The translations under genes and the position numbers were made by a program. A stretch of DNA of 64,000 nt from Acanthaster planci (lineage: Eukaryota > Echinodermata > Asteroidea > Valvatida > Acanthasteridae), in assembly GCF_001949145.1 (NCBI RefSeq), contig NW_019091356.1, positions 3,993,211 to 4,057,210 of the forward strand, read 5' to 3'. Under the pieces are notes generated by a model. The model did no database searches. It was given only the letters and a program-made list of their open reading frames with translations, and was not told the DNA's origin. The first letter of the stretch is position 1, and every line of letters begins with the position of its first letter. Of this stretch, positions 1-64,000 are shown one piece after another.

Positions 1-2240
1 GCTGTAGGCTGACGTACATGTTCCATCTCCAGTTAGTATCTTCTTCATAAAAAGACAAGAGTTTGTCTCCATTTGTTCTTTTTTTGGGGGGGGGACTTGT
101 CTACATTCTTTGACACCCTCCAATTTTTTTTTCCAATCCATACGGAGACTTGTGAGTGAAAACTTGTAGCTGAGCTCGTCATGGCAGCTTTGGCTTCTGC
201 TCCCAAGCTTTGAGATTTTTTTCCGCCTGATTTTGACAGATTCAGGTCATTTTGTGCGTGTTCATCACATCCTGTACTTATGGTTCCAAGCTTAAGTTTT
301 TTATTGCTCCATTTGGTTTGTGCATTAAACATGGTACGAATGGTTCAGCAATTTGTTTTCTGCTAGCGTGCAACTTAGTGCTGTTTTCCATATGTAACAG
401 TGTTGTGAAAATGTTCAATAGAGCACTTTCTGCAGATGGAGAATAAACAGATCTCTCTTTGTTTTTTCTGATGTAACCAAGGCCCTTACACTATTACTCA
501 CGTTTTGCCTTTTGATGAATTTGTTACTTTTACATGTAATTTAAAGTCCAGCTCAAAAGGCTTTTAGCAGTACAAACTTTGTACAGGAGTCATCTTTGAA
601 AGGTTTGACCAGGTACATGTGCATTTCAGTCCGCTGTTGAGATCTAGTGTGTTCACGTAGGTTGGTTTGTTGCTTTCAAGAAACAAACCTTATTCTTCAG
701 TTGTGGAGGGATTTTTTGTGTGTGGTGTATTAGTTCATCTAGGTTGGAGCGATTCATGGACTGACTTTCCGATTTCTTGCTTGATTGTTCATTGAGTGAC
801 TTGGTAATTCAGTGGGAAAGGACAAGACTTGCAAAGCTCTTAAAACTGATAGCCTACACTGCACATGTATAAATTGATGCATAACTGTGTCCCGCTAAGT
901 CTGTATGCCAGTTTAAAATGTGCGAGCCTGTTCCTTTTGTGTGTCAGTGAATTGAATTGATTGTAGTTTCAAAGGTACGAGTACACAGCGGAGGTGACTG
1001 TTACCTCTGTTGATCGAAGCATTGGCACCTCGGCATTGGACCTGTGCCAATGTGTATCCTAGGGGTACCGGGAGCGGTGGGGACGAAGGGGCTTTGTGTC
1101 CTGGGCAAAGGTGCCGGAAGTTTTCTCCTGCATCTGTGTTTCCCGGATGGATGCCTGTGAAGATTTTTTATTACTAAATCATGCCAGCCCGTCAGTGTTG
1201 ACTTCATTCAGATTTGCAAAGAGGCTGCTTTCATGCACTGGGAAAAAGAAAATTGAAAAGTAAGAAAGGAGAAAGGGGAAATAATTGGAAGAATTAAAAA
1301 AGAGAGATGAAAGTGTATGGAAATTACCAATTTGCGTGAAAAAACCTCAAAATTGATATTCGCCTACTGTACTGTTAATTTTATCTTGTAAGGGGATGAG
1401 TGCTTTGCCCACCGAGGGAAATTCTCCCACCCCAGAAAAGATTCAAATGGTTTACCCCTCCCCCTCCAAAAAATAATCCTGATGAGGTCTGCCATGGTTC
1501 AAAACCCTGTTATCTCAGATGCCTTTTGTTTCTAAGAGGTTGCTATTGCTTGAAAAAAGTACGACAGGAATATCGTGAACCCAACCCACATCTGACACTG
1601 ACTTGTAACCGCTTGCCAAGTGAACAAACTTTATAGCTTTCCTGTCTAATCTCAGGAAAAAAACACCAACTCACCTGTGTTTACATACTGAAGCATTTTT
1701 CCAACATACCAACCCATCACCGTAGAAAAGGTGTGGGATGTTGTTGATCCATGTGTATATAATTATTGAATAATAATCCCTGGAATATTCGTCTGCAATC
1801 CCCTGAAGGCAGAAAGGTTGTGAGACATGGGCCAACGGTGAAGTGACAGGTGTGTACCCACACTCGAGTGTGAAGTCTCCCAGGTTTTGGGGTTGTGGCC
1901 CCCCATCCTTTCAGTGGTGAGGGGCAAAGTACGAGGGTTGTAAAAACGCTCTCCCTGTCACTCAATGCTGACTTCTTCTTTGTCAAGGGGAAATGGAGCA
2001 CTTGTACTGGAATTAACTGCTCTGGTGTCAAGGCAGATGGTTTGGGTGAAGGTCACTGTGGATGGGCTGCCTGTGACTACTCCGTGAGGGAAAAAAATTG
2101 TGCTGGGGAAATGTTTGCATGCAAAGTGGGGGGGGGGCTCGGTTTCAGAGATGCCAATCAAATGTCTGCGTGCTGTGCGGGGTATTTTATTTTAAAGTGG
2201 CCTCTTTTTGCATTCTGTTTGGACAGAATCTGACATCAGC

Positions 2241-2484
2241 TGGGGCCAATTTCATAGAGCTGCTTAAGCACAAAATTTGCTTAAGCAGGAAAAAACTTTG
2301 CTTAACAAACAAAGGTTACCAGCTCAAACTCTATCTAATTGTCATGCTAACCCAAAAAAGCTAAATATGATCCCAAAACAATATACATCACATGGAGTTT
2401 TGGCTGGTTACCTGATTTATGAAGTAAGGTTTTTTCGCGCTTAAGCAAATTTTGTGCTTAAGCAGCTCTATGAAATTGGCCCCA
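2241..2484. mobile_element. MITE with ~45-bp perfect terminal inverted repeats
   Basis: The left end starts TGGGGCCAATTTCATAGAGC and continues through CTTAAGC motifs. The right end is its exact reverse complement for about 45 bases and imperfectly for about 15 more. The 244-bp element has no coding capacity, so it is a nonautonomous DNA-transposon derivative. I found no clear target-site duplication. I associate this end sequence with echinoderm genomes from memory. Confidence 0.8.
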
Positions 2485-3175
2485 GAGACTGTAATACAAT
2501 ATTACATTGATATGTACAGAGTGTTGTACAAGTACCGTATATATATGAAATTGTATTCTTCATACTGAGCACTGTCATGACTGTAGGGCCGTTGGACCAT
2601 GGGGAAATGATGTCATTGTTGTTGTGGCATAACTAGGAAGAAATTTCTTAGAGGGGCAGATGTTCCCCAGTGCCACCCCCTTGGTTATGCCGGCTGAGGG
2701 TAACACCTTGTACTTGGGTTTCCTCTCTGTGGACTTTGTCATTGATGGCATTTAGGCAAGTTCGTCAACCGAGGTCTCAATGGCAAATTGATTATTTTGT
2801 AATACTTTCTTGAGTTCCAGTGTCTGGAAATTCAATAGCCCAGGATGGAGGTGTGACGTTAATTCCTTGACATGGGAATTTTCTCGTGCTGGGCCTAACT
2901 GCATGTATCAGATATTATTAAGGTTGAGGTGTCCATGTATGTTGTGGGTTTAATATATTAATACTGTTGGTAAGTTTAGCTCAGCAGGAAGTACATTACA
3001 AATAAAGGGCTTGACGCGCTCTGTTTCCGCAAATTTCGGAACTGCTTTTCTGTGCAGCTTGAGGTGTTTCCGTTTTCCATTCCTAACATCTTTTATTTTT
3101 AGACAAAATGATATATGTTTATGTGTTGTTCTTAACATGACATGATGTCAACTGATTCTGTCCTGTGTGCAGGGG

Positions 3176-3370
3176 CGTAGCTAAGGGCGGGCGGGGGGGG
3201 ATGGGGCAGGTAACCCCCCACTAAAAAACAAAATGAATGGATATTGACCAAGGCTAACAAAAAGCTTGCCCCCAAAAACCACTCCACTGAAAACTGGTAC
3301 CCCGCATAAGATGCTGGTGTCCCCTTGTGCCCCCCTCTAGTAAAATCCTAGCTCCCCCACTGCTTATAGG
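3176..3370 (+). repeat. Dispersed repeat, copy 1 (GGGGCGTAGC family)
   Basis: The sequence GGGGCGTAGC..., ATGAATGGATATTGACCAAGG, CATAAGATGCTGGTG and AGTAAAATCCTAG recurs at 36610-36812 in the same order. The G-rich and C-rich runs diverge most. It is a short interspersed element of unknown class. Confidence 0.7.
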
Positions 3371-4667
3371 ATATGAACATTGGAAGTTTAAAAAGTTCAC
3401 GTCCTTCAAATTAAGATAGTTCGGAAAATGTGCTAATTTGTGCAAAATTTGTCATGTTCCTACACATGCATCAGGAATGTATCCGTAGTGGTGAGAGTAA
3501 TTTCATGAGGATGGAACATACCATCGCATGGAAGTCGTGATTTTGGACTTCGTATGGATATGAAGTATTCATTATTTGTTTTCTGCAGATTCTGAATGTA
3601 TCCTTGCATTGAAACGATACAGCCTGTCATGTGACTCATCTGTCACGTGATGGGGTTTATTCATTTGCATAAACACTTGTAATTGAAACATCTACTATGT
3701 TCTTACAAGTTGTCATCCTGGTCTTGCGCTCATTGAAGAGATTTTGGAGCAGTGTATTCTCATCTGGTATTTTTTAGTCCTGGAAAGTCGCCAACTTCTA
3801 AAGCGTAATGTGCATTGATTGAGTTCATAAAGCCCTCATGACTGAACGCTGTCACAGCGTGCTACTGCCATCCACCTGTCGGAGTTGTCTGGCAGCAGAT
3901 CTGGGCTTGTGACCTGAGGCTGCCCTCACAGCTAGTCCAGCATCCTGCCAGGTTTCCAGACTAGCCTGACTGTCTGTACACCATGACCAGAGGGGTCAAT
4001 TCTGGACCTTTCCTTCCCCCGTGTCACTAGGGAGTAGAATGGGCAAACCAGACTCAGTCAAGGTTTGGTTTCAGCTTTGCTGCTGAGATAAGGGAAGGAG
4101 GGAGGGAGGGGGGGCGAATACATGGAGGAACGGTGAATCTTAGAGGCTAGTTGGTATCTTGCTAGAGTACAGGCACAGGTTATGTTTTGTGTCCTGTTAT
4201 AGGAAGCCTCCTCTCTGTTTGAAACCAGTTACACTGCAGTGTGACTCACTGGCAGCACCTTGGTGACCGCTTCGCGGAACACTTGCGCAGTGTGCCAACA
4301 AACACCTGGTGTCACTGTTGCGCAGCACTTTTGCGTGCCGCCACATACCCTCGGTGACGTAAGCGTCTGCATCCTGCGGAAAGCGTCATCTGATGTACAG
4401 CGTAAGGAACTGGAGTAGCATGTCATTTTTTAACTTGGGATGTTGCATCCAGGTGGGATGAACATGAATTTTTCCGCGTTCATTCAGAACTGAATCTGCT
4501 GGTTCTGAAGAAGGTACTCAGTTACCGACAGCTCGGCAATTACATGTTTCAAAGCATTGATTTTATATTATTTTCTTGTCAATATTTTGATCATAGTGCT
4601 ACGCAGCCCTTCCATATTTTTCATGAAATCATTTTGTACCTGGAAGAAGGACTTAAGCGCTTATGAT

Positions 4668-4983
4668 CTTTTGCCGGGAAGCACGATCACTCCAAAAACA
4701 ACTTTCCCGGCAAAAAGACGTATGTATGCAACTGTTTTATTTTAATGAAATATAAGATTTCTTTGCAAATAGTTACAAAAAATTTTCCCAAGTCGTTTGA
4801 TAAGTTGTTCAAAGGTTGCTTTTTGCACAGCCTGTGTTGATTTTGTAGTAAATTTTACCCGTTTTTACGAAATAGAGAGTGTTCTTAAGCCCTTTTGCTG
4901 GGAACTTTTTTTTCTGTTGTAATCATGTATTTCATCGTGTGCCCGGCAAAAGGGTGTGAGTGTTTTTCCGCCCTTTTGCTGGG
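4668..4983. repeat. Cluster of CTTTTGCYGGG motifs in both orientations
   Basis: Five copies of a ~12-base motif occur in about 315 bases: about 4668-4679 (+), 4703-4717 (-), 4889-4903 (+), 4941-4954 (-) and 4970-4982 (+). The first pair can form a hairpin stem of about 15 bp. The function is unknown. Confidence 0.6.
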
Positions 4984-7900
4984 TACACAATGAAGTACAG
5001 TAGGTCAGCGCTCATCTTTGTACTCGTACTCGATCCCAATTCACTGTTTTGACCCACTATCCATCATTGCACTCTTGGTAATGTTTTTAAGTTAGATACT
5101 GTAGTTGTGCAACTTTGTATTACCAAAGATTTCCCTATCCATAGATTTGCGTTTATGCTTGTATTAAAAAAATGATGGAAAGTAGAGTTCCTCTGTAAAA
5201 GGATAAATTAAAAGTAGAGCTCTAATAATATAATTTGCAGACTTTAAGATTGAACTAGTGAACTTCTGTCCATTTTAAAAGCTAACCTCGCCAGTTTCCT
5301 TCAATGATTTTTCAAATTCCCTTCCCTTTCTTCCATGAGATCTTGTCAATTATCGGCGCCTGCAGTTGTAGTTCAGTTGCTAATTCACTTTGTGAGTGAA
5401 GCAACTGAGGAACACTGAATATGGATATGGTCAAGTGGTAAAAAATACCGAATTGATGTCTTGATATTTGTGGCCAAGTTCTATTTCCACCGTTGCAAGT
5501 TAAATGAACAGCTCAGCAGTCAGGGGCACAGAAATTATCCAGATAAATTGAGATTTTTTTTTTACAACGAACAGACTGTCTGTGCCAGTACTAATTGACC
5601 CTGCAGGACTCGCCGAGAAGGCCAGGAAGTGAAAATGGAAATAAACAACTTCGGAAATCTCACATCCTACCCTCCAGCTTGTTGTCATCCACGTTGCCCT
5701 GTCACCAAACCTATTCATGGCCACTGCTGGCCTTTATTTTTAGTCTGTGATCTTTGTGAACACATTCTCTTGAGATTTGATGATTCTCTGGCTTCCCTTC
5801 AACGCAGCCTCCCCCCCTTGCCCCAACAGTTCTTCTGACCTTCGCCTCTCTGTCCCCCATGCCATCAGCTGCGGTCTTTTCCTGCGATAAGGACAGACTT
5901 CATAGGCGTGAAATGTTTTTGTGATAGGGCTGTTTTGGGGGGTGGGAACTTGGAAAAAGGTGAATACACAGGGTTACTCCCAAGTACCTGTGCAGAGACA
6001 GGCAAGGTTGTCTTGAAAGATCCGAAACGGGTCACTGCTTTTTCCCGGAGTTGTCCTTGATTCTTGTTAAAATATATTGCAAACAAAATCAAATTATGTC
6101 ACACTGGAAACAAGTCTTGTCAGTAAAGCCACAATCACCTCTGGAAATGACTGGTCCTGCCTAAATGAATAAATGCAAGGTCGCCATGCCAAGGGGCTGA
6201 TGTGTATGGCCATTTTTTTTTTCAGCAACACTCTTTCTATTGAGTTTCCCCTTCCAGAGGGAAACAAGCCTTTTGTGGGTGAGTTGGACAAGGGCATGGC
6301 TTTTGAATAGCCTCCCCCCACAGCACCCAGTTTGTTACACTGGTGGCCCATTGACCTTAAAAATCCATTGTGATTTAGGAAGGATATATGTGCCTAGCCA
6401 CAAAAAAGGTTTTGATGGTTCCTATGGAGGGCTCTATAGTGGAAAGTTTTGTGTCTGTTGGCATCTATTATTTATTTTCCCTTTCTGTCATAAAGTGTGT
6501 TGCTAAAGAAGTGTTGAGTTAGTTGGTACATGAGCGAGTGAATTTTTCCTTGACTCTTTATGAAATGGATTTTGTAAAGGATGGTGTACAGAAGGAAACC
6601 CTAGGAAAGCCGAACCAGACAATCGAAATTCAGAATCCTCGATGGCAGCACACAAGCTTGTAAGACTGCATACATGTATTTTATTGTATGCTAATTACTA
6701 GTATTGTTGCTTTTATCAACAAAGTCTTTGTTTTTTGTCCAGCATTTCTGCTTCCTTGATCCTGAAGTCAGCTTCTGTTCCCCTTGTCTTTTTGCAGTGA
6801 ACTTGGAAGATCATTGAACGTTGAGATAACATGCTTTGCCCAAGTTAGAAACGAAAGAAAAGCTGCGAGTGTCGTTCCAATCCTGGGCGCCAATGTGCCA
6901 ACCAAACTTCCTAGACAAACAGAGCTCCGTTCCAAGACTTGCAGACTCTACATATTTTGTACATGAACCATCCGATGCCGTTAAGTCCTTGCCCCGTACA
7001 CAAGTGGCTACAAAACTGCATGATTTTTCCTCCGCTTGGGAAAAAGGACAGATTTTCATCAGACGAACCTGCCTTCAAATGAAAAACTTCTGCATCTGAA
7101 TTGGCACTAGAGCACTTGGGGGCTGGGGGTCATGAACTGGGAGAAAGAAATCGTGATAGCAACCGGTGTGAATGCCCAGTTGCTGTCAACTTGCTGTGCA
7201 GCTTGACCTAGTAAGACTTTGAAGAACAACTCCAGAAGAGCTCCATCACATCTGACAACAGTGGCACGGTGATCTCTCAAATCTTCTCCTAATGGGTTGA
7301 GCTGTGGTACTACACTTGTCAAGCTGCCGTCAATAACGTGGTTTTGTGAAAGAAAAAGAAGCATTTCTAGATGGGTTGTAATTCACAAGTTTTGAAGATG
7401 TGGCAGACAGATGACATGAAAAGCTTGAGGAGTGCATCATAAGGCCCTGACTAGCACACTTCTTGCCAACGATGAACCAAGTTTGAAACTTTCCAGGTAT
7501 CGAAAAAAAGTTTTCATACAAGCCTTGTGCATAGCGCTGTTACGACCTGACCGTCCAATTCCCGAAACTTGAACCCTGTCCTGCCCTTCATCATTGCTAC
7601 CAGTCTGTAAAACACCTCCTTTCTTCAGTAATGCCAAACACATGTGCACTAGTATTGTGACTTTGGTATTGATATGGGATTTCAGCAATCATATTTTGCT
7701 TCAAGTAAATATGTCAGGTAATGTTTACATCGGGTTGAAATGATTGACATGCTTCATGTGCATGTCAACACAATTACAGCATAATTTTCAACCCCTGAGG
7801 GTATTGAATGCCTCGTGGGGGCCTGCTAAAAAGTCAGTCAACTTCATTCGGTCCGGGAAAGAAAGTAATAACATTTATCAAGAACTAAGCTAAAAAGTAA

Positions 7901-9012
7901 AACAAAAACTATGCAACAAAACTATGCTCCAAACAAGCAATTCACAAAAGAAAAACAGCAAGTAATTTTTGTGTGTGTATGGATGCATCAAAAATGCATG
8001 ACTTGTCGTCTGTAATTAATGAAATGGCAAATAGATAACGCAATTTGAATAAAGGCAAAAGAATTTTGTTATTTAAAACCACATACATGTAGGATTGTCT
8101 GGAACTTGATATCAGATAATAAGACCCTTTCTTGATAACTAAACTTACTGTTTGATCAACTGGACTTTTACAAATGTGGCGAGTGTTTGAATCCAGGACT
8201 GATCCCCAATGTTGTCATTTAGTAACTTTTCACAATCTATTTAGGAGTGCTGGTCATTTCAGTGGTGAGTAATTGTGATGTTGCCTGGTTTTACTCTGAA
8301 TTACGGAAACACATTCAACTGGGGACGGTCTTTTCCTTGTCTCGCTGTGTGTCACATGTCATTTATTTCTCACTCCTGATTCATGTTGGTGGCATTCAGG
8401 GGATGGAAGGGATGGGACAGCATCCTTGGTTGAGGTTTTGCTACTCCTGTGGGGAAATAGAGATTCATTCCCCAACCTCAGTGGCGTCAGGGTTTAAAAA
8501 GGAAAGATGGGCTTAATAGGGAAAAATGGCGGATCAGTTGGTCTGAGCTACAGGCTGTGGTTTGATTGAGGGTGGCCTTGATAAATTTTGTACTCTGTGC
8601 CGCTGAAATTGTTCTGTGCTGCTTGAAGCTGTTGTCTTTGGTAACTCTGGAAGGGGATCCTTCTCCCTCCTCGTGGTCATCATTTCTACAATTTCACTTT
8701 AAAATATTCTTTCACTTCTATTCTAAATCCTTACGTACCTTGGCGCGGTAGAAAGACCTTGTGCATATTATGTAACAGCTGTGTGCTCATCCATTCTTTT
8801 TTTTGAGCGAGTTTCATTTGATTAAAGATCTTGCTTCCATTTTTCAATCGTTTGTTTTCAGAACGCGCTTTCATCTCTCCGTTCCCTTGTTTAATACCGC
8901 TTCCTCTTTCTTGTTTCCTTAAACATTTTTTGCTGGAAACTGCATCCCTCACCTTCACGATGCAGTTTCTGACTGATGTTTCCTGTGTGGTGCATTTTCT
9001 TGTCTTTGGCAG

Positions 9013-12000
9013 AAATCCAAATTAAGTCCGATGCCAACGGCAGAGGCATCGCTTGGCACGGATGGTGCCAGGCTGGTTTCAGCGCCGAGTACACCGCAGA
9101 CGGAGAAACCCTGATGGTAGGAGCAGTGGGATCCCTCGCTTGGCGAGGTAGGTTTGAGTTTTGACTCAGAGGAAGAATTCATGCCAACAGCACATTTTGG
9201 CCCACTTACATTGAAAGTGCGCACCCACGTTATTCTGCACTGCGAAATACGCAAAGTGACCTCAAGCTTGTATCCATCACCGTATCTGCCTTGAGCATAA
9301 GCACCCCCTCATGGGTTTGAGTAGAGGCATGCTTGTTGGCAGTGTTCACTTTGTTGATAGTGATGTGACCGTAAGATGTGCATTTAATAGTCGTTCGTGA
9401 ACCAGCGCAATTGAGTTCCGACTAAAGGAGCCTCTGTTGATGGGTAATTCCAGAAATTAGGGGTCCATGTTTTTTCATATCCCTGTCACATCTTACATGT
9501 GATTTTGTGAGTTCAGAACACATTTTCTAATTTCCAAGATGATAAATTAATGCAAATTACCTGCCAGACAAATAATAATAGTTTGAAGTCAATTCCGGTG
9601 ATATTTCCATATCAAATAATAAAGGTCAGATATAATTTCTGGAATGACCCGGCTAAGAAATTGCACCATCTCTTGGTCCAACTTCAGGCATGTAGGGTTT
9701 GGTTATTGCTGTTGAAGAGCTTGGAGCTTGACAGCTAATTTTGGTTTTGGGGGTGGGGGAGGGGACCAATTACCTCAGAGATAAAATTGAGTGCAACGTG
9801 ATTCAGGAGTTCCCTTTTATATTAGGCACACCTTGAGGGTTTGGCATTTGGCTTAAGGTGAGGTCAGAAGAAGGCATGCTTCCTTTGTTGGCGAAGTTTC
9901 AGAGAGTGACACACCAGCCATGATTTGCCAAAAAAACAAAGAAAGAGAAAAAAGAAAAGATCACCAGAAAACCTTGAGGTTGTGTGGCTGGCTGAAATAA
10001 AACAATGACTCCTCTTTCATCTACAAGTATTTGTCATGCACTTCTGACTGTAACACCAAACTTGGCATTTTCCACAAACCAATAAATGACACAACAATCT
10101 CCCTTGCATTGCCTGTCATTTGAGTAGGATCTCATTTTCTCTTAAAATCTTTGTTTTGTAGGAAGTGTTGTGTCTATTGATAACACAAACGCTATGAGGA
10201 TGTCTGATGTGACTACTTGGTACCCGACTGGGGAGGAGGATGAAAGTTACATAGGTATGATGTAAGATAGGGAAAGAGGTTGAGAGTTGTAGATGGGTAT
10301 GATGAAAGAATATGTACGTGTATGCCACATGGACTTAAGGAGTACAATGGTGTATGCGAGCTCTTGTTTGTTAACCCTAACAGTCTCGAATCCTCCAATT
10401 TCACTATGATTTTACATACACCCTAGGGGGTTAGGAATCTATGCTTTCTAAAAATTGCAAATAGTACCTTTTCCCCCAAATGTGTCTGATTGAGCTTTCG
10501 TTTCCATTTTCTCTTAAAAACTTCCCCAAATTTCATATTTTGGGTGAAAATTCGTATTGCAGCTTTAGACTTGAATGTTTACTCGAACCTTTCTCACGAG
10601 TGACTTTTAAATGCGATGGTCTGGGTACATGTGCTATTTGCTGCTGTTTTTTGGCGTATATGTGTGCCTTACAGTTTCTGAAGAGAGTCACAGAAGTTGT
10701 TTTGTTGCCAAATTTTTTACCAGCTCAGCCCAAGAGAAGTGCAGTAAACCCGGTTTTTGTCTGCTTATCCTGATAAGGTCAAATACCTTCTACATGTACA
10801 TTTAAGCGACGTGTTGCTAATCGCAAAGACAGGAAACATTCTCACGATTCCACCCAGCCCTGGTTGGGGGGGGGGAGTGACTGTATAAGCACAGGCAGGA
10901 TATAGGAGGCAGCCAGATAGTCAACTCCTCTTAGGTACTTGGAAATCTGTGCTTGGCGATAAGAAACAAACTGAAGACCAGTGTTCAGGATAGAAAAAAT
11001 GCAATCTGATTATTGTTCACTTAAAAGGATGCAACATTCCATCCGATCTCAGCTTACAGTTCTTCGAGCACGGACCTCTATTTTTGTCTTGATTTGCCCA
11101 CAATTGTTGACACTCCTGGTTAATATCAAGTTTTACTCTTGTATAAATAGATCTTTTCTTTCTTTCGTAAGCAACAGTCGCACAAAAGTAATGATGCCCG
11201 TCAATTTCCAGAAGGGATGGCCTTAATAAAACTTTTGTACAAATTTGTTGGATATTATTCTTTTTCTTTGGTCTAGGTTATGCTGTAACGTCGGGTAACT
11301 TTGTGTCGAAGTCAACAACCCAAGGTGCCGCGGGGGCTCCCAGAGCTTATCAGAAGGGCAAGGTGTATATCTATGATCTACAGGACTTTACACTTCTGTC
11401 GCAGGTGGTCGGCGAAATGGTAAATCTCTGATTAGACATGCACATAGTTGGAGCTTTGATGCAAAATTGCATGTACCTGCAGCTGTGATAGCTGTTGCTA
11501 GAATGTATCATGTGGCCAATCTTCCTGCCTGAGTTACTGTCTCATCTGGCAGAGTCACTTAGGAGTGGCTGAAACTGGTTTTGAGTTAAAACGAACCACA
11601 CAGTCAGCTGCCCTACCCATGATAGCTTCAGTGTCATACTGGCCAGAGTTGCCAAGTAAAGTAGCATGAATCACAGACAGGCTGTCAGCAGTGTGAAACA
11701 AAAAGGATACACATTCCAAAGCCCCAATAGAGGGTTTGCATTACTGCCATCTTGCAGGCCAGTGCTTTTGGAGTTTTCCCTGTGGAACAAAAGAACTGCC
11801 CTGCAAGATGTAGTGTCAAGGTTCTTGTGGTCATGGAGAGAGGTGACATCCTGGAATCATGTTGTCGGAAAGAAAAGTTCATGAATGATGTAACGGAAAA
11901 CTTATGTAAATCAAGATCATGCATGGGTTATTTTTGATGGGCTGCTTTGAGATAAAGAACTTTTTTATAAATACTACTGATGACACCACATTTGCTTGTT

Positions 12001-15000
12001 GAAGGGTTCCCACGGCCCGGAAAAATCATGAAAAAGTTATGGAAATTGTGTTCGTTTTCCAGGCCTGGAAAAGACGTTGAACTTTGTCAAAAAGACTAAA
12101 GTCATGGAACTTCTCAAACACTGTGTGATTTCTATCATCAGAAAAAGTGCACAAAATGTGTGATTTTATTTTCTAATTTGAAAGTCTGAATAGTCCAAGA
12201 AACTGCATTATTGCGTCATGTACCAGTATTTTCTTAATTTGGTCATTTAAAAGTCATGGAATTGTCCTTTAGGTGCAGGAATCCTGTTATTGGCAGAGCA
12301 TAGGATATTTCAACAATTCAGGATTTTGATAGACAAATTTGACATGCACTGTCATTGTCCAGCTGCCCACCTTCAAACCACCTCAGTTTGCAATTCAGTA
12401 AAGCACCTTCCACAATTCTTTTGATGCATTCATGAATGGTTTTGTTAAAATTAAATTTCTTTTCCTAATAGAGTTCTCAGATCTCGGTTTTTAAGCACAC
12501 TAGTTGGAGCCAGTTTGCATCTGGATCACAGCTTTGAATCTTTACTGATTAGCATTGCAGCTGGTGCAGAACATTTCTTCCATCACGTGTCTCCGTAGAA
12601 TATGGACATGTTTCTGTCAAAATAACATGAAGAATAAGCTCTTGAAATTAATGGCCTTTCCTGAAGTAGTTTATAAGTCTTGACTCAATCACTTTAGTGA
12701 AAGCCTCTTTTCGTGTATCTGGGTTCCTAATTTTGAGGTCTATGTTCCTCTAATGTACTTTACCGTTGGCACACAATGTGCCATTGATTTCCCAGCACCA
12801 GCCTTGGCGGTATCCAGACTTTCAAGCACTTTTCGTTAACCGATCAGAGGCTGGTGATTTATGCACATGCTCGACTGAGATGCCGAGATAGGAATCATGT
12901 GGCCTGCTAGCAATATGTTGTCACTGCCTTGTAAATTTGAAAATTACTCTGTGAGACTTGGATCCCATCATTTTGCCTGGAGTGGGATCTGAACCTGTGA
13001 TCTCTTGGACCCTGTACCGGTGCTCCACCGACGGAGCCTCCTAGCCCCATGTTGCTTGTCATCCTGATTTGTCCCTGTTTTTATCCACGAGCTGGTTATC
13101 TCCCTTGGTTGAACATCGCTCTGGTATTACACAGGTTCTAGGTTCGAATCCTGCTTCAATCAATTTCTCTTTCCGATGTCCATTCCCCACCATGCTTTGA
13201 TTAGTCGATCCCGTCTGTCGTTTCAGATGGGTACCTATTTTGGTGCAGCTGTGAGAGGGATGGATCTAAACAATGATGGTTTGACTGACCTTCTTGTAGG
13301 AGCACCGCTCTACTCTGTAACGCAGGATGAAGGCAGAGTGTACATATACATTAACGATGGTAATGTAAGTATGGGGCTCTACATTATCTAAAGTTTTTTG
13401 TTGACGCCTTGCCAATTTCGACAAAAAAAATAACAGTGGTTACATTTCCTGTGATGGTGTATACATTCAACTGTGATATTTTTAGGAAAATTGAAATTCA
13501 ATGCATTTTAAATTTTGGAAAGCAGGGAAAATACCTGGAAAATCCAAATATTGCCCATGAGCCAAAAGTTATGAAAGATTATAATTTCCTAGTGTGAAAG
13601 CCACAAATTCAGGCAGGGTTTTTCCTCAAAAAATCACTTAACTTTTCTTTGAATTATTTAAAATCACAGCAAGATTAGATTGAAAAATTCAGTCTTCCCC
13701 AAATTTTTCTTGATTTTTTTCTGTGAAAAAAGGATTGAACAAGAAATATTGAATTGGACCAATGGAAGAACTAAAAATAAAAAAAATCTTTGAATCGTTG
13801 CAGGCCATCATGCGAAAGTTGCCCGACCTACTGTCAGGCTCCAATGCTGCGAACGCCAGGTTTGGGTCTGCCATTGCTGACTGCGGCGATCTAAACAGAG
13901 ATGGCTTCAACGGTGAGATCATGTCAGGTTTTAATTGGCTCGGCAGTTGTCTGGATTGTTGCACTGACTACCTAGACAAAGTTTGTCATGAGTTGAAGTT
14001 GGGTGGAAGGTTTTCACAGGTTGATTTTTTTTTTCATGTTGTTGTGGTGGAGGGGTTAAGAAATTGGGTTTCCAGCCATTGGCCCTTGGGTTTGGGAGAG
14101 GGCACTTGGATATACAATATAAATAGTATTCGTTCTCCTAGAGTTAGGGTGCATATGCCTATTGATTTGGCGTAATGATATCATGTAGAGTACTGCCAAA
14201 CAAATGATATTGAGATTTCTGTGTTTCTTTTTTTTTTTATTTTCCTTCTTGAGGGTGGCAATTTCCCTGCCGTAGCCCATAGACTTCAAATCTGGTGTCC
14301 TAAGTCAGAATCCTCATTATGTGTTACAGATGTTGTAGTCGGTGCACCCTTTGAAGATGACACCAGCGGTGCAGTGTACATCTATCATGGTGGGGAGATG
14401 GGGCTCAAGACCACCTATGCTCAGGTGTGTGCAGATGTGACCTAGTTTTATAAACTGACCCCTTTCCAGAAATAGCTACATGTAAATAGTGCAGCTTCTT
14501 TGACAGAAATGCCAACATTCTTTCATAGATTGTTGTTGTTTTGCGTGTGATTTACATTGTAAATGCACAGAGAATCCATTAGATTGTTAGAGTTACAATG
14601 TAGTAGAATTTTGTGCATTATTTTGGTTACACTTTAAAAAATTCCGTGTTTCCTCTGTGTCCTTCAGAAGCATTAATCTAAGTACTTTTCTTTTTGACAC
14701 CTGACCTGACCTTACAGAGGCTGTCTGGGCATTCCTTCATCCCACACCTCAAATCGTTTGGCAGTGCGATATCGGGCGGGGTAGACATGGATGGCAACAG
14801 CTACCCGGATCTGGTAATTGGAGCCCATCAGAGCAACAAGGCTGTGCTGTACCTGTAAGTGTGTCCGTGATTATTGTATCAAGTCCAGCAATGTACGCTT
14901 GATCTTCCAACCGAGTCCGATTTGTGGTAAGCGGCGAAGGTTGCTTAGCAGAGAAGTATACGCTCAGCACACAATCTGGTTGCCAGTCAAGTTCGGATGC

Positions 15001-18000
15001 AATGCATTGTTGACATTAACTGGTTTCCAGCAAATTTGTGATAAGCAAGAACATTGACAAGCTATATTTTTCTGGAACTGCTGATCCAAACAACAAATCC
15101 AATCAGCAACCTACCTACTTGGACCCTTGTACCTCATTGAAATTGTAAGACGCTCCACTTTTCTTGTTTCACTTCATGTGGACCAGGACCACACGGTGCC
15201 GAAGAGCCGAATAGTTTGGCTCTTTTTGTACCCTTCCGAAACGTTGGGTCAAACCCTGGCACTTTTGCTATCTAGTGACAGCTTAGCTGAGTCCGGTTTT
15301 CTTGAAATTCTCATTTTATTTTCGTTTGATAAAATGCACAGAAGCAGACCGGTCATTAAGATGGAGGCGTCCGTTGTCGTGCAAGGCACACCCATTGATC
15401 TCAACCGCACTGCGTGTCTGTTTCAGGGCCGACCGGTACCCTGTGTTTGGGTTCAACCTTGCTTCATGTATAGTGGCGTAGGTTTACCGAAAAATGTCGG
15501 TAAGTCAAACAATTGGAGTCACACCTTAATAGAGAATATTCATGATTTCAGATTTCAGTGTATTACTTAATTGGTGCGTGTTTACATGTCTGGTTTTCCA
15601 CCTCCTCAGCCATAAATTTCACTCTGGAGGCTGATGGACTCAAGAGACAGACTGGTCTTCCGGGCCGGGTCACTTTTGTTGAGAACGGCATCCGTCGTGG
15701 GAGCACCATCTCCCACAACTTAGAGCTGCGACCGAATCTGCCCACGTGTTTGCCCAGGGAGGCTCATATTGATGTGAGTTCTCAGACATTGTTAACATCA
15801 AGAAGATGACGTTGGCATGTTTGCTCATGTACTGTGGATATCAAACAAGGTCACATTTAAGGAGAGGGCTTGCGTTGACACCATGTGGATGAATCTCTTT
15901 TAGAAGAGGTATGGTTCTGATAGGAACCAGTGAGTGGGTACTCAATGTTTCGAGCAGTGTGCTGTGGTCATCCGCTATCCACATGGTATCTCCACATGCC
16001 CTCTCCTTAGACTGTTCTCCACTGTACAAAGCTTCAGACTTTATAAAGGTCGAATTTCTTCAAGCCAAGATTCTGGGCCTACAGTGATACAATAACAACT
16101 TCGTTTGTTGTTTCCTCACAAAACTGTTACTGTCAACTCTAAACCTCACCAAGCATTAAGCACTTGTTAGCCAGCCAAGATGCCATTTGTATCATACTGA
16201 CCCGTAGCTGGTGTCCCGATGCGCGGATGCTTTTGCCTGTGAATTTTGCCAGTAGCCAGAGATAATTGGAGAGTGCTGAGGCAAGCAACAAATTCCACTT
16301 AGCAACAAAAGTCGTCGGAGGACCAGTCAGCAACCAAACAAACAGCTTCGCTCACTTGTCCGCAACATTTTCTTGCTAAGCCAAACTTAGCTGCTTGTGT
16401 TTTTATATTAAAACATAAAATCATTTTCAACATTTTCTCCCCTGTTTTCTAGGTCAACATGAAAGACTACCTCAGCTCTCTGCCTTTCCGTTTGACCTTT
16501 GACATCAGGACAGCAGAAAACTCAGATGGTCCGCCGATAACTCAGTGTAGTGGATTATGCCCCATTCTTGATATGTATTCGCCCAGTAAGATTGTAGAAC
16601 AGGTGAGATACGTGAAGATCTAAATCCACACGTTATCCCTGTATCGCTGGCAGATATCAAGTCAGAGTACAGAGTACAGTTATTCTCTGCTAGTTTTGGA
16701 AATTTGTTTCCTGCCGTGATGATCAAAGTTTGAATCCTGCCTGGTGTGTAATGTTTTCAGTTCCTACCTGATTCTAGAGTTTTCCCAAGAATATTTGTTA
16801 CTTTCCAAAACTCAACAAGTCATCTGCTTTCTGCTGAAAGCCATTAAGACTCAGAATACCCGGTCTCTTCACCAGGATACAGAAACCAGAATGTTATTGG
16901 AGATGCTCCTCCTGTTGGGATTTCAAAGCCCTTGTTCGTATTACCATTTTATTTTTGTTCGCTTTCAGGTTGGTTTCATTTTCAACTGTGGTGAGGACTC
17001 TATCTGTGAGACGGACCTTCGCTTGCAAGCAGCGTTACATCCCGCAAGGTATGACGTACCTGCAACCTTTATTCATAAATTCGGAAGACAGTCTCCCTGT
17101 TCAGCAACGTGCAACTTGACCGTGTAATAACATTTGATGATGCCCGCTGAGAAGCGATAATGCCTGCTGCATAAATCACGAGGTGGCACCTGGATACAAG
17201 ACAATTCAAAAAAATGGGATCTGATTGGTCAAGAGTCTGTAAGCACACGGCTCGCCACACGCGCACCGATTGGACAATTTGCACAAAGAATAAACCATAA
17301 AATAGCTGGAAACTGAACGTAAAATTCGTGAACAAAATTGCTGAAAAACCATCATATATTGACATCTTTTGACTCTGACTAAAAAAGGTATTTATCAGAG
17401 CAGCTCAGGAGACTGAATGCTGATAATGCCCTTGGCTTTGGCTCAGGCATTCGCATCCATTCTCCGGAGCCAGTCTTAAGCGCACGTTTAAGACCAGCCA
17501 AGCACAGATGGATTCCCCCAGAAACACATACCACTAATGAATGAATTCCTGTACAGTAAAAAGACTCTTTAATTTTTGTCAATAAATTTGTGAACTATTT
17601 GTTGACTGTTTTGTAGGGGTACGTCTTACATATCCTACGGCAATGAGGAGAACCTGTTTGTTGATATTACGCTGACCAATCACGGTGAAGAAGCCCATTT
17701 GGCGCAGGTCATCATCACACATCCCGAAGACATCACTTTCGTCCGTGTGGAAAGTAACAGGGTGAGTCAGTACACGTATTTCTCCTCCATGAACAAAGCT
17801 TCCCAGAAACAAAGTCCGCTAGACTACGTTACTAAACATTAGACTACTTACTTTCACCTTCATTCAGTGTCTGTATTTTAATTGTTTTGTGAGATCAAGT
17901 TAAAGTTGTCCTTTTGAGTTACCTTACTGAACTTTTTTTCCCTCCAATTTTAGAGGAAGGAAACGATAGTGCTCTGCGGGCCAGAAAAAGGAGAAAACAT

Positions 18001-21000
18001 GACAGCCATGGTGGTGTGTGATGTGGACAACCCTATGAAAGCTTTTTCCAAGGTGAAAGATGAAGTTTGGTTTTTAAATCATCACTCTAAAGCTGTCTCT
18101 AAAAACTAATGAAGTATGTTGTAAGTGGAGGGATGTTTATGGTGTGCAGTACTGAAGTAGCTCCCGGTTCAAATTGTAGAACAATCTCTGATGTTTGTTT
18201 TTCACAGAGTTCATTCAGAGTGAAGCTCTTTATTCCGTCTTTGACGTATGAGACCACCAATGTCCAGATCACGGTAGAGGCCCGAACGACAAGTACGGAG
18301 GCCAACAGCACACTGCATGATAACAAGAAGGAGATGAGCCTGCCTGTCAAAGTCGAGGGAGACGTCACCATATCTGGGTAGGTGGTGTTTTTTGTTCTTA
18401 ATTGACTGGATGGTTGGAGGTGCTGTTCAAAGTCCCAGGCACCGAGTTCTGGATTTTTTTGACATTATGATAGCATTTCTTCGTAGTGAAGTGCTGTGCT
18501 GAAGCATTATACAGTGGTGGCTGCCAGTTTACAACAGAATGTGCACAAAGGCTCTGTTGCAGTTTATTTCCCTTTGTACTCACTTTGATTAGAGTGTACT
18601 TGATTAGAGTGTACTTGATTAGAGTGTGAGGGTTAGTTCATATGTAGGCCAAAACAAAAAGCAAGGCAGAAAGTGATCAGGGCAAACGTTGGCAAACTGC
18701 CAAATTCACGGTAACATTTGCTGTTACCCGACAAGTGTAGTGCTCTTGGTATTCGTGGGACATAAAAATCAAAATTAATTCAGGGCCGTAATGCTAACCC
18801 CCAATGTACAGTATTCCTGACTTGTACAAATTTTGGTGGGTGCCAAATTACATGTAGCAGTCTGTAGAGAACAAGGTTCCAGGGCTAATTATAGAGGTTT
18901 CGTCACTCCTGAAAAAAAAAAGAAGCCAGACTACACTGGAGTGTGAGATGACCCATGTGGCCTCCAGCGTAACACAGGAAGTGATTGACTTCCTTCACGT
19001 CTTCCTTTGTCATCTACTTCCGTTGCTGTCCTGGCTGCGGTTGAAGATTAAAGCCTGAACCCGTTGTTTTCATTGAAAGAATTGTCTTTTTTTACATTTT
19101 CTTTTTATAGTAAATGCAATATTGCAAGATGGTATGATAAAGACATTTGTAAAAAGGGAAATTTGAAAGACTGGTTTAGTCACAATTGTAGTTTTTCTGA
19201 ATGAAATTTGAAATTACCCTTAACACTGCCTCGGGTGTTTTGCTCGGAACTTCTCTAAAACTTTCAAAGAACATCAAGGAGCATGTCAAGTAACAGGCTG
19301 GCTGGACAGTCCCAGGTCCATCACAGTCGAGCAACATTTATTGGATCATAGATCTGAGAGGATTAAAGGGGAAGATAAAATGAGCCCGAAGGTTGCAATT
19401 AGGAATGGAGGGCACTTAAACTTGTGTCAGGCTATGAGTCAGAACAAAGGAAGTGCAGTGGTTGGATTGATATCATAGACATTGTCAGATTGTTTTGTAT
19501 TTGTCTGAAATAACAAATGAAAGTCAGACACATTACAATGGGTGGAAACCAGTTTGATGATAAAGAATTGGTCTATCTTAAAGATGCTATATTGTGGATT
19601 CAGTCGAGGTGCCTTTTGACATTTTTCAAATAGTGCCATCCAGCAACACCAAGGAAGTCCCAGGAGGTGGTAATTGTGCTGTCTTGTCCATGATTGATTA
19701 ACGGTGGTAGGGGTCCGTTGCAATGACCTGACATGAGGTCAGGGGTGACATGTGCATTACGGTGCAATAAGAGTGCCTCTTTAAGGCATTGTTCTGTCTT
19801 TTGTTCATGTAATTCGCTGGATATGCCAAATGTTAGAAATAACAAGGATTTCTAGTTTGGTCCAGCCTTCACATCCTTGAGGTTTTTGCGGGATTAGAAA
19901 CAATAGGGCTGGAGGAGGAAGATATCAGTCATCGACCTTGGTTGACCTTGGCTGACCTTGGTTGACCTTGGCTGACCTTGGTTGACCTTGGCTGACCTTT
20001 TAACGAAACCCAGTGAATCTTCATCGACATAACTTTGCAATCATGTGGCAGTACATGTGAAATTTTGGGGCTGATGTTAAAGGGGGATTTGGAAAATTGG
20101 ATGATGGAAATGCATTTTGTGTTCAAGTTGAAATTTTTCAAGTATGAGAAATAATTTTTTAAATGTAGCAGCTCGTTCTTGAAAAGTTCACTTACTAAAT
20201 ATTGGTAAACCGAAATATCTTCCAAACATTTTGTTTTCTGGAATTGGTTGGTCCTGAGCCCTCGTTCCTTGCATTTCATTGGATAGAGGTTTTCCACATT
20301 ATGTAACACAGTGGGAAGGGGCATTTCAGGAAGTGTACCATGTTTGTGGAGGCATGTGCCAATGTTGGCAATTTCATGTACTCCAGAATATTGAAAGACT
20401 TCAAAGGCGCGCGTGTTTCTGCGCACATCTGCGTAAATTGAATGCTAGACCGTCAAAAGTCATGTGACTGAAAATCCTGTATCAGTAGTGTCCTTATGTT
20501 TTTGGCCATCAGGGTGACCCATCCGGCTGAAGTCATATTTGGTGAGAAAAAGAGGAAAAATCCAATCAGTGCTGAGAGGACTGGAGCAGTGGATGGGATC
20601 GCTGTCAACCTAGTGGCAAACTCAACAGGGTTGATTCAAAACGGAACCGACGAAGCCAGCATTGGCCCCAAGTTCAAACACATTTATGATGTGAGTGGTA
20701 GTTGGCTTTAGTACCTTTTGGAAATCCAAGAGAGTGAGATTAAAGATGTTATTGTATTCCTTTCTGTGCATTGCAGTCAAGCTTCATTGCTATCCCTGAT
20801 CATGATGCCAATAAAACAGTTCCCATGCACGGCCTAACTTGGTGCCAAGAACTAGTGTAAATGCAGTAGTCTATTTGAGGTATGGCAGACACAAAAGAGG
20901 GGGCTATTCAGTTTGGGTGAAATCTTTTGTGTTCACTCCAAATTTAATAACCCACTTTAAATAGCGCCCTCTTTTTGTGACTGCCATGCTTCACACTCAA

Positions 21001-23445
21001 TTATGATTACCCCTTTGGTACAGGTGTCTACATGTGCTACACGATCTCTGTCGATGTTTTGCTGAAGGACGTATGGATTACATTTCTGTTTGAATGCCTC
21101 TTGAATTTGACAACATATATATATGAAATTTCTGCTGTTTGAAAGAGACCAATGACTTGATTTCCTGCAGGCACGGAACTTGGGCCCCAGCACAATCCCT
21201 TACCTGACAACAGTCAACATCACCCTTCCTTGGAAGACGAAAGAGGGCGACTGGTTGCTGTACTTCACTCACATTGAGGTGAGGGAGAAGACTTGGGTTG
21301 ACTTAGGGCACCACTCTATGTTAGAACCTCTCTTACAATTGCTCGAAATGACGTTTTTCCTGCCACGTTTAGCTTTGCTCTAGAACCGGTCACTACAAGG
21401 TTCAAGTGTGATTGGACAAACTTTCAGAAATGAACAAGTAATGAATCAGGTTGTCATAGCAATGATACATTTCAGGGTGATGGTCGATAACTTCATTGAC
21501 TTTTATTTTTGTATTTGCAGTTAGAGGGCACAGGGAGATGTGAATACCAGCACATATTACAACAGCAGCATCAGCAGCTGGAGACGTACCGATCCAGTGA
21601 GGTCACCTCCAAGGGGAGCCCCCTGTCATTTTTTAGCTCGGGAGAGGTTGGTTAGGTTTCCAGTTTGTTTTTTCTGGTCAAATTTCAAGTTCAGACTTCT
21701 TTGTGGTTTCAGAACTAGGCTTAGAAGGATTAATTCCCGGATTAAAAAAAAAAGTGGACAAGCCATCTTGTTCAATATGGCGGGGTTACAACTTTTGCTT
21801 GGATCAGCTGAAATTTCTTGTTGTGGTCTGTTTCACATTAAATTTTTTTTGAAATGACATTTTTGGTTTTCCGACAGTGGATTGTCAATTGTCAGACGGC
21901 GCAGTGTGCCACCATTTTCTGTGTGACTGACAACCTGCGGATGGGCGAGGGCGCTGTGATTAAAATCCAGGCACGCTTCTATGAGAAGACACTGATTGAG
22001 GTGTGTGGTTAGAGCTCTTTGAGTGAAAAGAAATTATTCTGTAATACAGATTCTAATCATTTTCTGTTGCTTCAGCTGGATTGTGTAACTCTCCTCCCAA
22101 GTCTTGGTTTTGTGGACAATGTTTGAGAACGACTTTTGTACTTTTTGCCTTACAGTCTGGATATGACACAATCAAGCTTCGTAGTGTAGCAACGGTCAAA
22201 GTAGAACATCATAATAATGTCCATGTACAGCCAGTGAATGGCCGGCCAGACAGTATTGTGGTAAGATGACCGTGGAGTTCTCAAATAGCATCTCTTGGGG
22301 AAAAAAAACACAGCACTCTTTGTCTTTAATCTGCGGAGACTTTAAGGTTAAATTGTAAATTTGAAGGTGATACATTTAGAGGAAGTAGTCGGGGGGGTCA
22401 CCTGCTTCTTGGGGTTGGGGAATATGAAAGTTGACTTTTTGAAATTCTTTATACTAGTTGGGTTTTTGTGCTGTCTTGCAGGTTCAAACCGTAGCGTACA
22501 CTGAGTCGTCGGTAACCACGAAAGTTCCCAACTGGATTTTAGCAGTAAGCATAGTGGCTGGAATCGTTTTGTTGCTGGGAGTAATCTTGGTGCTGTGGAA
22601 GGTAAGATGGAGAAAGGTTGTGGGGAACGGAGAGCAGCTAGCCCTAACCATTATTCAGTACAATACTCTGTGCCATCTCTACTGTTATGGGGGACAAGTG
22701 TCGATTTGAAGTCCAAGCTGCGAGGAGTGAAACAAAGCCTAGATATGTTTAAAAGGAATTTTGGGTATCAGAAAGGAAAACTGAGAGGATGTTAAGCATT
22801 TGCTTAGGAGTATCTCTTAATTTGGAATGGTCGTCATGTTCCATCTGAAAGGGCCTGTTCTTATTGCAGAGCAGGTGGCCATTCCACCGGGAATACGGCA
22901 TTGCCATCGGAACGTTAGCTCAGAATGGTCCATCAAGTGGTGGACCGTTCCCGCTGGGGCCTGAATGTTCAATGGAATGCTAGTGTTCCGTGGGAAAGGT
23001 CCAATAAAACATGAGCGTGCCCGACTTTTTAGACATACTCTTAGGAAAAAACACTTGATCAGATTTGAATGTGTGACTGGCCAAAAAATCTGAATTGAAA
23101 AATGGTGTCTAGTGGGGCAAGGTAGCCTGGGATGTATGCAGGGTGCTGACATTGTTTGCAAAAGTTCCAGTGATTGTGTGATGCCATGTTGGCATAAACC
23201 AACAAGGGCACAGGTCTTTCCACCTTGAAGCCTCTGGTTTGATTTGGGAGATGGGTGAAAGTTGTACAGCAATCAACGGATGAAGTTGACGCTTTCTTCC
23301 TGTCTCCAAACAGTGCGGTTTCTTCAGGCGGAAACAGCGGGAGGAGATGCAGAAACTTATCAACGACAAAGATGAGACGGAATCGCTCTACCACGACGGG
23401 GATGCCAACCACCTCAAAGACCCATTCCAAGACGATGAGGACTGA
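9013..23445 (+). CDS. Integrin alpha subunit, 3' part (21 exons; 5' end outside window)
   Basis: Integrin alphas pair with a beta subunit as cell-surface receptors for matrix or cell ligands. Exons: 9013-9147, 10162-10254, 11277-11419, 13227-13364, 13804-13912, 14330-14424, 14718-14854, 15342-15499, 15610-15773, 16453-16602, 16969-17048, 17617-17761, 17954-18052, 18208-18377, 20513-20690, 21171-21278, 21521-21646, 21878-22000, 22156-22260, 22482-22601, 23314-23445. All junctions are GT/AG and in frame, giving about 901 residues. Blade 3 starts with the CQAGFSAE signature. Three calcium loops ([27 protein letters not shown]) mark blades 5-7. The leg region has paired cysteines and several NxS/T sites. 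A single membrane helix precedes KCGFFRR, a variant of the family's GFFKR. CQAGFS and the leg resemble the alpha5/8/V-like group without an I domain, but an I domain would sit upstream of blade 3 and cannot be ruled out. The subgroup is uncertain; the family is not. Confidence 0.95.
10371..10436 (+). mobile_element. TTAA-flanked mini-element, copy 1
   Basis: It starts TTAACCCTAACAGTCTCGAA and ends ...CCCTAGGGGGTTAGGA. It matches the copies at 23965-24034 and 28311-28380 along its length. The 3' TTAA is degraded here. The end structure (TTAA plus CCCTAA) resembles piggyBac-type termini. It lies in the integrin intron after exon 10162-10254. Confidence 0.65.
12003..12290. repeat. Dispersed repeat with GTCATGGAA motifs
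   Basis: The stretch begins GGTTCCCACGGCCCGGAAAA and ends near TGCAGGAATCCTG. Internally it repeats TCATGAAAAAG, GGCCTGGAAAAG, GTCATGGAAC and GTCATGGAATTG. The ends are loosely inverted (GGTTCC... / ...GGAATCC). It looks like an old interspersed repeat in an integrin intron, with no coding potential. Confidence 0.45.
12964..13050 (-). repeat. tRNA-derived SINE fragment
   Basis: On the minus strand it reads GGCTCCGTCGGTGGAGC (A-box-like), then about 30 bases later GGTTCAGATCCC (B-box-like), followed by a non-tRNA body. This spacing is that of a Pol III promoter in a tRNA-derived SINE head. Mismatches indicate decay. It is not a tRNA gene because the arms do not pair fully. Confidence 0.55.
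13075..13165 (+). repeat. Second tRNA-like SINE fragment
   Basis: It has a TGGTTATCTCCCTTGGTTGA A-box-like segment, then GGTTCGAATCC, a perfect B-box, about 40 bases on. It lies within 30 bases of the minus-strand fragment at 12964-13050, giving a head-to-head pair just before the integrin exon at 13227. Confidence 0.5.
15859..16008. mobile_element. 150-bp inverted-end element carrying a hammerhead-like motif
   Basis: AAGGAGAGGGC at the left end is matched by GCCCTCTCCTT at the right. With a few mismatches the inverted match extends through ACCATGTGGAT (about 31 bases per arm). The interior, read on the minus strand, contains GGATGA, a small hairpin, then GAAACATTGAGTACCC. The same kind of core occurs at 31762-31803. 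It lies in the integrin intron after exon 15610-15773. Confidence 0.65.
18585..18627 (+). repeat. Short tandem repeat, ~16-bp unit, three copies
   Basis: The unit TTGATTAGAGTGTACT is repeated nearly perfectly, the third copy ending GTGTGAGG. It lies in an integrin intron and no function is apparent. Confidence 0.8.
19931..20000 (+). repeat. 10-bp tandem array of TGACCTTGG-type units
   Basis: Seven consecutive 10-base units alternate GTTGACCTTG and GCTGACCTTG, the first and last being variant. On the minus strand each core unit reads CCAAGGTCA, the monomer site bound by NR5A/FTZ-F1 and similar to ERR sites. The period is close to one DNA helical turn. It may be only a minisatellite; see findings. 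Confidence 0.85.
20881..20988. mobile_element. ~106-bp MITE with TATGGCAG ends
   Basis: The left end TATGGCAGACACAAAAGAGG pairs with the right end, whose reverse complement is CATGGCAGTCACAAAAAGAG. About 30 bases match on each side. The interior is only about 45 bases and noncoding. It lies in an integrin intron. Confidence 0.7.
22482..23445 (+). other. Integrin transmembrane helix and cytoplasmic tail exons
   Basis: The exon at 22482-22601 ends in a hydrophobic helix running from NWILAV to LVLWK. The last exon, 23314-23445, begins [12 protein letters not shown] and ends with an acidic tail (PFQDDED) and a TGA stop at 23443-23445. The membrane-proximal GFFRR corresponds to GFFKR, which clasps the beta-subunit tail and keeps integrins inactive. 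The Lys-to-Arg change preserves charge. Reading past the donor at 22602 would add an unrelated tail before a stop, so intron retention is possible but unsupported. Confidence 0.92.
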
Positions 23446-23865
23446 CCTTTGTGAAAGGTCATCACAAGAAATCTGGAGCATGCCGCAGCCGCCCCCATGC
23501 TTCATCATTGTTATTTATTTCAGCCCTTAGAAATCGTAGAAATCAGGAATCAAGAAAAGCGGATGTTAAACTGAAGCCTTACTGTGGAGAGAAGACAGTA
23601 AAATTAATGTTTGGTTAAGAGGAGAAAGGGCGCACTTGAAAGGAACGTTCTGGGATAGGCCTGCTCAAGAGAGACCTGTGGTCCTACAATCCACTTGCTG
23701 GTGAAGGGAAAAATGAGATGGAATACCCAGAGATGAAGGATGAAGAACGTCTTGGAAGTTCATTCCTGATTAGATTCTATTTAAAAATTCCATGCTTCTT
23801 GCTGTTCAATCATATTTAGGTCATTAAAAACAACTTAGAACCAACATTCCAGGAAAATTGCTGAA

Positions 23866-23871
23866 AATAAA
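23866..23871 (+). terminator. Candidate polyadenylation signal of the integrin gene
   Basis: An AATAAA hexamer lies about 420 bases after the stop codon. It is the first canonical hexamer found by eye in the 3' flank. A GU-rich downstream element was not evaluated, and later sites could also be used. Confidence 0.35.
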
Positions 23872-23964
23872 GCCTGACGGTTGCTGAAATTCCAATATAA
23901 GGAATAGTTTTAATTTAGTAAAAATAAGAAGAAAAAACAAATCCTATCCACTTCAAAATATATC

Positions 23965-24034
23965 TTAACCCTAACACTCCCAAATCCTCCAATTTCAGTA
24001 CGATTTTACATACACCCTAGGGGGTTAGTGTTAA
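23965..24034 (+). mobile_element. TTAA-flanked mini-element, copy 2 (70 bp)
   Basis: TTAACCCTAAC at the left and GGGGGTTAGTGTTAA at the right give an inverted end with TTAA on both sides. The internal AATCCTCCAATTTCAGTACG is shared with the other copies. It is exactly the length of the copy at 28311-28380, in the same orientation. The two bracket the large satellite. Confidence 0.75.
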
Positions 24035-25429
24035 AGCACTTACAACTGTTGTCCAGTACCAGACATCATCCATGGTTCCCTGCTTTATTTGCAATGGATG
24101 CTGCTATCAGCAACCAGCACTACCAACAATAGATTACTAAGTGGATTTGTACTGGAAGTACGACTTCTCCGTGGTTTCTGTCACTTCAGGAAGAAGTAAA
24201 ATGTAGATGACTTAACAGTGGGATCATTATTTTTTAGCTTAACATACATAACTGGGTAGCCAGTCAAGTGTTATATGAAGAGCTGCTAGTTGTTTCACTG
24301 TGTGCTGATTTCATGTTTTTACACTATGCAGGGTACCAGCGCTTCTAGAAACATTTTAAACAAATTGTACATAAACCTACCTGCTAATGCTATCCATATT
24401 TTTGTAGTACCAATATAAAATAGTTTGTTTTTTAGAAATGAATTTCAAGGTCGATCACCTGATTGTTTCACAGTAACAAGTATACTTTTGAATGGAATTT
24501 TAAAACTTTATTGTAAATTGTATCCGTCTGTTGGGTCAGTTTGAAAAATAATTTTTCTCAAAAAATCAGATAAAGTCTGTTGGGAGCCAGGTTTGTGAAA
24601 TGTACTTTCGATCAGTTTGAAGAGCTGCCATGTGTTATCGATTACTAATACCGATGGATCACTTGGGTGTCGATAGTCACTTGGGAGCCAGTTTATTTCA
24701 ACCTATTGAGCCTGTCTGTAGTGGTCATTCATTCGTTCAATTTATCCAATCATTTTAGATCCCTGAAGGGAGAGATTTTAAACTTTTCCCAAGTTGCTAT
24801 AACTCTGTACTGTTATTCATATCCAGGATGATTTTTAACTTGTGTTCTTCGATGCTAAGTTACCTCATTGCTGGAATTATCAGACTGGTTAGGATTTCAC
24901 AGGTGATTTGTGAAGCAGGTGGGAGTCGTACCCAGTCCCTCCTGCCTATTAATAGTTAAAATACCCTTGGCACTTTACTCAAATTAAACCAATGTACAAA
25001 CTTCGGATGATGCGCTATTTTTGGCCATGTAAATATTGTAAAAAATCTGTAAATGACACTTCCATACTATTTTGTGCCTAGTGAATAATGCAAAAAAATT
25101 CAATGAAGATGAAATAATGCAACTGTATATGGAACAGAATTTATAAGATGTAACAATGGTCTGATAGTAAAGTGATCAGTAAAGCAGTTTGTTAACCATT
25201 TGAACTCGTGGAAATGGAGTTAAATTGAAATTCTGGCGGCGAAGTACAGCTGGATTTAAATCATAATTTACATTTGATGTTGAATTAAACCATCAAAAAC
25301 ACCATAGTTGTGAACCTTTTAAAGAGCTGCATACTTTCATGTTGGAAGGATTTAGCGTTGCATTCAATTAAATATAATCCAACAGTTTAATATTCCCGAA
25401 ATCTGAATTTTGTCATTTTTGGATTAAAA
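24035..25429. other. Integrin 3' flank, no gene seen
   Basis: AT-rich sequence with no open frame that I can support and no inverted-end element. It may include distal 3' UTR of the integrin transcript. The last ~40 bases grade into the satellite. Confidence 0.5.
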
Positions 25430-28180
25430 AAAAAACAAACTGCAAGGGGTTAAGACGTGCATTTTAATTGAAAATGGGCCAAATTTCTATTTTCTTCAAA
25501 TCCTAATTTTTTCAATTTCGGACAAAATTGAAGTTTACCTTGAATTTCTCATTGTCAGCCAAACTCTAATGAAACTGCAAGGGGTTAGCCTTGTATAAAT
25601 AAAAATGGGTCAAAATTCAAATAAAAAAAATCACAATCTTGTCATTTTCGGTTAAATTAGATAAAACGGCAAGCGGTTAGCTTTTATTTTATTAAACGTG
25701 GGCCATAATTCAAATCTTCCTTTGAATCCGAAATTTCAAATTTTCAGCCAAAAGTTAATAAAACTACAATACAAGGCAAGTGTTAGCCTTGTATTCTAAT
25801 TAAAAACGGGTGCAAATTCAAATTTTTAGCAAATCAATCTCATTTTCTGCCAAAATTAAATTAAAAAGCAAGGGGTTAGCCTTGTATTTCAATTAGAAAC
25901 TGGCAAAAATAAAAATTTCCACTAATATCAATTTTTTCATTTTCGGCCAAAATTAAATAAAGCAAGGGGTTAGCCTTGTATATTTAATTAAAAACGGGCC
26001 CAAATTCGAATATTCAGGATATCTCAACTTAGCAATTGTCAGCCAAAGTTAAATAAAAGCGAGGCAAAAGCAAGGGATTAGCCATGTTTTTAAAATAAGA
26101 ATGGGCTTAAATTCAAATTTCCCCAATTTTCAAATTTTCTGCAAAAATTAATTAAAAATGCAAATTTTAAATTTTTAGGAAATCTCAATTATGTTATTTT
26201 TTGGCCTCAATAAAATTAAACGGCAAGGGGTTAGCATTTTTTTAAATCAAACTTGGGACAAAATTCAAATTTTCTTTTGAATCTGAAATTTCAAATTTTT
26301 GGCCAAAATTTAATAAAACTGCAAGGGGTTAGCCTTGCATTTTAATTAGAATCTGACAAAGTAACAAAATTCCACTAATATCAAATTTGTCATTTTTTGG
26401 TCAAAATTAACTTAAAAAGCAAGGGGTTAGCCTTGTGTATTTAATCAAATCGGGCCGAAATTCAAATATTTAGGAAATCTCAACTTTGCAATTTTCGGCC
26501 AAAATTAATTGAAAAAGTAAGGGGTTAGCCTTGTATTTCAATTAGAAACTGGCAAAAATAAAAAAATTTCCACTAATATGAAGTTTTTCATTTTTGGCCA
26601 AAATTAAATAGAAAAAGGGGGGTTGGCCTTGTATTTAATCAAAAACGGGCCCGAATTCAAATTTTTAGGAAATCAGAATTTTGTCATTTTCGGCCAAAAT
26701 TAAATAAAAAAGGAAGGGGTTAGCCTTGCATTTCAATTAGAAACTGGCAAAAATAAAAAAAATTCACTAATATCAATTTTTTCATTTTTGGCCAAAATTA
26801 AATAATAAAGCAAGGGGTTAGCCTTGTGCATTTCATTAAAAATGGGCCCTAATTCAAATATTTAGGAAATCTCAACTTTGAAATTTTCGGCCAAAATTAA
26901 ATAAAAAAGCAAGGGGTTAGCCTTGCATTTTAATTAGAAACTGACAAAATAAAAAAATTCCACTAATATCAATTTTGTCATTTTGGTCAAAATTAAATTA
27001 AAAAGCAAGGGGTTAGCCTTGTATATTTAATCAAATCGGGCCGAAATTCAAATATTTAGGAAATCTCAACTTTGAAATTTTCGGCCAAAATTAAATGAAA
27101 AAGCAAGGGGTTAGCCTTGTGTTTGAATTAGAAACTGGCAAAAATAAAAAAATTTCCACTAATATAAAGTTTTTCATTTTCGGCCAAAATTAAATAGAAA
27201 AAGGGGGGTTGGCCTTGTATTTAATCAAAAACGGGCCCGAATGCAAATTTTTAGGAAATCAGAATTTTGTCATTTTTGGCCAAAATTAAATAAAAAAGGA
27301 AGGGGTTAGCCTTGTATTTCAATTAGAAACTGGCAAAAATAAAAAAAAATTCACTGATATCAATTTTTTCATTTTTGACCAAAATTAAATAATAAAGCAA
27401 GGGGTTAGCCTTGTGCATTTAATTAAAAACGGGCCCTATATTCAAATATTTAGGAAATCTGAATTTTGTCATTTTCGGCCATAATTAAATAAAGGAAGGG
27501 GTTAGCCTTGCATTTCAATTAGACACTGGAAAAAATAAAAAAATTTCACTAATACCAATTTTTTCCTTTTCGGCAAAAATTAAATAAAAAAGCAAAAAAA
27601 AAATGGGTCAAAATTCAAATTATTAGCGCATCTCAATTTTGTCATTTCTCGGCCAAAATAAAATAAAACGGCACGGGGTTAGGTTTGTTTTTTGTTTTTA
27701 TTAAACTTGGGCCAAAAATTCAAATTTTCTTTTTGATTCCGAAATTTCACATTTTCAGCCAAAATTTTATAAAACGGCAAGGGGTAAGACTTGAATTAGA
27801 AACTGGCAAAAATAAACAATTTCCACAAATATCAATTCTGTCATTTTCGGCCAAAATTAAATTAAAAAGCAAGGGGTTAGCCTTGTATTTCAATTTAAAC
27901 TGGCCCAAAATTCAACTTTTTAGCAAATTTCAATTTTGTCATTTTCGGAAAAAACTAAATAAAAAAAGCAAGGGGCTAGCCTTGTATTTTAAATAAAAAT
28001 GGGCCAAAATTCAGAATTTCCCCATATCTCAATTTTCAAATTTTCTGCCAAAATTCAATAAAACTGATAGGGGTTAGCATTGAATTAAAATTACAAATGG
28101 AGAAAACTTTAACTTTTCTGAAATCTCAACTTGAAAGTTTCAGCCAAAATTATGAAAGGGGCTAGCCTGGTATCTTCATA
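25430..28180. repeat. AT-rich satellite, ~98-bp monomers in a ~588-bp higher-order repeat
   Basis: Nearly every 95-105 bases the motif GCAAGGGGTTAGCCTTG recurs, about 28 times in all, followed by an AT-rich body ending TTTCGGCCAAAATTAAATAA. Monomers differ: one type has AGAAACTGGCAAAAATAAAA and CACTAATATCAA, another has ACGGGCCCAAATTC and TTTAGGAAATCTCAA. Six-monomer blocks repeat: a distinctive GAAAAAGGGGGGTTGGCC variant at 26611 recurs at 27197 (586 bp), and flanking variants at 26333 and 26921 are 588 bp apart. Monomers outside this core are more diverged, as expected of array edges. Open frames here are by-products. Confidence 0.92.
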
Positions 28181-28310
28181 AGATATAGGCCACAATTTCA
28201 TTCTTGGCTTAAACCTTAAAATTGTCATTTAAAAAACCCCCAATAACTGCAAAGGGACTTCAATCTTAGCCAACCAGTATAATTTCTTTGGGCAGAATGT
28301 GTTTTATTAT

Positions 28311-28380
28311 TTAACCCCAATAGTCTCAAATCCTGCAATTTCAATACGATTTTACTTACACCTTAGGGGGTTAGGGTTAA
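28311..28380 (+). mobile_element. TTAA-flanked mini-element, copy 3 (70 bp)
   Basis: TTAACCCCAATAGTCTCAAA at the left and GGGGGTTAGGGTTAA at the right. This copy has the best-preserved right end (TTAGGGTTAA), the reverse complement of TTAACCCTAA. It lies just beyond the satellite, in the same orientation as copy 2. Confidence 0.75.
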
Positions 28381-30454
28381 AACATGCCTTCCCCTCTGTA
28401 ACATTACCAAACTATCCAAAAACAAGCACAAAAAACTCATATAAACCGTCCTTAAACACTGGAAATGAAAGGGAAAAAAATGATTGGAGAACCACATTTC
28501 TGAAGGAAAGGTGACTAATATTTATCATCAGCTTATGGCGATATAATAAACACACAGTCCAAAAATTATTTGACTAATGAAACAGAATCGTGAAGGACAC
28601 AAACAAGTAACCCTCCCCCCTAAGTTCAATGCACTTTTAAAACCAAGCAGCTCATTGTACATTTGCAAGTCAGCTTTTAAAACAAGTAATGACCCTGTGA
28701 AACAGAATCTGAACATTGATAACTAATGCAACGACAAATTCACAGATGCAGATTGTACGGTTGGGTTGAGGACAACTTACACGTGCAGTGGGATAATACA
28801 GAGTAAAATCTATCCTCTGAGAAAAACAGTTACCGATATGTCGACCGTACAGAAAGGGCCGCTCATCAAAGTCACCGACAAGAAGTATGTACAGAAATGT
28901 TTCCACTTCACAGACAACAAAAATTGTAAATGTCGCCAGAAAAAGAGGAGGGCAAGTACAGTGGATGCACATTGTGGCTTCAAGCACAGCAATGATTCAT
29001 TTCAATTTTTCGTTTGAAATCTTGGTCCTTAGACAGGCGGTTGAATATACATTTACCTCTGTACTGATCATGCCGCGCTTTGTTTGTGTATGGTTCGTCG
29101 ACCCTTGACCCCAACTGGCTCCACAGGAAAAATGTATGTGACAACCAAGAGTGACGTCATCAGTACATAGGTCTGTTTACTTACAGATTCTCCAACTCTG
29201 GAAATCAGTGACACTGTTAAATAGTTGGGCGAGTAGATTTTACATTTAAAAATTTTGTAATATTAACATGATTAAAATACACATTGTAATTAATTCTAGG
29301 AAATGATAGTGAAGTAGTCCCACTCTCCTAAATGGATTCCTATTTCTTAAATCCTTAAAATGTCTTTTTATCAAACTTGTTCAGATACAGAAGCACAAGC
29401 TGCTGGCGAAATGTCCTGTCTAATTTTTGTTTTTTTTCCCCTTACGAGGTTGTTTAAATGACGAAATGAAAAGTGGAGTCTGAACACTAGCTTTATCTCA
29501 GTAAACAAATGACAGATAAAACTTGAAATGACATCAAAATGTTGGCCCCATTATCAATCGAAAGTAAGGAACAAGTTGTGCTAAGCCAGTTGCCATGGCT
29601 TCATCTGCATACAAAATTTGGCCAGAGCATGGCCTTGATTTCAAGTCCAGACAGTAGCCTTAGAAAGTACTGCTCTGTGAGCTACAAGTTATTCACATCT
29701 GGGTATTAACGCCCCTATGGGGATTAGTAATCGATTAAAACACAAGAGTAGACCAACTTGACAAACAGGCTTCCAAAAGCAGAGGCCATGAACACATTTA
29801 ACCAAACAAATGCCAATACAAACAGTCAAAAGTAACAGCGTTGAAATACCAGATTCCATGCCCAATACTCTACACGATGAAACAACCCTGAGGCAATGTT
29901 GGCTGAAGCCGCAGACACCATACATCATGTAGACATAGCAAAAAGTCAATACCGTAAAGGCTGGATTTGAAGCTAAAATTGAAAGTTACGTATAGAACTA
30001 ATTGATTCACCTGTACCCTAGAAATTGACTTTCAGAGTGTTCCGAGCGTTTCATAATGTGCACGTGTGACAATGTAGCTTTTCTATTTCTCTTTACATCC
30101 ATCAACACCTGAGAAGGAGTAAATTAATTCTTTGACAACAGACAGCCAAATAGTTTTGCATCAATCTGTTCAGACACCGGGTAATTTTCGACCCTTTAAG
30201 AATTAAGGTTGTCAGACAGACCACTAAGCATACCAGCAAAAACTTGACCAAATACTGACACAGGTGTGTAATAAATTTCCTTATGAATGCATTGATTGCT
30301 CAAGCTCCTCGTTCCTACTCTGCTCCAAATTTCAAAGGCTTCATATCAGAAGTTACTGTTTCATCTCAAGGCATGAACAAATGAAAGCACCATCATACAG
30401 CAGCAATACCCACACATAGGCCATGAGTTTGTGGCCGAGTTCCAGTGCCCCTCC

Positions 30455-30481
30455 TGACCTTTGACCTGTGACCTTTGATCT
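30455..30481 (-). promoter_or_regulatory. Candidate DR1 nuclear-receptor response element cluster
   Basis: Four TGACCT-type half-sites occur in a row, each separated by one base: TGACCT-T-TGACCT, then TGACCT-T-TGATCT after a one-base gap. Read on the minus strand the best pair is AGGTCAAAGGTCA, the canonical DR1 bound by HNF4, RXR/PPAR and COUP-TF receptors. It lies about 640 bases downstream of the SLC50A1 stop codon. The motif is seen directly; binding is inferred. Confidence 0.5.
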
Positions 30482-30876
30482 GACACTCTATTCTTCAGTA
30501 GACTACAAATACCACCCTATTCTGTTATGCTTCTCCACACCGTGTTGACAATCCAAGCATTTTTGCCATGCTTTGACAGACATACGGTTTACGATCATTC
30601 ATGTCATATTGTAACAATACAGTTTGTGTCAATGTTTTACAGACTTCTTGACCGATGGAATTTCAGTTTAAAAATGAAAGTTATAATACAAGAGAGAACA
30701 TGAAAAAAATGTGATCTATAAACAAGATAGTAAGAGAATAAACAAAACATCTTCGAACAATTGGGTCCCAGGAAATATAGGTGTTTTGGAATTTGAAATG
30801 AAGACAGATAGAACTAGAAAATAAAGTTGGAGTAGCAGTAGTTTAAGGTCCTCTGGTCCACATTCACTCAACAGCA

Positions 30877-30882
30877 TTTATT
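30877..30882 (-). terminator. Candidate polyadenylation signal of SLC50A1
   Basis: TTTATT on the plus strand is AATAAA on the minus strand, about 240 bases beyond the SLC50A1 stop at 31123. No other evidence was available. Confidence 0.3.
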
Positions 30883-31122
30883 ATAATCTTTTTCTTGAGT
30901 CGGAATGACATCTGTGTGCGTGCGTAACTCAAAATATGAAATCTATCATACAATGGATATAAATATACCTATGTGTAAGTGGGTTCAAATCTTCAGCACC
31001 ACATATTTCCCTGCAACAAAATGTGAGACCGTCACAGAGGGAATCGTCAAACGTGTACGGCCAATAGGTGGTATGTGGTGGATAAATTACTATGGTTACC
31101 GGTGATTTGTGTGGCTCCGTTC

Positions 31123-34100
31123 TCATACATTCCTGACCTGTCCCACTGGCTGGTTCCCCGTACTTGGTGACCCTGAATAGCAATAGAACAACATGACTTG
31201 GAAGAACCCAAGCAGGGCACCGATGATGTTTGGTATCTGAGGAGCAGGAAACCAGTGGCAAGAAATTAATCTCTCCAAACCAAAGAGGTACAAAAGTGTG
31301 ACATCAGATTGGCAAATACGTCAGGATTTTAAGTCCTGGGTTGATGTTCAGAGCAGTGCACCCTCACTGATAGAGGGAGGGACGTTTTTTAACTGAGCTC
31401 ATGCAAACGCCTGGCGCACGATGCGAAGACCCGTGCATTCAAATAAACTTGGTCGTGCATCATGTTTAGGGAGTCCATAGCCAAACACGCATAAACCTGC
31501 ACATGCAGATGGTGAGTTCCAACCAAATGACTATCATTTCCACGTATAAACACGCCCTCTCTGTGTTCCCGCTCGGAGCGGATGCAGGATATATCAAATA
31601 AGTTTGTCTTCTTATCCCCTTGTGCCAGTAAATTCCCACTGCAGTGTTGCGGATTGTTCTTCACTAAGACCTTTCCAAGGAAAGGTAACGAGATGAATAC
31701 TTAGAATGTTACGTATGCAACCCCATAAAGCCTACTTCACCAATCAAATCCCTGCAGTCTCCTGACGACGGACAGAGAATACCGTCTGAAACGTTGAGTA
31801 CCCTATGGTTCTTCTCAGACCCACACATATTCCTGATTTACTTGGTGTCACTACTTCACCTGCTACCCTCACCGTGACAAACTTCAAATTTCCTCTTCAG
31901 GAGGGTCAACTTTATTACTGTTGAATACAGGAACATTTGTTGGCACAAACCAAACAGGGTCCTGAGGAGACCCCAGTTTGGGGTAAACTCACCTTAACGA
32001 AGTTGTCCGTGATGATGTGACCATAGACTGCCCACTCCAGCGCGACCAGGAAGTTGGCAAGGCTTAATGGGAAGGCCATGGAAGCTGTGCTCTGGGTCCG
32101 AATCACGTCCGCCTGAAACCAAGAGAAACAGAGAGACTCAAGAAACAAGAATGCAGTTTCCCAAACTCAAGTAAGTTTCCCTGCCAAATTTCAAGAAAAG
32201 GAAGAGCAGATATATGTTAAGTCGATGTTTTGAATTCTTGAGTTCTGTGTTTTGCACAGTCAAGGTTTGAGCTGCATGTCCACTGGGTAAGAGAATGGAA
32301 CGTCTCAAGCGGACACAAGTTTCCTGGGGGGGGATACCTCACAACAAATCTTCACAGTCTCCGATTCACTAAGGATGACAAATGGGAAATTCAGTTGGAT
32401 TCAGCTCAAATTGTGAAACACTTCTGAACATAAGCTCTTTACAACTCTCTGAGTAAATAATGTGTGAAACTCTTGAATCAATTCAAGCATGTCAGGTTGG
32501 ATATACGCCATTTACTTAGGCCATGAATAATTCATGACAAATCAACAACTCTCATGAATAAAGATTAGATATGAAACATATAACAGGAGTTGGTCCAGTG
32601 GTGGAAAGTTTCTGCCGTGTGATTTGATATCTAATTTTAGTACCAACAAAGTTTTCTGAATATCGGCTTTGTCTCAGTCCAAGGCTTTGTCTCTGACATT
32701 CAAACTGCTTTAAAGGCCTATAATGCATTTTGTGTGTTTTTTTAAATAAACATACTTCCAGCTTTAGATTGACAGCACACACTTACGAGGAAGGTTAGAT
32801 CCAAGCAAAGGGATCACCCATCCCTGCATTAACCCTAACCGCCTTTTACCTAGGATCCTTCAAAATCCTTGAACAGCCCCCATGAAAAAAATTGGATACA
32901 GCCTCAGTCCTCCCAAATCCTCTGATATGTCTTGAATATGCCTCAATCCCCAACATCCTCAGGCAATTCCTCTCATGATGTTGAGGCAGTGTGAATGGTA
33001 CCCTGGAGCAGTATGGAGAGTGTCACATATAATGTGGGCATGAATTTATGCATGGCTGAACATAAACACCACAAGGTCTAACCTACAACCTTGAGACAAT
33101 GCATCCTTCGCAATCAGCAATGCAATTTTGCCATGCAGCCTCAATCCTCCAAAATCCTCCAACACAAGGATTTTGAAGGATTGAGGCTAGTTAGGGTTAA
33201 GTAGCAGTGATGACTCACCAGTGTGCTCAGAGGGGAACCATACATGACCACTGAGCAGCAGCAACCAATGAGACCTAGATGGCCCAGAGCTGTGCCGATG
33301 TCATCCACGAAGAACTTGATGTAGATAAGGACTGGGAAAATAAAAAGACCGGCAAACGACAGCTTTCTGTGGACTGCAACCTGTTCAAGGATTCAAAAAG
33401 TGAAAGCTGATGGTAAAATCTAATAAAAAAACAAAAAGTATATGCAGCTGAATTCACTTCACTGTTTGAAGTCTACTTTAACAGGCATGCTGGGACTTTG
33501 ACCAAAAAACAAGGAAATTACTTTCTTTACAAGACTTTGCTTAGTGTTTATCAATTATCAGTGGCATGAATGTAAAATGAAAAACTAGGAATTCCGCTGA
33601 TCCAAGGAAACATTGCACACCTGCTTTAAGTATTAAACTAAACTGTTACTGTTGTAGATTTGGAAATACTTAGGTAAGTTCCAAAATAAGAGCTGGAGTT
33701 CATTCAAAGATAGAAATAACTCTGCACTGAACAGGTGGAGGAAATGCTGCCTGACTTCAAACTCTTTCAAGTCCTTAAGGCAACTGATTTAAGTAGAACA
33801 GCAGGCTTCATGCTTGCCAAGTCTGCAGATGAGAACAAACCGGGGAAAAACTGAGCAAGCTCTACTCTTCCCAGGTCAGATCAGCAAGATCCATCATAGT
33901 GAGCTATAGCATGGTTATTGCCAAGAGTAACTCAGAGCTACCTTCTCAAAGTCGTGGATGTAGAAGATGAGGATGTAAATGGATTGAAGAATGACTCCGG
34001 CTGCATTGACGATAATCAGTGCTGTGTCTTCCTTGAGAATTCCGTACTTCAACCATATAACACAACTTCAACATAAGATAAACAAATAGTGTTGTAATCA

Positions 34101-35289
34101 TCGTCAAGACATCACAAAGGCATTGGTAAATGTGTATAGGATTCAAGGTTCAAGACTCGTTTATCAATCAACAAACATGAAGCTTACAATGTCATGCAAA
34201 AGAAGTTTATTTGCTCAAAAAGTAAAATGACTGATTCCAAATTACTGATTCAAACTACAAATGCATACCTGATATGCTACAAAAAATATGACACCAAACG
34301 AACACAATTTATGTAATTGCTTGATCATATAAACAATCAATCAAACAACAGACCAAACAAGAAATGAAACAATGTATCACACATCAATAAATCCAACAAG
34401 GGAGGAAACAATAAACTGATAAATTCTAAATCTAACAAGGTATTCAAAAAAAAGACCGATTACTAAGAAATCTGCCAAATCAATAAGTGATACTATAAGT
34501 GTTCTAATGTCAGAAAACTCCCACACCATTACTTCAGATTATTTTTAAAATGGCTTTAGGAATAAATTAACGAATTTATTGGGGTGATTGGGTCGCGGCT
34601 GATTACTGAGAACAAGTTCAGCAATTAGGCAACCAGGAGATTGCCTATATTTCTTTTTACCTGATGTCAGAAGCCAGAAATGGAAAGATGGAAACATTAG
34701 TGGTATTCCCTTGCCTTCTGATCTTCATGCAAATTTGTCTACAAGAGAGAGAAAACAATAACAGTTTGTAAACAATATTAATGCTTATGTAGAATTCTCA
34801 AAAGGAATTAATGCAAATGTTGGCAAGTAGCAAAACATACATGTACATTAAACGTTGGCTTACAGGTGGCACCTGACTGCAGCATGTTAGGTTTACCTGC
34901 AGTAACTGTTCACCGGTAAAGTCAACAACATATATCTTGGTCAGGCACAATTTTTCATAAAACTTTTAATTCTAATTTTCCTAAGACAACCTTCTTTCAA
35001 AAGTCTTGTTAAATTAAAACTATTTAAAAAACCCTAGATAAATAAATGTATGTACATTAACTCCTACGTGTATAATGTGCACTTGTGCTCAATAATTGAA
35101 ATCAATCTAAAAGGAACAGCAGATGTAAATACCAGGGTAATTATGGGCTATTTCCCTGACATGCCTGGGCTAACAGTAAAGTCTAATGACCATATTGACT
35201 GGTCAATATACTCACATTCCTGTTAGGAGGAGTGCAATAGTCGATAATGTTGCCACGACGGACATAGCATCCTTTGCCTCTAGGACCAT
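31123..35289 (-). CDS. SLC50A1: SWEET sugar transporter, complete (6 coding exons)
   Basis: SWEETs are facilitative sugar uniporters in plasma or internal membranes, built from two three-helix MtN3 repeats joined by a linker helix. Exons in transcript order: 35289-35216, 34738-34661, 34065-33942, 33380-33219, 32112-31993, 31236-31123. Junctions are all GT/AG and in frame, giving 223 residues (human SLC50A1 is about 221). The start MVLEAKDAM places the first helix immediately after. Repeat 1 carries SIFPFL (Pro44), WLKYG (55-59) and IIVNAAG (Asn71). Repeat 2 carries GSPLSTLADVI, TQSTASMAFPLS (Pro161), WAVYG (173-177) and IPNIIG (Asn189). The paired Asn, Pro and Trp/Tyr residues are the family's conserved pocket positions. 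The C-terminal tail after LFYCY is short and polar. The start codon is the first in-frame ATG after an upstream in-frame TGA. Confidence 0.95.
31762..31803 (+). ncRNA. Hammerhead-ribozyme-like motif in a dispersed repeat (degenerate)
   Basis: CTGACGA is followed by a small hairpin (GACGG...CCGTC), then GAAACGTTGAGTACCC. CTGANGA plus stem plus GAAA is the hammerhead catalytic core. A two-base helix III (AC/GT around a five-base loop) followed by GTA would be a minimal type I arrangement. Helix I pairing is poor here, so self-cleavage is unlikely. Similar cores are known in Penelope-like elements and retrozymes. A related core is at 15936-15974 (minus strand). The motif lies in the last intron of SLC50A1, on the opposite strand. 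Confidence 0.4.
32829..33200. mobile_element. 372-bp piggyBac-like MITE with TTAA flanks
   Basis: The left end TTAACCCTAACCGCC... and the right end ...GGCTAGTTAGGGTTAA are inverted copies. Inverted similarity continues through ATCCTTCAAAATCCTTG. TTAA on both sides plus a CCCTAA terminus fits piggyBac-type insertion at TTAA. There is no coding capacity. It lies in an SLC50A1 intron, 19 bases from the donor side of the exon 33219-33380. Confidence 0.75.
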
Positions 35290-35808
35290 CGTCACATCCA
35301 CTGACTGTTACACTGATTCAGTTAGACAGACTGGATGGATGGTAGGCCTACCACATTACAAGATGACCAGCAGGGTCATGCTGCGTCTCTCCAGGTGGAA
35401 TTATAAGAAATGCATGTTACATTTCACATGAAGCCATTGTCTTGTTATTTCCAAGGAAATAAATCTGCAGATGGATAGAAATCCTAAAACAAATATACAA
35501 GAGCACCGAGAAAGAATTTCATATATGGATGGCACTAATTTTTCCTTTTAGTTACCTTTTAGCCATCTGAAAGCAAAATCCTATCCTAAGAAGTTTGAAT
35601 TTAACAGGGAAGATATTGAAGTATTCACTTAGAAAATACTGGATTTTCAGACCACTCTCATGGGGTTTGTACACAGGGTGTCAAGTGGCGTCTTAACGAG
35701 GCATTCTTTTCGACTAAACTTTGCATGGTTTGTCAAAAGAAATACCTGGCATATCTGGAAAGATTTCTCCTAAGTCCAACCATGGGGCAAGGAAAAGACG
35801 GTGGTGCA

Positions 35809-35866
35809 GCAGCCTGTGCAGGTGGTGCAGCAGCCTCTGCAGGTAGGGCAGCAGGCCACTCCCCAC
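35809..35866 (+). repeat. 24-bp tandem repeat (about 2.5 copies)
   Basis: GGTGGTGCAGCAGCCT.TGCA is repeated twice, then partly a third time. The open frame through it (alanine/glycine-rich) has no start context or homology that I recognise. It lies upstream of the SLC50A1 start. Confidence 0.7.
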
Positions 35867-36123
35867 ACACATCCCACCAATCTACCATGACTACCACACT
35901 GTTTCTTTGTCTTTTTCACAAACATAACAAAACAAACAGACCTGGGCCTTTGCATTTCTTAAATATCCGAGGAAGTCCTACATGTTTGATTGACCAGGGT
36001 TGTTGACTGTTTTAGTGCAAGGCCAACAGAGACATGTTTGTGTTTTACTGCAATTCTGCCATATGTCTTTCAGTTTCACGTCTGAAATTCCAGAGCGGTG
36101 TGACGGGAGCAAGTATGATTGAC

Positions 36124-36209
36124 CCTAGCCCCACTAGTGTGGCACGGATCACTCCCGATTTATCCTTAGGATAAATCGGGAGTGATCAGTGCCACACTAG
36201 GGGGGCTAG
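36124..36209. repeat. 86-bp near-perfect palindrome
   Basis: The left arm CTAGCCCCACTAGTGTGGCA... and right arm ...TGCCACACTAGGGGGGCTAG meet at TTATCCTTAGGATAA with essentially no spacer. About 41 of 43 positions pair. It would form a long hairpin or cruciform, and is probably a foldback element. Confidence 0.85.
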
Positions 36210-36609
36210 ATTAACCCATGGAGCTGACCATGCCAGGCAAGCACCATGTACCAGGGCCTAGTCTGATGTGACAGGTGGAAAATTCTCAAGTTGTTTAAAA
36301 CTGCCGCAATTCCCAATAATCTTTTATTTTTATACAACTGTAGGAATGACTACATACCTTCATTTGTGATTCAAACACAACATTCCAAAGAAATGCTGAA
36401 CTTGAACACGTAAGCAAATCAACTCTTCAATAAACGTAATTTGAGACGACTTAACGTGGAACAGGTAAAAAAAAAATAATTTAACGCCCTCTACAGACAG
36501 GATTAGATTAACTGCACGCAACTAGGCTTGGTGGCGCTATACAACCTTGCGCGTGTTGACAACACAGGTTGAGGGAAGTGGCGTACATATCCAGGATTTG
36601 TTGGGCAGC

Positions 36610-36812
36610 AGTGGCGTAGCCGGGGGGGGGAGAGCACGTTCCCCCAGAAATTCCTGGGGCCCCCACTAAAAAAAAAAAAAAAAAACCCGGATGAATGGAT
36701 ATTGAACAAGGCTAACGACGTCGACCCCCCCAAAAACCCTACACGACTGAAAGCTGGTGCCCCCCATAAGATGCTGGTGCCCCTACCAGTAAAATCCTAG
36801 TTATGCCGCTGT
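36610..36812 (+). repeat. Dispersed repeat, copy 2 (GGCGTAGC family), possible MITE ends
   Basis: It shares ATGAATGGATATTGAACAAGG, CATAAGATGCTGGTG and AGTAAAATCCTAG with 3176-3370. Here the ends look inverted: CAGTGGCGTAGCC at the left and GTTATGCCGCTG at the right (reverse complement CAGCGGCATAAC). It contains an A18 run. Confidence 0.7.
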
Positions 36813-37000
36813 ACGGCAGACAATAGTCTCAAAGGCCAAAGAATCAAAGTTGTAGCTATGTGAGATTAATACCCAAACAACAAAGTCTTTGACCTATCCT
36901 TATGATGCCCGATGGGCCTATGTGGTTAGGGGGACACACCTCTCTCTGTTGGGTATTCTTCAGTGCTGGGCAATCTTGGGAATTCCTTCCAATTCCCGGG

Positions 37001-37026
37001 CCGCTCTTCCTGATCAGGAAGAGCGG
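37001..37026. repeat. 26-bp perfect palindrome
   Basis: CCGCTCTTCC then TGATCA then GGAAGAGCGG is exactly self-complementary. It is followed by two copies of an AGACRGAGGTGGGCC motif about 42 bases apart (37034 and 37076). Confidence 0.8.
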
Positions 37027-39097
37027 ACGACATTAGACGGAGGTGGGCCACCGCGTCGATGAAGCGGCCGAGAGTAGACAGAGGTGGGCCGCCTCGTAGA
37101 AGGATTGGGCCAACATAAAGATGGAAGTGAGTCAATGTTTTGGTGGAACCCTCTTTGTAAATGTTCGCTTCTTGTTAGAAAGTAAAAATATACCGAAACA
37201 CCCAAGGTACTCTTCGAATACGAAATCGACTATACAAGGCAATTTGTTGTGCCCAGTTATATAAATTTTGCTGCAAATATATGGATTTCATTATCTGCAG
37301 TAATGAAAAAAGTTGGCAACTACTTTTAATGATCAGCGGACCCTCTATCCTTCTCAACGGGATCCTCTTCAGCAGAGTTCCAATAGCAAATCCAATTCCA
37401 GAGTGGCGATCATGACACAATAAATCTCCCAAACGGTGCACTCAACATCGCGCAAATAATTAGCCAGCTCAGTCGCGCCGGGAAAGCGGGGACAGACGGC
37501 ACAAAGTCCTTAAATTATCGGTACTTGATGGTCTCCCATTAAACCGTATGATTCACGAACAAACGCCTCTTGCCTCTGCGGCTCTCCGTCATCTAGGTAG
37601 AAAAGACCCCCCGCCGAAAGAGTAAACAGTATAATGCACCATTTGGACTTCACCGGTTGGCGCGTGTTTGAGCTGCAATCACATGGTGGATTGGGGCTTG
37701 CAGGAATTGTGATTATGTGGACTGAGAGCATCCACACCATCCATCTGTCGTCTGAGGTTGCACGGTCTACACTGTTTATTTTCCCTTCCAATTTTCAAGC
37801 AATGTCTCGATTCCTAGTATGCCGACTTAATAGAGATAGGCACTGCAACATTTTTTAGTCTATGCCCATGCACGAAGCCTCAGACAATAGGAAAAATCTG
37901 GGGTTAATTTTGGGGGGGTTCGTTTTCAAGCTTTCGCAAGGTTATTTTCTGTAGTGTCACGCCAAGAGTGCCTACAAATACTCTGTTCAAAGTCGGGTAT
38001 TGCGTGCAAGCATTAATGTTTTTTGGCGCGAGAAATAGAAAAAAATCCATTAGACTATCCCCTCTTTTGTCTGACGTACACAATTCAAATACGCAAAAAC
38101 GGCACTTAAGACAGTCTTTGGCGTTATCATTCCAACCAAGCGACACGGATCCTACATGTTAAGGACCTTTTTCCAGCCCAGTCTCAAAACACGTTTGAAT
38201 TTTCCGGCAATTTCTAAAATTTAACATTCCGCGGTCTCCACCAAGATGGGAACATTAGTTGATTTTTTTGTCGCTGTAGTCAGAACACGAGAGATTGTGT
38301 ATACGTCTTTGATTTCAGCCCAACCTCATTATCCGTCGGCAACCGAACCGAACACAAGTGACTCAACCGAATCATGATTTATTGCACAGGTTTCCTGTCC
38401 CGCTCTTGTATCTGAAATCAAAGTCCATCTAGTATAGCGCGCCAACTTTGTACTCCTCCCGTATCCATAAACAGTCGTCTGTTGGTATGGGATTTTTAAA
38501 GTGTTGACGCCGCCTGCTGAATTTGATGAAGTCGACATTTTCACTTCAAAGTTCAACCGAACACTTAGTAAAGCGCTCCGTACTGATGCTGGGACATCAG
38601 TACGGACATCAGACGTCAAGAACCACACAAGGCGTTTCAAATGGACCCATCAGCAGCTGGAAATGGCAAATGTAAAAATGTATCCGAGAGCACTCGACTA
38701 AGCTGAGGAAAAGATCTTGACACTTTAGTGTGAACAAAATTCTTCGCGGTGAAGACTGCTCCCCATGCTTTTGTTAATCAATCATACCTAAAACGAAAAT
38801 CCTAGGCACCTTAAGCATTTTGTAATATTCTCTAGAACTCACAGAACTTCCCAGAATTATTTTAAGCCGAGGGCCTTTGTTTGCCAAGGAGGTTTATTAC
38901 GAGCGAGCTACTGGCCGCCTTATTCCTAAATCCCATGCGTTACCAGGCATTGCCAAGTCAGGGCTCAAATTTGATGGGCAGACACGAACCACAACCAATG
39001 CCTCAGGGCACCCAACAGGCACGCCACCTTGCTAGGTCTAATTAAGGTGGAAGTGGCAGCTCTTTGAAAACGAAATTAGATTTTTCTTATCAGGCTT

Positions 39098-39368
39098 AAG
39101 GCGCTTTTCCATATGTACGATTTGGGGATGCGTTGCTAACACGATATGTTCATGCGTTTCACTTTCACGGACACAAAATTCGACTCCTTTAACAAGGCAC
39201 ATGTGAGCGTTGCTTTTGGCCGTCAAAATTGCCCCGAGAAAGTGATTTTGACAGAATTATACGCAACGTCTGACGCAAGGGCTGACGCAAGGGCTGACGC
39301 AAGGGCTGACGCAAGGGCTGACGCAAGGGCTGACGCAAGGGCTGACGCGCATAATGGAAAGGCGCCTT
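39098..39368. mobile_element. MITE with AAGGCGC ends containing a 12-bp minisatellite
   Basis: The left end AAGGCGCTTTTCCATATG and the right end ATGGAAAGGCGCCTT are inverted copies. Near the right end a 12-base unit GGGCTGACGCAA is repeated about seven times (39269-39348). In one frame the unit reads ADAR, but no gene is implied. Target duplication is not clear. Confidence 0.7.
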
Positions 39369-41560
39369 TATTTGGACGAAATTGCGTAAAAACGTGCGCA
39401 CGTGTTTGAGTACAAACAGGGTTTGTAGCTCTCAGGTACAAATAAGGGTGAGAAGATGTTCTTCTAGATGAGTAAAACCCCTCATCAAATCAGAGATTGT
39501 CAATACACTCTTCCTTTTCATTCACGATATTTTGTGGCAAAATGTCACCTTTGGAACCTGAAAGCTTTGACGTAGGTTTGATGCTACCTTTGCGTCTGTG
39601 CCATCTCGCATCAAAATGTCGATAGGTTTGGTGAGTCTACGGTCTTTGCAGTCACGCACCTAAAGGTCGGTAGTTTGACGAACTCATCTCGCGTCAAAAA
39701 TCGATTTACTTTGGGTAGCCTACGTCTGCGTAGACATACGCAAAATTTATACGTGATATGCCTTAGATCAAACCTCTCAGCCACAAGGATTCAATTTGTC
39801 CTTGCACTTTGTATTGTCCCTTGTCATTGTACCAAAGCACGCACCTTACCCTCATAATTGTTTCGAGACACAGGAGGAGCTAGCTGGCCACGTTTATAAG
39901 GAAACCCTATGCGCCCTTTGAGTGTATCATTTGGATGATGTGACACCATGGCAACGACAGCACACACGAAGTAGTTTATCCCCTTCCCTCCTCCTAGAGA
40001 CGCCTCCGCACGAGAAATCCTCCCACGTGTTCTCACACGTTCGGCCCGATCCCTATCTCACATTTTTCGTGATGACTTTCTGAATGTGCGTGCTTACAAC
40101 AAGCGAATAATCACCACACGAGAGGTTTCCAGGCCTCTACCATACGAGCACACAAAGCAGTGGTCGACTCGCCACTGGTCGTTTTACTGTTTGAAAGCCC
40201 AGGCCCGTGCTTGGACAGTGTTCAGTCGCAGAGACATGTCTCAGAACACTAGTAATGGAGACAGGGCTGTGAGTCCAAACTCTCTGTGGCTGTGACAATA
40301 CTGTGGCTCCTAACTGGCAAAATCCGAAGCTGAATCACAAGACACTTGATCTGGATATGGCCTGATATCAAAATATGGCGGGTGGGTCATTGTGAGGTCG
40401 AGTGCACACAATCTGCACGCACAAACACCCACCCCTACCTGTTTTACATTCAAAGTGTGGACATTCCTTTGTTCTCCTGTGGTTAAGGAACCTTGAGGAA
40501 AATGCTCCTTTTTCTCCTACTAGGATAATTCCTTCGAGCTGGATTTTTGATGGTGATTCCCTGGACTGTTCCTCTTCATTTTGCCACTTTGACCCCAAAA
40601 TGCCTCTGAAGCTGTTTTTCAGAGAGGGGGAAACATTGTGTGGACACATGCGAGTTCACACTACACCATCGCACCCTACATTATGTAGACTTCTTTTGAG
40701 CAGAGGTCCACACTATGTATGCCACGCCTACACATAGTATAAACACAAATATATTGTGACACACTCTGTACTCTCCTCTTCTGCCGGCGAATTAGTATCT
40801 TATACCAAAAGTGCCCCAGCAGTCCCAACAGACAAACAGGTTGAGCGGTAAGTTGTACTGCCATGAATAAGTCATCGCTTATTCCACTGCTAGCAACGCA
40901 ACCTTTACCAGGTAGCTATAATTTGTATAACTTGCTCACGGGGGTTTAAAACGTAGATGGGAATGGCTGTGTGGAAGTAGAAGGAAATGACAACCGCATT
41001 TTACTCCGTAAGGTTTGGCGTGCACGGAACACCTGTCAGGTAGCTTACTGTGGCGTCAAGCTATTAATTTGGCTGAAAACATTAGCAGATTGCAATGTGA
41101 ATGCACTAACGCTCTTGCAGCTTCATATCCCACGGGAGATGGTGCTCCACTGAACTGTTTCAGTGTTTCAAGTTGATTAAAACTGCATGTAGGACCCTCA
41201 CTTTCCATTAGAATAATTAGCCTCCAAATCAACCGTGTAAGAGGCTGGTTGCGTTACTCTGCCGTCCGAGAAGATGTCGTCCTTGACTGGTGCACGTCTT
41301 TGAGGGGAACGCTGAAGTTCTTAAGCAGAAGATTCTTTTCCAAACAATTAACCCGATTACTGTGCAGCTTGGCAATGTTCTCCCTTATCCCCTTGATTTT
41401 AGTTCTGTCCCCCAAGCACTATCCACTGTTAATCTACTGCTAGTGTTTGTTCTACATACCGTACACCCCCTTTCCGGGCCCTACCGACGAGCTCTTGTTC
41501 CACTTTACCACGCCCACTGCACACCTTGCACTGCACATAGGGTTACATGCATTGATCACC

Positions 41561-41801
41561 GTTTACATGGAACCATGGAACCGGAAGTTAACGCGCAACG
41601 TCAGCAATTGTCCAATGAGAGCCTGCAAATCGTGGCGCGTCCGCCTTTGTGACGAAGTCACTTACGAACCGGATCCAGTTCGTAAGGGACTTCGTCTTAC
41701 ACGCGGACGCACCACTGATTGCAGGCTCCCATTGCACGAACACAAGGGTTGCGCGTTAACTTCCGGTTCCATGGTTCCATGTAACTCTATGTGCATGTAA
41801 C
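41561..41801. mobile_element. Long foldback element with 11-bp target-site duplication
   Basis: The core 41563-41784 is a palindrome with arms of about 110 bases centred on GGATCC at 41671-41676. TTACATGGAACCATGGAACC at the left pairs with GGTTCCATGGTTCCATGTAA at the right. The arms then diverge in the middle and re-match near TTACGAAC. CATTGATCACC flanks the element on both sides (41550-41560 and 41802-41812), a likely target duplication. A single N follows at 41813. Confidence 0.8.
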
Positions 41802-43529
41802 CATTGATCACCNATGGAGATCAATTTACTCATTTCAGCTTGGCTACTGGGTTGGCTTGTCTTGGCGTTGTTCGTTTTTCTTCGTGCTACTCTCTTAAGT
41901 TATTCATGATAACACTGTAGAAACAAACCCGATAATTATGTTACCGGCCTGTCAACCAGTCTGCTCAATCTGGCAGAAATATAAACTCCTTGAAGTGATA
42001 ACCAAATCCTTCCCTGGACACTGGAGGTCCTCGCCCTCTCTGACTGACACTGACATTTCATTAATTCCGGACCGGTTGATAAACGTCTTACGTCCGCACG
42101 AGGTTTGAGAGCGTCCATTTGCCGCCCCGTGGTGAACACCTGAAGCAGAGCGACTGCACTTAATACTACAAACTATACACCCAAGGGGAACAGCCCGAGA
42201 GACAGGTGACATTCGAAGAGGCTGTTTCCCTTTCCCAGGAAACTGTCTTCGGCAAAGAGCGGTAATGATAGTTCTTCAGCCGGAGACCCTCTCACTGCAC
42301 ACACTCTTTGCACCCTTAATCCAAATAACATCCCACAACATATCTCTTCTCACAAACAATTCTGTCTAAAGACTGTGTGATCTTTGCAACTGAATTCTGT
42401 ATCATCGTCCCTATAATTTGTTTTTCTTTAAATTCAAAGAGGAACTTCAATTGCTAGGTGTCTTCGCAGGATTAACGCAGTCGTAAGGATGCCTTCTTAT
42501 CAGCTCTCTCCCCCTCTAAAGACCTTCGCCTTGATAAACATTGCCTCGATGGCTAAATATTTAAACCTCTCTTTTGAAATAGCTCCATGACCAGAGGAAC
42601 CGACGATATTGTGCTTTACAAACCCGGATGTGTTATCCCTCGCGCGCCACTTATTTACCCCCGAGCTGACAAGGTTACGGCATTGGTAAGAGGCTAGTGC
42701 TGACGTGCACGTGGTGCGCCTGATCGGTTTTATCCTAACAGTTAAAACAGTCTGCGCGAGCCAAGGACTGGTATTTCAATTGCACTGACAATGATCGCTT
42801 GGAGATGGCATGTGAAGAGTAAAGGGACAGCTTCACAGGCGGCGGTTGAAATCGAGAATGAATTACGCTTTGCATGTATTCGTACACGCTGGACTTCATA
42901 ACGAGAACGCGGGTAAAATTACGAGCCTCATCTTGCACAAGTCAATCATCAGCTACACGTTAGATATTTCAAAAACTGACTCTTGATTGGAATCACTGTG
43001 TTTGCAGAAAAATTGGAAATGCCACAGAGCTCATGAAAACGGTGGATGCGACGCCATGCGAAATGTTTGTGTGCTCTACGCAGTAAATTTATAAACCCAG
43101 CCCGTGTACGCCAAATTGTCGGCCGTGAACGAGGCTTTGTGTCGCGATGAAGAAGACCCATGGCCGGAGAATCCTTGGCTAGCAACTTAACATCTGATTG
43201 TGTAAGATACATCTGATACCTGGGCAGGTTGATGGCTCTATGCTTGAGCCATGGAGCTCTGGATTGACATACTAGTCAAGTTATTTTCACTGAATCCACT
43301 CTGACGAAAAAGATTGAAGCTTGACGGACAAACTTCACTGGATGTACAGAGGAATATCATTTTTTGTGAAAAAAAAAAAGAAAATCATTAAATCTCTGTG
43401 TTAACTTAATTCAAGAGGCCTCGACGTATCGAAGGCCCATCTTAAGAACTAGCTTAGCGATAAGCATTCGTCTTCTGAAATCTTGAAGTGTGAGATCAAG
43501 GTGTTAGAAACAACGGATTTTCGGTAACG

Positions 43530-46369
43530 ATGGCCAAGTCAGCGTGGACAGACGACCTAGCCGTGGCGTCTCCAGCCCCGGTGGACTTCAGAGGCGCTCA
43601 TATCAAGCTGACCAACTCGGAGGAGGAGACCACTCCCCCAACGCTTCCCCTCAGAGGCATCTTTGATATCAAGAGCAAACACTACGACGTGGTGCTGGAG
43701 AAGGACCGAATCAGTTGGAGTCTCATCCTACCGACAATGCAAAGCGGTAAGTCGACCACGACCATAGCACGCATATTGCCTTGACTCTTCATTGGCTTGG
43801 ATGATTATATTGGCTTGAGTGAGTCGGCTTGAGTGAGTACATGAATTCGGATGACTATATTTGCTTGAGCGAGTATTCTGACTTGAATCCATCACACGGA
43901 GACAGTCATATCTTTCAGAAGTTGTTAAAAGTACAAAATTATGAGAGAAAATACTATTCAAATTGTTTTGTAGTTCGCAAATTAATACTTGAATACATGC
44001 CAGGTATAATTAAGGCATTGTTAGGTATATTTTGACGCCGTAAATGGCGCCTACGTACTCTCCGAGGTTGCCCTCCGAGAGTAACTCAGATGAATACAAG
44101 TCACGCATGTCGAAAATGAAACTAAAGATGAGACATATCAATCGCAGATGGTACCGTCCCATTCACATCGGATATAAACTAGCTATCATTACAAATATCC
44201 TATCAAATAATAAATGCCTCTATCAGTACTGAAAACAGCTGTCACCCAATCCCGGATTTATCTCAATCGGCCAATTTGGCAATGTTTCCATGACAACAAG
44301 TCATTAACAATAGCCCGACCGTCGACCTTTGGACCCACGTTTTAAAACCGAATGTGAATCGTTTATGTCATTTGACGGCACATGAAACGAGTTGGTCCAA
44401 ATGACTCACGGACCGAACTGAGAATGTAAGAATTCTGTCCTCGCATGGCCTTTTGCCATATGCTTCTGTCGCTTTGTTTAGCTTATAGATTTTGCCAATG
44501 TTGACCTCCCATTATTGTTTCATTAGCCTGCCGTTGCTACCAGCTTTTTGTGTGCTCACGTGTCCGTTGGGAGACAGTTGGTGTGCGCATAACACTCGTT
44601 AAGTTCCGTAAAGAGTGCACCGTAATGCAAAAACGGGGGCCGCTCACAGACGCATGAAATGAATGTAATAGCTGGTATGGAGATTTGGTTTAGTTTATCA
44701 TAACACTAACCGAATGCTACCAAGAGCCTCTTTTGCTTTCAACCTCTAGCTTTTTACACAGTCACTGACAGAATTGATCCGAGTTGAAACAAATTTTGAT
44801 CTACGGTAGCGATCAAATTGACAAAAGGCGCCTACGTGCAACTGCCACACGGCTCATCTTTCCACTAGATTCTAGCCTGCCGTCAAACCACACAGATTGA
44901 TATTTACGATTCTCCTTGACTGATTTTATGAGAAAAGGCAAAACAAATCGGTTCCCTCAAAATGTGGAATATTCCCGCGGGGTACTATCTGTGGAATAAT
45001 GGTTTTCAAAATCCTCTGGTGAAACAGAGTATACTCATGGAGTTGGTTTTACTATATCGTGCTTTTTATACAGAACACCATCTTACCCGCATTATTAATT
45101 AAAGTGGGATTTAGCTACTCCTTCCAACCCTCTTAATTGTTCATGAAACCGTAAGAAAACCCAAACCGCAGTATTGTAAAATGTGATTGTGAGTAATCAT
45201 TTTAAAAAACCGCATGACGTCATGTCTGGTAACGCATTCATGGAATCCTTGACTGAAGGTCATATCATGATATTATTACAGACAACAAACGCCACGGCAA
45301 TTCTCCAATACATTGCACGAAAGAAAAAAACACTATAGGGAAATCTGACATTCAAGACAGAGATACATTCATGATGAATTCTGTTTTGTCTCGGGGAGAA
45401 AATGGACAACCAGCAACGTATATTACAAACACTGTCATTAAACAATTCATGATATCCAACTTTTCAAGGACCGTGCTATATGTGTGATTCACTGACGTCA
45501 TTTCAATATGGTGAAAAGCTTCCAACACGACAGGAAACATTTCGCTAATGATGAAGCCTTTACATCAAGCAGATCCAATTGGCGTATATGAAAAATGATG
45601 GTTCGTCTGCATTGTCCAGTAATGAAAACGACTTTACGTATGCCCACGAATTATGATAATACCCAACAGTGTCCTCTCTAAAAGGTTTATACTTATACCA
45701 AGCTCTATTACCTTAATGCGGCTTATGGGTGGTGCACAGTTCTTCATTGTAAAGACACCGACAATGGGCGCTTTTCTGGTTTTTACAGAAACACAAATGG
45801 GATTATTAGATACCGTTAGAAATGGTGCTGAAAAAACTCACGTTGGCGTACATCAGCTTTTCATGTGAGGTGAACATTACTTTTGATATGTGGGTAAAAG
45901 CAATTTTAAATTGATATATTATGCCCCAGTATTTCCGAGCTGCATGCGTTCCTGTAGGTGTACTATTCTAATGGTCACTAATAATATTGCATTGTCAAGT
46001 ACTGTTGACCGAGTAAACGCCACTTGTCAGCGTGTGACGGATACACAGATTTGATAGACTGCTGTTGTGTCGTTGGATACAATAATGAAAGCATTCAACC
46101 AACCAACTGACGGGTGATCTCCCCCCCCCTCGCAGGGCGTAGGCGGAGCATACACGCATCGGTGTCCCTGCATGATGTGTACGCCGTTGGCATCAAGAGG
46201 GTGGAGAAACCGGGCAAGAATCGCGGGTACCCGGAGGGTGTGATCATCTACGTGGCCACGCCCAGCAAGAAGGACCCCAACGTGCTGACAGAGGAACGGA
46301 TCACGCTGCGTTCTACCAATGAAGACAACTGTCAGAAGTGGAGGTGTGCCATCGATTCGGCCCTCAAAG
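43530..46369 (+). other. CERKL-like PH-domain exons (1 and 2)
   Basis: Exon 1 gives residues 1-72: an acidic leader (NSEEETTPP) then LRGIFDIKSKHYDVVLEKDR, where human CERKL has LRGIFEIGRDSCDVVL. Exon 2 gives residues 73-150 with DVYAVGIKRVEK, VIIYVATPSK and the closing helix NEDNCQKWRCAI, whose Trp is typical of PH domains. PH domains in this family bind phosphoinositides and target membranes. The start ATG at 43530 is preceded by GTAAC rather than a strong Kozak context. Confidence 0.85.
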
Positions 46370-49300
46370 GTAACCCTTGAATATACTGTCTTGGGGCTGC
46401 AGTGACAATGATCTAAATGTAGTCTGGTCGCCCTTATCTAGTCGCTCTCATGCTTATCACATCAAGTTCACTCAGTTCAACAACTTTAGTACCATCCAGC
46501 TCACTGTGGAAAATCCCAGCCCAAGCGTCGCGTACGCTCTGCTGTTCTGCATTTACTGTAAATTGCACTCAAAGCTGGTGCCGCTGGCTCAGTTTCCTGC
46601 ACATTCCAGCTCATGACTACCTATGTCAACTACGGTACAACACGGGAGACTTGACCTCAGATCGATGGACCCAAACCAACTTTGAATCACCCAGATGCAA
46701 AATTAGGACGGTTGATCCTTCTCAGCCCCCCCACAACACAACTTAACCCAACCCCACCCATGCAACCCAACCCAACACAACCCAACCCAACNNNNNNNNN
46801 NNNNNNNNNNNNNNNNNNNNNNNNNNNNNNNNNNNNNNNNNNNNNNNNNNNNNNNNNNNNNNNNNNNNNNNNNNNNNNNNNNNNNNNNNNNNNNNNNNNN
46901 NNNNNNNNNNNNNNNNNNNNNNNNNNNNNNNNNNNNNNNNNNNNNNNNNNNNNNNNNNNNNNNNNNNNNNNNNNNNNNNNNNNNNNNNNNNNNNNNNNNN
47001 NNNNNNNNNNNNNNNNNNNNNNNNNNNNNNNNNNNNNNCCCAACCCAACCCACACAACCCAACCCAACCCCACCCGGCCCAACCTAACCCAACCCAACCC
47101 ACAGTGAACCCGTAGGATACCTTAATCAAGCTGAAAATTCACGGGAAGAACAACCTTTCAAAACGGTTTCGTTTCTATGTTACTGTCATTTCATTTAACG
47201 CGTTTCGATTGTTTTCTTTTATCTCTTTAGCAAATTTTACTAAATAATTCTTCGACCATTACATACTTATAAAGAGAAAGAAGATTATTCTCTTTCCTAT
47301 ATACCTGAAATGAAAGTCCACGTCGCCGAACTCATAAATTTGCATCTCAACAATAGATGAGTTTAACTTTATTCCCGTCAAACTTTGCATTGACTGCAAC
47401 ACAATGACAGTAAAAAGCCTGTTTATTTCCGCAACGCACACCACTCGTTTCTAACCATTACGGTTATCAATAGAAATGAAGGGCGAAGCGCTCGCCAAAA
47501 GGTGGGTCGTGCTGAGCCCACTAATCGGTCCATTGAAATTATCAGGTCGGCAATTTTCTGGTCTGAATCATCGGAGAACCAGACTAAGTCAAGCGTACGG
47601 ACGCATCAAAGTTTTTCTGCTGATGAGCATGCTTGACTGTTAGAAAAGCTAAAGGATACACGGAAAATATGTGGATCTGGTCCACCAGAGGGTGACGGGT
47701 AATCCAAAAACAAGCCTCTGTTTCTGAGTAGGGTTCTCCTTTGTGCTTTTCTTCCTATTTGTCTTGTTTCCTTCCAAATTCAATACACAGTTTTCTAATT
47801 TAATTGAAAAAAAGTCCTCCTTTTCAAGTCATATCTCAAAAAATTATGCTTTAAACATTTCCATATTTCCCGCTCTTTCTCCAACTGGACGGGCAAATTA
47901 AAAGAAAAGTGCAGCAACCTAAGAAAAGCCAACAGCTTTTCACCATGTGCCGTGGGAAAATTATGCAACTAGAAAACTAGGCCGACCTGCAACTGTTTTG
48001 CCTCTCATCTTTATTTCAAACAGGGTCGATCGAATCTCTTTGTTCTCGCGGCATATTTATCAGTAAAAGAATTAATAAAATACTGTTAGAACGGTTGGCC
48101 TATTTTGGCCAATCGTTTCCACTAGCGAAGCTGGATGGTTTGATTAGCTTACATACTCGCAGAGGGGACTCATTACAAAAAAATAATCCATCTAAATATT
48201 CAGTTAAGCCTTGGGAAATGAACGTTACTTCAATCATCCCAAGCATGCATTTGAAATGAAGTATGAAAGAGCATGGATTGAGGTTTACGAAGGCCCATTT
48301 CTCATAAACTGTGAATAAAATCGAGTGAAACCTGAGAACGAGGTTAAAATAGGTTGACAGATTCTCGCTAAGTATACCCAATCATTGCCAAACGGCAACT
48401 ACCATCTCTTTTCGATTGCACGACCTTATTACACATTTTGTTTAACTATTGGTCTGTCATTTTGAGGCACAAACCTCGCTTGTATGTTTCCAAATAACCT
48501 CGGCTTGTTCTAACAGGGGCGGACAAAGATTGCTTTTAAACAGGGAAGGTGCGGTGTGATATATTTTATTTGCCAGAAATGTCAGCAAGTTCCAACGTGC
48601 ATATACATCAAAACTGGAAACCGAAACCAACAGCTGCGGGAACCAAGCAAACACTACGTTAAAATTAATTTTCTACCAAGGAACCAGCCCATACTAAATG
48701 ATACTGTCATTTTCAATCAGGGAATCGTCGGTCAGGTCAACGTACAATCCTTTGAATTTACATTAATTTGGTAGCACAAAAGAAGTGACAATTTTTCGTT
48801 TTCCACATTTTTCAATTAAGCAATATGTCAAAATTACATTTATGATGAAAGGGGCAGAGATTTCATGCATTCGTTCTGCGTTTCCATAAAGGCGCAAACA
48901 TGCATTGCCTGTCCCTTAAACACCTATGAAACGTATTCCCGGGAAATGTATAAAAGTAGGTTAACTGGCATTGCCGATTTGATGAAGGGACGAGGCACTT
49001 CGTCACATTCTGAGTTTCGCGAGTAAACACGGTGCCCCTTCCTATAATGGAAAAACACATTGGAAAGAGGGACAGAAGTGAAGGAAAACTTCTCACGAAA
49101 GGATGGGCGTCTTAACAGCTAATTAATTAGGCCTACGGTGTTTATTCTAATTACTGCGTTCACGATTTTTTTCAAAGAATCATGCAAAGGTTTCTTTTAC
49201 GCTTAAAATTGTTGCAAAGGCAGTAGTTTTTGCAGTTTTGTACAAAGCGAAACTTCTCTCGCGATTATCTCGAAAACTTTTTTTTTCAACATCCACATGC

Positions 49301-52300
49301 CCGTCCCTTCGTCCGTAAACACGGTGACGATATATCTGCCAGCTGTGCTGACACATCCTGACTCTATATCCGAGTACGTGTCAAACACCTGAGAACAGTC
49401 CAGAGACACGGCGCTTTAACGCCGACGGTGTGAAATTTACACACCCGGTGTCAATTTTCACTGTTGACGACTCACGTTTTTCGTGAATGCAACATTTATG
49501 AATTGCAAACCTATGTTGTCGAAGGTAGCCAGCACCTCATGTTATTTTGTGACAAAAGTCTGCAGTGTAGGATTTTCATCTCAGATAAACCCTATAACGC
49601 ATCCAACGCTAATTCAATTTTGTCCTCGGTGACAGTCGCAACAAAGACTTCAAGATTAACCGAGCCAAATTCCAGGGTGTGAAACTCCCACCAGTCGTCC
49701 AAGAAACCTTCAGCAGTGTGAAACGTATGCATAAATGGCTCTGTCATCAAGGGTGCCCTACATTTTGGGAAAAGTATCGATGAAGCGTCTTCACAAACGC
49801 CGCGATTTTTCCCTGGCCCGGTTATTTTTTATCATGTATTGCTGGGTGGCAAATTTCTCTTCGGTCAATATTCTTTGCTCGGTATTTTGAGGAGAAAAAA
49901 GGTTCTACACAGCTGTGGACAGCAGTGTAGAGCAATTTGAGTAACAGTAGAACACAAACCCTCCGTAGGTTAACGATGCCTGTACCGTCGTTTATTAATT
50001 ATTACTGGCTCTGTGGGGCAGTTGGAACAACGCGCTCAATATACCAAGGTCATTCATAATTACACCGTATCTGTTTCTTACATCGACTGATTCCCCTGTC
50101 CAATTTGTGATGGAGAGAGTCCGTTGATGATGGATACTCCATGGTTCGGTTTTGTGTCTTATATCCAGAAGGAAAAAAGAGTAATTGCTCATAAAAATTG
50201 TCTGGGCATTTCTACTCAGCATGGTTAAGTACTTCGCTTTTTCATGCTTTTATAGGTATTGTAAGTACTCTCATCTAGTACTGAACTAAGGGTATGGGGG
50301 GAGGGGCCTTCTTGGGGGTTCCAAAATTTCGAATGTTTTTCAAGTAACCTTTCATGGCCTTTTTGGAAGTGTGGCTACATTTTGGGATACATGTTGTTAG
50401 AAGAAAGCTTAGAAAATTAATTAACCCGGTAAATTGCCTTTCTCTTGTTTTTTTTCAAAACAATTTTCATGGGCTCCTTTTTGTGGGTGCTGGGTGAAGG
50501 ATGTTCCCCGTAGTCCCCTTGGATTCGCCCTTACCACTTGATCGTGGTAACAAAATTCTACCAGTCGCCAAATGCGAATTGCTGGTCGTGAAAACGGTGT
50601 AAGGTACTGGTGTTACCTTGAATGCCCAAACTGACGCACTGTAAGCAGAACGTAAGTGGAGTGCCTTCTATGACACGAAACGCATGTTTTTCGAAAGCAA
50701 TTTACCTTCATCTTAAATTACCAGACACTTCGGGCGTAATACAGTCACGTCAAAATAAACGGATCGCAAAAGATCAACTTAATATTCGGACTGAGGGCTA
50801 TTGACTTCATGCACAAGTATCCCAGGAGAAGCACTGATACCAAGGGAAGCAGCTCATACTGTTGGGTGCCATTTTATCCCAAATACGTTGGCATATGCTC
50901 CGTCCACACATAATATACCCTATCAACGGTGAACAGCGTATGTAAACCAGGTCAACTGCTTTAGTTGCACAGTTCCTGTCCTATGAATGTCCTACGAAAA
51001 TACTATCAGGAATCATTTGTCTCAACTGCCATACATTTTGACACTCGCTTAAATGTTTTTTTTTTCTTAAAAGGGGCACGGGTTGTAAGCGCTCTCTTTT
51101 GTTCAGGAAGCCCCAACGTGGGCTCCTTTCGAGAACAAAATGGACAGAGGACCAGCGTTCCAGATCTGCTGTATCTGATGAATATTACACAGTCAAGTTT
51201 TTTCTTGTATACACAGCATCATTAACCAAACAAAATATCTCCCGAGCAAACCATTCATGGTAAAGACTCCTCAAATCTTCTCTGGGCTTACGTCAAAGCT
51301 TAATAATCCTCCGCCGAGCGATGACTTTAATTGAGAATGCAAGGCAGTTTATTGCAGAGGAAAACTCCCCGGAGATATCTGAGTTTTGTTTGCACGGTAA
51401 CTCTGGTAGTGCATTCAAGGTATCCCTCAACGGCGCGTCTCTTATTGTGCCGATGTTGCCGCTTTCATATTGTAAGATAATGCAAAGGTCCAATGCCACC
51501 AAGAAAACAAGAAGAATAAGAATGCACGTGCTAGTACATGTATTACTCATAATATCTGTTATTACTTTTTGCTCATTTATATTTCATGGTGTTAGGCCTT
51601 GAAGGTAATACGACTTATCTCTGTAAAAATGGTCGTGTACAATCACTCCCTGCATGAGGAAAGAAAACAATGAATTCCGACAATTATCTCGATGGAGCTT
51701 ATTGTCTACTTTATGCGTTTGAATCATCTTCGCAATCGAGCTTAGTTTGTGCGCTTTGCATTATGTCCCAAAAGCGGTGAAAATTTTACAAGGCTTGGCA
51801 TTAATTAACTTCCTAACGAAGACTCTCTAAATAACTTCCTTATCGCACTGGTGGTAAAAGTGTGATCAATATTACAAAACTCTTCACTCTGGGGAATACT
51901 GAAAGCTTTATTACAGTTGATGGTATGGCTACATTGTTTGAAGAGATTAAAGGACGAGCCATCCGAGAACAACAGGACTGCATTACCTTGATCAGAGCAA
52001 TGACTTGATTTTTTTACCTTTTCGCAATTGATGCCATTCAAAAAACCACCTAGCGCCATTTTTTTCTCCATGCGATCATGGTTTCTTGTATAGAAGTGCA
52101 GGGTTGGTCCAACAGGAGGTACATGCACTATGATTTCAGATTAATTCAGCGAACAATTTAACATAGGGATGACGGAGCTCCTTTCTTGCCAAGCATTAGT
52201 TTAATCACATCTCGAGTGTTTTTGGAGGTGTCGCTGGAACGGTATAATAAAAGCGGTGATTTCAATGGGAAAAAAATGAGCTAGTTAAGAAACAACCACC

Positions 52301-55300
52301 GAAGCTCTGTTGATTTGATAAGGCCTAGAAGTGCTGCGCGGGTGATAACCATGCTATTACGCTAGCCAACCCCAACGGTTTATTGCCGCTGCGTTCAGTT
52401 TTAAGAAGAGGTGGGACACTCTTTAATTCAATTCCAACAGGCGAGTGTGATGAGCGTGGAAATCTTCCGCCTTTGGCGGGTAGCAGATGGGGTAGCTTTG
52501 GGTTCATGACGGGCGGAGTGTAAGACGCTGAAGTGATGGTTTATTAATTTTCCCTGACATAAAAGACGTAAGCATTACTTGCTCAGCAGTGGTTAAAAAC
52601 ATGAGGGGTTTTAGCAATGAAACTTTGGTATAGTTTTTCATTGTGGTATTAATTTGTGAGCAGAGAACGTTTCGAAGTTGGCGCAATTTTGACAAACACA
52701 GCTTTTGCGTCCGTCCAACTGCAAATAAACTCAGGCACTCATCTTCGATCGAGCAATTATTATGACATTAGGCATTTTACAGAATGAAATCCCTCCTATA
52801 AAGTGGTTGCAGGCAACGTTCATAACCACAACCGCTAATGACGGAATGGGGCTCTCTGAAGATAAAATTCGAGTTACAGTTTAGACACTATAACCTGTGT
52901 CTGCCTTAATGTGAATGGATTAGGATTTTTAAAAATCCACAAAAAGTCCGAATTCTTTCAAGACTCAAAAACACGGACGTAGTGTCTAAAAAGAGAAATC
53001 ATTGAAGAAGCTTGTGACAACATCATGGTACTTTGCAGTAATGCATTCTTCATGACATTTATGCCTCTCGGAGGTTTTTTAAATAACATGTACTTCAATT
53101 GCATTGCATCGCTGGCAACGATGGACAGAGTAGTGATAAGTTTCCACAGCGACCAGCGTATTTAATGCGTGGAGAAAGGAGATTCCTAGCGTGAGCCGCA
53201 GGAAAGATAATGAAAATTTTCAGTCGGATTGGCAAAAAGGCATTTTCAAAGCTGTGATTTTTCTGCAAATTATTTCCACACAGCAGGCATAAAAATTATG
53301 GGCAGTACAGGTCCTGTTACACTCGATACAATCCTAGCAGGGAGGAATGACAGCCTGAAGTGAAGTGACACGTCATGCCGAAAATACCCTAGAGAGAATT
53401 AAGGCGCATGCGCGCGAGTCAAACATACAGTTTACCCTGTGAAGCAAAGATTGCTCAAAATCAAGGGTTTTGCTGTTAATTCTACTGGTTGTGACTGATA
53501 ATTTGCCTGGCTCAGGGCTAATCAAGCAAATGTAGGCCCAGACATAAATTTGGCGATGAATTACAGCAGCCACTTTTTGCTATAGAGTACCGAAGTGAAT
53601 ACGTCACACGCACAATTAGTGTGTAAAAGGCATTAGCGCGAGAACCAGCGCGTGAACCCACACGCGCGCGTACTCCATTCGTTTGCACTGCACTTTCTGG
53701 TTCACAGTGACGTCACACTTCGGTACTCTATACGTTATTTAATATGATGTTATCACTGTTGTTCGTAGGTTGCGATTATTATGTCACGAGAAATCCACCA
53801 AAAGTTAATAATGAAGACCCGTTGGGAAAGTTGCCCGAGCCACCCTTGGCTTGCATTTTTGCACGCACGAGAAAGAAACATTTCAGATTGTAGAATTTTC
53901 AAGGGTTGACTCACCATTTGTGTCTAATCACAAGAAGAGAGACTGTGTATATTGTATTATAATATTTCGTTTTGAGTCACTAGATGGAGCGAATGCATTA
54001 GTGGTAAGGCAGAACAATAGTTGGGAAAACGTTAATTCCAGACTGATTAACTTAACTGTGGTAAAATCTCATCAAGGATCCACTTAGAGTCACGTCACGT
54101 GACGAAAGACCTTTGCTATTAAACGAATTACAAATACAAGCTATAATCTGATTACGACTTGACGAAAATGACATTTTTTACGAAGAGGTGAAGATGGAGC
54201 TGTATTTAAGAACTGTGGGTTTATGTTTAGTTTCGCCGTGCGTCGGGAAATAAATATCCATCGCTCGACATGGTGTGCGAGCCATGTCTGCGGGGATTTA
54301 AAAAAAGGTTTGATACCGTTGGCATTATTTCGATCGGCACAGACTGCAGCTTTTAAGATAGTGTAGCCAATACAGGCTTCCGTAGATGATTTTTCTAATG
54401 GCCTATCCAGTATCTTTTACTATGACTGCAAGATCAATAAGAATGCTGTAAAATTTTTCTATTTATTTTTGAGTGAAACCTGCAAGCTTTTTTGGTCACT
54501 TGAGTACATCATTTCGACGTAGCTTCCGGCCTGGATGTGCTTGTGCAAGGATAGGCGTGATTCAAGGCCTCTTCTACAAAGATTTTCCCCTTGGAATTAC
54601 TTGAAGACACCGGCACTACTTTTGAAATCTTCTGCTATCCTTTCTGCTTTTGTGTACATTGTCTTGAAATCGCAGAAATGTCGGCAGCCTTTAATGAAAC
54701 GGCGCGGGCCATGCGATTTCAAATCCGGTTTTTAATGTAGTTCTTATAATGCTCCTGCATTCAACTCAATTTTGAATTGTTTGCATAACAGTTTGGGAGG
54801 ACATTTGGTGCCTTCCTGATTTTGTGCTTATGAGAACTTTGAACATTTAGATGAAAAAGCAAGATGTTACCCAAGGTAGAAACTTGTTACAACTCTGCGC
54901 TCAAATTTTCCACCATTTGGAATATTTAGCTGGTGTAAATTCTGTGTACCTTGGAGATCTGTAGTCTCAGTTCACAGACAGTAGGCCGACGAGGAAAGTT
55001 ACCATACAAAAATTTTCAGTGAGCAAATTTAGGGTTTGCAATTTGAACGGAAAGTCTCAAAATGTCTAGTGTCTTCGTGAAATATGACCTCACAGCAACA
55101 GCGCCCTCGTTTGCCCAGGAAAAATGGATTTAAAAAATGTAAAAGAGTACACTTTTCATTGAAAGTAACCGAACAGAATTAGTTTTCTCTAAGTACATGA
55201 AATTCACATCATATAACCTATTAAGTATTATCTAAATTGTGACCATTGAAGTCTCGATTTTGACCTACATGAAAACCAAATTGCGAGAACTCAAAAGGAC

Positions 55301-58300
55301 GTTATTTGGGGTCGGATTGCGCTACCCGGTTCTTCATTCACCTAACTCCTAAGGAAAATCCCTACAAAAAACACACGGGCACGGCCTTGAAAGAGATTAA
55401 GAGATGCATGTACCTGCATACAGCAAGCACTGCATTATGTGTGGACTGATGCGGCCCAGACGATCAAGTCTGACGTAGCCATTCGGGACAAAATTATGGA
55501 TTGAATCGCGGCACATCAATTCCCGTGCGTGCCTTCCGCCTGAAAGCGGCGTCAAAACGACGTTTAAACAAGAGTCTGTTCCAATCGTGAATCTAAAAGT
55601 AAACCGAAAGCCATTTTCTACGATCGATGGACTTTTTGAAGCCCGATATGACAAACGCACCAGCAGACAGCATCATCAGTGTACTGAGAAAAAAATAGCA
55701 GCCGTAACCTCCCAGGATGCAACAACTTGTCTTTGTATTTTCTATCGCGATACGGAGTGCAAAGACATTGACCTTTTCATAATCAATATAATGCATTCAA
55801 GTTTCTTTCGAATGAATGAAAGAACCAAACAGCTATTTTTGCCTGTGTCATATAAGGGCTTTGCTATCCTACAACTTCAGTGAGAATTTTTAAGTCAGGA
55901 TGTTTTCTGTGAGTGAAAAAGGCGGCATTTTTATGTTCATATATTGCACCTTCAATGTCAATGAGTAGGTTGACTGTGTTCCTTTATACACTGCTTAGTT
56001 TCCTGACAACTGAAAACATCAAAGTTTTCCCAAATGGAAAGTGAATATTACCTGTGAAATTTTCTGCTCCTCTCAAAATCAAGAAAATTATCAAATCTAT
56101 AGTACACATTTTGAAACGTTTAAAGTTTTCCACGCTTCCACGACAAACAAGGGCGTCGTTGCTGTGATGTCACTGGAGAAAGATACCGTTCGGAAGCAGT
56201 TCTGTTTAAACTGTGAACTGAACATTTTGTACATTGAAAAGCTTTAGGAGAAAACTTTACTTAGTGGCCATCTACCGTAAACGGAAACAACGAATCACTA
56301 ATTAGTAAACGAAGTTTACGACAACAAAACATCCTAAATCCTGGCACCTTTTCGCACTAAAATAGCTTTAAAACGTAACTGTCTGCCTTGGGTTATATCA
56401 GACGTTTGCTCATAAGTATGCGGTTAGCATAAAATAAAAGGGGCACAAAATGCCCTTGCAAGGGCAAACAAAACCCAAAATTGAGTTACGAGACACAGAG
56501 AAACATATTGTTTTCTACAAGAACTGTATCAAAAATTACATTGCACGGCCCCTTTAAAACTCTGGACTCCAGCGTCAGTGCTTGTGCACCGTAGCCTACC
56601 TCATCCCTGTAATCCTTTCAACCTAATGGGGGGATAATGCGCCGTATAATCTTACACGGACAATTAACAACAACATTTTTAATGTTTGTTGACCAGGCTT
56701 AGGTGGGAGGCCAAGGAAACTTCGCGCCTTTGTGAATGACTGGGTTAATGATGGCGAGGCGACACGTGTTTTCTACTCCAAGGTGGTTCCGGTCTTCCAG
56801 GTGGCAGGAACAAGACTTGATGTAATAGGTAACAATACTACTGAAAGTGATGTAATCATATGGGTTATTAAATTTATTCATTTAAATCACCAACAGAGGT
56901 TGCCCGCCAATAAAAAAATACCCCAAATTACATAAACCAAACCAAAGTACAACTTCACATTTAAAACATAAAACAAATACAAAATATACCAAACACTGCA
57001 CCAGCTATATTCCCTAAAGCAACACAAAGAAAGACGAGGACAGGGGAGGATGGAATGTTGGGAGGGGCGGGGGACAAGGGGAAAGATAACGGGGGAGGAC
57101 CCAAGGGGCAAGACATGAAGGCTACGGGTAAGAAAGGAGAATAAGGAGAAATGAGAGAGACTAAAGCACCAAGGAAGGACCAAGCTTAAATACTGATAAA
57201 TTAAAAATGCATTAAATCTCCAATATCTAAGGACTTGACATTGAATTCGACAACTGCTGATCATGTAGGTTAAATGGGAAGGTGTATGCTAGGGCCTGTT
57301 TTCGTTCCCTTTGGTGACTGGGATGTTGAGAACATGCATCCGTTGTGTACGACACCGGAAGCCAGTCTGATTCCTTCCTCCATGGTCTGATGTACACTTA
57401 TTTTAAGTGCGAAAGCAACGCACAACCTCTCGTTTTACAGTCCTTTCTTCGCATAATATTGATCCTGGCTGTTTAGAATAATTTTCAAATCAAGCCCAGA
57501 GCAGTGCTCACCGTCCAAAAGAAAGAAGGGAATCGTATTTGTTTGTTGAACTTGACATTCAAAGTCATGATTCAATTTGTGATTTCTGTACAGAAAAATG
57601 TTTACATCTACTTTTGTAAAAAAACATCTTCAATCAGAAAATGCTTTTCTGAAAAGAAGGGTGCAGTTTAATTGGATAAAAGACGGGAATTTATCAGGAC
57701 TGTTGACAAGAGATTGCGTGACAAGTTGTCACTGTAGGTAAAGACATTGACGAGAATGTCTCGGTGCACACCTCATGTCGATCATAGACACTGGCCTTAT
57801 CCGTTGCATGAAGCACTTTAGCATGTTAATTGAATTTCTCGTTTATGGACAGAGTAAGTTACAAATTAATATACGAGGTATTTTGGGATATATAACTGTT
57901 CTTTGTTAATGCTATGCTACCCTTCAATTAAACAGAGAGGAATAGAATCAGAAACCTGAGAAATTAATGAAACATGTATAACTGCCCCTATTAATACCAT
58001 TTATGGAATTTTATATTTAAGATATCCTTATAAATATTTAGAGTTTTTCATTTCCTTTTTAGTGACAACCAGAGAGGGAAGCGCTCACCAAATCCTGCAA
58101 AAAGTCGACTTTGATGATTATGACGGGTAAGCTGTGAAGTGGATTCATTTTGATAAATATGGGCATGCTCATAAGAAGTCTTGACGACAGATGCTTACAA
58201 CCATGACAGACGACAGTTTATGGTGACGCCCAGTCGGAGAGTGGGATTTTAAAGAACGCTGCAAAAGTGACATACGTATCTGTTGGTGGCACAATGTAAT

Positions 58301-61300
58301 GCAGAGCTAATAGACAAAGGTCCATTTTCTTGAACCAAGATGATTTGTATGGTTATTATGGAGATTGAGAGGCCACAGATTAATGCGCACGTGGTATAAA
58401 TCAGTCCACCGTCTTTTTCTTTAAATTACGTCGTACATAATGATGCACAATGTTGAGGATTCTAGAGGGTAAAACATAACAATCCTAGTATGTCGACACG
58501 GGACTGACGTGTGGTTGGTAAAGAAACGACCCGCGAGGTGACGTAACTGAGGATGTCCTACCGAGGACACAGCTTGATGCGGACCTGGTAGAAATAACCC
58601 ATTCATACCTCACTAAATTTATGTGTTATGCTAGGTTGGTGTGTGTCGGTGGTGAGGAAACGACCAGGGAGGTGATACACGGTCTGCTAGAAAGGACTCA
58701 GCTTGATGCGGACCTGGTAGAAATCACTCCTGATACCAACCTTACTAAGTGTGAGATTCCGCTGGGCATCATTCCAGTCGGTGAGTGGGCTTTCGGATTT
58801 GAGATCTGCCCATATGTTTAACTCTCTATAGCTCGTTTCTTCTGCATGCGTGGCTGTGAGAAATTATGAAAGCTTGAACGTCTGCTTTAACCAAGCATTT
58901 CAAAACACAGCCCAGGATTCAATTACTCGTTGTTGACACAGTAGACCGTCTACCGCTGTATTTAATTAACAAGCCATCTGCTTAAAATGTGTCCTTTACC
59001 CCCAGGTTTGTTCAACCTCGTTGCTCATTCTTCCCAGGGGACCAGCGATCCCTTCACAGCGGCAATACACATAATTCTGGGTAAATACACATTTTTAGAC
59101 GGTCTCAGTTGACGATGGTTTCTTCAGCATTGCATAATATTCGCATAATCAGTACACAGGGCCTTTATTATGACAGCCTACAGTCAAAAGTGTTCACTCT
59201 GAGGATCCCATTTACGCATTGGGTAGGCGAGAACAGGAGTGAATACCAGTGAATTAGTGAGTGCACTTGGAGTGAAAGTCCTTTCAACGCACGTTATTAT
59301 TGTTATTATTATTATATATTTCTGGTAATGACACCAAGGATTCCTCAAAAGCGCCCTAGGCACTGCAGCTCGCAAGCCTGAAGAAACCTGTAGAGAGGAG
59401 ACAATGAGAAGCAGTTACAGGTTTTGAGGTGGTAGGAAAACCCAAAGGAACATTCTGCGTAAAACCCACGGAATCAGGTAGGGATTGAAAACCCAATCCA
59501 CATGTGGACGGGCCGGGATTTGAACCTGGGCCGAAGAGGTGGAAGGCGAGGAAAGAACCACTACACCACCCTGAATCCCTGATACAAAACGGGGATGAAG
59601 TTTTCAAACAGACCTGGCAGTAATAGAGGGCTTGTGATAACTTTATCACATGGCTGATTTTACTACGCTTTTGGTTCGTCCAGGTCACCTACATCCACTG
59701 GATGTCTCAGCGATCTTCCACAACAAGGAGTTCATCCGGTTCGGCTTCTCCATGATGTACGGTTTCGCTGGGGACTGTCTCCGGAGGGCGGAGCAAAGAG
59801 CCAAGGGCGTTATCAATGCAAGAGGGCTGGACTACGCTGTCGCCAAGTCGGTCTTCAAAGTTAGGTAGTTCTTCAGGTTTTTTGACAGTGTATAGTGTGT
59901 GTTTTGAATCCTTAAATAATTTTGATATGTTGCGTTACAGCGGCATGAGAATGTTCCTATCTGCCTTGACAGAAATACAAGGAATTGATTTTCAGCAATA
60001 GCCAAACTTTCACGGCGGTCTGAGACAACGTGTGTGAGATTCAAGTATTTGGCAAGCAATTATTGAAACTGTTCTGTCTTCATTTTTACAACAGAACTTA
60101 CCGCTGTGCGGTTGAATATCTTCCCTGCGAGTCAAACGGGGTTTTCAGTGAGAGGTCACCTTGCAGAACGGGGTAAGAAGGAACTCTCCCTGACGAGAGT
60201 CGGGCTTAGAACGGCCCAAGGCACAGGTTGCATGTAACACGTGCCAGAAACTTTACTACAGATACCGTAATATCAGCACCATCATAATGCAACACATGAT
60301 TTCTCGTGAAGAAGAAGCGATGGCAACATTGGAAAGAAATCAGCTCTAGGTAGTAATCAAATTAGATTACAGAATTTGTCGAGGCCATTAAGTGTCGGGT
60401 GTTTGGCTGACTGACCCTCAGGTGTGAGAGGTGCAAGGTGAAACACCCTAGCAACGGAGAGGCAGACAGGGAAGTCTCCTGGCCACTTACGGCAGGACAA
60501 CGTGCTGATGACATGGCTAGTGGCTGTGACAACGACACGGGCCACGACAGAAATGGCCAAGTCAACAGAGGGTGTCAAGACATCGAAACGTCTCCCATCA
60601 GAACAAAAGGTTTTTCTGAAAACAAGTCATTTTTGAAAGAATATGGATAGTAAAAACAAAGAAATTTAAGACAAATTTAGTTTCAAGTTATAAAGACACA
60701 TAAATAAGTTGGTGTCAGCCTATTCAAAACAAGAGCATCACTGCAAAAACTGTGTTTAGCCAGTAAACACTTTTCTAAACATTTTTTGGCTATCAGTTTG
60801 TAAACATGTTTAAACGCTAAGCATGTTTAGAATTTTAATGGATTGTATGCACTGGACATTGATGTTAAGGACTTGAACACTAAATATTTAGTAGCCAAAC
60901 ATTTTTGCAAAGTGAAAGCAAAATTGTGTTTAAAAGATAAACCCACTTTTTAGAGTAATGAAGAAGCAACGTAGTAACCTCAAAATGGTTTTGTGTGATT
61001 GAAATGCCTTCCACGGAACACGCAACAGTAAATGAAAAATCCTAGTTGAAGCTCACTTTGAAAAACGCATGGAAATGATTTTCACTTTTTCGGTCTGAAA
61101 ACACCAACACTGTCTATGTCCTGATCCTTTCCATCGAGGGGAACACCAGTACGGAAACTACGGTACACATATAAAACTCTTAACTAAGTTTCGTCTTGTT
61201 TTAACTCTGTGGTTGCATTTCGCCTTAGCAGCAGATGGAACCGACAAGACTCAAGAGTGGATAAGCGTCAAAGGCGACTTCGTTAGCGTCGGCGCAATGA

Positions 61301-62290
61301 CCCTACCCAACCTTTGCAACTGGTGCCCCGGTGGCATTTCACCTCTGACCCACCTAGCCGACGGCTGCCTGGATCTGGTGCTCGTGCGGGGCACGACCAG
61401 AGGAGAGTTCGTGCAACATCTTAGACGCCATGCCAGTGACAAAAATCAGGTGAAGTAAAAAATCAAATATAGAGGGCGCGCGGCAAAATACTAACATGTT
61501 CACTGTGTATCCAGCCCAGTAGATACAGAAACAAACTTAGCCAACTGACAGTCTTAAGAAGCTCAATAAACTTAACCGGCATATTTACCAGAGATCATGA
61601 AGGTAAATTTATATCTCCATGCTGGGATGTACTCACGAAACGAAGTTTTGACGTCATTACACAATGTCAATAATTTTGTTTTTTTTTCTTGAACATCTGC
61701 GTAGCAGAAGAGCCAAGGCTTCCTTGTTTGAAATTCTAAGCTCTTGGAGATATATTTCTTAATTGATGTTTACTTCTGGTTTGTTGGAAAGTTCGACTTT
61801 CCCTTCGTATCCGTACATCGGGCGAGGGCAGTCAGGTTCCATCCCCTCGGAGCGAACGACAAACCGTGCACAACAATTTTCGACAAGGGCCAGGGCGAAG
61901 GGGACACGACCTGTGGTGAGGAGGCCTCTCTCGAAGACGACAACGGGGGCGCTGTGCCTAGGACAGGCAAAGAGTTCTCGATGTGGAACGTTGATATGGA
62001 GCTCATGGCCTCGGTTCCCATGGAGATCAGGTAGGACGGAAGTTCGACAAACTATTTCAGATGAGCCCAAACCGACACGACTGTACAAATGAAACAATTG
62101 TTCCGTTAATCTATGGGGTGGTGTGCTATTTCAACTTGCCATGGTCACCTCTCCGTGAACTGCGTCCACCAACATTAATTCCCTTCGTCTTGCTTGCTCC
62201 TTTCTTAGGGTACATAAACAGCTTCTGACAGTTTTCGCATCTGGTATCCAAGACACAGACCACTCAGCCCGGAGCTGTAGATGCCTCTGA
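43530..62290 (+). CDS. CERKL: Ceramide kinase-like protein, complete (12 coding exons)
   Basis: CERK phosphorylates ceramide; vertebrate CERKL is a relative without proven ceramide kinase activity. Exons: 43530-43746, 46136-46369, 56703-56828, 58063-58126, 58635-58780, 59006-59080, 59684-59864, 60095-60172, 60422-60609, 61229-61449, 61792-62030, 62209-62290. All borders are GT/AG and in frame, giving 616 residues against 558 (human CERKL) and 537 (CERK). The N-terminus has a PH-like domain (LRGIFDIKSKHYDVVLE). The kinase-type domain starts near residue 151 (GGRPRKLRAFVN, then VCVGG at 216-220). The C-terminal half matches CERKL best: IRFGFSMMYGF, FVQHLRRHASDKNQFDFPFV and MWNVDMELM. CxxxCxxC at 371-378 is a CERK trait. 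The nucleotide motif GGDG is GGEE (219-222). An insert of about 60 polar residues follows CERCK. I call it CERKL or a common CERK/CERKL ancestor type. Confidence 0.93.
43747..46135 (+). other. First intron of the CERKL-like gene
   Basis: Near its start (43791-43880) there are imperfect copies of GGCTTGAGTGAGT. The acceptor follows a pyrimidine tract with nine consecutive C. Nothing else is recognised. Confidence 0.6.
46739..47101. repeat. (CCCAA)n-type repeat with assembly gap
   Basis: AACCCAACCC, AACCCAACAC and AACCTAACCC runs occur on both sides of 247 Ns (46792-47038). The gap sits wholly inside the array, so the array is at least 115 bases and probably much longer. Protein frames through it are artefacts. 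Confidence 0.9.
52880..52990. mobile_element. Possible small MITE, TTTAGACACTA ends
   Basis: TTTAGACACTATAACCTGTG at the left and ...ACACGGACGTAGTGTCTAAA at the right are inverted. The first 11 bases match exactly and most of the next nine also match. The interior is about 70 bases. Confidence 0.5.
53581..53732. mobile_element. 152-bp MITE with TATAGAGTACCGAAGTG ends
   Basis: The left end TATAGAGTACCGAAGTGAAT and right end ...CACTTCGGTACTCTATA are inverted copies, and ACGTCAC follows on both sides. TA at the outer borders is compatible with TA target duplication as in Tc1/mariner elements. The interior has CG-rich CACACGCGCGCG. Confidence 0.8.
57020..57165 (+). repeat. Purine-rich tract (~145 bp)
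   Basis: The plus strand is mostly G and A with few pyrimidine breaks (GAGGACAGGGGAGGATGG...). The long minus-strand open frame through it reflects low complexity. It lies in the third CERKL intron. Confidence 0.6.
58506..58618 (+). pseudogene. Decayed tandem copy of the CERKL GGEE exon
   Basis: The stretch aligns with the true exon 58635-58780 at an offset of about 130 bases. Twenty-six bases, beginning CAGCTTGATGCGGACCTGGT, are identical (58570-58595 against 58699-58724), and GAAACGACC is also shared. The copy has an in-frame stop, length changes and no matching splice donor, so it is dead. It carries GAA where the active-kinase motif needs a glycine codon, as the true exon does. Confidence 0.8.
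59292..59578 (-). repeat. Full-length tRNA-derived SINE
   Basis: Read on the minus strand, the head has GGTGGTGTAGTGGTTC (A box) and GGTTCAAATCCC (B box) at tRNA spacing. A body of about 200 bases follows, ending in an (ATT)n-type tail, AATAATAATAACAATAATAA. The intact order of head, body and microsatellite tail suggests a relatively complete copy. It lies in the CERKL intron before exon 59684. Confidence 0.8.
60095..60609 (+). other. CERK-type CxxxCxxC motif and polar insert (exons 8 and 9)
   Basis: The motif Cys371-Arg-Thr-Gly-Cys375-Glu-Arg-Cys378 is split by the intron 60173-60421. It corresponds to PCRAGCFVC in human CERK, where these cysteines are reported to be needed for activity, and is absent from human CERKL. 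After CERCK the exon adds about 58 residues rich in Asp, Asn, Arg and Gly, probably a disordered loop. Confidence 0.8.
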
Positions 62291-64000
62291 CGTACGTCAT
62301 CCAGTCACCATGGCAACTGCCTAGAACAAAAGCCTCACGGTCCCTCCAAATCAGACATGAACTGACTCGTTAGTAACGCTAACTATCACGTTGAGGAAAG
62401 ATACAGTCACTCTGAACAACCTGTGTTAGTTCAACAAGATAAAAGACGGCGTTACAAAACACTGATGGTTGCGTACAAAGCAACACTCACGTCTTGACAG
62501 CTGCGCGCATGTCCACCTACTTCTTGCCATTTGATTTAGTACCGGCTTGTCATAACCAGCTCGTCCCCCTTTCAAATTGGAATCTCCGCGGAGAGTGATG
62601 TGATTTTTATATTTGAAAAGCCCTCAATGTCTTCGAATGCATCTACTGACGTTGCTAGGCAACGCACAGAGGTAGCTGAGTGAAAAGTTATTATATAGCC
62701 ACGTGATATTTAGGGCCCGGGTTTTGGCACTGTGCCAAATTCTCGTTCAGCATTACAGTGATTCAAGCGGATGCGACATATAGGATCATATTCGGCGTAG
62801 CACCTGTGACCTTGACCATGGAGTTGACTCGACAATAAGACCTTATCACAATGATCCATCTAGCTGACGGACCGTTCTGGAATGGGCAGACTTTCAAAGT
62901 TGCGTTTATGAGATCTAAGCATCGATCTCAATCTGATGACACTGCAGCTTGTAAATCTGTTTCTCGAGGAGTGCATTGCCCGGCATTTAATCATGATACA
63001 TGCCTGCTGTTCAGGTGGTACCGAGGTATCGACTGATACAAAAGTTGTTCAGTGGGGTAAAGCTTTATCGATGTATTCATTTGCGTGTACGAGTTTTGGA
63101 CGTTAGATGTTAAAGGAAAAACTCGACTTTTCTTGAATCCGTTCACATCAAAATCTGACCATACCGTTTTGTTACCAACAGGAACATGATCAATGGCTGG
63201 AGCTTACTATGTTGCACATTTTCTGACTGTTTTGTCCAGTTTTACGACTTGCGCTTCCAAACTTTTGATAAATCTGTTAATTTAACTGCCCAGAGAGTGC
63301 ACACTAGTAACTGTAACCTTTGGGAAACAACCGAGGAGTGAACGATTTCATTTTAGGTGCGCTGTCAGAGTGATTTCATAGTCCTTGGTAAATGAGATTA
63401 AGTAAAGGAAAGCACGTAACTGAAATCTACAAATAAAATTTTCTCAAATTAAAAACAACGTCGGTGCCCTTTTTGAGTTTAAATTCTTCCTTTCGATTCT
63501 GCAAAAGGCTTTAATATACGGCAACTCGTCTTAACTCCGACGACGAAAGATGGGGAAGTACGCCCTCTTAAGGCGCTATACTTCTAAATTGCGGTACATC
63601 TTTAAGAGCGCCATTGAAGAGAAGTTTACTGTGACTTGTATGCCATCGATTTCTTTTCTGGAAATCAATTTGTGGCGCATATACAGAACTTACTATGATG
63701 GCCTATGATGTTCAGTTGGAAACTTATTTAGTTTCCAACTATTTTAGTTTCCTCTTAAAACTGTTTAGTTTCCAACAATGTTGCAATGTAATACAGGGAT
63801 ATAAATACAATCGCTGTGCATAAATATAATATATCCGCAGACAATGCCAGGAAACGAGTGAACGAGGTTAGCATCCGTTTGTAATTGGTTTGCCGCCACG
63901 GGAAATCATACTGCTACCAAACTTTAATAGCAATCAGATAGAGGTCTATCTCTTGGTGACCATTTTGTAAAAGCAAACCCCACTGTACGTGCGGTGTTCG
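62291..64000. other. 3' flank of the CERKL-like gene
   Basis: No further gene is recognised. AATAAA at 63432-63437 is a candidate polyadenylation signal, about 1.1 kb past the stop. TTAGTTTCCAAC recurs with variations at 63727-63775. The open frame at 62851-63036 has no recognisable family. Confidence 0.45.

Follow-up and report, generated by a model that had tools for sequence, protein, structure and literature searches.

A CERK/CERKL-family gene of Acanthaster planci, most likely of CERKL type, with an open frame and four altered ATP-site loops

CERKL is the human RP26 gene. It causes human retinal degeneration. The window analysed in this work is a stretch of 64,000 nucleotides from Acanthaster planci (contig NW_019091356.1, positions 3,993,211 to 4,057,210), and it carries a gene of the CERK/CERKL family that was described in a preliminary description as a predicted pseudokinase without its two nucleotide-binding motifs. 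The locus raises the question of whether a protein of this family has been kept after the loss of its ATP site, and whether that protein belongs to CERKL or to CERK.

The gene is located on the + strand and extends from the ATG at 43530 to the TGA at 62288-62290. The gene model consists of 12 coding exons and 618 codons; the frame is intact as had been described, although the length had been given as 616 codons. The frame is open through all 12 exons, 11 of the 11 introns are GT-AG, and no stop, frameshift or broken splice site was found. The exons are as follows.

43530..43746, + strand: coding exon 1; aa 1-72; RGIFDIKSKHYDVVL; donor GCG/gtaagt
46136..46369, + strand: coding exon 2; aa 73-150; putative PH region, without a Pfam PH match
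56697..56828, + strand: coding exon 3; 44 codons in 132 nt, equal to exon 3 of human CERKL as implied by its isoforms (PMC2628313)
58063..58126, + strand: coding exon 4; VTTREGSAHQILQKVDFDDYDG
58635..58780, + strand: coding exon 5; acceptor tatgctag/GTTGG, donor AGTCG/gtgagt; contains LVCVGGEETTREVIHGLLERTQ
59006..59080, + strand: coding exon 6; 59006-59016 completes loop 3 (G-L-F-N); IIPVGLFNLVAHS is completed by exon 6
59684..59864, + strand: coding exon 7; GHLHPLDVSAIFHNKEFIRFGFSMMYGFAG
60095..60172, + strand: coding exon 8; the CxxxCxxC motif starts at 60162-60172
60422..60609, + strand: coding exon 9; 60422-60434 completes CRTGCERC
61229..61449, + strand: coding exon 10; CERK_C
61792..62030, + strand: coding exon 11; CERK_C
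62209..62290, + strand: coding exon 12 and stop TGA, from the gene model

The spliced protein matches DAGK_cat (PF00781; 60.7 bits, E 1.4e-16, cut-off 23.6 bits) followed by CERK_C (PF19280; 134.6 bits, E 4.7e-39, cut-off 33.5 bits). Both Pfam scores lie above the curated cut-offs and the domains stand in the CERK/CERKL order, which bears out the family assignment made before. Homology to sphingosine kinase 1 and acylglycerol kinase (AGK) was also detected by the PDB search, with E values of about 1e-8 to 1e-7, and spans approximately residues 150-372. These two proteins share the superfamily domain DAGK_cat, but they are enzymes with SGDG or GGDG intact. No Pfam PH domain was matched in the 618-aa protein at E up to 1, so the PH-domain scaffolding proposed in the preliminary description is unsupported; the PH region of vertebrate CERKL is itself poorly conserved (PMC3650063). 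Searches for RNA families and for relatives among viral contigs gave no match. Intron 2 contains a CCAACCCAAC-type repeat (46740-47104) with an assembly gap.

All four loops that we take to form the ATP site of the DAGK_cat fold are changed, on exons 3, 5, 5/6 and 11.

56735..56761, + strand: ATP loop 1, exon 3; NPxGGKGxxA changed to NDWVNDGEA (alignment; NPRGGKGKA in sphingosine kinase 1)
58648..58659, + strand: ATP loop 2, exon 5; GGDG changed to GGEE, codons GGT GGT GAG GAA
58774..58780 and 59006..59016, + strand: ATP loop 3, exons 5/6; PAGSTN changed to PVGLFN, with PV and the first base of G in exon 5
61990..62001, + strand: ATP loop 4, exon 11; VDGE changed to VDME (alignment)

The changes in loops 2 and 3 are those that had been noticed before and they were confirmed. 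The loss is wider than had been described, however, since loops 1 and 4 are also altered. The GGEE residues align without gaps with the SGDG of sphingosine kinase 1 and the GGDG of AGK in the PDB search, and the GGDG expected of CERKL and of active CERK alike is absent. The third loop of AGK is PLGETS in the PDB alignment and is off the usual form, so the loop 3 change proves nothing by itself. At the positions shared by CERK and the outgroups, the window protein has kept 9 of 19 loop residues and 48 of 100 in the remainder of the domain. Human CERKL (provisional sequence) has kept 15 of 19 and 49 of 96, respectively (p = 0.04). The ATP site of the window protein is thus conserved at the domain average, without the extra conservation seen in CERKL, and the rest of the domain appears from this comparison to be as well kept as in CERKL. 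The sequences of human CERK and human CERKL and the C-terminal half of the sphingosine kinase sequence are provisional sequences. For sphingosine kinase 1, residues 1-234 are consistent with the PDB-search alignment, and the provisional human CERKL fits the published landmarks NLS1, NLS2, NES1, NES2, R106 and R257 and is two residues too long past 257.

The altered site could belong to an active lipid kinase of an unorthodox kind, where Glu replaces Asp as the acid and the other loops are as tolerant as the third loop of AGK. The D to E change preserves the acid, and the Asn of loop 1, the Glu after loop 2 (the E of REV) and the D and E of loop 4 are still present. The CxxxCxxC motif is also kept as CRTGCERC across exons 8/9 (60162-60172 and 60422-60434) despite the lost ATP site, and this motif is described as absolutely conserved in eukaryotic CERKs and required for activity (PMC3069040, PMC10331486). 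However, Glu also stands in place of the second Gly of GGDG, the glycines and the lysine are gone from loop 1, and the glycine is gone from loop 4. A charged residue at that second Gly (G198D) is the standard dead mutant of CERK. Four loops changed together are not one tolerated swap, and we consider an active kinase very unlikely.

Two degenerate tandem copies of exon 5 lie in intron 4 (508 nt); like the changes in loops 1 and 4, they had not been noticed before.

58367..58407, + strand: copy A, exon 5 remnant; 33/41 identical, 0/500 dinucleotide shuffles as good
58509..58616, + strand: copy B, degenerate exon 5 duplicate; E = 4e-13, 0/500 shuffles as good

Copy B differs from 58643-58748 at 17 of 102 aligned sites (about 17%) and by several frame-breaking indels. 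Read in the same register as live exon 5, copy B gives GTT GGT AAA GAA ACG ACC CGC GAG GTG ACG TAA (V-V-G-K-E-T-T-R-E-V-T-stop overall), and the matching stretch of live exon 5 reads GGT GGT GAG GAA ACG ACC AGG GAG GTG. GAA ACG ACC is common to both and GGDG is present in neither, so in the simplest history the change of the second Gly to Glu came before the duplication. The motif loss is therefore most likely older than the tandem duplication of exon 5, judging from the codons of the two copies, and the remnants provide a relative date for the loss inside one genome. Gene conversion is the alternative source of the shared codons. Only the live copy has kept its frame and splice sites after the duplication and the upstream copies have decayed. 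This comparison, which does not gauge selection itself, hints that exon 5 may still be needed though the kinase motif is gone. The differences between copy B and the live exon (copy C) fall on codon positions 1, 2 and 3 at 6, 2 and 9 sites. Past selection on copy B as a reading of this bias was rejected, as the sample is too small. A possible third remnant of 20 bases (58230-58249) is 90% identical to the 3' end of exon 5 and its donor (58774-58793); its E value within the window is 0.03. In human CERKL, the corresponding intron contains an additional exon, 4b (PMC2628313).

The copies also bear on whether the altered loops arose by an error of sequencing or assembly, or as an allele private to the sequenced individual. 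The window comes from a single draft assembly, in which intron 2 has a gap of Ns (46792-47039). However, the altered loops are spread over separate exons across 5 kb without a frameshift, and the non-GGDG state is present independently in copy B. This speaks against an error in the sequence and against a null allele of very recent origin, and the exon 5 copies are the strongest evidence on this point that one genome offers. An artefact is scarcely credible.

Relaxed selection is another explanation, where the gene is heading to a pseudogene, its catalytic half is drifting and its frame is open by chance. The ATP-loop positions are no better kept than the domain average, the exon 5 remnants could be read as local instability, and GC3 is lower in exons 3-6 (70/135) than in the other exons (312/473; p = 0.003). 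The codon signal is also weaker in exons 3-6, and the coding scores of exons 6 and 8, taken singly, are not above the intron background. The lower GC3 and weaker codon signal make relaxed constraint in the catalytic half a real rival. However, 618 codons are free of stops, frameshifts and splice damage, whereas the duplicated exon copies have gained a stop and indels within about 17% divergence, and the coding scores of exons 1, 2, 7, 9, 10 and 11 exceed those of all intron samples. Drift towards a pseudogene is thus unlikely, and the frame and the comparison of exon copies suggest that the gene may have been retained by selection.

No exon elsewhere in the window appears to supply the lost motifs. 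The whole window was read and no replacement exon with a GGDG-like or PAGSTN-like motif was found in any intron on either strand, so the alternative exon that could have restored GGDG in the main transcript is absent in cis. Outside exon 5 there are two GGDG-like readings: one at 3194, due to chance, and in intron 4 a short one, VSVGGTM-stop, at 58282. No further member of the CERK/CERKL family was detected within the window by tblastn.

The sequence places the gene about equally close to both human proteins, with 33.4% identity to human CERKL and 32.6% to human CERK (both provisional sequences). In a tree of five sequences, where the human sequences are the provisional ones, the branch that joins the window protein to CERKL has a bootstrap value of 59, and the AU values are 0.60 for CERKL and 0.44 for CERK. 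A position outside the CERK and CERKL pair is disfavoured in this tree of only five sequences (AU p 0.018). The neighbouring gene upstream encodes an integrin alpha subunit; in the PDB it matches integrin alpha-4 best (108 bits), followed by alpha-V (88).

About 13113..23400, + strand: integrin alpha-4-like gene; FG-GAP exons near 13.2, 13.9 and 14.4 kb

The transmembrane exon of this gene lies near 22.5 kb, and the GFFRR of its cytoplasmic tail lies near 23317. The human gene order is ITGA4-CERKL-NEUROD1 (PMC9372250), and the adjacency to ITGA4 that characterises CERKL is found in the window when adjacency is compared. Exon 1 also has RGIF.I..DVVL and loop 1 has no glycines, which are CERKL-like features against the provisional sequences. 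We file the gene under CERKL because of the integrin alpha-4-like linkage, as the tree picks neither CERKL nor CERK, and it is most likely of CERKL type rather than CERK.

On a separate axis, the gene could be a CERK orthologue or a CERK/CERKL gene that predates the duplication, so that a true ceramide kinase line has lost activity. The near-equal identities and the AU value of 0.44, which does not reject grouping with CERK, fit this placement, as does CxxxCxxC, which is present in all CERKs. The protein also shares with CERK the HGL..RTQ, GTSD..T and HLxDG..DLxLxR stretches, the CRTGCERC form of the cysteine motif, and the domain order. It differs from CERK in that the loops NPFGGKG, GGDG, PAGSTD and CDGE are all changed. 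The integrin alpha-4-like neighbour, as at human CERKL, the CERKL-like exon 1 and glycine-less loop 1, and the disfavoured position outside the pair argue against the CERK placement, which we regard as rather improbable.

The resemblance to vertebrate CERKL covers DAGK_cat and CERK_C, the ITGA4 neighbour, a degenerate first loop and skippable phase-1 modules. Introns of phase 1 flank exon 3, exons 4 and 5 together (210 nt, 70 codons) and exon 6, and each of these can be skipped in frame. In human CERKL, exon 3 and exons 4+5 have 44 and 69 codons, as follows from the isoforms of 532, 463 and 419 residues, against 44 and 70 codons here (PMC2628313). With these near-equal lengths, the catalytic half has almost the exon plan of human CERKL. 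The human c and d isoforms skip in frame within exons 3-5, and the same modules are skippable in the window gene. Human CERKL keeps PAGSTN and VDG, has a degenerate first loop and lacks CxxxCxxC, whereas the window protein has PVGLFN and VDME and possesses CxxxCxxC (human sequence provisional). GGDG is conserved in the vertebrate CERKLs compared (PMC3650063) and is GGEE here, and to that extent the loss is independent of human CERKL, as had been proposed. The contrast with active members drawn in the preliminary description is misleading for CERKL, since all assays of vertebrate CERKL, with every lipid tried, have failed to show kinase activity although its GGDG is intact (PMC3650063, PMC2628313). 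The lipid-binding role suggested there is likewise unsupported, as overlay assays of human CERKL showed no lipid binding (PMC2628313). The non-catalytic roles proposed for vertebrate CERKL are mRNP association (PMC3912138) and stress protection (PMC2628313). Human CERKL mRNA rescues the eye phenotype of a zebrafish cerkl knockdown (PMC3650063).

The best explanation, with a probability of about 0.7, is that the gene encodes a retained, catalytically dead protein of the CERK/CERKL family, most likely of CERKL type. The profile matches show that the fold of DAGK_cat and the CERK C-terminal domain is kept, and the alignments show that the nucleotide pocket has been dismantled in all four loops, so that productive ATP binding or lipid phosphorylation is not expected. 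By homology, the protein may have a non-catalytic binding or regulatory role like that of vertebrate CERKL. The motif would have been lost first and exon 5 duplicated in tandem afterwards, with the downstream copy staying open and spliceable as the upstream copies decayed. The retention of CxxxCxxC, a motif tied to CERK activity (PMC3069040), is counted against this explanation. More tentatively, and somewhat doubtfully, an invertebrate CERKL may have lost its whole ATP site long ago, before the exon duplication, and still have been kept, so that the conserved task of CERKL needs no nucleotide binding.

If true, a natural CERKL without an ATP site would be direct evolutionary evidence for function without catalysis and would explain why kinase activity never appears in vertebrate CERKL, and rescue tests would have in the window protein a dead variant made by nature. 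The finding is moderately novel, as kinase activity is already missing from the vertebrate protein in spite of its GGDG. The literature search found no relevant work that treats CERKL as a pseudokinase or deals with ceramide kinase in echinoderms. As a minor observation, the acceptor of exon 10 is a NAGNAG (TTAGCAG) at 61225-61231 and the frame is kept with either AG.
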